Shown piece by piece: positions 1 through 64,000 of a stretch of DNA of 64,000 nucleotides. Location: contig OX235277.1 in assembly GCA_944472155.2 (NCBI GenBank), forward strand, positions 35,412,804-35,476,803, in the 5' to 3' direction. The DNA is from Trichobilharzia szidati (taxonomy: Eukaryota; Platyhelminthes; Trematoda; Strigeidida; Schistosomatidae). The notes below the pieces were generated by a model. The model did not search any database. It was not told the DNA's origin and saw nothing but the letters and a program-made list of their open reading frames with translations. The stretch's first letter is position 1. Every line of letters begins with the position of its first letter. Position numbers and translations under genes: made by a program.

Positions 1-525
1 ATGGGGAACTCTGTCGAAGGCTTTTGTTATATCAAAATATAGCACAATTACTAGTTCTCTGTTGTCCCTAATTCATGTAACTTCGTTGAAAAAGTCTATG
101 TGACACGTCACACATGATCTCTTTTTGCGAAATCCGTGTTGTGATGGATTGATAAGTTCATGTTCTAGTAAGTTATCTGACACTTGGTCTTTAATCACTT
201 TATCCATTATTCGTGATATTACCGGTGTTATATTGATAGGTCTATAGTTGCATGAACTGCTTTTGGCCCCTGCTTTGTGCTTAGGTAATATGTATGTGGT
301 TTTCCACACTTCAGGATAAGTTCCAGTTTCCAACGAGAGTAAATATTCTAAGTAACAAGACTACCATTTCCGTGATACCATTTTTGTAAATGACAGATGG
401 TATGTCGTCTGTTCCAGTACTACCATTAGACTTCAATGTCTTAATCGCTGAGTCTATATTTTGTATATTAAAGTCTATTTCGCCTAATTTGTGGTTACTT
501 TCACATGGCACATGGCATCAATCCA
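1..525 (-). pseudogene. CR1-like non-LTR retrotransposon, RT fragment (cut by window edge)
   Basis: On the minus strand this reads as the N-terminal half of a CR1-type reverse transcriptase. Visible blocks are the fingers motif NYRPINITP, then SQHGFRKKRS, then at the very edge the motif-A block FDITKAFDRVP with its catalytic aspartate. The segment upstream of the RT (311-511) is in another frame, and a TGA interrupts the reading frame just before motif A, so this is a frameshifted relic. It belongs to the same family as the degenerate copies inside the palindrome arms. The rest of the copy lies outside the window. Confidence 0.8.
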
Positions 526-527
526 TG

Positions 528-715
528 AAATCCTTGACAGTTGAACAGAGTCAGGTAGGCAGATGCAGACTTTCGGGTTGGGGCCCTCGGGACTTTAGGA
601 ATCAATGGCTGGAGACAATAGGTGACATGGCTCAAGCAGAGAACCGAACGGAATGGAGACGCGCGGCTGAAGCCCTATGTTCCTCTAGTAATTAAAGGAA
701 ATAATAATAATGATG
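528..715 (+). pseudogene. RTE-like retrotransposon 3' end (ORF2 C-terminus plus AAT-type tail)
   Basis: The plus strand encodes the C-terminal pattern of RTE-clade ORF2 proteins, WLETIGDMAQAENRTEWRR followed by ALCSSSN and a stop near 693. It is followed directly by a short AATAATAATAATGATG tail, as expected for an RTE 3' end. Only the last ~55 codons remain. The outer boundary of the left palindrome arm (635) falls inside this relic. Confidence 0.65.
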
Positions 716-1029
716 CCACAGCTTGGGTATAAACTCTCTGAAAACAAGCTCATTGTACTTTAGAAGGATATCTTACTGTATATATCAGAACCACAGCATA
801 AATAAATATTACTATACTTTCTCTTTTCTTCTACATACTTTATGTACTTTGGCGTTTGCATTTAACTTCTTCGGTTTCTATTGCCAGCATTACCCTATAT
901 AGGTGTGAAAATCATCATCATTCGTTTCTCCCTAATTTTTCATTTTATTTTGTTATTATACACTTTTTGACACCATAAACTTGAACTAACCGTTAGCATG
1001 TAACACTTAAATTCAATGACAATAAACTC

Positions 1030-1260
1030 TTAGTAATAGAAAAGGGGAATGAACCCTGCGGTTATCACATATTGTTTGTTCAAATTATTATTATTTGCTG
1101 GCTGCCTCTGCACCTCTCTTTCTGTTTCCTTCTGTCTTCTCTTTTCGAAGGTATTGCTTTGGAGCGCTAAGTACAGTAATGCTGCTTTCTGCGTTTGTAC
1201 TACTTGAACGATATTCGAAATATTGTTAGCACCTATGATGAATAACGGAACAAATTCCAT
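1030..1260 (-). pseudogene. Possible RTE 3' fragment (left arm)
   Basis: A 76-codon open frame ends in a basic stretch (KRRQKETEREVQRQ) and an AATAATAAT run. This resembles the end of an RTE ORF2 with its short tail. No catalytic motif is present. An identical copy sits at 20,670-20,900 in the right arm on the plus strand. The family assignment is tentative. Confidence 0.3.
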
Positions 1261-1289
1261 TCTGAGATCTGTTTATCATCGCAAAGTTG

Positions 1290-1500
1290 GTCCCTTGTAT
1301 CTGCTAATACCAAAATAATGCTGTCCTTACCCTCTACTGTGGAGTGTTACAAATTTTCGAGACCTTAATAATTGGTCCAATGATAATGATCCTAAGCTCT
1401 GCATCCTGTGTGTCATACTCTAGCACCTGTGTATCACCTCTCTTACCTTCTATTAACGCAAACTTTCGTAACTCCCGCATGAAGTTGACTGGCTGTAAGT
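1290..1500 (-). other. Exon-like open block in the left arm (mirror 20,430-20,640)
   Basis: On the minus strand a splice-acceptor-like CTTACAG is followed by about 50 open codons beginning PVNFMRELRKFALIEGKR and ending at TAG. Its mirror in the right arm is on the plus strand. I cannot place it in a family. It could be an orphan host exon or a piece of a retrotransposon ORF. The only coding evidence is the open frame next to an acceptor-like site. Confidence 0.25.
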
Positions 1501-2069
1501 ATATTACAGATTAAAAATTTAGACTTCTAACTTATCCAATTAAAGTAAGCATCAAAACTTCTTTAAACGTTTCCAGAGCATTTTTCAATTTTTCAGGTCA
1601 TAAAACAGTGTTCCATTTCCAATTGCTCCGGTCAAACATGATCATGCCTGTACAAACGGTATGTCAAACATGTAAATCACGAAAAATACCCATTTATTCA
1701 TAAGTAAAAACACAGTTTTTGTTCAGCGAAGAAATTTCTTTTCAACGACTTCATTTTCAAGCTGTACAGTTGTATTTATATTACAGAAAAGGTCATTAAG
1801 TGGCACTAAATAATTGTTCAGTCAATATACATATATGTGATAAGAATAACAATTATTAAAATGTTATAAGGGGTAGAGTTGAAGTGGATAAATTACAAAA
1901 TTATTAAAGATTGTTTTATAAGTGAATTGAAAAATGTTTTAAAAATGTCAAGTGTTGTCTAAAAATTTTATAAAATAACAGTACGATTACGATAAGAATG
2001 AAGATGTGAAGTGAAGTGGAAAGAATTCAAGTGGTAAAATAAAATAAAGTAAAAACTAGAAAGAACATT

Positions 2070-3820
2070 ACTACGACCAAGGTAAAGAAAGGGGTTTGAC
2101 AAAACGTTTTTGAACACATAATTTAGGTTTCTGTTCATGCATAGCTAAAGCTTCGGCTATGCATAAGTGAAGAAAACGTAAACTTTTGGATCGATTCGAT
2201 TTTGCCATGTGGATAACCTTGAAAGATGAATCACGTGGGGCTAAATGACCTGACTCTAACAGGTGATCACAGATAGACGACTTCGCAGTTCTACGTTCGC
2301 CTTACATTAACCAGACTGGATAGTGTTCAGCTACACGTTTTCGGAGATTACGCTTACAACGTCCAATATAAACAGCTCCACAAGAGCAGGTAAAAGAGCA
2401 AATACACATGGATGTGGACAAAAGCGGTAATCTAGCCTTGACGCATTGTCTAATCATATTTCGGCTGGTAAAAACTAGTTGTAAGTCAGCTGCAGGAAAA
2501 GTACGTTTAATACATTTAGATAAACGACTTTTAATCAATTCCGAAATGGTGTCACCTTTGAATGCCAGACTCATAAACAGTTTCTTCCTCGGCACTGTAA
2601 TTTGTCTGGGGGCGTGTTCTTTCTTGATGTTACGTTCGATAAACCTTGTAGGATAACCATTATTAAGGAGATTTGATCGAAGTTTATCTAGTTCACTATC
2701 GATTGTCTCTGCAGAGCAGATTTTACGAATTCTAGAGCATAAGTAATGAATAAGATTTCTCTTTCTCCCTAACGGTACCCAACTGTTGAAGTTAGTGTAC
2801 TGCCCAGTGAATGATGGCTTTCGGTAAATCGACCTTAGCAACGTACCATTCTCTCTTCTGTCTAGCTTTACATCAAGGAAGTGAAATGAGGAATTCGACT
2901 CTTCTTCGACCGTGAAAAGCAAAGATGGGTGAGAACCATTAAATATTCCAAGAAGTTCAGCAGTTGAAGAGTTTTCGTCACATACAATGAAAGTGTCATC
3001 TATATATCTTTTATACATAGACAAACTACCGATGGTTTCCTTTAGTGGGCCATTCTCTAAGCTAGCCATGAAGACGTCCGCTAAGAACGGTCCTAAAGTA
3101 GACCCCATTGCGACTCCATCCTTTTGATTGTAGATGACATCATTAAATCTAAATTGCACATTCAGTGTGCATCTCAATAATAGTTGTTGAAGATTTTCAG
3201 TTGGTAACCCAATGTTCATGCTATTTGAATCAATAAACTCACATAGATAGTAGATAGTGTCTACTAGTGGTACATTTGTGAACAAAGAACAAACATCCAG
3301 CGAAACCATATGCTTACCAGACACATTAATTTCATCAACACAACTGACAAAGTCAAAAGTGTCCGGAAGACTATGTTCGCATAGATTTAATCTCACTGGT
3401 TCCAGAATTTCCGCAAGCCGTTTAGCGGTGGGGTGATACGGTGAATTCAGCATATCCAATACAGGTCGCAGAGGGACATCATCTTTGTGCACCTTTGGAA
3501 GACCATATAAACGGGGGATAGTTGAACCAGATGGTTTAAGCTGATCAAACATATATGGAGTAATGACGCATTCTTGCTTTAGTTTTGTCAAAGTTTTTGA
3601 TAATTCTTTCTCAGTGTTCTCTGTCTTGTCTTTTTGATCGGGTGATTTTTGAAATGTTTCTTCATCACTCAGAATGGTACATAATTTGTTGACATAGTCA
3701 TCACGATTAAGAATGAAAATACGTGATCCTTTGTCTGGACGAATCAGTATTATGTTTTTGTTGTTAAGCAATTCATTAAGCTGTCTTTTGTGTTGTTTTC
3801 ATAACATGTAAATGCCTAAT
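2070..3820 (-). mobile_element. Penelope-like element, 5'-truncated (left arm)
   Basis: The insert interrupts the endonuclease region of a degenerate CR1-like copy near 3,820. It begins inside the protein, just upstream of the DKG motif, so it is 5'-truncated. Its RT frame runs 3,771-2,302. Past the stop codon the same frame continues to about 2,072 with residues (GERRTAKSSICDHLLESGHL) that fit the rest of the GIY-YIG endonuclease region of Penelope-like proteins. The 3' border is not sharp by eye. Confidence 0.75.
2302..3771 (-). CDS. Penelope-like RT with partial GIY-YIG domain (left arm copy)
   Basis: A 489-residue open frame. RT landmarks in order are RPDKGSR (11-17), YGLPKVHKD (89-97), motif A SLDVCSLFTNVPL (157-169), motif B VAMGSTLGP (220-228), motif C YIDD (256-259), a FHFLD block, and YRKPSFTGQYTNFNSWVPL. 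This combination is diagnostic of Penelope-like elements. The C-terminus starts a GIY-YIG module (AVYIGRCKR, ~465-473), but a TAA cuts it after EHYPVWLM. The stop is also in the right-arm copy, so it predates the arm duplication. The copy differs from its partner at three residues (F/L, E/K, R/K). The protein would copy RNA at a nicked target, but truncation makes autonomous activity unlikely. Confidence 0.85.
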   Translation of the reverse strand: MLNNKNIILIRPDKGSRIFILNRDDYVNKLCTILSDEETFQKSPDQKDKTENTEKELSKTLTKLKQECVITPYMFDQLKPSGSTIPRLYGLPKVHKDDVPLRPVLDMLNSPYHPTAKRLAEILEPVRLNLCEHSLPDTFDFVSCVDEINVSGKHMVSLDVCSLFTNVPLVDTIYYLCEFIDSNSMNIGLPTENLQQLLLRCTLNVQFRFNDVIYNQKDGVAMGSTLGPFLADVFMASLENGPLKETIGSLSMYKRYIDDTFIVCDENSSTAELLGIFNGSHPSLLFTVEEESNSSFHFLDVKLDRRENGTLLRSIYRKPSFTGQYTNFNSWVPLGRKRNLIHYLCSRIRKICSAETIDSELDKLRSNLLNNGYPTRFIERNIKKEHAPRQITVPRKKLFMSLAFKGDTISELIKSRLSKCIKRTFPAADLQLVFTSRNMIRQCVKARLPLLSTSMCICSFTCSCGAVYIGRCKRNLRKRVAEHYPVWLM

Positions 3821-6600
3821 TTACGTGCATGTCATTAGGTTCCCTATTTTCTAGCTATAATACAGTAAGTGTGTCCGGGAAGTACATTGGGCAGCCACCT
3901 CCACTACAACTGTTCCTGTCACATCCAAAGTGTGTACCCATCGATGCTTATCTCTTCGTTTGATATATTTAGTGATACCAGGATTCAGTAATAATGATTA
4001 TTGGGGGTCTATATTCCAGCGTGTGTGCCCTGAGCATCGTAGTTTGTATAGGTTACATCTAGCATTAATAAGGGTTAAGTAAAGTTAGGAGTTGAAGTAG
4101 TGTTTGAAGTGTTTAAGCTCGTCAATCAGGCTCAAGTGTTGATCGGCATCCACTGGTTCCGCATGGCATAACAACCCTATGCTGCAATTAGTGTGAGTAC
4201 CATGTTAACCTATGTCTATCAAGTTACCACCTATTTCTTTTAGTGAATAATAAGTTTTATTATTGGATTCACTATATGATGAGTTGGTTCTGGACTTCGG
4301 TGGGAGTTCTTATTTGGCCTATGCTTGTACAAGCATTGGGTGTGACTAATAATTCCGTGTGCACTAGCCTGTGTCTGTTTTCCTCCTGATAGGGAGCCGA
4401 CATTAGTGGTACGGGTTCAGAAGAGTCGACGTCCTCATCAGTTGTTTGGTTAGTGCTGACAGAGATGTGGTGGATAAAAAATCATTGGTACCTTGTAATG
4501 CCCATGACTTTTTAATCTGCCCATTGTTTGGAGACATTCTAAGTGACCTTACATGGGTTTCGTTACGTGCATTGCTGCACTGTGGTTTGATTCTCAGAAG
4601 ACTTGTCCCGTACATTCTGTCGAAGTTTGTTTGTGTGTCATACTTTGAACACCTAGAGTGGTTGGTGGCAGAACTCTGAGTGTTGTCACTTGTACTATTT
4701 TGCGTGATGGTGTCACTACGTCAGCTACTGGTGTGACTTGGCATAGTATGCGAGCAAGTTGTGTCGTTATTGTCCGTGGACCCTGTGGCCTAATATGTGT
4801 TTATAATTTGGTTGTTAGCATAGTTTTGAATATTATTTACTTTAGAGCGTGGATTATTCTCAGGAGTTTGAAAATGTTGGGGAATTTTCGTTATGAGTGG
4901 AGTCGATGGACGCGAACATTGAACGTTTGTTCATTGACCTCGGCGGGCAACTCGAAGGCGCGAATGGTTCAATCGTATACAAATTGGAAGAAGACGAAAG
5001 AATACGCATAAAAGAAAACTGTATTCACTTGTTAACATTTATTTCTAGACTTGTAACTATCTAGACTTTAATTGCCAAACAATACAAGTTCCTAAAGTAC
5101 TGGTGTTGTGGAGTTAAAGTCGAGAAAGTCCTAGTAATTATCGGTTTGGAGCGTCTTCGCAAATAATAGGAACTTAGGGTTAAGTTCCTCGACAAATGAT
5201 ATCTTTTGGCATGTTTTGCAACTGATTTCGTTTTGAGTTCTCACGTTTTGGCTAGAGGAGGATGTTGTCGACTTACAAGAGGGACTTTTATCTCTCATAG
5301 GGCTATCCAGAGACATCTAGATCCATGGTAGAGGGATGAGAGGTTAATTTAGGAGTAAGATTATAGTTCACAAGTGTTTCGTTTGGTTTCGTGTTCTGTG
5401 GAGCTATTTTTGTGAGATTCGAAATAGGAGAGGCTATGAGTTCTATGGTGTTGGCCGTGTGTTTATCTATTTTGGTGACTTGGAGTGCCTTCCAATATCC
5501 AATATCCTGAATACGAGCTTGTATAAACCAGTGATTTCTTTGTGCTCGCATCTTGATTGTAAGGTAGAGGTTCCAGATATTGCTATTAGGTTAAGTGAGG
5601 TGATTGTAAGCACTCCTTTCAATCACTGTCTTATATACTACAACTTTTATTTGTTTGTAGCTTGTGTTTTGTAATAAGATACGTTGTGTATTGGTTAACT
5701 TCTTAGCCTCTGTCTGTTTTTCAAACTGAAGGCGTATAGGGCAGCAGTGGTCGTGCCGACTCTTTTTCAGTCTGTAACATTTTGTTTGGGAGTTAGGCAT
5801 TTTCGCCGCCCTAAGTAAGATGCTTTGAACCTTTTTCAACCCCTCATTATCTGGTATATTGTAGACTATCACACTTAGTTTAGTATCTAGTCTTTTGATA
5901 ACCTCAGTTGTGATGAAATTTATCAAGTTGTCTACCTTAGTTCCTGATTCTGTGTCAAGTTCGCCAGGGTTTATGGTCCTGGTCAGGATGTTCAGAGGTG
6001 CAAGTTCACAGACCTGTGATTTAATGTCACTAATCTGTGTTGGTAGTTCAGACATGCAGGCTAAATTTTCTGTACATCCTGTATTCATAACTTTACTACA
6101 CCTTATGTCCCGCATCTGAGTCTTCAGCTCTTCTACGGACAGCTTTATTCATTCTATTTCTGAAGTAAGTGTTGAAGCTGGACTTGGTATCTGAAGTTTT
6201 GTGACACGTACATAAGCTGAATTGAACAGGTCTATGTCAGGACCAAGTGCTGAGTTTGTAGAAGCAATGCTACAACTAGTTGTTAGAATAGTTTTGCAAT
6301 CAGTTCCAGCCACAGTAGATGGTAATGACACAACAGCTCGGCGCTTGCGATGTATTGGCAAGATGTGCGTCTCACTTTCATATTTTGTGGCAGTTGTGTT
6401 GCGAGTATATATGTGATATCAGTCGTCAAGTTAACAGGTGACTGAGTTCTTGGCCTTTTCGTATGATTAACCATAACTAATTAATGAAATATTTATTGGT
6501 TACAATTATGGAACTGGAGAAACACTTGTCCGAGTCTCACAGCAAAAATAGAAATATATAGAGGTCAAGCTAAAATGTAACGCAAACGTTGAACATACCG
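3820..6600 (-). pseudogene. Degenerate CR1-like copy: ORF1 and start of ORF2 (left arm)
   Basis: Read on the minus strand from ~6,600, a 5' UTR-like stretch is followed by an ORF1 beginning MVNHTKRPRTQSPVN at 6,474, clearly related to the intact ORF1 in the spacer (MVNQSKKQRTQSPVK). Further pieces at 6,115-5,591 (RRM-like VYNIPDNEGLKKVQ region) and downstream are in different frames. The endonuclease region ends at GGGCPMYF where the Penelope-like element is inserted. Many stops and frameshifts are present. Confidence 0.75.
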
Positions 6601-7975
6601 CGTCGTGTATTTTGGCCCGTGGTTTCTGAAGCTCTTACATAGGAATTGGCTTTGATATCGCTTGCAAACTTTATTAGTGTGCCATCAAGTACCTTTTCAA
6701 AGGAGGCCAATATGCTAGCTAGCCACATTTCCGTAGGTAGTTTGTTTTATATTTGGGGATATCCAATCAAGAAGAACTTTTGCCTGGTGACTGCTTTACA
6801 TTGCTCTATAGCCACTGTACCTTTAGTGTGTCTAAGGTTATTTCCAATGTCGTCTGAAAGCGGGGTATACACTATTTGGTTAAGAAGCTCATAGAAGAGA
6901 ACCAAATTTAGTCGCACCTGTCTTAACCATAGTGTTTTGAGTCCTAGAATCTCACGTCTAGTGGAGTAGTTTGTGTCGTTTCGGTTCCGAGTACTTTTAC
7001 TGTGAATTACCTCTGTACTCCTTCTATTTATGGTTAGTCTTCTATGCCTATACTACTGAGTATGGATGAGCAGTAATCTTGGAGTGGGTGCACACAAACC
7101 TTGCACAGTAGTATTCTGGATTCAATTCTGTAGAAGCTCCTGAGTAGGAAACCAATTAGCCTGCGTGATTTCGATACTCGTTTCGAGATATGCTCTGAGG
7201 ATGATAGGTAATGTAAATATTTCAGTCCTAGGTCTAATACAGATTTGAGTCTGGGGATTTTGTGGCCATGAATTACTACGTCAGGTTCTAGGTCAAAACA
7301 GCCTATGCAGGGCCAGCCACACTTTTTGGACATTGAACTCGAGTCCCCAGATGTCACACCATCTATCCATTTTTATTGATTCTTTATGTAAAGAGTTTAC
7401 AGTTGTGCCGATATCTGTATTTGTGCATGTTTAAATCACTTTTAAGTTGTCTGTATACCGTATTGATTTGTCTGTGCTAAAGATTCACATATACTGTTTG
7501 TGTATTATGAAAAGGGGGGCCTAATACACCCCCCTGGATGACGCCACTGCTAATTCGTCTAGGCCTGGAGGTCATCGAGCCAACTTTTGTTGTCTGATAT
7601 ATATCACAGAAAGATGATTTTATCCAGTTGTTGTGTATCCCTAGTGGGCATAACCTGCTGACTAACCGACTGTGGAACTCTGTCAAAGGCTTTCCTTATA
7701 TCAATATAAAGGATAATTACTAGTTCTCTCCTATCTCCTCTGTGGGCGGCTCCGTTGAAAATGTTTATATGGCAAGTGGCGCACGATCTATTCTTGATGA
7801 GTCCGTGTTGTGACTGGTTAATGAGTTTGTGTTTTAGAAAGTAGCCTGACATTTGGTCTTTGATTACATTCTCCATGATCCTTGTTATTACAGGTGTTAT
7901 ATTGTTAGGCCTATAATTGCATGCACTAGTTTTGGCTCCTGCTTTATGCTTAGGTAGTATCTATGTATTTTTCAA
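6600..7975 (-). pseudogene. Degenerate CR1-like ORF2 C-terminal half (left arm)
   Basis: The minus strand carries fragments of RT motif A (DIRKAFDRVPQ), motif B (SGVIQGGVLGPP) and the thumb and C-terminal region (RLKSVLDLGLKYL, then an LPTEMW block) in different frames. On the minus strand this copy lies directly upstream of the 5' UTR of the neighbouring copy, in the same orientation. It is truncated at the inner arm edge. Confidence 0.75.
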
Positions 7976-8230
7976 TTATATATATATTTATTCCTGTTAA
8001 TGCAGGAACATACCAATTGTACAGGCATGGATAAGTTATTATATAAATTACAGTTTGTTTGTTCAGTCTAACATTAGAGTCAGTCAGAACAGTCTGCAAA
8101 ATAGTCTGTCTGTGTAACACATAAAGAGATATAGAAATATTGTCTTCGCATTAACAAAAAAACCAGACTTCAGATGAATGTGATACAAATATCTGGGAAA
8201 AATAAAGCTTGAAGTCAATTCTATAAAACT
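7976..8230 (+). repeat. Dispersed repeat at the inner edge of the left arm
   Basis: The sequence around ACCAATTGTACAGGCATGGA and AGAGATATAG..ATTGTCTT..GCATTAACAAAAAAA recurs in reverse complement at 34,320-34,590. Similarity is clear but diverged. No coding potential was seen. It may be the non-coding end of a transposon, and its left end coincides exactly with the arm boundary. Confidence 0.6.
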
Positions 8231-8376
8231 TTGTTGTGAACAGCATCCGTGAGATAAAGTTTATTGATGTATTATTTTGATTCAATAATGTATTTATTCC
8301 ATTTTTGTCAGCAGTCATATCGTAGTTTTATAATAGGAAAGAAATTTGATCTTTGATACGAAAATTAGATAAGGTC

Positions 8377-8655
8377 ATGTTAGATTGTTTTACTGCATCA
8401 AATGGGGGCAATTCTAGAACTATCCATTTGCGCCATTTGCGTCAGCATGGCAGACTGTACATGTAAGTTGAGTAATACATTGATAACTGTTTGAAAACCA
8501 GTTGCTTCTTTATTTCAGATCAAGAATACTCCTTGTACAGAATGTTAGCCAGCGTTTTCAAGTGGTTGCATCGGATCGTTCATGGAATTTGAGTTTGAAT
8601 TTACTTAAATGGTCATTTCAGATTGGATGTTGGGTTGTTCGACCTCAACCAGGAG
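8377..8655 (+). other. Two exon-like blocks of an unknown gene in the palindrome spacer
   Basis: The block 8,377-8,462 is open (MLDCFTASNGGNSRTIHLRH...) and ends at a good donor (AT|GTAAGT). A 56-nt intron-like stretch ends TTATTTCAG, and 8,519-8,655 continues in frame for 46 codons (including QRFQVVASDRSWNLSL) to a possible donor GG|GTATAT. Together about 74 open codons joined over a canonical short intron suggest real exons rather than repeat sequence. The first exon's 5' end and any further exons are not visible. I do not recognise the protein. It could be a trapped fragment of a host gene. Confidence 0.5.
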
Positions 8656-8847
8656 GTATATAGAAGATTACGCTCAGCAGGGAGATAAAGTATGTAAATA
8701 TGAAAAGAACTTTATTATTTTATGTACATATAAATGTTTATAAATGTATATCATTGTATAGTAAACACTACCCATAATCTAGTTGTTTTTCATGTAATTT
8801 TGCGAAGTCTTAGAGTTTATTTAGTGTCGTAATATTTAGTAATGAGT

Positions 8848-11800
8848 CTAGGCGTTATAGTGTGCTAATAGCTCATGCGTTTTGGAAATAAGTGGTGCGG
8901 TGTGATTGGCATAGTCATTGGGATGAAGCCGTTTATATAGCAAGCGTTTGAAGGTTATAATAGAGTGACAGGTCCTTATTTCTAGGGGTAAACTGTTCCA
9001 GATCTTAGAGTACATGACTATGAAGAAGTTTGCACGGAGTGCTGTTTTACAGTTTTTCCTAGATACTTTGCACGTTTGGTTACGAAGGTTGTAAGAGCCT
9101 TCCGGTGAGAACTGTATCTCCTTGCTGTCTGAGAATGATATTTTATGCAAGACTTTAAAGAAGAATGTTAGGTTAATGCTCAGTCGTCTCATCCAGAGTG
9201 GGTCGATACCTAGAGTTATACACCTTGATGTGTAGTCCTTTTCGCAGTCAAATCCTAGTAGTTTAGACGTGAAGTATCGTTGGACACTTTCTATTTTAAG
9301 TTTGTCACTTACGCGAGTGCTGCTGAGAATAAATGGACAATATTCAAGTAGTGGTCTGACACAAGTTTTATATAATAATAGCTTCGCCTCGTAGTTGTGG
9401 AAATTCCTGAGTATGCATCCTAGGAGCATCCTCGATTTACGCGTCTGTGTCGCCACTTGCTCGGAAAATGTCAAGTCACTAGAGTACCTGAGTCCTAGGT
9501 CAACAACACTTTGGAGTTTAGGCAAGTCAAGAGATTCAAGTACCAGTTTAATATTTATTGAGGGTGCACCGAAACAGATCCAACCACATTTTTTAAGGTT
9601 GAATTTTAGGTTCCATGTGGAGGACCATGCAGTTACTCGATCTAGTTCTTCCTGAACAGCTTTCTGAAAGTACCCTAAGTCATCACAGTGGAATGTGTAA
9701 GCTACTTTAAGATCATCTGCGAAGATGAATGGTTTACCAAGTGAGAAACAGCTGCATATGTCGTTGACATATAGAGTGAATAGGAGGGGGCCTAAGACGC
9801 TACCTTGAACTACTCCAGAAGTGACTGGACTAGGTTTAGAGTTTACAGAACCCAGTCTAACTACTTGGGACCTATTGTTAAGGAATGATTCAATCCATCC
9901 TAATAATGGGTTACTTATTCCTAAAGAGTTAAGCTTATTTATTAGAAGCAAATGGTCAACGCGGTCAAAGGCTTTGGATATGTCGAAGTAGATGACTAGT
10001 ACTAGTTGTTGTTTGTCTCGGCTGCTAGTTATATAGTTAAAGAAGTCAAGGTGACATGTCGTGCATGATCTGGATTTTAGAAATCCATGTTGGTTTGGAC
10101 TTAGAATATTGCAGCTGAGCATATGTTTGAGGATATCATCTTTAACTATTCGTTCAATGATTCTAGATACTATGGGTGTAATATTGATTGGCCTATAGTT
10201 GTTGACTTCAGTTTTTGATCCGGATTTGTGTTTAGGTACTATAAATGTCGTTTTCCATTTATCTGGATAGGTTTGGCTTTCTAGGGACATTGCAAAAATC
10301 TTAAGTAATAAAACGGAAATGTCAGAACCACCGTGTTTATAAAGATACGATGGTATACCGTCAAAACCGGCACTACTAGAGCTTTTAAGAGTATTAATGG
10401 CTTGGTTAATATTAGAGTAAGTGAAATGAACTGTAGTGATTTGTTTCAGCGTTGAAGATGAAGGGAGTTCTATTTTAGATTGTAAACCGAGAAGTGGACT
10501 TGTAGGCTTAAGGTAGTTAGCTGCAAACGTCTCATTAAACAGTTCACACATGTCTGCATGGTTGCTGTATAGTTTGCCCTTGTTTATAAGGAGAGAAATT
10601 TTATGGCTTTGGCGATTCATTCGTTTCTTTAGGATTTCTGATAGAGCACCTACTCTGGTGGTGCTGGCTAGTGCGGTGCATTCTTCATTTCTCATACGCA
10701 AGTTATGAGCTTGCGAGATGGAGCTAAGAGTACTAAGTATTGACCCTAGTGTACTAAAGTCGTGTCGCCTGAAGTAACTTGTTGACAGTCTTTTCAGTTT
10801 CCTACTATCCTTTGGCTTTATGAATGTCTTTCTATGTGGGGAAAACTTTAGTGTTTGAAATGGGATGACAGCATCTAAGCATGTGTTGGAGTTATAGTAA
10901 AAGATGTCTAGAGCTTTCGAGAGGCTATCAGTATAGAAGTACTCACTCCATTCTGAGGATCTTAGCATTGACTTTACTAGAGTCCAGTCTGCCTTACTGT
11001 AGTTCCTGTAAGTTATTTGTTGTGAAGTAGGGGTATGGGTTGCATTGCTACTTGACGGAAGTGGCAGTGCACACAGCACTGTTTTGTGGTCACTCCCTGA
11101 AAACTCAGAACCTACTAGGGTAGAAAGGGGGCTTATATTGTGGCAGAAGATTAAGTCTAGTACGTTATTACCTCTTGTAGGGGTTGTGACAGTCTGCTTC
11201 CAGCCAAGTATATCCAGTGTGCCTAAGAACTTATCAAGTTTAGTTGGACCTGTGGGTATTTCCCAGTTGATTTCTGGTAAGTTAAAGTCTCCACATAGGA
11301 TCTTATGATCGTAGTGGAGGGTGGATAATTGTTCTAGAGTATTAATAAGTTGGGTCTCGTAATTACTAAAGGTGCCAGGTGCTCTGTAGGTGCATCCAAT
11401 TAATACTATTGCGTTATTTAAGTGTAAGTTAACCCATAAAGTCTCAGGCATGTCAAGTGTACTACTTTCTAGCTGTGATACAGTAAGTACATTCAGAAAG
11501 TACATAAGACAACCCCCTCCCTTACCACCTTCCCTGTCACACCGAAAGTGTGTATAGTTATCTAAGCTTATATCTTCATCCAGTATGTTCGAGTTACACC
11601 AGGATTCAGTGATGACAATTATAGGGGGTTTGTATATTACTGTGAGTGCTCTGAGCATCGGCAGTTTATTTAGAACAGATCTAGCATTTATGAGGATTAG
11701 GTAAAGATGAGATTTCAAATAGCATTTGAAGTACTTAAGTTCGTTAATCAGCCCCGAATGTGGTTCAGCACCCAGTAGTACTGTTTGACATGACGACCCT

Positions 11801-12141
11801 ATGTTAAGAGGAGTTTCAGCATCATGTTCACCTATGTCTATCGAGTTGGTGTGTGCTGTTTTCGGTGAAGAATTGAGCGTTGGAGTACTGGATGTGCTAT
11901 AGGCTAAGGCGTTTTTATTTTTAGTTAAGCTAGAAACGGGGGTAGGGATCTTTATTTGACCTAAACTTGTGCATGTACCAAGTGTGCTTAGTGGATGCGG
12001 GCGAACTAGACTGTTCCTACATTCATGCAAAGGAGGAGCCAGCACTAGTGGTTTAGGAGTGTTAGCATCCCTACCAGCTGTTTTTTGAACGCTGACAGGG
12101 ACGCAGGGGATAAAAAATGATTGGGACCTTGTGAAGACCAT
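8848..12141 (-). CDS. CR1-like ORF2 protein: AP endonuclease and reverse transcriptase
   Basis: A 1,097-residue open frame. The AP-endonuclease domain spans about 146-360 with N152, TESW (E179), GDFN (D285, N287) and the SDH triad end (350-352). The RT domain spans about 625-850 with NYRPINITP, QHGFLKSRS, motif A YFDISKAFDRVD (D720), motif B SGVVQGSVLGPLLF, and the catalytic FADD (807-810). The C-terminus has the WNSLPLEIR block common to CR1/jockey elements. It would nick chromosomal DNA and prime reverse transcription of its own RNA there. All catalytic residues that I can recognise are present. The first ~100 residues are low complexity, and the true start could lie downstream of the listed ATG. 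Confidence 0.88.
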   Translation of the reverse strand: MVFTRSQSFFIPCVPVSVQKTAGRDANTPKPLVLAPPLHECRNSLVRPHPLSTLGTCTSLGQIKIPTPVSSLTKNKNALAYSTSSTPTLNSSPKTAHTNSIDIGEHDAETPLNIGSSCQTVLLGAEPHSGLINELKYFKCYLKSHLYLILINARSVLNKLPMLRALTVIYKPPIIVITESWCNSNILDEDISLDNYTHFRCDREGGKGGGCLMYFLNVLTVSQLESSTLDMPETLWVNLHLNNAIVLIGCTYRAPGTFSNYETQLINTLEQLSTLHYDHKILCGDFNLPEINWEIPTGPTKLDKFLGTLDILGWKQTVTTPTRGNNVLDLIFCHNISPLSTLVGSEFSGSDHKTVLCALPLPSSSNATHTPTSQQITYRNYSKADWTLVKSMLRSSEWSEYFYTDSLSKALDIFYYNSNTCLDAVIPFQTLKFSPHRKTFIKPKDSRKLKRLSTSYFRRHDFSTLGSILSTLSSISQAHNLRMRNEECTALASTTRVGALSEILKKRMNRQSHKISLLINKGKLYSNHADMCELFNETFAANYLKPTSPLLGLQSKIELPSSSTLKQITTVHFTYSNINQAINTLKSSSSAGFDGIPSYLYKHGGSDISVLLLKIFAMSLESQTYPDKWKTTFIVPKHKSGSKTEVNNYRPINITPIVSRIIERIVKDDILKHMLSCNILSPNQHGFLKSRSCTTCHLDFFNYITSSRDKQQLVLVIYFDISKAFDRVDHLLLINKLNSLGISNPLLGWIESFLNNRSQVVRLGSVNSKPSPVTSGVVQGSVLGPLLFTLYVNDICSCFSLGKPFIFADDLKVAYTFHCDDLGYFQKAVQEELDRVTAWSSTWNLKFNLKKCGWICFGAPSINIKLVLESLDLPKLQSVVDLGLRYSSDLTFSEQVATQTRKSRMLLGCILRNFHNYEAKLLLYKTCVRPLLEYCPFILSSTRVSDKLKIESVQRYFTSKLLGFDCEKDYTSRCITLGIDPLWMRRLSINLTFFFKVLHKISFSDSKEIQFSPEGSYNLRNQTCKVSRKNCKTALRANFFIVMYSKIWNSLPLEIRTCHSIITFKRLLYKRLHPNDYANHTAPLISKTHELLAHYNA

Positions 12142-13628
12142 GGTCTATTATTCCACCTATTGTTAGGTACTAGTGGTGTCCTTGTAAGGGTTTCGAATGT
12201 ACTGCTTTGTGGGTTAGTTCCCAGCAGATTTGTACCGTATATCCGATCAAAATTTATTAGCGTGCCATACTGTGAATGTCCTGAGTTGTTGGTGGTCGAG
12301 TTCTGACTATTGTCACTTGTACTCTTGAGGGTGGCATTGTTTTGGCGTTGGTTATCAGTGTGGGCCATGGTGCTATTTCGCACGTTGTGGGTGCCAATAC
12401 CATTGACCGTGGGGAATGTGGGCTTACTTATACTGCCATTGTTGTTGTTGGCATGATTTGGGGTCATATTCTTCTCTCTTTTACCAATGGACTTATGGCT
12501 AGCAGAGGACAGGGTCAACTTTCGGGGGATTTTGACTTTTTTTCTTGGATTATTTAGTGATATGTCTAAATCTACGGTGGTAGGTGGTATAGTTTTATTG
12601 GCTATTTGATTACAATTTAGCGGCCTTTCGGTTGGTGTCGCTCTCTGAGAAGATAATTCTGTGTGGTTAGAGAGGGGTGGTGCGGTGGATTCTACGGTGT
12701 CTCTCAAAGGGTTGGGTATAATTGCTGCTTGCAATGTCCTATTGTTTATTCCACAATTAGACTCAGTGTGATAATTATATACGCGCCTTTCTATGACGGT
12801 CTTGTCCACCGCAACCTTTATTAGTTTGTAATTTCTGGCTTGCGAAAGGGTGTGTTGGGAGTGGGTAAATTTTCTGGCCTCAGCCGGTGTTTCGAACTGA
12901 AAACGAATAGGACAACACTTGTCATGTTGACTCTTCTTCAGCCTGTAGCACTTAGTCTTGGAGTTGGGCATTTTCGCCTCACTAAGTAGGATGCGCTGTA
13001 CCTTTTTTAGTGCCTCATTATCCGGAACGTTGTAGACAATAGCATTTAGTTTAGCATCTAGTCGTTTTGTTACTTCTGTAGTAACAAAGTTAATTAGGTT
13101 ATCCACCTTAGATATCGATTGACTGTCAAGTTTGTTAAGGTCTACAGTTTTCATGAGAATAGTTAAAGGTGTCAGTTCACAGACCTGTAGTCTGATATCA
13201 CTGATCTGACCTGATAAATTGGAGATTTTGGTATTGGTATCGGAAATTCCAGGATCTACTGACTTATTGTTTTTTAAGTCCCTTAACTCGGCCTTAAGTT
13301 CTCCTATAGACAACTTTAGAAGTTCTATTTCTGAAGATAGTATTGAAACAGAGCTTGAAGGCTGGAGCTTTTCGATAAGCACATAAGGTGTAGGGAGGGT
13401 TTCTGTATGAGCAGAGGGTACTGAATTTTTGGGAGTAGTGCTAATACTAGCTGTCAGTATAGTTTTGTCCTCAGTTTCAGCTCGACGCTTACGACATACA
13501 AGTGAGTTTTGTGGCTCACTATAACCATTTGTAGGAAGTATGTTGCTTGATGAAGCAATCAACGACTTAAAATTAGTCATCAGTTTTACAGGGGATTGAG
13601 TTCGCTGCTTTTTACTTTGGTTAACCAT
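12045..13628 (-). CDS. CR1-like ORF1 protein (RNA-binding type)
   Basis: A 527-residue protein. A basic N-terminus (MVNQSKKQRTQSP) is followed by a likely coiled coil around 95-130 (LSSEIELLKLSIGELKAE), then an RRM-like region around 185-270 (AIVYNVPDNEALKKVQ, CCPIRFQF), then a long Asn/Ser/Thr-rich tail. This order fits ORF1 proteins of non-LTR retrotransposons, which bind the element RNA in the ribonucleoprotein. The ATG at 13,628 is kept because the degenerate copies have a matching start. The last 97 nt overlap the start of ORF2, so ORF2 is presumably translated by reinitiation or shunting. The intact frame suggests recent activity. Confidence 0.8.
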   Translation of the reverse strand: MVNQSKKQRTQSPVKLMTNFKSLIASSSNILPTNGYSEPQNSLVCRKRRAETEDKTILTASISTTPKNSVPSAHTETLPTPYVLIEKLQPSSSVSILSSEIELLKLSIGELKAELRDLKNNKSVDPGISDTNTKISNLSGQISDIRLQVCELTPLTILMKTVDLNKLDSQSISKVDNLINFVTTEVTKRLDAKLNAIVYNVPDNEALKKVQRILLSEAKMPNSKTKCYRLKKSQHDKCCPIRFQFETPAEARKFTHSQHTLSQARNYKLIKVAVDKTVIERRVYNYHTESNCGINNRTLQAAIIPNPLRDTVESTAPPLSNHTELSSQRATPTERPLNCNQIANKTIPPTTVDLDISLNNPRKKVKIPRKLTLSSASHKSIGKREKNMTPNHANNNNGSISKPTFPTVNGIGTHNVRNSTMAHTDNQRQNNATLKSTSDNSQNSTTNNSGHSQYGTLINFDRIYGTNLLGTNPQSSTFETLTRTPLVPNNRWNNRPWSSQGPNHFLSPASLSAFKKQLVGMLTLLNH

Positions 13629-13769
13629 AACTATTTGATATGAGAGTTAATAGTTATAGGTACGGAAGTAGTGGAGGACTTGTGCAAGGATTACAACAAG
13701 ATAAATTTTATGTAACGAATCACGCAAAAATGTAAAAATGTAACGACATAACCTGCGTAAATAACTACA

Positions 13770-15330
13770 AGTTAGGTGACATCAACTTTAATATACAAAA
13801 TATAGTATGAGAGGTAACGACATTGGAAGCTAACGGTAGTTGTAGGATATATGATATACCATCTGTCATATACAAAATCGGTGGCATGGATATAATAGTA
13901 TTATTACTTCGAATATTCACCCTCCAACTAGTGTCTGGCGCCTAACCTAAAATTTTGAAAAATACATAGATACTACCTAAGCATAAAGCAGGAGCCAAAA
14001 CTAGTGCATGCAATTATAGGCCTAACAATATAACACCTGTAATAACAAGGATCATGGAGAATGTAATCAAAGACCAAATGTCAGGCTACTTTCTAAAACA
14101 CAAACTCATTAACCAGTCACAACACGGACTCATCAAGAATAGATCGTGCGCCACTTGCCATATAAACATTTTCAACGGAGCCGCCCACAGAGGAGATAGG
14201 AGAGAACTAGTAATTATCCTTTATATTGATATAAGGAAAGCCTTTGACAGAGTTCCACAGTCGGTTAGTCAGCAGGTTATGCCCACTAGGGATACACAAC
14301 AACTGGATAAAATCATCTTTCTGTGATATATATCAGACAACAAAAGTTGGCTCGATGACCTCCAGGCCTAGACGAATTAGCAGTGGCGTCATCCAGGGGG
14401 GTGTATTAGGCCCCCCTTTTCATAATACACAAACAGTATATGTGAATCTTTAGCACAGACAAATCAATACGGTATACAGACAACTTAAAAGTGATTTAAA
14501 CATGCACAAATACAGATATCGGCACAACTGTAAACTCTTTACATAAAGAATCAATAAAAATGGATAGATGGTGTGACATCTGGGGACTCGAGTTCAATGT
14601 CCAAAAAGTGTGGCTGGCCCTGCATAGGCTGTTTTGACCTAGAACCTGACGTAGTAATTCATGGCCACAAAATCCCCAGACTCAAATCTGTATTAGACCT
14701 AGGACTGAAATATTTACATTACCTATCATCCTCAGAGCATATCTCGAAACGAGTATCGAAATCACGCAGGCTAATTGGTTTCCTACTCAGGAGCTTCTAC
14801 AGAATTGAATCCAGAATACTACTGTGCAAGGTTTGTGTGCACCCACTCCAAGATTACTGCTCATCCATACTCAGTAGTATAGGCATAGAAGACTAACCAT
14901 AAATAGAAGGAGTACAGAGGTAATTCACAGTAAAAGTACTCGGAACCGAAACGACACAAACTACTCCACTAGACGTGAGATTCTAGGACTCAAAACACTA
15001 TGGTTAAGACAGGTGCGACTAAATTTGGTTCTCTTCTATGAGCTTCTTAACCAAATAGTGTATACCCCGCTTTCAGACGACATTGGAAATAACCTTAGAC
15101 ACACTAAAGGTACAGTGGCTATAGAGCAATGTAAAGCAGTCACCAGGCAAAAGTTCTTCTTGATTGGATATCCCCAAATATAAAACAAACTACCTACGGA
15201 AATGTGGCTAGCTAGCATATTGGCCTCCTTTGAAAAGGTACTTGATGGCACACTAATAAAGTTTGCAAGCGATATCAAAGCCAATTCCTATGTAAGAGCT
15301 TCAGAAACCACGGGCCAAAATACACGACGC
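13770..15330 (+). pseudogene. Degenerate CR1-like ORF2 C-terminal half (right arm and spacer edge)
   Basis: It starts in the spacer with residues LGDINFNIQNI and DIPSVIYKIGG, matching the pre-RT region of the window-edge copy. It then crosses the arm boundary at 13,955 without a break and continues through the RT (NYRPNNITP, SQHGL, DIRKAFDRVPQ, SGVIQGGVLGPP) to the C-terminal region near 15,300. The frame is broken several times. The continuity across the boundary is the main clue to which arm is original. Confidence 0.75.
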
Positions 15331-15339
15331 GGTATGTTC

Positions 15340-18110
15340 AACGTTTGCGTTACATTTTAGCTTGACCTCTATATATTTCTATTTTTGCTGTGAGACTCGG
15401 ACAAGTGTTTCTCCAGTTCCATAATTGTAACCAATAAATATTTCATTAATTAGTTATGGTTAATCATACGAAAAGGCCAAGAACTCAGTCACCTGTTAAC
15501 TTGACGACTGATATCACATATATACTCGCAACACAACTGCCACAAAATATGAAAGTGAGACGCACATCTTGCCAATACATCGCAAGCGCCGAGCTGTTGT
15601 GTCATTACCATTTACTGTGGCTGGAACTGATTGCAAAACTATTCTAACAACTAGTTGTAGCATTGCTTCTACAAACTCAGCACTTGGTCCTGACATAGAC
15701 CTGTTCAATTCAGCTTATGTACGTGTCACAAAACTTCAGATACCAAGTCCAGCTTCAACACTTACTTCAGAAATAGAATGAATAAAGCTGTCCGTAGAAG
15801 AGCTGAAGACTCAGATGCGGGACATAAGGTGTAGTAAAGTTATGAATACAGGATGTACAGAAAATTTAGCCTGCATGTCTGAACTACCAACACAGATTAG
15901 TGACATTAAATCACAGGTCTGTGAACTTGCACCTCTGAACATCCTGACCAGGACCATAAACCCTGGCGAACTTGACACAGAATCAGGAACTAAGGTAGAC
16001 AACTTGATAAATTTCATCACAACTGAGGTTATCAAAAGACTAGATACTAAACTAAGTGTGATAGTCTACAATATACCAGATAATGAGGGGTTGAAAAAGG
16101 TTCAAAGCATCTTACTTAGGGCGGCGAAAATGCCTAACTCCCAAACAAAATGTTACAGACTGAAAAAGAGTCGGCACGACCACTGCTGCCCTATACGCCT
16201 TCAGTTTGAAAAACAGACAGAGGCTAAGAAGTTAACCAATACACAACGTATCTTATTACAAAACACAAGCTACAAACAAATAAAAGTTGTAGTATATAAG
16301 ACAGTGATTGAAAGGAGTGCTTACAATCACCTCACTTAACCTAATAGCAATATCTGGAACCTCTACCTTACAATCAAGATGCGAGCACAAAGAAATCACT
16401 GGTTTATACAAGCTCGTATTCAGGATATTGGATATTGGAAGGCACTCCAAGTCACCAAAATAGATAAACACACGGCCAACACCATAGAACTCATAGCCTC
16501 TCCTATTTCGAATCTCACAAAAATAGCTCCACAGAACACGAAACCAAACGAAACACTTGTGAACTATAACCTTACTCCTAAATTAACCTCTCATCCCTCT
16601 ACCATGGATCTAGATGTCTCTGGATAGCCCTATGAGAGATAAAAGTCCCTCTTGTAAGTCGACAACATCCTCCTCTAGCCAAAACGTGAGAACTCAAAAC
16701 GAAATCAGTTGCAAAACATGCCAAAAGATATCATTTGTCGAGGAACTTAACCCTAAGTTCCTATTATTTGCGAAGACGCTCCAAACCGATAATTATTAGG
16801 ACTTTCTCGACTTTAACTCCACAACACCAGTACTTTAGGAACTTGTATTGTTTGGCAATTAAAGTCTAGATAGTTACAAGTCTAGAAATAAATGTTAACA
16901 AGTGAATACAGTTTTCTTTTATGCGTATTCTTTCGTCTTCTTCCAATTTGTATACGATTGAACCATTCGCGCCTTCGAGTTGCCCGCCGAGGTCAATGAA
17001 CAAACGTTCAATGTTCGCGTCCATCGACTCCACTCATAACGAAAATTCCCCAACATTTTCAAACTCCTGAGAATAATCCACGCTCTAAAGTAAATAATAT
17101 TCAAAACTATGCTAACAACCAAATTATAAACACATATTAGGCCACAGGGTCCACGGACAATAACGACACAACTTGCTCGCATACTATGCCAAGTCACACC
17201 AGTAGCTGACGTAGTGACACCATCACGCAAAATAGTACAAGTGACAACACTCAGAGTTCTGCCACCAACCACTCTAGGTGTTCAAAGTATGACACACAAA
17301 CAAACTTCGACAGAATATACGGGACAAGTCTTCTGAGAATCAAACCACAGTGCAGCAATGCACGTAACGAAACCCATGTAAGGTCACTTAGAATGTCTCC
17401 AAACAATGGGCAGATTAAAAAGTCATGGGCATTACAAGGTACCAATGATTTTTTATCCACCACATCTCTGTCAGCACTAACCAAACAACTGATGAGGACG
17501 TCGACTCTTCTGAACCCGTACCACTAATGTCGGCTCCCTATCAGGAGGAAAACAGACACAGGCTAGTGCACACGGAATTATTAGTCACACCCAATGCTTG
17601 TACAAGCATAGGCCAAATAAGAACTCCCACCGAAGTCTAGAACCAACTCATCATATAGTGAATCCAATAATAAAACTTATTATTCACTAAAAGAAATAGG
17701 TGGTAACTTGATAGACATAGGTTAACATGGTACTCACACTAATTGCAGCATAGGGTTGTTATGCCATGCGGAACCAGTGGATGCTGATCAACACTTGAGC
17801 CTGATTGACGAGCTTAAACACTTCAAACACTACTTCAACTCCTAACTTTACTTAACCCTTATTAATGCTAGATGTAACCTATACAAACTACGATGCTCAG
17901 GGCACACACGCTGGAATATAGACCCCCAATAATCATTATTACTGAATCCTGGTATCACTAAATATATCAAACGAAGAGATAAGCATCGATGGGTACACAC
18001 TTTGGATGTGACAGGAACAGTTGTAGTGGAGGAGGCTGCCCAATGTACTTCCTGGACACACTTACTGTATTATAGCTAGAAAATAGGGAACCTAATGACA
18101 TGCACGTAAA
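15340..18110 (+). pseudogene. Degenerate CR1-like copy: ORF1 and start of ORF2 (right arm)
   Basis: Right-arm mirror of 3,820-6,600. ORF1 begins at 15,456, the RRM-like block is at 15,815-16,339, and the ORF2 endonuclease start is near 17,800-18,090, interrupted by the Penelope-like element. It differs from the left arm by a Ser/Phe change at about 15,610 and a few silent sites. Confidence 0.75.
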
Positions 18111-19860
18111 TTAGGCATTTACATGTTATGAAAACAACACAAAAGACAGCTTAATGAATTGCTTAACAACAAAAACATAATACTGATTCGTCCAGACAAA
18201 GGATCACGTATTTTCATTCTTAATCGTGATGACTATGTCAACAAATTATGTACCATTCTGAGTGATGAAGAAACATTTCAAAAATCACCCGATCAAAAAG
18301 ACAAGACAGAGAACACTGAGAAAGAATTATCAAAAACTTTGACAAAACTAAAGCAAGAATGCGTCATTACTCCATATATGTTTGATCAGCTTAAACCATC
18401 TGGTTCAACTATCCCCCGTTTATATGGTCTTCCAAAGGTGCACAAAGATGATGTCCCTCTGCGACCTGTATTGGATATGCTGAATTCACCGTATCACCCC
18501 ACCGCTAAACGGCTTGCGGAAATTCTGGAACCAGTGAGATTAAATCTATGCGAACATAGTCTTCCGGACACTTTTGACTTTGTCAGTTGTGTTGATGAAA
18601 TTAATGTGTCTGGTAAGCATATGGTTTCGCTGGATGTTTGTTCTTTGTTCACAAATGTACCACTAGTAGACACTATCTACTATCTATGTGAGTTTATTGA
18701 TTCAAATAGCATGAACATTGGGTTACCAACTGAAAATCTTCAACAACTATTATTGAGATGCACACTGAATGTGCAATTTAGATTTAATGATGTCATCTAC
18801 AATCAAAAGGATGGAGTCGCAATGGGGTCTACTTTAGGACCGCTCTTAGCGGATGTCTTCATGGCTAGCTTAGAGAATGGCCCACTAAAGGAAACCATCG
18901 GTAGTTTGTCTATGTATAAAAGATATATAGATGACACTTTCATTGTATGTGACGAAAACTCTTCAACTGCTGAACTTCTTGGAATATTTAATGGTTCTCA
19001 CCCATCTTTGCTTTTCACGGTCGAAGAAGAGTCGAATTCCTCATTTCACTTCCTTGATGTAAAGCTAGACAGAAGAAAGAATGGTACGTTGCTAAGGTCG
19101 ATTTACCGAAAGCCATCATTCACTGGGCAGTACACTAACTTCAACAGTTGGGTACCGTTAGGGAGAAAGAGAAATCTTATTCATTACTTATGCTCTAGAA
19201 TTCGTAAAATCTGCTCTGCAGAGACAATCGATAGTGAACTAGATAAACTTCGATCAAATCTCCTTAATAATGGTTATCCTACAAGGTTTATCGAACGTAA
19301 CATCAAGAAAGAACACGCCCCCAGACAAATTACAGTGCCGAAGAAGAAACTGTTTATGAGTCTGGCATTCAAAGGTGACACCATTTCGGAATTGATTAAA
19401 AGTCGTTTATCTAAATGTATTAAACGTACTTTTCCTGCAGCTGACTTACAACTAGTTTTTACCAGCCGAAATATGATTAGACAATGCGTCAAGGCTAGAT
19501 TACCGCTTTTGTCCACATCCATGTGTATTTGCTCTTTTACCTGCTCTTGTGGAGCTGTTTATATTGGACGTTGTAAGCGTAATCTCCGAAAACGTGTAGC
19601 TGAACACTATCCAGTCTGGTTAATGTAAGGCGAACGTAGAACTGCGAAGTCGTCTATCTGTGATCACCTGTTAGAGTCAGGTCATTTAGCCCCACGTGAT
19701 TCATCTTTCAAGGTTATCCACATGGCAAAATCGAATCGATCCAAAAGTTTACGTTTTCTTCACTTATGCATAGCCGAAGCTTTAGCTATGCATGAACAGA
19801 AACCTAAATTATGTGTTCAAAAACGTTTTGTCAAACCCCTTTCTTTACCTTGGTCGTAGT
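18110..19860 (+). mobile_element. Penelope-like element, 5'-truncated (right arm)
   Basis: Mirror of the left-arm element. The junction with the CR1-like endonuclease region lies close to 18,110. The open RT frame is 18,159-19,628, and the frame continues past a TAA to about 19,858. Confidence 0.75.
18159..19628 (+). CDS. Penelope-like RT with partial GIY-YIG domain (right arm copy)
   Basis: This 489-residue frame carries the full Penelope-type RT signature: DKG, motif A D159, VAMGSTLGPLL, YIDD, and YRKPSFTGQYTN, followed by the start of a GIY-YIG endonuclease. Where the left copy has GPFL, RRENG and VPRKK, this copy has GPLL, RRKNG and VPKKK. The TAA after EHYPVWLM is shared. Because the start lies at the 5' truncation, the ATG is probably an internal methionine rather than a true start. 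Confidence 0.85.
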   Translation: MLNNKNIILIRPDKGSRIFILNRDDYVNKLCTILSDEETFQKSPDQKDKTENTEKELSKTLTKLKQECVITPYMFDQLKPSGSTIPRLYGLPKVHKDDVPLRPVLDMLNSPYHPTAKRLAEILEPVRLNLCEHSLPDTFDFVSCVDEINVSGKHMVSLDVCSLFTNVPLVDTIYYLCEFIDSNSMNIGLPTENLQQLLLRCTLNVQFRFNDVIYNQKDGVAMGSTLGPLLADVFMASLENGPLKETIGSLSMYKRYIDDTFIVCDENSSTAELLGIFNGSHPSLLFTVEEESNSSFHFLDVKLDRRKNGTLLRSIYRKPSFTGQYTNFNSWVPLGRKRNLIHYLCSRIRKICSAETIDSELDKLRSNLLNNGYPTRFIERNIKKEHAPRQITVPKKKLFMSLAFKGDTISELIKSRLSKCIKRTFPAADLQLVFTSRNMIRQCVKARLPLLSTSMCICSFTCSCGAVYIGRCKRNLRKRVAEHYPVWLM

Positions 19861-20669
19861 AATGTTCTTTCTAGTTTTTACTTTATTTTATTTTACCACT
19901 TGAATTCTTTCCACTTCACTTCACATCTTCATTCTTATCGTAATCGTACTGTTATTTTATAAAATTTTTAGACAACACTTGACATTTTTAAAACATTTTT
20001 CAATTCACTTATAAAACAATCTTTAATAATTTTGTAATTTATCCACTTCAACTCTACCCCTTATAACATTTTAATAATTGTTATTCTTATCACATATATG
20101 TATATTGACTGAACAATTATTTAGTGCCACTTAATGACCTTTTCTGTAATATAAATACAACTGTACAGCTTGAAAATGAAGTCGTTGAAAAGAAATTTCT
20201 TCGCTGAACAAAAACTGTGTTTTTACTTATGAATAAATGGGTATTTTTCGTGATTTACATGTTTGACATACCGTTTGTACAGGCATGATCATGTTTGACC
20301 GGAGCAATTGGAAATGGAACACTGTTTTATGACCTGAAAAATTGAAAAATGCTCTGGAAACGTTTAAAGAAGTTTTGATGCTTACTTTAATTGGATAAGT
20401 TAGAAGTCTAAATTTTTAATCTGTAATATACTTACAGCCAGTCAACTTCATGCGGGAGTTACGAAAGTTTGCGTTAATAGAAGGTAAGAGAGGTGATACA
20501 CAGGTGCTAGAGTATGACACACAGGATGCAGAGCTTAGGATCATTATCATTGGACCAATTATTAAGGTCTCGAAAATTTGTAACACTCCACAGTAGAGGG
20601 TAAGGACAGCATTATTTTGGTATTAGCAGATACAAGGGACCAACTTTGCGATGATAAACAGATCTCAGA

Positions 20670-20900
20670 ATGGAATTTGTTCCGTTATTCATCATAGGTG
20701 CTAACAATATTTCGAATATCGTTCAAGTAGTACAAACGCAGAAAGCAGCATTACTGTACTTAGCGCTCCAAAGCAATACCTTCGAAAAGAGAAGACAGAA
20801 GGAAACAGAAAGAGAGGTGCAGAGGCAGCCAGCAAATAATAATAATTTGAACAAACAATATGTGATAACCGCAGGGTTCATTCCCCTTTTCTATTACTAA
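20670..20900 (+). pseudogene. Possible RTE 3' fragment (right arm)
   Basis: Right-arm mirror of 1,030-1,260: 76 open codons ending in a basic tail and an AAT-type run. Only similarity in style to other RTE ends in the window supports the call. Confidence 0.3.
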
Positions 20901-21295
20901 GAGTTTATTGTCATTGAATTTAAGTGTTACATGCTAACGGTTAGTTCAAGTTTATGGTGTCAAAAAGTGTATAATAACAAAATAAAATGAAAAATTAGGG
21001 AGAAACGAATGATGATGATTTTCACACCTATATAGGGTAATGCTGGCAATAGAAACCGAAGAAGTTAAATGCAAACGCCAAAGTACATAAAGTATGTAGA
21101 AGAAAAGAGAAAGTACAGTAATATTTATTTATGCTGTGGTTCTGATATATACAGTAAGATATCCTTCTAAAGTACAATGAGCTTGTTTTCAGAGAGTTTA
21201 TACCCAAGCTGTGGCATCATTATTATTATTTCCTTTAATTACTAGAGGAACATAGGGCTTCAGCCGCGCGTCTCCACTCCGTTCGGTTCTCTGCT

Positions 21296-21540
21296 GGAGT
21301 TTTCACGTGGCTCTAAGTCTGCTCACATGCTTTCATCTCCTCTTCACATGACCTCCTTCAAGTCATCCTTGGATGGCCAACTCACGTCTTCCCTTTCGGC
21401 TTCCACTCGAGCAATGGCTTGTCTAGTGATGTCACTTGATGTCTTCCTAGCGCCAAATTCAAGGTGATCAAGAATTCTCTGACCCCGAGTGGAGGCTCAC
21501 CAATGCATCTCTGTGGGTTGAAGCTACTTTAAGCCTATAA
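21296..21540 (-). pseudogene. RTE-like ORF2 C-terminal relic outside the right arm
   Basis: On the minus strand a broken frame reads VGHPRMT, RRSCEEEMKACEQT and then joins AENRTEWRR inside the arm. This resembles the GRP-TWRR...DR-WR end of RTE ORF2. It differs from the RTE end outside the left arm, so the two outer borders sit in two different RTE copies. Confidence 0.45.
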
Positions 21541-21979
21541 TCCCCTTACTCGTTATACACCTACTACTAATATGACACAAACTCCTCCTGTTTTGCGCTC
21601 GCTCCTTGAATACACCGTGCTTTTTCCTGTCTACCCGGAAAATACCTATTGTGTGAATTATCCGCTTGATAAATTTGATGTTTCTAGCCGGCTAATTATA
21701 TTCAACTATTACTTACGTATTGAATCTTTGTGTGGTAAGTTTAGCTGTCTCGAACTACTGCCGAAGCTTCAGGTGCTACTTTTGTAGCAGCATCTTCCTC
21801 AGTCGTTCAGATAAACAAGTCTTATTGGTCTACAACGTGATTGCTGTGAAGCCGATCATGCAGAAAGTGCTAGGTAAAGTCGAAAACCTTTTCTTTTCCT
21901 TGTCTTGTACTTTTTTCAGTCTTATTTTTGTTCTTGCGCACTCTTGCACTCTTATTCTTATGTAGCATAAGTTTTAGTG

Positions 21980-22515
21980 ATGGTTAATATGGCTGTCGAA
22001 AGTAGCCTTAGAAAAGGCACTAAATTACCATTATCTGAAGTCACAAGGGCTTCTGTCAGAGGAGGCGAAAACGCAGGGACATCAACCCCTTGCCGCGTAC
22101 CGATCCTAAAGATTCGTGTAGGTCTCGTCTGTCCTGATACTACGCCTGCATTACCACAGTCTAGCAGCGAAACGACACAGGCGACAACAGGGGTACAGGA
22201 TACCACACCTGCATCAACTGAAAGCCAGTGTGTGAAACACAGCAAACCTAAAAGGAAACGTTCAAGACGTCATAAGACCTCGAAAGCGTCATCAAGTGAG
22301 GTGGACGAATGTCAGGCGTGCAGTATCATAGTTTCTAAACCTGACTCATCGTTTGAATGCAATTTTCGCAAATGATGGGTGCACTGCCGTTGTGATAGGG
22401 AGGTGCCGAAAGCATACTACGAGTTTATGAGGAATAACCCATGCCAGTGGTTTTGGTACATCTGTCCACTTTGTCGCCCTGGCATAGTCCCACATTACGT
22501 GTCTGCGGATAGCAG
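21980..22515 (+). pseudogene. ORF1 of the degenerate CR1-clade element (PHD-like zinc finger)
   Basis: After a Ser/Thr-rich N-terminus and a basic stretch (KPKRKRSRRHK), cysteine-rich blocks appear: ECQAC, then SFECNFRK, a TGA, WVHCRC and CPLCRP. The spacing C-x2-C, C, WVHC, C-x2-C resembles a PHD-type finger, which some CR1 ORF1 proteins carry. The in-frame TGA at 22,373 splits the finger, so the copy is dead. Confidence 0.55.
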
Positions 22516-23749
22516 AAACAACACGCCACTCTTGTGTCCCAACACAGTCTTATGAGGCTTCTCACCTGCTTACACCACACTGCCAAAACTTGGCACAGAC
22601 AGTAAGACGGACACTCCAGTCCTACTGACTGAAAATGCCAATTTTCATAAGGTTGGACCCACAAATTCAAGGGAAGATAGAATTAGAAAAGCACCACTGG
22701 CATCCAGAAGCAAGCTTGGCAACACAACAAATGCTGGCCAGAACCTGATGAAGCCTAAAGTTGCTGACGCTGCAAAGGAATACAAGAAGCCAAAGGCCAA
22801 ACTTAAGTCTGAGGTTAATCGGTCTAATTCTCTTATCCTCTTTAACGTACCTGTGAGCAAGGACAGCTTTCTTGAACAGCGGGCCCTGTTGGATCAGGAA
22901 GAGTGGTACAAACTGTGCAATAAATTAGGTCTGAACATTAGTTCACACGCGTCAGAGTAAGCCACCCCCATTAAGGGTTACACTGGACTCTGCCGAAGAG
23001 GCCGAAAAAGTACTACTGATGGCTTAGGTACTAGCCATCGACAGAAGTTCGAACATAAGGGTGAGACAAGACAGACCATGGGCTAACAGACAAATGGCGA
23101 GGGAGTCACCGGAACTGTTGCCTTCTACCTCTATGGTGGTACACGGTGTTCCAGAGCTGGAAACGGGCACTGCTTGTGAAAAACACATGCATAACGAACA
23201 GCAGTGGAGATGGCTGTCATCTCAGATGGCCCTTGGCTCTTCTAGAGCAATCTCCATTTTACAGCTACCTCTCCCAGCTCATCTCACACTGTTTAGTTCT
23301 CCAAGTCTGCTAAGCGTCAAGTTCAACTCCCGTGAGCGGTTGGCCATAGCACTTCAACGGTGGTATGAGATCAAGGGGAAATGGGGAGAACACATCCGAT
23401 GCTGCGAAGGCAGACCTTGAACCATAAGGAGGCAGCAAACTGAGGCTTTGATACGTACCCAAGCTTCAATGACACTAGAGCGATGCAGTTCTGAGAATAA
23501 AAGTCTGTGTCACCCAAGTGTCCTGCCTAAATCCCCCGAAAAATATGCAACGGGCCGGTTCCATCGGAATCGGCCAACTAGTCGCAATATTAAGTCCCCT
23601 GCCTGCAGGCAGCTTCACGTGAACTACTTCACAACACGCTGAGGTTGTTAGACTCACTGTCAGATGCCTATATAGCGATGTGAGGGGGCTGAGAGGAAGA
23701 ATAGTTGAACTCCGAAATCTCCAAGCACACCTACGACTTAAAATGATCA

Positions 23750-24730
23750 TTCTCACCGGAACATAGCTAACCCCTACTATCGCCGATAACGAAATCAGTA
23801 TGGGTGATATGGTTCTGGTCAGGAGAGACAGGGATAAGGAAGGAGGGGGGGTTGCTATATACTTTGACAGGCCAATTTAAATGTGTGCGCTCAACGGACC
23901 CACCGCTTATTGAACTTTCAGAATCCATATGGTGTTACCACCAAGCATTTACTTGGTGGCATCTACCGACCTCCCACCTGTGGGGTAGAGCACAATCAGC
24001 TACTGCTCAGCACTATCACAGGGATACGAGACTTGGGCTATGACCAAATCACCATAGCTGGAGATTTCAATGCCCCATCACTGAACCTTGGCTCGGGGTA
24101 TGCTAAGGGAAAATTTGGCCGAAATCTACCACAAACTATTCGAAAAACGGGACTGACTGAAAACGTTGGAGACGACACTAGGTGGTACCCTAGTGGAAAG
24201 TCATAAAAACTAGACTTCATTCTAACTAGTGACCAACTACTCGTCGAAAAGGTCCAGATCATTACTCCTCTAGGAAGTAGTGACCATGCAGTCATAGGTT
24301 TCAGTCTCGTTCTCCGTGAGCATTTGCAGTGGGACGTTACGCGACCATGTCTGTGTTACAGCAAGGCTGACTATACTGAAATGCGGAAGCTCTTGTCCAA
24401 CGTAGACTGGCCCTTAGCATGGGATGAGCTATTTGTGGATCAACACTGGGAGGTGGCAAAAAAGATTATTCATACAGTAATCTCGGGCACCGTCACCTTA
24501 GTCACAACACAGCCCAAAAGAAAGTCATCATGGTTGAAGAGAGGCACGCAACGTATTCTGCAAGCAAAGTGGAAGGCTAGGTTTACGTGGTGCATATCTA
24601 AGAGTCAGATCGACCACGATGCATACCTGGAACTCAGGAACCGGTGCAATGCAAGAGTCAGGAGGGGCAGGAGGTCATTCCAGACCAACCGTGCTAAAAA
24701 ACTCCTAGCAAACCCCCAAAACTTGTAGCG
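23750..24730 (+). pseudogene. Endonuclease and linker of the degenerate CR1-clade element
   Basis: Residues GGIYRPPTCG, IAGDFNAPS and SSDHAVIGF mark the AP endonuclease, spread over two frames with stops near 23,766 and 24,204. The linker before the RT follows at 24,324-24,726 with an open 134-codon frame ending in LLANPQNL and a stop. Confidence 0.7.
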
Positions 24731-25039
24731 ATTCATGTCGGAAAGAAAACCAACTAACCAGGGGGGCATGCGCCTAAGTAGGCTCAAACGGTCATTATCT
24801 CACTAGTCTGGAGATGGCTGAAACATTTAGTTTAGCCTTCGCCAAACAGCTAAACAACAGACCAGAATGGTGACACTACTATTTCACAGGAGGAAGACCT
24901 AGTGGCTACTCCCCAAATAAACCCCGCAATAGTACTAAGGAAGCTACAGCGACTCACACCTGGGAAGTTCCCAGGTTGTGACGACATGAGGCTATCTGTT
25001 CTGAAATAGTGCGCTGAAGCTCTCTGTAGGCACTTATGC

Positions 25040-25745
25040 GAGTTGTTCCAACACTCCATGGAATCGGGGAAACTGCCAAGAGAGTGGAAAAGAGCCATCC
25101 TTTCTCCTATCTTCAAGGGTGGGTATAGGCAAAATCCAACTGGTTATAGACCAGTAGCTCTATCCCCAGTGGTATCAAAAGTACTGGAATTTATTGTTGG
25201 TGATCACATCAGGCAATATCTCGATAGGTCTAATATACTCCATGAAACCCAACACGGTTTCAGGAAAGGCAGATCCTGAGTTACTAACCTTTTATCAGCT
25301 TGGGACGATTGGACATCATGCTGAGATATTAATGTTCCAGTCGATGTGGTCTTCCCAGACTTTGAGAAGGCATTTGACACTGTTCACCATGACCTTCTCC
25401 TACACAAAATAAGCCAGGTAGGTATAGGTAAGCCGCTTCTGTTATGGTTGAAGGAATACCTAGCTGAAAGGCAATTTTGCACTGAGGTCAATCGAGTCCG
25501 TTCATCTTGGCACAACTCGTCATCGGGAGTGATGCAGAGTTCTATCCCAGGACGACTGATGTTTTTGATTTTTATAAATGATCTACCATGCCGTCTAAGC
25601 TGCCCGACTCTTCTAAATGCTGTCGACGTGAAGATATGGAGAGCGATAAAGTGCCCGGAGGACACAGATAGGCTACAGGAAGATCTAAACCTTCTGGAAG
25701 ACTGGGCGGTGGCCAGTGGCATGACTTTCTACCTGAAAAAGTGAA
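25040..25745 (+). pseudogene. Reverse transcriptase of the degenerate CR1-clade element
   Basis: Recognisable blocks are REWKRAILSPIFKGG, GYRPVALSPVVSKVLE, THGFRKGRS-like (TQHGFRKGRS), motif A FPDFEKAFDTVHHD, and a damaged motif B (SGVMQSSIPGRLMF). The expected FADD motif C is degraded to NAVDV, so the polymerase site is lost. Stops occur at 25,277 and 25,742. Confidence 0.75.
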
Positions 25746-25867
25746 AAGTAGTGAAGTTATGCACCTGTAGACTGCAGAATTCAAGTAACACCCTGTGCAA
25801 TGAAATCTTGTACTGCACAACGCCGTAGCGTGGCTAGTTCTAGTTCCGTCTAGTTCTAACAGAAAAA

Positions 25868-26452
25868 ATGGACACAAACGTGAAATACACGGACGATGTA
25901 GCCACTGAATGTGCGGGCATTCACTTTACACCTAGACAGTTGGGTGCACTCACGCCTGAGCTATTTCTTAGGTTGTACAAAACATACGTCAGACCACAAC
26001 TTGAAGTGCATAATATTATTGCACCCTCACCTCTTAGAAGAGACGCCAACCTCTTTGAAAGAGTCCAACGACAGGCAACAAAAGGAGTGGTTGGTCTCCG
26101 AAACAAACCATATGATGGAGGGCTGAAGAAATTAGGCCTGTTCACACTTAGCTACCGTCGTCTTAGGGGGGATTTAATTACTGCCTACAAAATAACAAAT
26201 TACCAGAATCACCCAAACAAAGGTGTTCTGCCATTCAGTAGGTATAGGCTCCCTCGTGGAAATCCCAGAAGGATAGCTCACCAGAGGGCAAGGACCCGGG
26301 TGCGCTCCCACTTCTTTTCGCTGCAGGTTTGCCGTCCCTGGAATTCCTTACCGACAAATGTAGCTATGGTACCGTCTGTGGACGCCTTTAAGCGAAGGCT
26401 GGACAGTCATGCAGAGACACAAGGACTGCATCCAAATGGCCTATCCCCTTAA
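25868..26452 (+). pseudogene. C-terminal region of the degenerate CR1-clade ORF2
   Basis: A 194-codon open frame contains LRLYKTYVRPQLE and ERVQRQATKGVVGLR, then a CRPWNSLPTNVAMVPSVDAFK block, all typical of the region downstream of CR1/jockey-type RTs. The stop at 26,450 precedes the 3' tail. Confidence 0.7.
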
Positions 26453-26804
26453 AATCGCATACACCATTCAGGGGTAGACAATTAAACTTGCCGTTTTACT
26501 TCTTTACATTCTCTACCATCTTACACTCCTGACACCTTTAGTTACACCTATTATTATTATTATCATTATTACCACTACATATGTATATATATAATTCATA
26601 TTATTCTTCAAATTTAATCAGCTGATTATTGTTAGGTTTTCTCATTCTTTTTCTGTCTGTCAATCTGAACACGTTCACCAATTATATCTATTATTTTTAT
26701 TGTCTCTTTTCTTCTGACGACGATACCGGAGGGCTAACTGGTGAAAGGATCAACTCTATTCACAGTAGTAACAGTGTTAACACACCTCATACCACAAACA
26801 ACAT

Positions 26805-26970
26805 ATGATTAATCCCAACACCACTCCTTTTGGAGTCAACCAAAGCTACGACAGTCGAGTGGTGGGACGAGCTACGCAGACGTTTACCGAAGATCAGGAA
26901 CCTCTACCTCACAATCAAGAAACGAGCACAAAGAAATCAAATCGGTTTATACTAGCTCTTAAAAACTATT
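26805..26970 (+). pseudogene. CR1-like remnant related to the arm copies
   Basis: The nucleotide stretch GGAACCTCTACCT.ACAATCAAG with GAGCACAAAGAAATCA matches the arm copies near 16,358-16,395. It is a short relic that is interrupted by a SINE at 26,980. Confidence 0.5.
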
Positions 26971-26979
26971 TTGGATATT

Positions 26980-27168
26980 TTTTTATTTTTTTATTTCTGA
27001 TTACAGCTTGATGCCACACCGTATTTTCAGTACAAGTATGGCATTTTCAGCATGGATATCGGTAGCCCAAATTTTGCAGGCCGACCATAGATATTGGGTG
27101 TACGTCGGTAGGAGATCGAACCCCGGACCATGTGCATAGTCGGCGAGAGTCCTAACCACTGTGCCACC
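26980..27168 (-). mobile_element. tRNA-derived SINE, copy 1
   Basis: On the minus strand the head has an A-box-like TGGCACAGTGGTTAGGA and a B-box-like GGTTCGATCTCC, spaced as in tRNA genes. A unique body (GGGCTACCGATATCCATGC..) and an A/T-rich 3' tail follow. The same ~190-bp unit recurs twice more in the window, always on the minus strand. It is not a functional tRNA, because no acceptor stem was seen. Confidence 0.75.
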
Positions 27169-27224
27169 AACGCACAAATGTTGCTTAACTTCGGTGATCG
27201 GGCGAGAACCGGTGCTTTCAACGT

Positions 27225-27886
27225 GGTATGGTCACCGACATTGGATCTCCACTCACACCAAAACTAATTAGCACCATTGAATTCACTTATGCTAACATTA
27301 ACCAAACTATCAGAACTCTCAAAAGCTCTAAAGGTATTGGCACTGACGGTATATCATCCTATTTCTATTAATATGGTGGCCCTGACATTCCTTAACTACT
27401 GCTTAAAACATTCGCAATGTCCTTAGAAACACAAACCTACCCTGATATATGGAAAACAACATTTATTATGCCTAAACACTAATCTGGCTCGAAAAAAGAA
27501 GTCAACAACTACAGGCTGATCAATATCACACCTTAAAGCATCCAGAATTATGGAGAGACTAGTTACAAATAACCTACTCAAGCATATGCTTAGTTGCGAC
27601 ATTGTGAGTTTGAACCAACATGGATTCCTAAAATCCAGATCATGTTTAACATGTCACCTAGACTTCTTTAACTTTGTGACCAGCAGTCGTCTCAGACGAC
27701 AACTAGTACTTGTCATCTACTTTGACATCTCTAAGGCATTTGACCGTGTCGACCATTTACTGCTAATACATAGGCTGAACTCCTTAGGAATACGTGACCC
27801 ACTGTTGGGATGGCTTAAATCATTCCAAAACAACAGGTCCCAAGTAGTTAAACTCGGGTCTGTAACTTCCAAACCTAGTCCGATCA
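27225..27886 (+). pseudogene. CR1-like ORF2 remnant, left part (split by insertions)
   Basis: It matches the intact spacer ORF2 from the pre-RT region (FTYANINQTIRTLKSS) through motif A (YFDISKAFDRVDHLL) to SKPSP, at which point it is cut. Several stops are present, including in IPSYLYKHGG and PKHKSGSK equivalents. The remainder of the same copy resumes at 33,203. Confidence 0.8.
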
Positions 27887-27970
27887 TTAATATAAGAATA
27901 AAACTTGTGCACTGTGGTAAAGTGTAATTCCATTATGAGCAATAAATTGTGCTCGAAACGTCATCGGTAA
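27887..27970 (+). mobile_element. Short insert with 12-bp target duplication (left part), itself split by the gypsy element
   Basis: The 12-mer CTAGTCCGATCA occurs at 27,875-27,886 and again at 33,191-33,202, exactly where the CR1-like copy is interrupted. The inserted DNA is 27,887-27,970 plus 33,141-33,190 (about 135 bp) once the gypsy element is removed. A target duplication of this length fits non-LTR or Penelope-like insertion. It contains ATTATGAGC...GCTCGAAAC, a weak hammerhead-ribozyme look-alike. The identity of the insert is unknown. Confidence 0.5.
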
Positions 27971-27974
27971 ACAT

Positions 27975-28261
27975 TGTTGCTGCTGAATTTTAATTAAACT
28001 GGCATACACGTACATCTTAGTACTTCCTCGCGTTTATGATTGTGCCCTAACGTTGCGATTACTCGACATCCGCAACGTAATTCAAAAGGCACTTGCGAAG
28101 GAATACGATAGTGTATTATTGCAGCAATCAAGATTCAAAAATCGAGCGAGTACAAAAGGTATCAATTGTTAACATGCAATCTTTAGAGTAATAAATAAAT
28201 CAAAGTACAATTACATAATGAAAGTATAGTACAATGATGAGTAATAAAACGGGTCACTACA
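27975..28261 (-). repeat. 3' LTR of the gypsy element
   Basis: 287 bp, starting TGTTGCTGCTG and ending GGGTCACTACA on the plus strand. It matches 32,850-33,136 base for base by eye. Confidence 0.95.
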
Positions 28262-28275
28262 ATAGCCCCTCCGTA
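28262..28275 (-). promoter_or_regulatory. Putative polypurine tract
   Basis: Minus-strand CGGAGGGGCTAT directly abuts the 3' LTR. The purine run is short and interrupted. Confidence 0.5.
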
Positions 28276-28594
28276 GAATGCAGGTAAATGAAGTTTACCT
28301 GTATTCGGAATGATATTGTAAATTACAATTACAGAAGAAATATATACGAGTTTCTGGTATGAAAACCGAATTGAGGATTTTAAGTTTTTGAGGTTTGCTA
28401 ATAAAACTGTATATATGCAAAAATGTTAACAACTTCGAAACGAACCAAAATGTTTAGAAAGTTGTGCAACATGTAACAATAAAACCAGAAAAATTATTAG
28501 AATAATAATGGGGTTGTTATTGTAAGGAGTTACAGAATAGATTTATATCTTACATGCATTTAATAGTACCGTAATAAGGTAGTATGGAAATGAA
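28276..28594. other. Non-coding stretch between gypsy pol and 3' LTR
   Basis: AT-rich, with no open frame of note. It holds no envelope gene. It is the 3' untranslated part of the element. Confidence 0.7.
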
Positions 28595-30532
28595 TTAGAA
28601 ATAAATTGTCTGTACAAATCTTTGTGGCCAATGTACTCGTCTGCCTGATCTTGTGATTCTTTCTGTTTTGTTAGACGGAATATCACCAGATTTTGAATCT
28701 TGAGATGATGTTGATTTGGGTAAACACTCAGTCACCTCTATTTCCATGAAAGCTGGTTTTACGCGATCGATGCTTACAATCTCGTGTTTTCCTCCGCGTT
28801 CGACAGTGATGATTTTGCTTGTTCTGCTTATTACTTTGAATGGTCCGTCATAAGGTGGTTGAAGTGGTTTCCTTACACCGTCGTGTCGTATGAAAACATG
28901 CGTGCAATCTTCTAGTTTTTCAGGCATGTATGCTTGGTTGAGCTGATGTCGCGGTGGGTGATATCTTAAAAGGCTCATATGTTGTCTCAGTTGTTGTACA
29001 AAAGTAGTTTCGTCAGCTGGAACTTCAGTGGCTGGGTTGAAATATTCTCCAGGTAGTCGTAAAGTAGTTCCATAAATTAATTCTGCTGGACAACATTTGA
29101 TATCTTGTTTTATTGTCGAACGTACTCCAAGAAGTACAAGAGGTAATTTATCGCTCCACTTATCATCGTCCTTCACTGCCATCAATGATGCTTTCAGTTG
29201 ACGATGAAATCTCTCCACTAAGCCGTTTGAACTGGGATGATATGCAGTAGTACGTATACGTTTGATTCCCAGTAGTTCTGTGAGTTGTTGGAATAAATAG
29301 CTTTCGAATTGGGCACCTCTGTCTGTAGTAATAATGGTGGGCACTCCGAAGTTGGAAATCCAATTTTGTTCGATGCTCTTTGCAACAGTTTCAGCAGAAA
29401 TATCAGGTAAGGGACAAGCTACTGGCCATCTCGTAAATCTGTCAATACACGTTAAAATGTACGTAAAGCCATTAGATGGTGGTAACGGTCCAACGATGTC
29501 AATGTGTATGTGTTGGAACCTACCATCAGGTTCTGGAAACTGGCCATTAGGCGAAACTGTATGTCGCTGTACTTTTGACTTTTGGCAGGCTAAACATGAT
29601 CTGGCCCACTGTTTAATCTCCCGATTCATATTCGGCCATACATATCGGTCACTTATCAGTTTAACTGTTGCTCGGATGCCAGGGTGAGAAATGCCATGTA
29701 CTTTGGAAAAAACTGATCTTCGCATTTCTAGTGGGACAAAAGGGCGCGGTTTACCTTTGGAAACATCACACGTAATAATTAGGCCTTCATCAAGCATAAC
29801 ATCTTGCAAACGTAAGGAAGTACTCGTGCTATTTTTTATTCTTTTCAGATCCTCGTCCATAGTTTGCAGTCTAGCCATATTTTTAAGATCAAACTGGTCT
29901 TTTTCTAAGGTATTTATATGGATGCGGGATAACGCATCTGCTACCTCGTTTTTATGTCCTTTTATGAATCTAATATCTGAAGTGAATTGAGAAATGAACT
30001 CGAGGTGTCGGAGTTCTCTTGGCGAGTACTTGTCGTGCTTTGCATTCATGGCCTTGGTTAGTGGTTTGTGGTTTGTGTAGATGGTAAACGGTATTCCTTC
30101 TACCATATGACGAAAGTGTTTAACAGCAACATAGACTGCTAGTAATTCTCTACTGAATGCACTATATCTTGATTGAGTGGCGTCTAGACGTTTAGAGAAA
30201 AAGGAGAGAGGTTGCCATTTCCCAGCAGAAAATTGTTGAAGAACTGCACCGACGGCGACGTCTGATGCATCTGTCATAATCGCTATAGGAGCGTTGACGT
30301 CACGACGTACTAGTAAAGTTTCTGAGCTTAGAGTTTGTTTCAGCTTTTCAAATGCCTCGATTGCTGAAGTACTCATGTGCAGCGATTTTGCATGACCTTT
30401 TAGTAGACCTGTCAGAGGTTGGGCCAGCTGTGCACAGTGAGGAATGAAACGGCGATAAAAATTGACGAGACCAAGAAATCTGCGTAACTTTTTGAAGGAA
30501 TCTGGAATCGGGTATTCTTTTATGACTTGCAG
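28595..30532 (-). pseudogene. pol: Gypsy Pol, second part: RT thumb, RNase H and integrase
   Basis: In frame with the first part, beyond the TAG. It holds the end of the RT ([14 protein letters not shown]), RNase H ([16 protein letters not shown], and [15 protein letters not shown]), then the integrase. The integrase has an HHCC zinc finger (H227, H231, C261, C264 counted from the Met at 30,376) and a catalytic DDE triad (D293, D352, E388, in [16 protein letters not shown] and NGLVERFHR). The C-terminal domain has [21 protein letters not shown]. No chromodomain was recognised. Translation would need readthrough of the stop. Confidence 0.9.
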
Positions 30533-31810
30533 CTATTCTGCTATTGGTCGAATGCCTTGATTGTCTACCTGATGTCCCAAAAATTTTATAGTTTTCTTAC
30601 CGAATTCACATTTACTTGGTTTAATGACAATTCCATATTCGGCTAAACGTTTAAAGAGTGTTTCTAAGTGATGTTGGTGCTCCTCAGGGGATTTACTTGC
30701 AACCAGTATATCATCGATATAAGCGTAAGTGAATGGGAGGCCGTGCAATACCTGGTCAATGAATCTCTGAAATGTTTGCGCTGCGTTAGTCAAGCCAAAT
30801 GGTAGGCGGACGAACTCAAATAAGCCAAAAGGAGTGGTTACCGCCGTTTTGGGGATGTCCTTGGGCTCGAAGGGTATATGGTAGTATGCACGAACGAGGT
30901 CAATTTTGGAAAATATCTGAGCACCTGCCATGTTATGGAAAAAATCGTGGATGTGCGGAATTGGGTATCTATCTGCTATCGTCTGCTTACTTAAAGCTCG
31001 GTAATCTCCACATGGTCGTATCTCTGATGAGTTTTTCTTTGGTACCATATGCAGTGGTGATGACCATGGGCTGTTTGACGGTCGTATTATTCCTAGATCT
31101 AATAATCTGTTGAACTCTGCTTTTGCTATTTGCATTTTAGCTGGATCTAAACGACGTGGTTTTGCTGAGACCGGTGGACCTTTAGTTACAATATGGTGTG
31201 TTACGTTGTGTTTGAGAGAGGCTGTGGAGTAATCGCTCTGTGTCAGTTCAGGAAATTTCTTTAGCAAAATATCGTACCTGGATAATTGATCTGTTGTGGC
31301 TACCATCAAGCGAATACTCTCGACATCTGTGGAGATGCCTGAAATCGATAGTTTACGACTGGTATCTATCAATCTATGGTGACTAGAGTCAACTAGCAAT
31401 TCGTAGTGTTGAAGAAAATCTATTCCAATGATAGGAAAGGTTACGTCGGCGACTACGAACTCCCACTCAAATGGTGTACTGCATCCAAAATTAAGTTTTT
31501 GCCTCCGAGTTCCAAATGTTTTTATGGTAGAATTGTTCGCAGCCTTGAGAACTAATGCTGGGTTTGGTTGTAAGCGTTCGTTGGGTGTTGGGGGAACTAC
31601 ACTAATTTCTGCACCGGTATCTACCAGGAATTGTGCCCCCGTTGTTTTGTCTGTCACCCTGAATAGACGGCTGTGGGACGTGTGTTGGCCAGCGACCGCA
31701 GTCGTCACCGACCGCCGGCCTTTTCGTTTCCCAACGCCACCGTTTGTTGGAAAGCACAAGGTTGTGTGCACCGTTTTGCGTGTACCCCAAATTTGCGGTG
31801 ATACCAGCAC
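30533..31810 (-). pseudogene. pol: Gypsy Pol, first part: protease and reverse transcriptase, ends at a premature stop
   Basis: A 425-codon frame. The aspartic protease motif LVDTGAEIS lies at 62-70 (active site D64). The RT follows with [27 protein letters not shown], motif [13 protein letters not shown] (D304), [15 protein letters not shown], and the catalytic YIDD (364-367). A TAG at 30,533-30,535 interrupts the frame after QGIRPIAE. The same frame resumes immediately ([12 protein letters not shown]) and stays open to 28,595. This single nonsense codon is the only break I see in pol. Catalytic residues are otherwise intact. Confidence 0.9.
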
Positions 31811-32577
31811 ATATTCTCTTGTAAGCTATATTTACGCCTATTGCATGAGTGGCTACGCTGTCTTCTGTACGTTGTTTTAGGTTGTCTATTAACCCTCATT
31901 GCCATTAATTGCTCAGTGAGGACGTCGATTTTACGTTCTAAGGCTTCTATGCGTTCGTTTGACGTTTTGTCGACTCTGATGGCTTCTGCTTCATTCAGTG
32001 GGTCTATCGTGATAGCTTTATCTGGTATTCTGCTAGTGGAAGCGACAGATTGAGGTGTTGACCTCTCGTACATGCGATCCGCGATTTCGGTGAGCCTTTC
32101 TATGTCAATGTCGTCGTCTCCGAAAGCAAGAACCTGCTGGATGTTTTGAGGAAGTCGTCGCAGCCAGATTTGATAAAAGAGACGTTTATCGATTTCTCTT
32201 CCTGCAACTAGGCTTTGCATATGCCTCATGAGTTGAGATGGGGTTTTATCACCTAACTCAACATTGCTTAACAGGCGATCGAGTGCTTGCCTATCTGAAA
32301 GCGAAGTGCATCTCAGTACCTCTTCCTTCAACTTGTCGTAAGGCGCTTCTGTGCTGGGATGAACGATGTATTGCCGTACCTGCTCGGCGACTTCGTCTGG
32401 TAGCACTGTGCTCAAAATGCCAAATTTAGCTGTCTGTGACGTGAGCTTATTGCTAGCCAAATAATGTTCCAGTCGAGCAAACCAAAGATGAGGGTCTCTG
32501 GGCTTAAAAACTGGTACAGTAAGAGAGATAGTACTAACAGATCCCAGCTCTAAGTTATCAGAGGTATTGGAAGACAT
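31705..32577 (-). CDS. gag: Gypsy Gag polyprotein
   Basis: About 290 residues if translation starts at the ATG at 32,577 ([11 protein letters not shown]). An open extension of 34 hydrophobic residues upstream (to 32,679) lies in the leader and is less likely to be coding. The capsid-like part contains [17 protein letters not shown] and [15 protein letters not shown], typical of metazoan gypsy Gag. A predicted coiled segment ([16 protein letters not shown]) and a basic [12 protein letters not shown] region follow. The C-terminal [13 protein letters not shown]...C cluster is an unusual zinc-knuckle-like arrangement. The 3' end overlaps the pol frame by ~106 nt in another frame, so a frameshift is expected to make Gag-Pol. 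The frame is intact. Confidence 0.85.
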
Positions 32578-32828
32578 GTTACAATTCGTAAAAAAATGGT
32601 TTAAGAGTAACAAAATAGCAAAATTTGTGCACAATAAGAATATGGCAAAACAGAAAAATGCAATGCAGGTGCTTACCACAAATTACTGCAGGTTGTGCGA
32701 TGAGCAAACACAAGAATGAGTTCGGAATATGTAATAAATATATAGATCCACGAAGGTTAAAGTTTTATTAATCCAACAAGTGTAACAACGCGTCGAGGTC
32801 AAAAGTCGTCGTCGTCGGAGTCAGCAAG

Positions 32829-32846
32829 TTATCGTAGGGCTCACCA
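32829..32846 (-). promoter_or_regulatory. Putative primer-binding site
   Basis: Three bases inside the 5' LTR on the minus strand the sequence TGGTGAGCCCTACGATAA begins with the TGG expected to pair with the CCA end of a tRNA primer. I cannot name the tRNA. Confidence 0.5.
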
Positions 32847-32849
32847 ATT

Positions 32850-33136
32850 TGTTGCTGCTGAATTTTAATTAAACTGGCATACACGTACATCTTAGTACTT
32901 CCTCGCGTTTATGATTGTGCCCTAACGTTGCGATTACTCGACATCCGCAACGTAATTCAAAAGGCACTTGCGAAGGAATACGATAGTGTATTATTGCAGC
33001 AATCAAGATTCAAAAATCGAGCGAGTACAAAAGGTATCAATTGTTAACATGCAATCTTTAGAGTAATAAATAAATCAAAGTACAATTACATAATGAAAGT
33101 ATAGTACAATGATGAGTAATAAAACGGGTCACTACA
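32850..33136 (-). repeat. 5' LTR of the gypsy element
   Basis: 287 bp. It should carry the element promoter and the polyadenylation region. AATAAA-like sequence occurs only on the plus (antisense) strand. It matches the 3' LTR. Confidence 0.95.
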
Positions 33137-33190
33137 ACATTACTGTATAACACTGTGAGATTTTACCAAAAAAATTTACCCATAATTGAA

Positions 33191-34090
33191 CTAGTCCGAT
33201 CACTTCTGTTTACAATATATATCATCTTCGCAGATGACCTAAAAGTAGCTCATACATTCCAATGTGATGACATAGGATACTTCGAGAATGTTGTGCAGAA
33301 AGAAATAAGATAAAGTGACTGCTTGATCGTCTTTATGAAATCGACAATTTAACGTGAACAAATGTGATTGGATCTGCTTCAGCCCACCCTAAATCGATGG
33401 GAGATTAACACCTCAATCTGCTAACCTAACCAGACTTTGAAGCGTCGTTGACTTAGGTCTGAGGTACTCAAGTAACCTAACATTCTCTGAGCAAGTGGCA
33501 TCACAGACTCGGAGGTCGAGGATGCTCTTATGATGCATACTCAGGAACTTTCACGATAATGAAGTCAAGCTTACTCTGTACAAAATATGTGTGAGGCCAC
33601 TACTAGAATACTGTCCATTTATTATTAGCGGCACTCGCATATGTGACAAGCTAGGGATGGAAAGTATCCAACGATATTTCACGTCCAAACTGCTTGGCTA
33701 CGATTGTACGAAAGACTTCATCTCACGTGCATGATTCTAAATCTTGACGAGACGACATATTATAAACCTAGTATTCTTCTTTAAGGTCCTACACAAAATA
33801 TCATTCCCAGACAATAAGGACATACAATTCGCACAGGAAGGCTCTTACCATCTGTGTAATCAAACTTGCACAGTGACAATAAAAGCCTTCAAATCAGCAC
33901 TGCGCGAAAACCTCTTCAGAGTCATGTATTCTAAATTATGGAACAGCCTGCCCCTAGAAGTCAGAACTTGCACCTCGGTTATAAGTTTCAAACGCTCTCT
34001 GTACAGACTGTTTCATTCGACTGATTACATTAATAAACTATTTATTCCTAGAACGAATCAATTATTAGTTTACTACAGTACCTAAAATAC
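33191..34090 (+). pseudogene. CR1-like ORF2 remnant, right part
   Basis: It continues the copy cut at 27,886: LLFTIYI, FADDLKVAHTFQCDD, and then fragments in shifting frames. A clean 113-codon C-terminal stretch follows at 33,744-34,085 (FFFKVLHKISFPDNKDIQF, WNSLPLEVRTC). The C-terminus aligns closely with the intact ORF2 in the palindrome spacer. Confidence 0.8.
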
Positions 34091-34319
34091 GCGCATAAAA
34101 ATAGCTTGCATTTCTTGTAAACACCCGTTTATAAGAAAATATAAACTATCATTATTATTAGTCTACGTTGAGTACAATTCACTTGTGATGTTACGATGAA
34201 AATGCTGACGAAACTATACAAGTGTATCACTTATTTTAAATTATTACCGAATTTTGATATAAATCAAGAATAAGATGCGATGCCGTAAGCACCAAAGTTA
34301 TATGGATGAATTACTTCAA

Positions 34320-34590
34320 GCTATATTTTTTTCCCAAGTATTTGTAATCCATCCAAAACATACTTGGGTTTTTTTTGTTAATGCAAAGACAATATCTCTA
34401 TATTTCTTGATGTGCTCCATTGAATGACTAGTTATCACACTGTTCCCACAAAGTAAAGACAAAATTGTTAGCAACCAAAATATTTAACTATAAAACAAAT
34501 TTATGTAATTTAAATAATACTTATCCATGCTTGTACAATTGGTGTGTCATACACAGGTAGGAAAAAATATATATTATAACATATTGTTCA
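34320..34590 (-). repeat. Second copy of the dispersed repeat found at 7,976-8,230
   Basis: On the minus strand it shares CACCAATTGTACAAGCATGGA, then after ~150 bp ATAGAGATATTGTCTTTGCA and TTAACAAAAAAA, in the same order and spacing as 7,998-8,165. Divergence is moderate. No ORF was seen. Confidence 0.6.
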
Positions 34591-34869
34591 TCTCAGCACG
34601 CAATTCACTCACGATAAACTGGAACAAGACGTACTACATTAAGTTTCACTCTTTCACAGACAAGCACTAAATCATAAACTAAGCAACCTTGAATTTGGCT
34701 ACGAAATACCATACCATCTCAAGTGGTACATGCGAAACCTTATAGCAGCCAGGTGAATCAATAAAACAACTCATTTATCGAACATGGTCACTACGGCTAC
34801 CTACAAACACTCAACGATTTCTTCCTTTTTGAAATAACCTCCATTTAAATACGCTTGCCATAATAATTG

Positions 34870-35290
34870 ATCGCATGTGTGAGAGGTCAGCACCTCACTC
34901 CATTACTTCCATTGAACGAGTGCCAGACACTCAAGACCAGATACAGAATTTGGAAGGCTAGGTCGATGCTTTGCCGTGCCAGTTAGCATCACCAGACTCA
35001 TAAACACGATCGTCCACTTCCTCAACGACCATTATACATCCCGCCACAACTGACAAACTGCCGACACGTTTTCGTCAGGAGGAATAGTGTGCAACAACAG
35101 CTCCAACCAGCTGATGAGTTCTAGAAAAGAATGTCAAATTTATCACGGTAGGATGAGTAAACAAAGCAAGAGACATCAATGTTGGTAGACTCAAGCCACC
35201 TATGACACTCAAAACAACGACGAATATCACCTAAACAACGTAGGAACACGTCAACACGGCAAAGTCAACAGAGAAACCTGTAAAAACAAC
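34870..35290 (+). pseudogene. Decayed gypsy-like pol 3' remnant
   Basis: The plus strand reads CRHVFVRRNSVQQQLQPADEF at about 35,058-35,120. This matches the integrase C-terminal motif of gypsy elements (compare [21 protein letters not shown] in the young element). Surrounding frames are short and broken. It is only one motif, so element type and limits are uncertain. Confidence 0.4.
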
Positions 35291-38035
35291 ACGATATGAT
35301 CGGAGGTTTCATTGATCTAAATGCTACGTTTAAATCATCAACATTTATTTTCATGTGAAATTTGTTTCCGCTGTCTTTAATCAAAATAACCACACATTAA
35401 CCATTCAATTCGTTGAAATTTTTGTCGGTAATTAACTTTGTCATTATTTTTAGTGAGTTATTATTATTAACTGTTCATTCATTTTTCATAACTACGGATT
35501 AAATAGCAGAATTTTCAGTTTTGTTCGTACACAGTGTTATATAAATCACTGCCACGTTGTACAACACAGACACCGCATATTCTCGAACAATTTAATATTA
35601 TTTCATATTTCAGTTTTCTGGTGGAGCACTTATGTGATGCCCCTGCATCATTTCTAACTGAATGTCAGTGCAACTGATTCATGTACTTACATCATTCTCT
35701 CATAGAAACTAATTCTACTTATACTTACCAAATATTTTTCATCGTATAATTGAACATCGGCTTGCGATTGTTTTATACATACTTTGAGCGGTTATGCATA
35801 CTTGTGTTTATTTCGCATACTTTGAAGCTGTAGCTTTTTTACAGTACACTTTCGAAAGCTTTAAATGTGCTTTTTATGCAATGTTGCTCGTCTTTGGCCG
35901 CAGACAGCGTACAGAACACTAAAGAACGTGAAGACGTGGATTTATTACCGTATATTGATCGGATATAAACATAGTACGCTATACTAGCCTTTGAAAGTGC
36001 AATTCATGGCACAGTTACCGAAATACAGGCGTTCTGAGTCACCTATTGTGTTTTTCCTTCCTGTGTTTGGCTGATGGCTCACAAATATCCGTCTTAACTT
36101 ATGGAAGTTACAGAAGACTCACACCCACTTTCATAGTCTCAGCAACCGTTGTTGCAGACCTCCAGTGAAGAAGAATCATTGGAATATACCACATTTGGAC
36201 CTTCGGATCATATTGGCAAATTTGTGGACAGCAGGCACAAACTACTACGAGTTATCTGTATACTCCGATAATTCGTTATCCTCAGTTATTGTAAAATATC
36301 TTTTGAGTATTTTTATTGCTTCTGTTTCCTTTTTAATATTTTGTGTAGTTAATGAGTATAGAATTAGATCTGCTACGACCACTGCACTGTCAATAATATT
36401 CTGTCGACCATTTCATCAACTGTGGACCTCATGCTGTCAGTCAGTTATGGCTAATAAATTAGGTATAATGTTGATATATCCAAAAATGTACTCACTGAAT
36501 CTGTCCAAGGCCGTACTGGACATTATGATTAAAAAAGTAGGTGGTTAGTAGTTAATGCCACATGGATTGCCCCCAACCATCTAATATTGTGATATTTCGT
36601 CATTACAGAGATACTATAGGTGCATAAGTCACAGATAAGATACAGTATTTAGCTACATTTCACTGTCATAAGGCAAGAATGAGAGTCGAATTGTGGTCAT
36701 CTTTGGTTGTGAAAACAATTACTTATTTCTCTCTATCTGGATGTAAGAAGTGAGGTCACAAGGTTTGACTTTTCGATAATTTCTTAACAGTATGTCTTTT
36801 TCAGTATGTGTCTGTCAAGGTGTAAAATTACGTTCGTGACTATCTTTTTTTCTATGAAATGAATAAGATTTTGCATGCTATGCTTTTCATTTTAAGCCCT
36901 ATTTTCCACTCGGGAGCTAAGTAAATAATGATGAAAATAGTAAATATGTTTCCCTTGCTCTATGAGGTATATCTCACTTCATTAAGTTGCTTATAAATAA
37001 AACTTTTTTGAAATTGTCCTCAACCGCATAAGGATGATAATGATGGGACAATCTTCCCTGCAATGAAGAATTCATCACCAGTGGTTATGATGACTCGTAA
37101 TTCCCCTGCCACGATGATTTCCAGAAAAAGAAAGTCAAGGGAGAGTGGTGCTCAGCGTGGATGGCGTAAAGCTGAGATCGCTTCACTTGTCTCTTTTGAA
37201 TAAAATTCTAAGTGAACTTCCCAATTTCAGATGATTCAACTGTCGATGAGACGCGCACTGTTCGAGTGTATTATTAATGATGCTTGATTTTGATTGGCTT
37301 TGTGATTAGAAAGATAAACATATGTTGTTTTATTCATAAAAAAAATTCGACTTTTATAAGGTTGAACAGCAGACAAACATTGTTGCTGAATAACATGGAT
37401 TGTTAATTATATTTCTAAGTTCATCCTCGGCAGTGTGCAACACGGACCGTTTAATAAGTCAAGTAAAATTAGTATTCAACATAATTTCGTTTACCAACAG
37501 AAAGGAATCCTTCAGTAAGGGAATGATATAAGTACATCATGGTTTAATAAAATACTAGGTTGATTGGTAACCTTAATTTAGGTACATTTATGTTACATAT
37601 TATATATTCTTTACCAGTCTTTATTGTGGGGTCTACTATATGGCATAATTTCTCAATGTAATATGAAAGAGGATTGACTAACTTACCGTAAATTGGTGAT
37701 AAATAGGCTCAAGGGGATAAGCAATTTTTCTGTGAGTTGTTGAATAATTATGATGGTAATTTCTAATGGAACTTCCTGATTGAATCTGATGAATCTTTAG
37801 ATTCATATAGACAAACTTATTCAGCCAGAATCTCCTCTGAAATGCTTACCCAACTTGACAGCAGATAACATTCACAATCACTGGTGTCAAGCACGCCTTC
37901 AAACTGTCAGAATGAAATGCACAAAGGCACACACACGCACATATGTTGAGTAGATAGGGTGGAAAAACATGCTACTCACCGATTGTGGTCTTCATGGATT
38001 GAAGTAGTCGCGGGTCAGCCGACTGTCGTGAGGTC
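35291..38035. other. Long stretch without a recognised gene
   Basis: AT-rich sequence. A 127-codon frame at 36,165-36,548 has no ATG at its start and no recognisable domain. A short open block near 37,030-37,200 on the plus strand (SRKRKSRESGAQRGW) resembles neither repeats nor known domains. Nothing here can be annotated with support. Confidence 0.5.
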
Positions 38036-38074
38036 CGCCTTACCATGTGAATCATGCATCCGACGATCTTGACG

Positions 38075-38130
38075 ACGACGACGACTGCGAGCACGACGAC
38101 TGTGTGTGTGAGTGTGTGTTTGTGTGTGCG
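38075..38130. repeat. Simple repeats: GAC-rich then TG-rich
   Basis: (GAC)n interrupted, 38,075-38,097, followed by an interrupted TGTGTG run to about 38,130. The long minus-strand open frame over this area is a by-product of the low complexity. Confidence 0.8.
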
Positions 38131-38235
38131 TAGATGACTGAAGTCGACAGACTCGCACAGGCCTGATTCACTCTGACAACATGCAATTTGATAATGTTCG
38201 TGGGAGACAGAATTGGATTTGTGAAGTGACGTTGG

Positions 38236-38360
38236 AAGTGATGAGACACCAGTGTGAGCCGGCGATCAGCACATGTAACACCGACCACGCACAATCTCTC
38301 CGAGTGTACGTGTCTGTTGTATGAAATGTGAGTGGGCGACCTTACTCACTGAACCATCAC
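38236..38360 (+). repeat. Fragment duplicated from the 57.2-kb intron
   Basis: The sequence ACACCGACC..GCACAATCT.T.CGAGTG...GT.TGTTGTAT..TATGTGAGTGGG is shared with 57,245-57,345, the intron just upstream of the 54-nt exon of the membrane-protein gene. This implies that a further paralogous copy of that part of the gene once lay here. Confidence 0.6.
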
Positions 38361-39370
38361 TCGCCAACACCTCATATCTCAGCCGAAATTGGCAGGAATT
38401 CATGTCACGTCAAACCAGTTCTTTGCGAATTGTTTCTGTTGGTGGTGTCGAAGAAATTCTTGAAGAGAAAGTGTTAATTTCATTTGATTTTTATTTTGGC
38501 GAATTCACTTTTCCATTATTGCGGTGGTCGATATTACATTGTGTATAATGCTTTCATTCTATATTGTTTAATTTGAAATACAGTATGACTGGCATCGTTC
38601 CTCTGTTTAATATTATTTCTTATGCTTAATCGTTGAATTACAAAATATGCGTATATGCATATATTTGCGAATTTTATCTGGTATCAGTGAGATGAAATGG
38701 CATTGTATTATGCACACATAGATGGTTGTAAGCCAATTCGTCACATGTGATTGACATTTTAACAGAGTTGTTGTAGTACACAGCGGCCAAATAAACATGG
38801 ATATTGGCTGCTGAAATCGTCATCAGGTGTGATGTGATAATTACCAACAGGCGTATGGCGTTTTAATGAAACAGTGTGGTTGTTAGTTGAAATTATATTT
38901 TTGACAAAACGTGGAAGCAAATAAATTTTTTTTTCAAAGAGGAAGTATTATGTAGTTTGGTAGGAGACGTATGTGTGGTTTAGTGTGAGGTAACACTAAT
39001 CACAGAATCATTGCTAAAGAGAAGACAACATCTGAGGACAATAGACTTCAACATTACAATTTGAAATTATGCGCTATTATTATCATTATTTCAAATGTTA
39101 TTACAATAACAAGTGAAATCTAAAGGGGAACTACCGCGTTGGGAAACATCAAACGAAAGAATAAGAGGTATTCAAACAATAATTGTTCCCTGCTGAATTC
39201 TCACAGTCGAAAAAAGGTGATTATATTACTTACGGATACATAGACCCAATATGTGGTTGTATTCATCTCGTCACACTTAATAATTTGTAGACCTAAAAAA
39301 CTGTTATCACACTTACAGCTTTGAAATCCGGTTGCTTATTAACTGTTTAAATTTAGAGAAAAAGATTAGA

Positions 39371-39432
39371 ACTTTCAGAAAAAAAATCACCTTTTTGGCA
39401 GTTTCATTCTCAAGAGTTGTACAACCGCACTT
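39371..39432 (-). repeat. Copy of a short dispersed motif (TTGTACA..CTTGAGAATGA)
   Basis: The minus strand reads GGTTGTACAACTCTTGAGAATG followed by a purine-rich stretch. Relatives lie at 49,801-49,865 (minus), 50,738-50,800 (plus) and 20,158-20,205 (plus, mirror 1,725-1,772). It is possibly the end of a Penelope-like or other element. Confidence 0.45.
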
Positions 39433-40569
39433 ATATACATACATTTACATAGATATAATTGTTATTTAACTCCACGTAGTAACATAGGAGCTTAAAGATG
39501 GCAACAATTTTCAACTTGACATGAAATTTTCGGAGGGGCGAATATAGATTACCAAGGGCTTGGGAACAAAATTACGCAGGATTAGAAAAAAGCTTTTAAC
39601 GAATATAAAGGCATGAATAGGATGAATGTGGAAACAAATAGGAAGATTAATATTTTAGAGCTGAAAACGAAAAAAGGAAAAAGAAAGAAGTGAAGAGGAT
39701 GCTAAAAAGAGTCCTGAGGAAACAAACCGAACGAGGACCATGGTAAATGTAGAGGTTGGACCAGTTTCTTCTGAATACACACAGCTCCGGTTTTTAATGC
39801 ATATGGCAAGTGCTTCTGCAACGCACAAAATTCGGAAACACACTGCCTTCGATAAATTTTTGTTGGTCAGTTGAGATACTGTGACAGGTGTTGACGAGGA
39901 GTTCAGTGGTGGCACTTCTGAATGAACCAGTGCCTCTTCTGTTTAGCTATGCTGGATAGTGTTCTCTAACACTTTTTGACTGAACCCGAATAGAACCCAT
40001 GTATCTAACTCCACACAAGCAAGTGAACTGATATATGCACATTAATGTGGTCATATGCGGAAGGCTGTGCTTCACATTGTTTGCAGCAGTGGGCGGCTGG
40101 GGAATATCACTTTTAGATTTGCTGCAGGAAAGGTCTTCTTTACAGAACTTGAGATCCTCCTCGTAGAGATATCTGCAGCTAGTGTAACAACAGAAAACAA
40201 GGGCCAGGCAACAGAACGTTTATTACGGAAAATCAACATGTATTTATAGATTTTGATGTATATTATTGTAGGTTAATGTTAGTAGAAAATATAGTCTATT
40301 GATTGGTTGTTTCTCACACAAAGTTAACCTTGCATCTCTTGTGGCTGTGTCAGTTCATCTATATGTTAACTGTACCCGCCTGTCCATCTTGACCTTGACC
40401 TCAATTACTGTCAACCAATTTGGCTAGCAACCATCTCTCACCACACTAGGACTTCCCTGCAGTCTAAATTGAAATAAAGTATTTTCCTTGGCACTGAAGT
40501 GAGTTATTCCTTCTTTTGCTTTGTTTTAATTTTCTACTCCATCAAACGCGTGGTTTATTCGCTTTGAGC

Positions 40570-40900
40570 CAGGATATTTTTGGGAAATAGAAGCTCTTCT
40601 TCTTAACAGTCACTACTTCAAATTCTTCCGCTGAAGCGGGCCAGCAAGATGATGAGGGCTCTCTTGCAACTGATAGGTATCCAACTGTAGAAGTTTGTCA
40701 GTTGTGCATTCAACGATGGTTTTCTGCAGATAAATATTTTCAGAGTGAGTGCCCTCATATCCTCTTGTCATTTCGACGTCGAGGAATGGAACCTTTGATT
40801 CCTTTTAAACTTCCATTGTAAATTTAGTTGAAGGATGACATTAGTTAAATTCCAGTTTTAATTTCTCAGTATAACTGTTGTCTCTGAATTTATGTATGTG
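40570..40900 (-). pseudogene. Penelope-like RT remnant
   Basis: The minus strand shows, in two frames, FLDVEMTRGYEGTHSENIY and CRKPSLNAQLTNFYSWIPI. These match the post-motif-C blocks FLDVKLDR and YRKPSFTGQYTNFNSWVPL of the Penelope-like elements in the arms. One frameshift and several stops are present. It is from a different subfamily. Confidence 0.65.
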
Positions 40901-41279
40901 TATACGCAAGCGGTTACAATAATTTTTAGTGTTTATACGAGACAATAAATCTCTCCACGTCACCGGGCTGTCTTCCCTTCTTATCTTCTTATGTCGCAGT
41001 TTTGCTGGAGTTGTATCGTTTTGCAGATTTTTTTTCTTGTTGCTATTAGTGATTAGAATAATAGGCTTGTAAATCGACTAGATGGGAAATTCTTTAGCAA
41101 AACTGCTAAAGGTCATATCCTTTAGACAGAAATAGAGTCAAACGTCGAATAATATGAATATGACAAGAAATATTGTTTGTTAGTTACACGAGTTGATATG
41201 CGCTGGTAACTAGGATTTGTTTATTCGTGATCGTGTCAAGAAATTTGGTCATATGAGGGATAAATAAACAGCAGAAAAC

Positions 41280-41510
41280 CATAAGAAATACACACAAGCA
41301 AATAAAGGTACAAAGAAAGTATTTCAGTGTCTAAAATATCTTGTTCTCCATGTACTCTAATTATGACATGGATTACACGAGATACGCTGTATACGAACGT
41401 TAGTGTTTCTCCTGCAACTCTCAAAATACTCGTCCTACTGAAATAGGAGACAGACAAGCCGAAGCAAGAAGTTAACTGTTCAGAATACGAGATATACATT
41501 TTTGGATCAC
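41280..41510 (+). repeat. Penelope-like 3' relic shared with 54,487-54,690
   Basis: Nucleotide similarity is high to the 3' part of the Penelope-like relic at 54.5 kb (for example CTCTCAAAATACTCGT..ACTGA versus CTCGAAATATTCGTC.CACTGA, and GACAAGCCGAAGCAAGAAG). It marks the left end of the duplicated segment that carries the micro-exon cassette. Confidence 0.65.
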
Positions 41511-42163
41511 ATAAGATTGGCCGATACAAAAGAAATAACCCCACTGATTTTTGAACTGATACAATGAAAAGAAAAATAAGTTAGGAATACAAAATGATGG
41601 AAGGTAGTTTGTGGACTATTGAATTTAAAATACAATAGAGTGGTGAAATATTGAAAAAAAGCATATGCATATACGAAACATTTATTGAGATAGAAATAAT
41701 TGTATTCAGAATACCAGGTGAGAATTTGAGCAGCGAGAACGTGATGAAATATGCATAGCTGATTTGAGAATAATATCACGTGACAACATATTAATTGTTT
41801 TATTGTAAAACTGTTTATTGGCGAAAAGATGTCAAGTAATAGCGAAATACACACATGTTACTTTGAAATGTCCATTTACGCATGCCATTTGTACCGTGTT
41901 TCTCCTTCTGTCGACTTCCTTTCAAACTTTCTACACTGTTCAAAAAAACTTTCTATTTCCCCTCTTCACCATTTAACCCAATGATCGACTACTCTGTATT
42001 ATTACAGGGGACTTAATACATACTCAACCACGTCAATAGCACACAATGAAGTTAGTGATCCGATAAATTAAGTGAAAGAGTGGACGTGATTGAGAATGAA
42101 ACGTTGTTCACATAAATAGAGATATTAACATGCATATATTAAACCAGGAAACACTTTTTTCAG

Positions 42164-42214
42164 GAAACCAGGCGAAACACGATTACCAAGAAGATGAAGA
42201 AGAAATAATCATTG
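42164..42214 (+). other. Micro-exon, 51 nt (upstream cassette)
   Basis: Bounded by TTTTTTCAG and GTGAGT. In phase 1 it reads NQAKHDYQEDEEEIII, very acidic. It is identical in sequence to exon 4 of the 48-59 kb gene. Confidence 0.65.
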
Positions 42215-42610
42215 GTGAGTCCAGAATAAAAACGCTGACCTGATTGAATAGAACAAATAACAAATATATCTGTTGGTAGAAGTTATAATTGATGGTCCGG
42301 CCATTGAATTCCATCCCAGAGAATCGATGGCCTACGAGCTTTCCTTGTGACCTGAATGTACTGGGTTCGATCATCGGTGCGGTGACTGCTGTATATGACT
42401 TAAAGTTGTAGAGATAGTATGAAACAAACTCCATGTACTACATGCTTTCCAGCGGTTCTGGAACCGTAGTCAGTTCGCCATCAATCTTGAGAATGAATAG
42501 GGGAAACATGTGGGGCGGCGCGAAACCAAATTAAGGAAACCACTTTAAAACACAGTTTATTAAACTTAACAATGGCGTCTCTAAATGTATGTGCTGTTCA
42601 AATTCTTTAG

Positions 42611-42658
42611 GACGTACAGTGATCTCGCTGAAGGAGGATGGTCTAGGAAACACAACAG
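42611..42658 (+). other. Micro-exon, 48 nt (upstream cassette)
   Basis: Bounded by TTCTTTAG and GTGAGC. In phase 1 it reads RTVISLKEDGLGNTT. The counterpart at 55,515 reads RPVVSRKEDGLGNRT. Both retain an N-x-T sequon. Confidence 0.65.
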
Positions 42659-43224
42659 GTGAGCCCAGTTCATTCTCTGTATGCTCTCAGATCGCGACAT
42701 ACACGCAAATAAATTTCCCCTCACACACATTCAGTCATCACCATACTCAGGGAGTGTTACACACACATATTTAGCTGCAAATACGTACTTCCATTCGAGG
42801 CCAGAATGATTTCGGTCAACGTCATCGTTTCCAGTTTGATCATTGGCGTCATGATGCATGTCTGTATGTGTGTGAGTGAGTTGGTGCGTGTTCGCACATG
42901 TAGGCAAGTTTCCGTTTGTTAACGTGGTGAAAGAATGAGATACAGCGTCGGAGGCTGATGTTGAGTCCACTGGTCAAGGCAGACTTCGTGCTTGACGACT
43001 TCATTTTCAGTCTCGGATTTTCCAGAATGGGTCATTTCTCACGAGTGTGGAACATTTCATTTGGATGTGTTGCCTGATAAGTTGTCATTATGAAAAATAT
43101 ACAAATAGGTGAGTTCGACGCCTGTTAACCGTTCGGCCGTCGTAAACCTTGCAATACAAAGTTGATTATCATTGTCAATTTCTTAATGCCGTATCCGAAT
43201 GCTTGTGATTTTCACTTTCTTCAG

Positions 43225-43278
43225 AACCTCCAGTTACCAGTGCAAAGAAGATGGCGTCGGCTGTAGAAACCGCGACGC
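43225..43278 (+). other. Micro-exon, 54 nt (upstream cassette)
   Basis: Bounded by CTTTCTTCAG and GTGAGT. In phase 1 it reads PPVTSAKKMASAVETAT. Its counterpart at 56,129-56,182 has lost the acceptor AG. A tandem relative of this exon at 43,911-43,958 has lost the donor. Confidence 0.65.
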
Positions 43279-44439
43279 GTGAGTCCAGTTCATTTCTCAC
43301 CAATTATTGAATAAAAGAGACTTTGCGTCATTTGTATGCACTGCGTCACTCGTGAGACTGAATGGGTCAGTAATAACATCTGCAAGTTGATTTCAGGTCA
43401 GATATTCTGGTCACGTATGTTCTTGTTATATATATATATATGTGTAGGAGGGTTAACGAAGGAGTGTAGATGTATTTTGAATGTGGGTGTAAAGCTTTAT
43501 TTCATCTTTAGAATGACAGAAGAGAGGCAAAAATTCAGGTGTTTGAGAATACTACTGTTATATTCGGTAGAGTTCTGCTAGGATGTGATGATCAAGCAAA
43601 TGTCAAATGATTGCTTGTCGGCCGAATGAAAGCCATGGAGGAGTTTACTGAGGCTAGGTATTAGACAAATATAAGTAGATAGATATGCAGTCGATGTGAA
43701 AATCATTACTCATGAGAATGATGTGATTTTCAGAAAGTCATTGTAAAAGTATACACACCCAAGAAAAATAAACACGCTGCAGAGATCTAGGATAAATCAG
43801 TAGACAAAGAGTGACGTGGCGATATCTTCACAGTCAAGTCAAACATCATACTTGAAATGATGCATTTGTCGATTCCTAATTCCAATGAATTTGATTTTCC
43901 CTTTCTTTAGAACTCCCTGTTGCCATGGCGAAGAGGGCGACTGTAGGAACCGCGAAACATGAGTTCAGTTTATTGCTTCTCAATCTCACTGATGATTACA
44001 CAGCCACAGTTAAATTCTGTATTGAGACTCACCCATAATGATGCAACCTTGACTAGTTTACTACCTGGCTGGTTTTGCAACCGTTCTCAAGCCCGGGTAA
44101 ACACTTAGGGTAGCACGTCACAATGTACACCTTACCATATGAAAATTCAACAAATAAGAAAAAGAATAAAAATACACAACAATTGAGAAGTAAACTTATT
44201 CTTCCCTGGAATCGTAGAAGTGAAGTGACGCTGGCTGCTGATAGCCTTCGGAAAACCAGTCAGCCAGATGAATTTTCTTCTCTCGATGGAAGCAAAATCA
44301 AGCATGCAGACGTGGAATGTTCACGTAATGCACGAACCTGGAAAAAGCTGTCCAGGTAGCCAAGGAAATGAGAATATATGGTAAAGAAATGGTCAGAATC
44401 TGCGAGAGCAGGTAGAATGGATGTGAACCAACCGAATTG

Positions 44440-46400
44440 TCAACCAGATGGTCAGTATTCTACTCCAGTCTGATCACCCAGACAACAAAAACGAGCATAC
44501 TGGGGCAGTCAGTTGCTATGATGATATCACCAGTAGCAACCAGACAGCAACGCACCGGGAACCAATCTCCTCTTTCAGCATCATAACACCAGATTTAACT
44601 GAAAAGACAGGAAGGAGGGAAGGAAGGGAGGAAGTAAAGGAGGTTACAATCATCCGATGCTTCACACCTACATACAACTCAAAACAAGAGCAGAAAGCAG
44701 ATTTCAATAGACAACTACAATAGACAACAGCAATGGACAACATCGCAGATGGAGATGTCAAAGTTCTCATGGGTGATTTGAATGCAAGCCACACTGGGAG
44801 CAGACAATACGGGAGGAGAACTCATAATACGTCGAGAGGCTTTCGGAGAAATGAATGACAATGGAGAGCTGAGTGCCTTGAGTGATTTGATGATCGGAAA
44901 CAGTGTGTACAACCACAACATGGTTTTCGCCTGGTGAACACACCACAAACCAGATAGATTTCATCTCAATTAGAAGGAAGTGGATAGGTAGCCTGCTGGA
45001 CACGTAGTGGAGGGGAGTAGCAGATGTGGGCCGAGACCATTGGAAACTAACTCAGAGACTGCAGCAGATATGTCCATGCCATTATTGCGAGATGTTTGGA
45101 TGTTAGGAAGGAAGGAAATCTGCCTACTGATTCGAAGAGAGCCTGGCTATCTTGGAGACTCAGGACCCTGCAAGAACTGGTGATGAAAAATGCTCTTTAC
45201 CGCGCCAAGTAAAATATGAAGTTACGTCCTCCTGGAGACAATGAAAGATGCACTGGATGCCAAACTCCGACAACCAGAACAAGCTGGATTTAGGAGAGGC
45301 AAGTCATATACAGTTTGAATTGCAGCTTCATGCGCCATCATTATCATCATCATCATGACTTCCCCGAACAGAGGATAGGACTGCAGTCAAATCTTTTCCT
45401 CAACTTCATGAACTTCAGAAGAGCCGTCGACAATGCTGAACGAGAACTAATTTGGAGTTCACTTCAACGCTATGGCGTGCAGTGCTCAAATCTTTATCAG
45501 CCTCATTCAGCAGCTGGCTATATCACAGTGCCCGACACGTGTCAGGCGATCCACAACGGGGGATTTATCTGAAAGAGTAGTAAGACAAAGCTGCCCACTG
45601 TTACTGGTGATATTCCTGATCGAAGTCGAGTGGATTATGTGTCAGAGTATGAGTAGGGAACGAGAAGACGGGAGTATGCTGTACTGATCTAGAAGAAGAC
45701 TCTAGAAGATCTGGATTTCGCGTGTGGATGATTTATTGTTCAATGTCACTCACACAGCCTTGAAGACTTACAGGTGAATATCAACAAACTGGCTAAGTAG
45801 CTGGCAGCAGATAGAGGATCTCCTGTGAACATAGAGAAGAAGGAGGTGATGAAGACAACTAAACAAACAACCGACCATCCAACCAACCAACCAAACAACA
45901 GCATCAGCAACAGTAACAGCAAACAGCGCAATCCACTTTCAACGGGACAAAATTGGAAGAGGTTACTTCCTTCGCTTTTCAGGGTGAACAACACGCATGT
46001 AGATTTCAAAGGCAGGATGAATTAGCAAGAAGAAACTCTGCAGTCGATCAAACCAGCTCAGTCTCGATTGATCACCAAGTATTCGGGGGAAAATGGAAAT
46101 GGATTGGACATATGCTGTATATGCCATGAAATGACATCACACGGAATGCAGGCCATCGCTCCACTGCGATCAGGACCGAAAACGACGAGTTAGTCGTGGA
46201 CGTGAGAGTGTCGTGGAGGAGATCGTGCGAGTAGGAGATGAGAGATTATGGCCAATTATGCACCCAGCTGAGGAGAACTGAAGAAAATAGAACAGAGTGT
46301 AGATGTGTTTTTCAATCCCCATGTTTCACTCGAAACCCAAGGAAATAATAATTTCAATAATAATAATAAAAATAATAATAATAACAATAATTTGGAAGAA
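44440..46400 (+). pseudogene. RTE-like retrotransposon remnant, copy 1
   Basis: Endonuclease blocks IIRCFTPTYNSKQEQKADF and VLMGDLNASHTG, then far downstream an RT motif-A relic (LNFMNFRRAVDNAERELIW, with the catalytic aspartate region degraded). It ends in an AAT-rich tail at about 46,332-46,392. Most of the RT is deleted and the frame is broken many times. The same internally deleted structure recurs at 56.4 and 60.6 kb, so these copies spread by DNA duplication rather than by retrotransposition. Confidence 0.75.
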
Positions 46401-47990
46401 CAGACGATGACAACAGAATTTCCCTCCAGAGTCTTCTTTCTTCCTACCCTATCTCATTCCAATGCATTCGATGAAATGAATGCCAGTAGTGATAAACTAG
46501 TCTTCAAGTAGGAGACAGACTGTATGGACACGAGGATTTCCATCCGCCGTAAATTGTCAACTTCTCTCACTTGATATTGTTTTATATAGGCAGTTGTGTC
46601 CTTGGTTTGCTACAAGAGGATGCACATATGCTTTACAATTATCTTTCACCAACATTCGTGTAATTCTCTAAGGAAATGGATGGCTAACATCCTAATTGAC
46701 TGCAGTGTGCCTTCACGACAACAATACTCAGGTATTTTAGGTATTTGTTTCGAGGTTCGATCCATTGTCGACACATTTCTCTAACTCACTAAGTCAGTAA
46801 TAAGACTGGTAAATAAGGAACGATGGGCATGATGCTGGAGACCTCATCTCGTGAAAATAAATACCACTGCTACCGAAAATTCAAAGCTGGAGATGTTCCA
46901 CTGGGAACGTAAAGGAACAAAAAATGCGACATCGTTTACAATAGAAGCGACACAAGTGAGGATTTCAAAGTCAAAATTGGAAAAGCAACACAGACATTCA
47001 TTATTCTGCAGACAGTGAGGGAACCTGACACACTCAGCATGTGAAACGAAATTTGGATTTTCAACACTAATGTCAAATCGTGCTTATTCATATTATCGAT
47101 ATTGGACGCATCACGGATAGCATTCCCTGATAGACTGCTACACACTAACGTCAGCACCTGCCTTCCCTCAAAACTGAAGATCAGATAACAAGCCGGAAAG
47201 AAGATCTAACAAAGAATTCGTCACTAACCATCCGAGAATCAATCACCAAATAGATGTGCCGGAAGAAAAAATGAACATAGGTTGGACACATGCGGAGGAG
47301 ACCGTCGAGTGACGTCACGTGATAGACGATGAATTAGGCGAATTAGGCTTGAGTCCAAGGACAATGTTGAGGTGTTCATGTGAATAGAAAATAAACGATG
47401 ATGAGTCATAGTGGAGCCAGCTGGAAAGCCAGCAGTGAGTGGAGTTGATTGGATATATGTTCACATGGAACCCAAGACGATTGTGATGATATTGGTGATA
47501 GACATTGAAGCAGAGTATAGTGTACCGATTTCTTTTCTTCGCACTTTCTTAGCTGTGCAGAATGTGTTTCAATTGTTGCACACCGTCAACATATCTGATT
47601 TCACTATGTCACAGTGACACAAACCATAAGGATGTCTAGTAACAATTGAAATGTTTACGTATCCTACAGTTTACCTCTTCAGTGAGTCTGACATTCTGTT
47701 TGTGTACTGTTATCTTTTAAGTAATTTAGTTTCTTTTCGAGACTCTATTCTTAATTTCTTCATTTCAGTGATTTTCTGACTGATTTCTATTAGTGCTCAG
47801 ATTATCACGCCACAAATTTGTTTCTATACAAGTTCATTGTGGCGATAATCACAATTCATTTTAGACAAATAAGCAAATTCAAAAGCTAACGTTCACATTC
47901 ATTTGTTGGTGGTACGATTTTCTGTAAGTCGCATCTTACGATAAATTTCACTATACGAAATCTGAAACAAAAGGCCTAATTAATAAGGAC
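46401..47990. other. Stretch without a recognised gene
   Basis: AT-rich DNA with no convincing ORF, repeat match or RNA gene visible. Confidence 0.4.
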
Positions 47991-47997
47991 ATATGTA

Positions 47998-48037
<40 letters not shown>
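47998..48037. repeat. (AT)n microsatellite
   Basis: About 18 AT units ending 33 bp before the ATG of the signal-peptide exon. It may be in the promoter or 5' UTR of that gene. A role is not implied by position alone. Confidence 0.95.
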
Positions 48038-48038
<1 letters not shown>

Positions 48039-48070
48039 CATACCATTTCATAGACTGTTATATCTCCGCC

Positions 48071-48119
48071 ATGTTAATCCCTCTTCACGTCAAATTCTTC
48101 GTCGTAGTTTTTATATACA
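48071..48119 (+). other. Exon 1: start codon and signal peptide
   Basis: ATG at 48,071 opens MLIPLHVKFFVVVFIY, a short basic-hydrophobic signal sequence, then a donor A|GTGAGT leaves phase 1. Joining to exon 2 gives an Arg codon and RRRVTFW. A longer open frame running past the donor has no recognisable content, which supports splicing here. Confidence 0.6.
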
Positions 48120-51100
48120 GTGAGTTTTCGTGCAATTTTTCAACAGCATTTTTAATGTTCATGCTTACAATAACCACAGTGTTTCAAAATGGACATCTGT
48201 TAACACGACGCTTTTATAACGGATTAAACCGAGTATGTAGGGATTATACTAAGAACGCGATTACCCGTAGACGGATATTTCAGTTTAAATAATTTGTTAT
48301 GGTGAAAGATATTATTAACAGTTAGGGGTATTCATTAGCCTTCACTGCTTTCTTTGATTGACTGAAGGGTGTGTAAATTGAGGTGGCTCACAGTTTTCAC
48401 TACTAGACGGTTGCAAACAATCGGATTTGCATCTAGATGTCCCATTGCACCTGAATACATCAGTCACATTCTTGCAGAATGTCAATCATGAGTCCGAATT
48501 GGTCATTGGTAAGGTATTTGACCGGAGAATGTGGTGCTGACGCGAGGTCAAGTCTCAAATGGGACATGAATTGTATCTAGGGTGTGAGATTCGCCTTGCT
48601 GGAGAATTCCAGAGCATATTGTGTACTTGAATGATCGGAATTAATTAACATTAAACCCAAGGACGAGAAACATGATATTGTTCACTTCCCAGATTAGGAA
48701 ATAGCTGAGAATGGACTAGAATGAAAGTTTGATTGTGATTGTCCTGGTCTAAATTGTTATCCAGTTGCATCATTTTCATTACACTATGTGTTTTGTGGTG
48801 CCATTTCAAGAATTATTTTCGTTGAAATTAGAAACGTGTTAGACATTTTAAACATTGTACAGCGTTGCTTTTGCTGCTTTATTAGTCGCCTTTCTGGCAC
48901 AAGAAGAAGTTGACTGTTATAGTCCTGAATATCTCCAAGGCAATGCTCAAGGACGTAAGTCTTCCGTATTTTGATATTTGTCATTAAAGTTTGCATAATT
49001 TGAGTGTATTTTGATTTCGAAAAAGACATTGGTTTGCTCATTATTTGGTAGCGTGTATGTGAGATGTTTGTGATTAAACCGGAGCACAGTTGCCGCGCGT
49101 TGTTTCGTGTAACAATAAATGAAACCTGGTATGATACTACTGGTTCAGTTTACGACTAGAAGAAGTTGATTGCTGAGAAGTACAAAGCCCAGGTTTCATG
49201 CGTACATGGCCTCCCAGGGAACTGACCTCGCGTGAATGGTTCACTGGTAGAACGTTCGCTAATCATGCACTCCTAAACCTCGGTCATCATACTGTGGTGC
49301 GCCAGTTAAAGAGGAACGCTTAAGTGTAGGACTGGCTACCCCAACCAGGTGAATATGCCACTGTTAATGATTCCCCATAGCTCCAGCTTCAGTCAGTATG
49401 TTCCACTCGAAACACAAGGGAATGCAGAAATGCACTTGTTAACAGGTTGCATTACCAGACTTCGTAGACATCATGTTCACTTCAGATTCTGGTGTGATTT
49501 GTTCTCCCTTGACGTCAAATAACACAAAACATTGCACCATAATCTGTAGCAGTGTTGTGCTGCTTGAGTATGCTCACCACACATGTGGATGCCTACCACT
49601 TGAGAATAGACAGTTGAATTATTAATTATGTAGGAATGGATTGGTAAATCCGGTTGAAGCAGTGTCGATTACAGCTCGTTTCATTTTCTGTTCTATTTCA
49701 ATGGCAGATTGTGACAGAATCAGTCTGTTTTCAGACATATTTCAAGTGGTATTGCTTTTCAAACTGATTGTGTGATTCGAATAGTAAATGCAAGAGAAGG
49801 CGTTCGGCGAAGAATGAATATCTTCAGCCATGTTATTCTCAAGCTGTACAATCGCAAACATACATACATACAGCTATTTAACCAATAATCTTAGCAACGG
49901 AAATAGTATTTCTGAATATGAGTCCTCAATATTGTAAATTTTGAGTCAGGAATTACGCCATGTTGAATGCGTTCATTAGGTGGAAACTGAAATAAAATGA
50001 AATAAGTTAGTTGACTAACGTGATATAGTTGAGGGTTGAGTGGATTTCAACTGAAATCGCATGAGAGTTGAGTTTGGATTGCAATGTGCATCCAGTGATT
50101 CACCTATTCCTATGGAGACGGGAGTGTCGGCTGTACCCAGCGTTCGCTACCTAAACGTATCATACAATACTTACCATCGTGATTTAACATAGGAGAGAAT
50201 AGATCTCCTCGCCACATCTCCATCCTGGAACACTTGAAGAAATCTAAACAACAATCTCATCCACAAAAGAACTTCAGAATTATATTGAGAATGCGTGGGA
50301 ATCTTGCTGAATGACTACGAATCAAACTTCTTCAAACCAAAGAGGCAGTGGCTTTTCACATGTTAAGTCTTCAACTATTCAAACGAAAGAAGTTAGTTCA
50401 ATTAATTAATCTGCACTGTATATGATCTATCTGAATACACGACAAGTAATTCTTGTGTTTTGGCTTCTTGGTTGTATTGTTTTCTTCCATAAATCCCTGC
50501 TTAATTTCTCCTCCTCATACCACTGCTGCTAACTTGACTCTCGTTCAACTTTAGTTGAATGCTCCTCAGCACCCTCAACTATATTGCTTCACTAAATTCA
50601 CTAAATTCGATTCTACTTCAGTTACACCCCAATTCACGCTTTCTACATCACGTAATTAGTTATCTGAAGTTCGCAATCTTAGTAAGACACCTTTGTATAT
50701 GTGCCATTCGTTGATACGATAATTCACATTGTACACATGCGATTGTACAGCTTGAGAATAACTCCGCCGAAAAGATTTACTCTCCGCTGAAAGCCTTCTC
50801 TTTGTGTGACCGAATGAGTATTTTTAAATGGTAAAGAGCTAAGCGAAAGTACACTACAAAGTCTCCGCTACAATAGAAGCCTGTAAACGTTTCTTCTGAC
50901 TTGCCAAAATCACACAAATTGCAGAATAATGACTGTTAAAATCAGCATGACTGTATCCTATTCTAATACATCTGAATGGTTGTAACAACACTGAATACAG
51001 CACGCTAGTCCAAAAGTTACACTCTCATTTTTAAGTAACACTTTCTTGTAAAATCCTTTCTTTCAGGAAGACGTGTAACATTCTGGCTTCTTCAAGAGAA

Positions 51101-54100
51101 GACGGACTCCCTAGTATTCGGATGGAATCAGTTTGTTGAACAAGGCATCGAATACCTGGTATTGGAACGAGTAGTAGATTGGGCTTTAGATGATACCGTC
51201 AACGTCCTCTCTGGTGATACAGAAGAAATACATGTAATCGGGCAGTCATGCAAACCTGAAAAGTATAATATAATTGGAAAGTCGAAGGGCTTTGTTCTTT
51301 ACTATGACAAGGCAAAGAGGAGTCTAACATACATTCGAGGTGAGTAGATTGCGCGCCACAAACATCCACGAACATTCAACAGTCTACAGTTGACACAAAA
51401 TAGTAAAGTAAAATGCATGTTCTCAATTCACTCATTTTTAAATAAGAACGCTTCTTAACGAATGCACACACATACATGTTATCACCTGCCACGGTTTTCC
51501 ATCAAATGCCTTGCACATACAAGCCTATGTCTGAAAGTGGTTTGAAGACACCACAGCAGCCACTTGTAGTCACCTGGCATCCGACGCCCTGCATTACTCT
51601 GATACGTGATTTCACATATCTAACTACTAACCGATGTTAGTAGCTAACATTTGTAGGCATTTCTATGACTTTTCAAAACATCATTAGGCTGTGAGAACTA
51701 AACAGGAAGTCGAGAAAACAATATGCTTTGTTGCCTGGAATCTTATATCTAGTTTATATTACACAGGTATTCTTGTTCACTTCAATATTTAACATGGAAT
51801 ACTGACCATTTGCATTCCATTCTCTTTTCTGTTTCCAGTTCCAAGAATAACAAATGTCCATCTTCCACTGTATACAGATGCATCGCCTTATTTAACTTGG
51901 AAAACAGACGAGTCATTTTGTTCTGAAAATGACGTGATAGTGATTTTCAGAGGATACTCTGACCAGCCGCTTGAATTGCACTTCATACCAAACACTGACA
52001 AGAACTTTTATTTAGAAAATCAAGGGAACAGTGAAGGGATAACAGAAGAAGTAATAATATCCACATTGCATGGGGAACGTTTCTCCTTACCAAAACTGGG
52101 TAAGCATTGTGAAGTGCACTTTATTGATCGGGAATAACCAGTTGATTGCTTTTATTTCTTCTCCGTGTCATTGCATGCGAACTTGTTGTGCTGACCTAAT
52201 TTCGTTCGTTGAAGTACTGTGTTATATGAAAATATCAAAGATGAACTTCAGATGATCTCTGATATTCGGTGAATTGTGTGTCAGTCATGAGGGCAGATAG
52301 CTTAGTGGTAACATATCTGACTACACCTCTGGGTGACACGAGTTCGAGTCCCAGAGTGGACGTATGTCACATCGATGCATCAGATGCACCTTATTGAAAG
52401 TGCTAAGAGCGAAATCAAGACACAGCAATTCCAGTCTCGACGGCTTCCAATCATTTAACTAAGTGTTTAATTTGAGAATTGGAGTTGTCATACGTCAACG
52501 TATTCTAATGTAAGACTACATTGTATCGTGCTGTAGATGAATCGTTTGCTAGTTCATGAAGTTGAACACTTGTCAGAATGAAAGAGATTGATTTTCTCAC
52601 GAAAATATTGATGAATGGAGAATCGCTACATTGAATTATAAGTAAACAAAGACGAAACAGTGAAGAAAACGTCTTGGATAAAAATTCCAACAGTGTATAA
52701 TGAAATAATGATGAGATCGTAGAGAGGAAACCAACTTGTTCAACGAAACACTAAGCGACTGAGTAGATGGTCCGAAGTAGCATCATGGTCGTCAGGAATC
52801 AACAGATATCATCACTCGTTGACAGAAGTTGGGGAAGTCAACACGAATGAATGATATAAAGCTGAACACATCAGCTTGGCATCATCGGTGGTTTGCTTAA
52901 CTAGAACACAATAGAATTCTGTTTTACTCTTAAATCTTGCAGATGAAACACAGCTAAAACATCTGTACACAGTATGAACATGTTGTTCAGAAGAAAGATA
53001 TAAATACATATTATCTTGTACACGTATGAGTGACAGAATGTACAAAGCTGTTATAAAATGGGAAAGAGTAAATTGAGGAGAAATGTAAAGCAAGTAAAAT
53101 GAATACAAGTGACGCTGAGTTACACACAAAGTTTTCGAGTGGAAGCAGATGCAAAAATGCGCTATATACACATATTTATGTACATACAAATAAATGTAAA
53201 TTATTTGTTATTTAATCCAAGTAACCAGAGGAGGCGAATCGAATGCGCAATCACACAGTCATGACAGAGGTGAGTTCGATTTCATGAGTTTATATGTTTA
53301 TGTACATAAATGTAATTTACTGCGTTATTTATCTCTTCGCGTTCCCAGTGTAATATGAAGCTTCACGCTTGAGCTTTGAAGTTCCAGTAGGAGTGAAGTT
53401 TCTTTTCACAGAGTTGGGATGCTAGACTGACACCCAACCATGTCTCCCACTGCGCTCACTGTCGACTAAACGAGGTTTGGTAGTGCGTTGTCCGGAGATC
53501 AAATCCCCAACCACGTGCGATGTGTTCAGCAATTACTCTACCACAAAACCACAGCCCCACACTCAATGTACACTACGAGAATATAAATAATTAGGAAGAT
53601 TTCGGGAGAATAAGCCGTTGTTGGCAGTGAATGTCAGAAGTCAGACGAAAGTTGTACAAGTGGCAGTCAAGTATGAATATATGCGAGAAACACAATGACA
53701 AACAATTATGTTTCTATTTCACATATAACTACCAATAAATATGTGACTGCTTTTATTAGCGCAGACAACCAGATTGTGCTTCAGCATTTCCTGAAATGCT
53801 CTATTCCGAATGACTCACCTTAGCTTTCCATCTACGGAATCTACTCCGTGCCCAACAAATCAAACAGCTGAAAGTACTGGTCAGTACAGATTTGAATCTC
53901 CTGATTGAGCAAACACATCAGGATTGATTTCAGCCGACCACAGTAGGCAAATATGTGAAATTCTAAGGAATAAAGACTTGATTCTGACACACTCTGATAA
54001 AGGTTCTGGCATCGTCTGGATGAATCGCCAAGACTACGTGGATAAAATGTTATCTATCATATCAGATGGAAACAAATTTTCTAAAGAAAATAACCAGAAA

Positions 54101-57100
54101 GACTAAACGGAACAAACTGAAGGGAGGATAACACAAATGCTGGAGAATATGAAGAACGAATTGATGATCGTCTCTGAATTATTCGAGCAAATACTACCCT
54201 CAGGTTTCGTTATTCCCTGGTCATACGGTCTACTGAGAGTGCACAAATAGAACGTACCAGCCACTACGTCCAATCCTGGATAAGACACATTTTTGAAATC
54301 ATGCTACTGCAAAATGGCTCGCAGACATTCCCCTACCTATCAGAAATACGCTCTGTCATTGTGGTTATATTGGCCGCAGAAAGCGCACACTTTCCAAGCG
54401 TATCTCTGAACATTAACCTGCATGGTTAGCTTATGGACAATACAAGGCAGCTACTAGCTCAATTTTCGAGCCCTTGGTGAACGCAAATAAAAACGCAAAG
54501 AAGTATTCCAGAATCTAAAATACCTCGTTCTCCATATACTTTAATTATGACACGGATTACACGAGAAAAGCTGCATACGAACGTTAGTGTTTCTCCTGCA
54601 ACTCTCGAAATATTCGTCTCACTGAGACCAGAGATAGACAAGCCGAAGCAAGAAGTTAACTGTTCAGAATACGAGATATGCATTTAGAGATGAGATTAGT
54701 CGAGCAATGAAGACTGTTTAGCCAGCTAGCATTCGTTCACGAATCACCGAATATAACATGACAATGTGCGAAATAGCCTGGATACTAGATCCCTTAACCT
54801 ACGGATAACAAGTTGACCTATATACTGATTATTGAAAATCTTTCCATTTCCCTTCTTCGCCATTTAACCTAATGATCGACTACTCTATATTATTACAGGA
54901 GACTTACTACATTCTTAAGCTTGTCAATAGCACACAATGAAGTTAGTGATCCGATAAATTAAGCGAAAGAGTGGAAGTGATTGAGAATGAAACGTTGTTC
55001 ACATAAATAGAGATATTAACATGCATATATTAAACCACGAAACACTATTTTCAGGAAACCAGGCGAAACACGATTACCAAGAAGATGAAGAAGAAATAAT
55101 CATTGGTGAGTCCAGAATAAAAACGCTGAACTGATTGAATAGAACAAATAGCAAATAGATCTGTTGGTAGAAGTTATAATTGATGATCCGTCCATTGAAT
55201 TCCATCCCAATGAATCGACGACCTACGAGCTTTCCTTGAAGGTACTGGGTTCGATCATCGGTGCGGTGATTTCTGCATATGGCTTAAAGGTGTAGAGATG
55301 GTACGACACAAACTCAACGTACTCCTTGTTTTCCAGTGTTTCTGTAACCGTAGTCAGTTCGTCATCAATCTTGAGAATAAATAGGGGAAACATGTGAGGC
55401 AGCTCAAAGCCAAATTGAGGAAGTCACTTTCTAACACATCCATGTATATATTTGTACAGTTTGATAAATTTATCAATGGCGTGTCTAAATATATGTGCTG
55501 TTCAAATTCTTCAGAACGTCCAGTGGTCTCGCGGAAGGAGGATGGTCTAGGAAACAGAACAGGTGAGCCCAGTTCATTCTCTGTATGCTTTCAGATTGCA
55601 ACATACACGCAAATAAATTTCCCGTCACACACACATTCAGTCATCATCATACTCAGAGAGTGTTACACACACATATTTAGCTGCAAATACGTGTTTCTAT
55701 TCGAGGCCAGAATGATTTCGGTCAACGTCATCGTTTCCAGTTTGATCATTGGCGTCACGATGCGTGTCTGTGTGTTGGAGTGAGTTCGTGCGTGTCCGCA
55801 CATGTGGGCAAATTTCTACTTGTTAACGTGGTGAAGGAATGTGATATAGAGTCGGAGGCTGATGTTGAGTCCACTGGTCGAGGCAGACCTCGTGCTCGAC
55901 GACTTCATTTTCAGTCTCGAAGCTTCCAGAATGGGTCACTTCTCAGGGGTGCGGGACATCTCATTTGCATGTGTTGCCTGATAAGTTGTCATCATGAAGG
56001 ATACACCAGCAGGTGAGTTCAACGCCTGTGATCCATATGGCCGTCGTAAACTTTCAAATACGAAGTTGATTATCATTGTCAATTTCTGAATGTCGTATTA
56101 AAATGCTTGTGATTTTCACTTTCTTCGGAACATCCAGTTGACACTGCAAAGAAGATTGCGTCGGATGTAATAACCGCAAAACGTGAGTTCAGTTTATTTC
56201 TTCCATGTTTCCATGAAGGTGACCAATTAATAACCACGTACTGCTTTGAGACTCACACAGATTTTTTCAACCTCACCCACATTACTTTCCGACTAATTTT
56301 GACTAGGAAATCAGCAGATATATTTGAGAATTGGTCAGAATCCGCGTGAAGACTGAAAATGGATGTGGACAAACCGAATTGTCAGCCAGATCGTCAGTAA
56401 TCTACTCCAGTCTGATCACTCAAACAACAAACACGAGCACACTGTGGCAGTGATCACCTGTCATAATGTCACCAATAGCAGCCAGATGAAAAAGCACTGG
56501 GAATCAGTCTCCTCTTGCAGCATTATAACACCAGGATTAACTCAAAAAGAAAGGAAGGAAAGAAAGGAGGAAGTAAAGGAGGTTACAATCATCTGATGCT
56601 TCACACCTACAAACAACTCGAAACAAGAGCAGAAAGCAGATTTCAATAGACAACTACAATATATAACAGCAATGGACAACATCGGAGATGGAGATGTCAA
56701 AATCCTCATGGGCGATATGAATGCAAGCCACACTGGGAGCAGACAATACGGGAGGAGAACTCATCATGGGTCGAGAGGCTTTCGAAGAAATGATTGTCAA
56801 TGGAGAGCTGAGTGCCTTCAGTGATTTGGTGATCGGAGTCAGTGTGTACAACCACACCGATATACACAAAGCAAAGTTGCATAGCACTAAGACAGTGAAG
56901 TCAGGGATACGACTTCACGGATTAAAAATGAAGCAAAGTTTCTTCTAATATCATTCCATTTAGCAGTAAAAATGAAATAGAAATACTGAGAAGAACAACA
57001 AAACAAATAATGCACAGGGAAGTCAGGCAAAATAACAAAATTCCCACCGTCAGACCACAGTTAAAATGGTCATCACCAGAAGAAAAACTACACAGAATGC

Positions 57101-58631
57101 GCCTCACAAAACAACAGAGAATGAAAACACAAACAAAATAAATTGAAACTTTCCAGAAGGAAAGAAAGAACAACGAATAAAACACCACTGAAAAACCAAA
57201 AGAGTGAAGAAAAATAATTGAAACCAAATAAGAAAATAGGGCTAACACCGACCGTGACAAGCACAATCTGTTCGAGTGCATGTGTTTGTTGTATCGTATG
57301 TGAGTGGGTGATCGCACTCACTGAATCACCAGTCATCAACACTTCACATCTTTGTCAAAATTGACGTCAGCAAATAACAGGCAGCCTTAACATTCACCTG
57401 TCGTCATCTCTGTCCTCACGAAGAGGAAGAGTGTAGTTTATATTGATTGACACGCCGCCGATTCACTCACTACACTCGTCACACTGCTTTCTTTTTCAGA
57501 ATTCCCACAGACGACAAACATAGAGAAGGAAGAAGTCCAGTCGGCGTCGACAGGTGAGTATATTTATTACTCACACTCGCTTGTGTACATTACAGGATCA
57601 CTGGCTTTTCACAAATACACAGACCGGCACACACACAAACCATTTCAGTAGAATCTCCTCAGATTTTGTGTTGTTCACCTGCATACATGATGATTTCGCG
57701 TCCGAAATATTTCCACATTTCAGCGTGATCAATTTTATTTATTCAGTTTGATTTCTATGAGTAATGTGGCATTCACTCTCAACATCAGTCATCCGGAATC
57801 CATGAACAGTACGCCAAGCAGCGTCTGTGCTTCCGACAAGCACTGATCGATTCTCTGTTACGTCAATGGAAATTTATCGACTATTCGGAAGGAGACTGCT
57901 GCGAATTGACTTCACTCTGAGACAAATTATCAAATTATCTGCTGTGGATCGCTGTCATCAATGGGCTCAATGAAATCACATTACATTCACTTTCTGTCAG
58001 TCTTTCGAATAGAATGTCCAATGAGTCGGTCGAGGTTGGGGCGTCACTCCACATATTGCCATTCAAGTGTGAAGTGCATGAAGATACGCACGTGTACATG
58101 TAGACAGGTTATCCGCATTCACCTGGCAACTAGAATTGAAGTGAGATACAGTAGACACGTTTCCACTGGCATCATTGCATATGTGAATGACGGTTTTCTA
58201 CTGAAATCCACTGGTGTTGTTATTTTATTTTATTTTTTATTTTGATTTACAGCTTGATTCCACACCGTATTTTCAGTACAAGTGTGGAATTTTCAGCATG
58301 GATATCGGTAGCCCAAATTCAGGCCGACCATAGATATCGGGTGTGCGCCGGCAGGGGATCGAACCCCGGACCATGTGCATGGTCGGCGAGAGTCCTAACC
58401 ACTGTGCCACTGAACGACATGACTGTATTATATTTAGTGATATGTGACAATGTGTGATATGATGCTGTCGATTCATCACATGTGAAATTAAAAATGATCC
58501 AGTTCCTCTTTTGTTTTGATTCTCCTCCTCCAGGTATCATTATAGCAATAGTAGTCATATCAGTTTTGGCGTTGTTCGCCATTCTCTACTTCTCCTATAG
58601 ACGATGCTGCAAACAGAAATCAGAGAAATAA
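48071..58631 (+). CDS. Predicted 286-residue type I membrane protein built from phase-1 exons (novel micro-exon gene)
   Basis: Exon model: 48,071-48,119; 51,067-51,339; 51,839-52,099; 55,055-55,105; 55,515-55,562; 55,986-56,012; 57,500-57,553; 58,534-58,631. Every internal junction is phase 1 with a GT donor and an AG acceptor, and the 861 nt join without a stop. The order is signal peptide, two domain-sized exons, an acidic/basic micro-exon stalk of about 60 residues, a transmembrane helix and a short basic tail. Only one cysteine lies in each domain exon, so a classic disulphide-bonded Ig fold is not obvious; phase-1 single-exon domains would also suit FN3-like folds. It is probably on the cell or tegument surface (inference). 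AATAAA lies at 59,117. A 54-nt exon at 56,129 is left out because its acceptor is GG. Family unknown to me. Confidence 0.65.
50738..50800 (+). repeat. Copy of the short dispersed motif
   Basis: Reads GCGATTGTACAGCTTGAGAAT, then CTCCGCCGAAAAGATTTACTC and CCGCTGAA. It is inverted relative to the copy at 49,801-49,865, 0.9 kb away. Both lie in the long first intron of the membrane-protein gene. Confidence 0.45.
51067..51339 (+). other. Exon 2: first extracellular domain, 91 codons
   Basis: Flanked by CTTTCTTTCAG and GTGAGT, and 273 nt exactly. It reads RRVTFWLLQEKTDSL, WNQFVEQGIEYLVLE, VIGQSCKPEKYN and KGFVLYYDKAKRSLTYIR. Alternating hydrophobic patterns suggest a beta-rich domain. There is one Cys only. 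No match to a family I can name. Confidence 0.7.
51839..52099 (+). other. Exon 3: second extracellular domain, 87 codons
   Basis: Flanked by TCTGTTTCCAG and GTAAGC, 261 nt. It reads PRITNVHLPLYTDASPYLTW near the start, which resembles the first strands of an FN3-like fold (P-x-I-x-V ... LTW). It continues VIVIFRGYSDQPLELHF and EEVIISTLHGERFSLPKL. There is one Cys. The fold is a guess. Confidence 0.7.
52284..52362 (+). repeat. tRNA-like SINE head, second family
   Basis: TAGCTTAGTGGTAACATATC fits an A box and GAGTTCGAGTCCCAG fits a B box, about 35 bp apart. There is no acceptor-stem pairing, so it is not a tRNA gene. A weaker relative lies at 48,500-48,565 (TGGTCATTGGTAAGG ... GAGGTCAAGTCTC). 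Confidence 0.5.
53480..53560 (-). repeat. tRNA-like SINE relic
   Basis: On the minus strand TGGTTTTGTGGTAGAGTAATTG (A-box-like) is followed by GGGGATTTGATCTCCGG (degenerate B box). A divergent tRNA-derived relic in the third intron of the membrane-protein gene. Confidence 0.4.
53920..54690 (+). pseudogene. Internally deleted Penelope-like element
   Basis: It begins with KDLILTHSDKGSGIVWMNR (the DKG block) and runs to LLRVHK. It then skips the whole RT core to CGYIGRRKRTLSKRISEH and PAWLAYGQYKAATSSI, which is the GIY-YIG region. Stops are frequent. Its 3' part is shared with 41,280-41,510. It lies within an intron of the membrane-protein gene, sense strand. Confidence 0.75.
55055..55105 (+). 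other. Exon 4: micro-exon, 51 nt
   Basis: Acceptor TTTTCAG, donor GTGAGT, phase 1. It encodes the acidic NQAKHDYQEDEEEIII. Its sequence is identical to 42,164-42,214. Confidence 0.65.
55515..55562 (+). other. Exon 5: micro-exon, 48 nt
   Basis: Acceptor TTCTTCAG, donor GTGAGC, phase 1. It encodes RPVVSRKEDGLGNRT with an N-R-T glycosylation sequon. Confidence 0.65.
55986..56012 (+). other. Exon 6: micro-exon, 27 nt (or end of a 98-nt exon)
   Basis: With acceptor GATAAG, the 27 nt read VIMKDTPA in phase 1 and keep the frame. Alternatively the stronger acceptor TTCATTTTCAG (55,908-55,914 region) would give a longer exon that reads SKLPEWVTSQGCG... for about 28 codons and stops at TGA. That would yield a protein lacking the membrane anchor. 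Both options are preserved in the upstream cassette. Confidence 0.45.
56380..56890 (+). pseudogene. RTE-like retrotransposon remnant, copy 2 (truncated)
   Basis: It holds the same endonuclease region as copy 1 (TPTNNSKQEQKADF, ILMGDMNASHTG) and is cut off at about 56,880. It lies in the intron before exon 7 at the same position relative to the micro-exons as copy 1, so it predates the duplication of the cassette. Confidence 0.75.
56890..57240. other. A-rich stretch without gene
   Basis: Purine/A-rich on the plus strand and probably the end of another repeat. No coding signal. Confidence 0.4.
57500..57553 (+). other. Exon 7: micro-exon, 54 nt
   Basis: Acceptor CTTTCTTTTTCAG, donor GTGAGT, phase 1. 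It encodes FPQTTNIEKEEVQSAST, a Thr/Glu-rich stalk segment. Confidence 0.7.
58221..58410 (-). mobile_element. tRNA-derived SINE, copy 2 (in last intron of the 48-59 kb gene)
   Basis: Same family as 26,980-27,168, with the best-kept B box (GGTTCGATCCC, minus strand, about 58,354-58,364) and A box (TGGCACAGTGGTTAGGA). It sits between the 54-nt exon and the transmembrane exon of the host gene, antisense to it. Confidence 0.8.
58534..58631 (+). other. Exon 8: transmembrane helix, cytoplasmic tail and stop
   Basis: After acceptor TCCTCCTCCAG the phase-1 frame reads a ~22-residue hydrophobic helix (IIIAIVVISVLALFAILYF), then SYRRCCKQKSEK and TAA. The positive residues just after the helix fit a type I orientation. 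The CC pair could be palmitoylated (inference). Confidence 0.75.
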
Positions 58632-59116
58632 ATATTCTCCTCTCAGTGTTCATCAATAATGCTCGCGCTCATTATGGTTAGCAAAGGCAGCAAGACGTTT
58701 TTCAGTCGTTGACGTTTCTACATTATTTTCGTATCTGATTTCGCTTAATTGTAACTTATTTTAACGTAGTATTTATTTTACTTCATCAACGACAATTCAC
58801 TCATCTCACTTATTCTGTCATGTGACTGCATTGGAGTCTGACGATTTTAAATACGTTCAGGATTTCGAATGTTCCGAATCTCTCAAACATTTACTGAACA
58901 TTGTGTTCACGCCTATTATTCATTCATATTTGTTATCAATTTGTAATTCATAATTACCTGCACAAAGATTATCGCAGTGTTGTACTTTCACTCAGTGTCA
59001 AATTTTCACATACATACAAGACAAGACCAGTTGTTACTGTCTATTGTCATTCACACATAACTACTATTGTACAACAATGCAGATTATTGTCATACCAGTT
59101 TTCGTATTGCTCATTC

Positions 59117-59122
59117 AATAAA
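59117..59122 (+). terminator. Polyadenylation signal for the 48-59 kb gene
   Basis: AATAAA about 485 nt downstream of the stop codon, in otherwise repeat-free 3' UTR-like sequence. Confidence 0.5.
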
Positions 59123-60289
59123 AATATGGGTTGATATTGTTACTCCTGACTTCTTGTTATCCTGTTTGTGGTTATTTCAAGATATTTTCGAACCATAATT
59201 CACACAATCCGGCCTGTATGCAGTAAGCTAGTAGTAGTTATCCAGAATGAAGCGATTTCACGTATCGAGTGGGTGAGGTGGTAAAGACACCTGCTCACTT
59301 AATGAAATAGCTCATGATATTTGCGTTCATTTCGTCACTTCATCGTGTGGTGAGGCATATTGGAACCGGGTTCAGTTCTGTCTGAATCCGTCATTCCTAT
59401 TCAGACAACTTGCATTCCACGTCATATTGACGTGCCTCTTATTTCACCTCCTCTGTGAGTATCCACCTGTCTCACTGCTCATTTGAAACCAGTTATATTG
59501 ACCACATGGCTAGTCTTCTTCATCAATGAATTTGCCGACATCATCCTGCACGGCGACACAAAATGCATGAACGAGATCTACTCGCAGCTCTGTTCTACCA
59601 CACCTTGTATTTAGTGAGAGTAAACTGATGGTCACAAAGCACAAGGAGTTATTCATCGAATTCCTACTAAGAATAATTTCATCTTGTCAGTTCATTTTCT
59701 ATAAACCAGTAATACCACCAGGACCAACCTGAAGATGCCAGGTGTGTGTTTTCAGAAATGATTGCTTCACCTCCTTTTCTTACAAACGCCATCATTACAC
59801 GAATGTAAAACTGACAGTTTTCACTCTCATAAAGCCTTTTACAGATTATCGCTCTCAGGGTTATTTTACTATTCTCACGACGTCATCTTTAATTCTTCAT
59901 TGCGCACTCAACTTGAGCAATCACTTATTCCTCAATCGCTCCTCAAAGATTCTTAGAATTATGCAGTCTACTCACTGCTTGTTCACTTTTTCTTAAATAT
60001 TCCTGCCTTTAAATTGTAGCATCACTTTTCTTGGTTGATTACCACCTCCTTCACATGGTGTATTGATATATACGAATTATTCCTACGAGAACTGTCTCCT
60101 GTGAGCCGTGTGCCATTTTCCAGTTCCTCTTCGCTTATTCTCTTCAGGAGTAATCAATCACTTGTCATCGAAGTTGGATAGGAAGTAGTAGTGAGTGACA
60201 CGGAACCTACATTTTGTCTATCAACAGGTAATCATATTCGATGGAAATACAACTGAAATTGAAATTCCTCATTATTCTGTGTATTGCAG

Positions 60290-60530
60290 AATCAGAGATA
60301 CAATTCAGAGAGGAGATGTCAAATGGAAATTTGAAAACAACATCGGCTGATATCACACATTGTGTTTGTGAGCAACTTAGTCAGAGCATTTCTTTGCAGC
60401 CCCCATTTTATTCAGCATATTTTCAGGTGATATATTATTGGGTGGTTCACTGTTTGTTGTAGTGCCCTATTGCTTATCTTTTTCAGGCAGAGACGGCATC
60501 GCAGTCGTTTTTGAGTAAGCACTCAACCAG
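60290..60530 (+). other. Possible exons of a neighbouring paralogue
   Basis: Two acceptor-like sites open phase-1 frames. At 60,290 (TGTATTGCAG) the frame reads SEIQFREEMSNGNLKTTSA. At 60,430 (CATATTTTCAG) it reads DILLGGSLFVVVPYCLSFS, hydrophobic like a membrane exon, and ends at TAA near 60,513. The position just before RTE copy 3 parallels the other two cassettes. No good donor follows the first block, so these may be dead exons. Confidence 0.25.
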
Positions 60531-60559
60531 AACATGTGTAATTGGTGTGGACTAAATTA

Positions 60560-62120
60560 ATTTTCAACCCTATGGTCAGTATTCTACTCCGGCCTAATCA
60601 CCCAGAAAACAACCACAAGTTGACTGTGGCAGTGATCGCTTATCGTGATGTCACCAGTAGGAGCCAGGCCACCATGCACCGGGAACCAATCCCTCTCTTG
60701 CAAGATCATAACACCAGGTATCAACTCAAATGAAAGAAGGAGGGAAAGAAAGAGAAAAGGAGGGGAGGAATTAAGGGAAATTACAATCATTCGATGCTTC
60801 ACACGTACAAACAACTCGGAACAAGAGCAGAAAGCAGATTTCAATAGACAACTACAATAGACAACAGCAGTGGACAACATCGGAGATGGAGACGTCAAAA
60901 TCCTCATGGGCGATATGAATGCAAGCCACACTGGGAGCGGACAATACGGGAGGAGAACTCATCATGGGTCGAGAGGCTATCGAAGAAATGAATGACAATG
61001 GAGAGCTGAGTGCCTTCAGTGATTTGGTGATCGGAGTCAGTGTGTACAGCCACAGTGATATACGTGAGGCAACATGGATTTCGCCTGGTGAACACACCAC
61101 AAACCAGATAGATTTCATCTCAATGTGGAGGAATTGGATTGGCAGCCTGCTGAACACGCAGTCGAGGAGAGTAGCAGATGTGGGCCGAGACCATTGGAAA
61201 CTCACACAGAGACTGCAGCAGATATGCTCATGCCATTATTGCGAAATGTTTGGATGGAAAGAAGGAAATGTGCCTACTGATTCGAAGAGAGGCTGACGAT
61301 CTTCGGAAACTTCTAAAGAGTGGAGACTTAGGACCCTGCAAGAACTGGTGTTGAAAAATGCTCTTTACCACGCCAAGTAAAATATGAAGTTGCGTCCTCC
61401 TGGAGACAATGAAAGATGCACTGGATGCCAAACTCCGCCAACCAGAACAAGTTGGATTTAGGGGAGGCAAATCATATGTGGGTCAAATTGCAGCTCTATG
61501 CCCCATCATTATCATCATCATAATGACTTTCCTCGAACAGAGGATAGGACTGCAGTCAAATCTTTTCCTCAACTTCGCAAACTTCAAAAGAGACATCTAC
61601 AGAGCTGATCGAGAACTAATTTGGAGGTCACTCCAACAATTTGGCGTGCAGCGCACAGATTTTATTCGGAAGATTCACACAAAAGAGTAGTAAGACAAAG
61701 CTGCCTACTCTCACTAGCGATATTTGTGATTGAAGTCGAGTGAATATGAGTGGGGAGCGAGAAGACGAGAGTACGTAGCACTGATCGAGAGGATGATTTA
61801 TTGTTCAGTGTCACTCACACAGACTCGAAAACTTACAGGCGAATATCAAGAAACTGGCTGAAGTAGCTGGCAGCACATAGAGAACTTCCCGTGAACATAG
61901 AGAAGATGGAGGTGATGAAGACAACTGAACAAACAACCGGTCATCCATCCAACCAACCAACTAACAGCATCAGCAACAGTAGCAGCAAACGGTGCCATAC
62001 ACTTTCGACGGGAGAAAATTGGAAGAGGTTACTTCCTTCGCTTATCAGGGAAGCACACTCACAACCACAGGCGAACACCACGCATGCAGATTTCAAAGAA
62101 AGTCACAGTCGGAATAGCAA
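60560..62120 (+). pseudogene. RTE-like retrotransposon remnant, copy 3
   Basis: It is collinear with copy 1: TRTNNSEQEQKADF and ILMGDMNASHTG, then PPGDNERCTGCQTP-like nucleotides, then the motif-A relic LNFANFKRDIYRADRELIW. It shares copy 1's internal deletions. Confidence 0.75.
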
Positions 62121-62439
62121 GCTGGCAATTCATCACTCTGAAATCGGTTTGTTAATCTTCTGCACTCCGACTCAGCATAAATGACAAGATTCGGATTTTC
62201 AATTGCAAGGGTACACCAGTCATTTCCTCTATATGGGTCAGAAACTTGCAATGCCTTTCTTCAAAAGCATTTACAGCAGCCTCCTGCAGACTTCTACCAA
62301 CATCTGCCTTCACTAAACACTGAAGATTGAGAGGCCAAAGATAAATCACTAGCAACAGGAAACTCTAGGAACGAACTAACCAAGAGCCGACTGCTCAACA
62401 AATATCCAGCTTCTCAGTTTCAATCATCACGCGAGTTAT

Positions 62440-62630
62440 ATTTATTTTTTTATTTTTTATTTTGATTACAGCTTGATGCCACACCGTATTTTCAGTACAA
62501 GTATAGCATTTTCAGCATGGATATCGGTAGCCCAAATTTTGCAGGCCGACCATAGATATCGGGTGTGCGTCGGCAGGGGATCGAACGCCGGACTTGCATG
62601 GTCGGCGAGAGACCTAACCACTCTGCCACC
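62440..62630 (-). mobile_element. tRNA-derived SINE, copy 3
   Basis: Third copy, with a small deletion next to the B box (CCATGTGCATGG shortened) and a C-to-G-type change in the B box region. It has the same A/T-rich tail and minus orientation. Confidence 0.75.
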
Positions 62631-62639
62631 GACACACAA

Positions 62640-64000
62640 CGACTTTCCTGGAAGCCTGTTTGAACAGCAGTCACACAGAGCATCATATTTTGTGTTGTCT
62701 GCACTTTGTTGTGGTTCTTCAGGTGGAGTCTTACTGCTTGGAGAACTTTATTCTTTCATACAATATATATACATATTGATATATAAATATTGATATATTC
62801 AACATAAATTAAGTTTATATCAAACATATTTTAGGACCTCATCTCATGAAGAGTTCATTACTTCTTTCTAAACAGTAAATGTTAATAAATACGAGCCATT
62901 ATATAGATCAACTGATGTTCCATTGTGTAAGTCAATAATGTCACACTGTTTAATCTGCAATTATTATTTCCCCGTTACTGTTGATGAAATTCGTCCTTTT
63001 TACTTATTGTCACATCTCTATAAACTAAAATTCAATTTATTCATTCTAGTAGTGAATAGGTTCTATTTATTTTATTATCCTGTTGAGTTCAATGTGAAAG
63101 AAATCTCTTTATTTGTCATCGTTATAAGGATTTTCTTTTGTGTACAGCAAATTCATTTACTTCAGCTCTTGTGTCAAATAACAACCAGTGAGTACAAGAA
63201 ATACAGAGTGTGAACGAATAAGTCATCTCTCAGCTTTATATCATAAAGCATTTTCAGTAATATCAAAAACTTCTTTTATTACTCCTAAAAATGCAATTGC
63301 TTAAAGTGAAGACAATGACTGTTATTGGAGGTGGGAAACAATTCGATAATTTTAGAAAACAAATGATTCACTTGTTCTAGTTTTGAGTGTAGATAAACAT
63401 TTTTCATGCCTTTTTTGTGATACAAGCAGTAATCACCATCAACAAGGGTAATGTGTAGCAGGTCACCCATTTCACAATAGCACCATGGATGAGGATATCA
63501 AAGCCAGACAGGATGGAGAAAAATGAAACTTATGAAAATCTACACAACATCAAAACTCGAAACACTATTGTCAAGTCATTCAATGCCTTCCTATGCTGTT
63601 CGTAGGCTTGGTGCGTACATGAAAATAGATATTTATGGCAAACTACATAATTTCATCAAGAGTTGTCATAGTTACCTCGATACTGAAGACCAGATAGTTG
63701 TTCGCAAGGATACGAAATAAGGAAATGTTTATGATGGTATATCAGTGAATAAAGCATTGACCAAAACCCATACAGAAACAAATGGAAACAAATGGGTGAG
63801 ATAGAATCTGAGGGGATCGTGGAATACTATCACACGTCAGGCCCTTGTCTGGAAGGTGAATGAGAAATAGCAATTCTTGTGGTGAGCCCGAGAGTTACTC
63901 GGAGAAGATTACTTGGAGAGGGAATGAAGGCTTGCTGACAGTTGTAGGAGAAGCTAGAAGAGACAGCAGAAAACAGAAAGGAATGGAGGTGTGCTGTTGA
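62640..64000. other. Stretch without a recognised gene
   Basis: A 65-codon ATG-initiated frame at 63,523-63,720 (contains SYAVRRLGAYMKIDIYGK) has no recognised domain. The last ~100 bp (about 63,890-64,000) resemble an RTE ORF2 end (LLGEDYLERE, RRDSRKQK). An acceptor-like site at 62,720 opens GVLLLGELYSFIQYIY, weakly hydrophobic. None of these is firm. Confidence 0.35.

Follow-up and report, generated by a model that had tools for sequence, protein, structure and literature searches.

The window analyzed here, a 64-kb stretch of the 1.11-Gb genome of Trichobilharzia szidati (C7:35412804-35476803), contains a genuine member of a clustered Trichobilharzia multigene family, whose corrected model consists of 10 exons that encode 331 residues, with phase 1 at all 9 junctions of the joined exons. 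We estimate the probability that the locus is a functional-looking family member encoding a type I membrane protein at about 0.7. Schistosome protein diversity through micro-exons is already known from the micro-exon genes (MEGs) and the mucins, as described in passages of PMC5825161 and PMC2576457. The new aspect is that apparently folded heads are placed on a stalk of one-exon units, which have been amplified in sister genes.

Exon structure of the window gene

The initial annotation had proposed a gene of 8 exons with splice signals that join in phase 1, and had named the 4 junction coordinates 48,119, 51,067, 57,553, and 58,534, which were all exact. For 8 exons at 48071-48119, 51067-51339, 51839-52099, 55055-55105, 55515-55562, 56138-56182, 57500-57553, and 58534-58631, we recovered AG and GT at the boundaries, phase-1 joins, and an open frame. 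The proposed length of 286 residues was not reproduced, as the same 8 exons encode 292 residues. The shortfall of 18 nt would fit an exon 6 of 27 nt, and the annotated T. szidati protein P0001 (365 amino acids) favors an exon 6 of 45 nt. Nor was the gene complete in 8 exons: 2 phase-1 exons at 48886-48954 and 53222-53269, here called 1b and 3b, had been overlooked and were added to the model because annotated relatives carry their counterparts. The corrected gene is composed of the following exons.

Exon 1, 48071..48119, plus strand: start codon and first half of the apparent signal peptide (MLIPLHVKFFVVVFIY); ends in phase 1 at the donor GTGAGT; counterpart in P0001
Exon 1b, 48886..48954, plus strand: second half of the apparent signal peptide and mature N-terminus (AFLAQEEVDCYSPEYLQGNAQG); 69 nt; phase 1-1; counterpart in P0001
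Exon 2, 51067..51339, plus strand: family-defining head domain of 91 residues; phase 1-1
Exon 3, 51839..52099, plus strand: predicted fibronectin-type-III-like domain; phase 1-1; lacking in P0003
Exon 3b, 53222..53269, plus strand: micro-exon TRGGESNAQSHSHDR; 48 nt; phase 1-1; counterparts in P0001 and T. regenti P0007
Exon 4, 55055..55105, plus strand: acidic stalk micro-exon NQAKHDYQEDEEEIII; 51 nt; phase 1-1; counterparts in P0001 and T. regenti P0007
Exon 5, 55515..55562, plus strand: stalk micro-exon RPVVSRKEDGLGNRT; 48 nt; phase 1-1; counterparts in P0001 and P0007
Exon 6, 56138..56182, plus strand: stalk micro-exon DTAKKIASDVITAK; 45 nt; phase 1-1
Exon 7, 57500..57553, plus strand: stalk micro-exon FPQTTNIEKEEVQSAST; 54 nt; phase 1-1
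Exon 8, 58534..58631, plus strand: apparent transmembrane segment, followed by a short and basic tail on the cytoplasmic side (RRCCKQKSEK) and the stop codon

The N-terminus of the predicted product was hydrophobic as judged by eye, and exon 8 had a mean hydropathy of 2.96 over its best 20 residues in a hydropathy scan. With exon 1b in place, the donor at 48,119 is most probably spliced to 48,886. The earlier join of 48,119 to 51,067 was correct in its coordinates, and a direct connection of exon 1 to exon 2 was seen in the annotated paralogue proteins P0002, P0008, and P0009. Omission of exon 1b lets the leader pass directly into RRRVTFW. The claim that every junction is in phase 1 was also true of the corrected model. 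Read-through beyond exon 3 (after 52099) in the window yields GKHCEVHFIDRE followed by a stop codon. It was also noted by eye that P0006 and P0007 end in apparent intron read-through past exon 3 or an exon-4 relative, for which the corresponding points in the window are just after 52099 and 55105; ends of this type may represent either a short form that is secreted or an error of the prediction.

Matches to exon 2 were found at no fewer than 18 sites in the genome, a count that is a lower bound, and all of them were located on contig C7 between 32.69 and 35.49 Mb. A contiguous stretch of 321 kb takes in 9 of the 18 matches, and 4 further loci were examined as short pieces (L004, L005, L007, and L008). 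Within the 321-kb stretch, copies of the family exons were located by tblastn, giving 36 exons of types 1b, 2, 3, 3b, 4, and 5 that could be inspected for splice sites. AG and GT were present at the phase-1 positions of 35 of these exons, among them every copy of exons 1b, 2, and 3 (9 of each type), compared to an expectation by chance of 0.4% of random positions. For the single miss, the wrong exon length had been tested, and GT was present at the proper end. The exon order in P0001 was the same as in the window gene with the addition of extra exon-6-type units, and its exons mapped to a tandem copy located 22 kb downstream of the window gene. Counterparts of exons 1b, 2, 3, 3b, 4, and 5 were also recognized by eye in P0007 from T. 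regenti. The exon chain recurs in an annotated protein from a tandem copy and partly in a second species, and it is therefore not a product of chance.

Paralogues and micro-exon arrays

The duplication that separates the window gene from the downstream copy covers much of the introns, with about 83% to 96% identity in the aligned pieces, and some intron stretches had no counterpart. In total, 723 of 8,100 aligned intron sites differed, and the divergence was 6.8% in 105 well-aligned bins of 100 bases. No differences were observed in exons 1b, 3 (261 nt), 4, and 7, and few in exons 5 (1/48) and 3b (3/48), followed by exon 8 (10/98), exon 2 (33/273), and exon 1 (10/49). Exon 6 differed at 13 of 39 sites in an alignment that is unsafe, as the downstream copy has 2 exon-6-type exons. 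Conversion of exon 3 is possible because the adjoining intron bins differed by merely 1% to 4% between the 2 copies, and conversion may also account for a divergence of exon 2 in excess of the introns. For exon 2, dN was 0.113 and dS was 0.207; with dN below dS, we make no claim of positive selection.

Relatives of the stalk micro-exons that are present as single copies in the window gene were amplified in the paralogues. One paralogue on the minus strand contained a single recognized first exon at 35404486, followed by 5 modules of exons 1b-2-3. Exon-7-type micro-exons were located between and after these modules, 63 in all, of which 2 were singles at 35397663 and 35389570 and the others were arranged in arrays of 11, 27, and 23 copies. 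A search for a transmembrane exon in this gene found none; one hydrophobic candidate, at C7:35314625, was unrelated and was rejected. The annotated protein P0009 matched the five-module paralogue; it uses the first exon and the 5 exon-2 modules, along with exon 1b 3 times, exon 3 once, and exon-7 units twice. In a second paralogue, which begins at 35256609, an exon-6 relative is present 67 times within 53 kb.

67-copy array, C7:35193470-35246819, minus strand: 54-nt phase-1 micro-exon in tandem; AG/GT in 67 of 67 copies

The exons in this array were all 54 nt long, with 60 of the 67 being identical, and the repeated units were 798 to 819 bp in size and 96% to 100% identical to one reference unit. 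Every copy in the arrays of exon-6 and exon-7 relatives (67, 27, 23, and 11 copies) was flanked by AG and GT. The copies were first counted with patterns that include the splice sites; patterns restricted to the exon gave the same counts, with no copy lacking AG/GT. The sole type-6 match that failed for AG/GT, at 35491237, is part of the downstream copy, and its acceptor is that of the 45-nt form. The module past the 67-copy array has its own first exon (C7:35192072, minus strand), which has lost the phase-1 donor. The donor is shifted out of phase 1, and 2 gene units may therefore be read as one. P0008 links the 2 modules that flank the array and omits the array itself. Two blocks of 30 kb each, at C7:35314747-35344999 and 35345532-35375711, were 99.1% identical and span a head module as well as an exon-7 array, and because of this identity an assembly error is possible in the exon-7 arrays.

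Three pairs of annotated proteins differed by whole phase-1 exons, with the frame kept in all of them. Exon 3 was the sole difference between P0001 and P0003, P0004 and P0005 were one 18-residue unit apart, and P0002 and P0008 were a run of stalk units apart. The gene for P0004 and P0005 was not found within the 321-kb stretch. These proteins are database annotations, and we infer that the whole-exon variants correspond to real RNAs. As the initial annotation had anticipated, cassettes can be removed or duplicated in frame, given that proteins of the sister genes omit whole exons and that the arrays reach 67 copies. The frame-neutral layout is exploited at the level of the family.

Micro-exons without a head were also observed 4 to 6 kb upstream of the window gene.

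Orphan exon-4 copy, 42164..42214, plus strand: AG/GT intact
Orphan exon-5 copy, 42611..42658, plus strand: AG/GT intact
Orphan exon-6 copy, 43225..43278, plus strand: 54-nt form

No match to exon 2, 3, 7, or 8 was found beside these copies (42164-43278), and an exon-like remnant was noted at 43916-43948.

Comparison with known proteins and gene families

The joined protein, searched in a 306-amino-acid version, had no match in Pfam at the curated cut-off, none was listed for exons 2 and 3 of the window gene when searched alone, and the PDB sequence search gave no credible match. Protein matches were obtained in Trichobilharzia only (T. szidati and T. regenti) and were to unnamed or uncharacterized proteins. 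The protein search depends on shared words of 5 residues, which distant relatives in Schistosoma could escape, and no named MEG was among its matches. Several other candidates were set aside. Pfam matches to P0009 (DUF7349, ToxB_N, and others, 3 of them above the cut-offs) were dismissed since no single stretch passes, and the scores are read as sums over repeats. Among the papers listed in literature searches, nothing ties the egg protein CP391S to the window gene, and none was relevant to an MHC-like hypervariable cluster in schistosomes. No description of the family was found in the listed titles and abstract openings, which take in no subscription papers or preprints.

Structure prediction had been recommended for exons 2 and 3. 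Exon 3 was modeled as a sandwich resembling fibronectin type III (FN3), with pLDDT values of 46 to 69 in the exon-3 part, and the top folds listed in the structure search were nearly all FN3 or cytokine-receptor FN3 domains, so that exon 3 looks like an FN3 fold in this low-confidence model. The Pfam FN3 profile was absent for 3 exon-3 sequences at a limit of E 10, where the HMMER filters drop most weak matches. The list of fold matches was filled by exon 3, and exon 2 matched nothing outside the family in the present searches. Similar to modules in FN3 receptors, exon 3 encodes its module alone and ends in phase 1-1, but it differs from them in that the Pfam profile is missing and the fold comes from a model of low confidence. 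The assertion that the gene fits no recognized family was thus sound with regard to Pfam and PDB sequences. The label "wholly unrecognised" is too strong, as the downstream copy is annotated as an "unnamed protein product" and exon 3 appears FN3-like.

Passages of 2 papers (PMC5825161 and PMC10526429) describe the MEGs as genes with symmetric short exons, long introns, variants from alternative splicing, and products that are secreted or anchored in the membrane. About 80% of the coding sequence is placed in symmetric exons of 6 to 36 bp in the former, and a looser definition in the latter gives a range of 6 to 81 bp. The window gene has symmetric exons with phase 1 at every junction, and skipping of exons keeps the frame as in the MEGs. 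However, its micro-exons are 45 to 69 nt in size and the head domains are encoded by whole large exons. Exons of up to 81 nt, which account for 7 of the 10 exons, represent 36.5% of the coding sequence, and none of the 10 is 36 nt or shorter. Because of the latter, the window gene is not a MEG by the 6-36 bp test, although it works alike.

The polymorphic mucins of Schistosoma mansoni (SmPoMuc) are likewise a clustered family, in which, according to passages of PMC2576457, a 27-bp exon 2 is contained in tandem genomic units of about 1 kb that are over 93% to 94% identical. There are up to 20 genomic copies of this exon per gene and a variable number, up to 100, in transcripts; the genes have 15 exons that average 60 bp, and every gene has an intronic hammerhead ribozyme. 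A short in-frame exon in tandem repeats of about 1 kb is a feature shared with the Trichobilharzia paralogues, and not with the window gene itself. In contrast to SmPoMuc, the array exon in Trichobilharzia is 54 nt and occurs in up to 67 copies, and the window gene has a transmembrane exon and 10 exons in total, including 2 large head-domain exons of 273 and 261 nt. A scan of the entire window and of 5 of the 34 loci retrieved identified no hammerhead ribozyme at the Rfam gathering score. The family is new, and it follows a principle known from the schistosome MEG and SmPoMuc genes.

Readings of the locus and other features of the window

In the reading that we prefer, the signal peptide of the membrane protein would be split over exons 1 and 1b, and the head would be formed by exon 2 and the FN3-like exon 3. 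Exons 3b, 4, 5, 6, and 7 would each contribute one unit to a flexible stalk, located above a membrane anchor composed of the transmembrane exon with its short basic tail. Because all internal exons are in phase 1-1, splicing may drop exons without a frameshift, and could thereby select head and stalk parts; any unit of the stalk could be skipped, as could the FN3-like domain or a portion of the signal peptide. Unequal recombination between intron-exon units of 0.8 to 0.9 kb would multiply the stalk units with the frame intact. This route of array growth, a host-facing location at the surface, and the use of variation in stalk length and heads are what the anatomy of the genes suggests to us. 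Members of the genus Trichobilharzia are schistosomes of birds and are also responsible for cercarial dermatitis in humans (PMC4465651). Multiplied frame-neutral stalk exons could allow many variants of a surface protein, and if the arrays are spliced variably, they would provide a testable system for the tandem growth of phase-neutral exons and show how a worm may vary its surface from a fixed gene set. A more tentative extension, against which we would bet, is a Dscam-like combinatorial repertoire based on the 5 heads and 63 stalk exons of one paralogue and the 67 exons of its neighbor. Any head could then be combined with any number of stalk units, including by read-through across gene borders, which would carry no penalty on the frame because every internal exon is in phase 1.

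Extracellular modules are usually encoded by phase-1 exons, and the family could accordingly consist of ordinary extracellular FN3-type receptors, where the phase is a relic of domain shuffling, the exon differences are noise in the predictions, and there is no repertoire of variants. The omission of the 67-copy array in P0008 would agree with this, as would the apparent read-through ends of P0006 and P0007, which indicate that the annotation quality is uneven. Yet arrays of 67, 27, 23, and 11 micro-exons with all splice sites intact would not be expected in such a family, nor would 3 protein pairs that differ by whole exons, and we consider it unlikely. We judge similarly low the chance that the active gene is the downstream copy, with the one in the window being a duplicate that is silent or in decay. 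The closest record, P0001, derives from the downstream copy and no record from the window copy, orphan micro-exons are present upstream, and one first exon in a paralogue has lost its phase-1 donor. Still, all 10 exons in the window are open with intact splice sites despite an intron divergence of 7% to 9%, and 4 of them (1b, 3, 4, and 7) are unchanged between the copies.

That the large arrays are artefacts of the assembly is improbable, in spite of the near-identical 30-kb blocks and of the 94% to 100% identity of array units to one from the same array, since neither the length nor the sequence of the units is constant across an array. The window gene is in any case independent of the arrays, and 2 exons of the exon-6 type are present even in the downstream copy. 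Least probable is true membership in the schistosome MEG class. The symmetric short exons, the apparent signal peptide, the membrane anchor, and the whole-exon differences among relatives are all MEG-like, and 7 of the 10 exons are covered by the 6-81 bp range in the passage from PMC10526429. However, none is covered by the 6-36 bp range in that from PMC5825161, and 2 large domain exons dominate the coding sequence.

The window also contained a perfect inverted repeat at positions 631-7975 and 13955-21299, with arms of 7,345 nt that are 100% complementary and 5,979 nt apart. The arms carry mirrored open reading frames of 489 and 174 amino acids that are retroelement-like as judged by eye, and the repeat is either a recent event or an assembly artefact. 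Long open reading frames were present on the minus strand at 8848-12141, 12045-13628, and 28595-32679, and by eye they resemble elements of 2 types, a non-LTR reverse transcriptase element and one of the Ty3 type. The sole Rfam match in the window at the gathering score was to 5S rRNA at 27138-27239 on the minus strand (50.1 bits).
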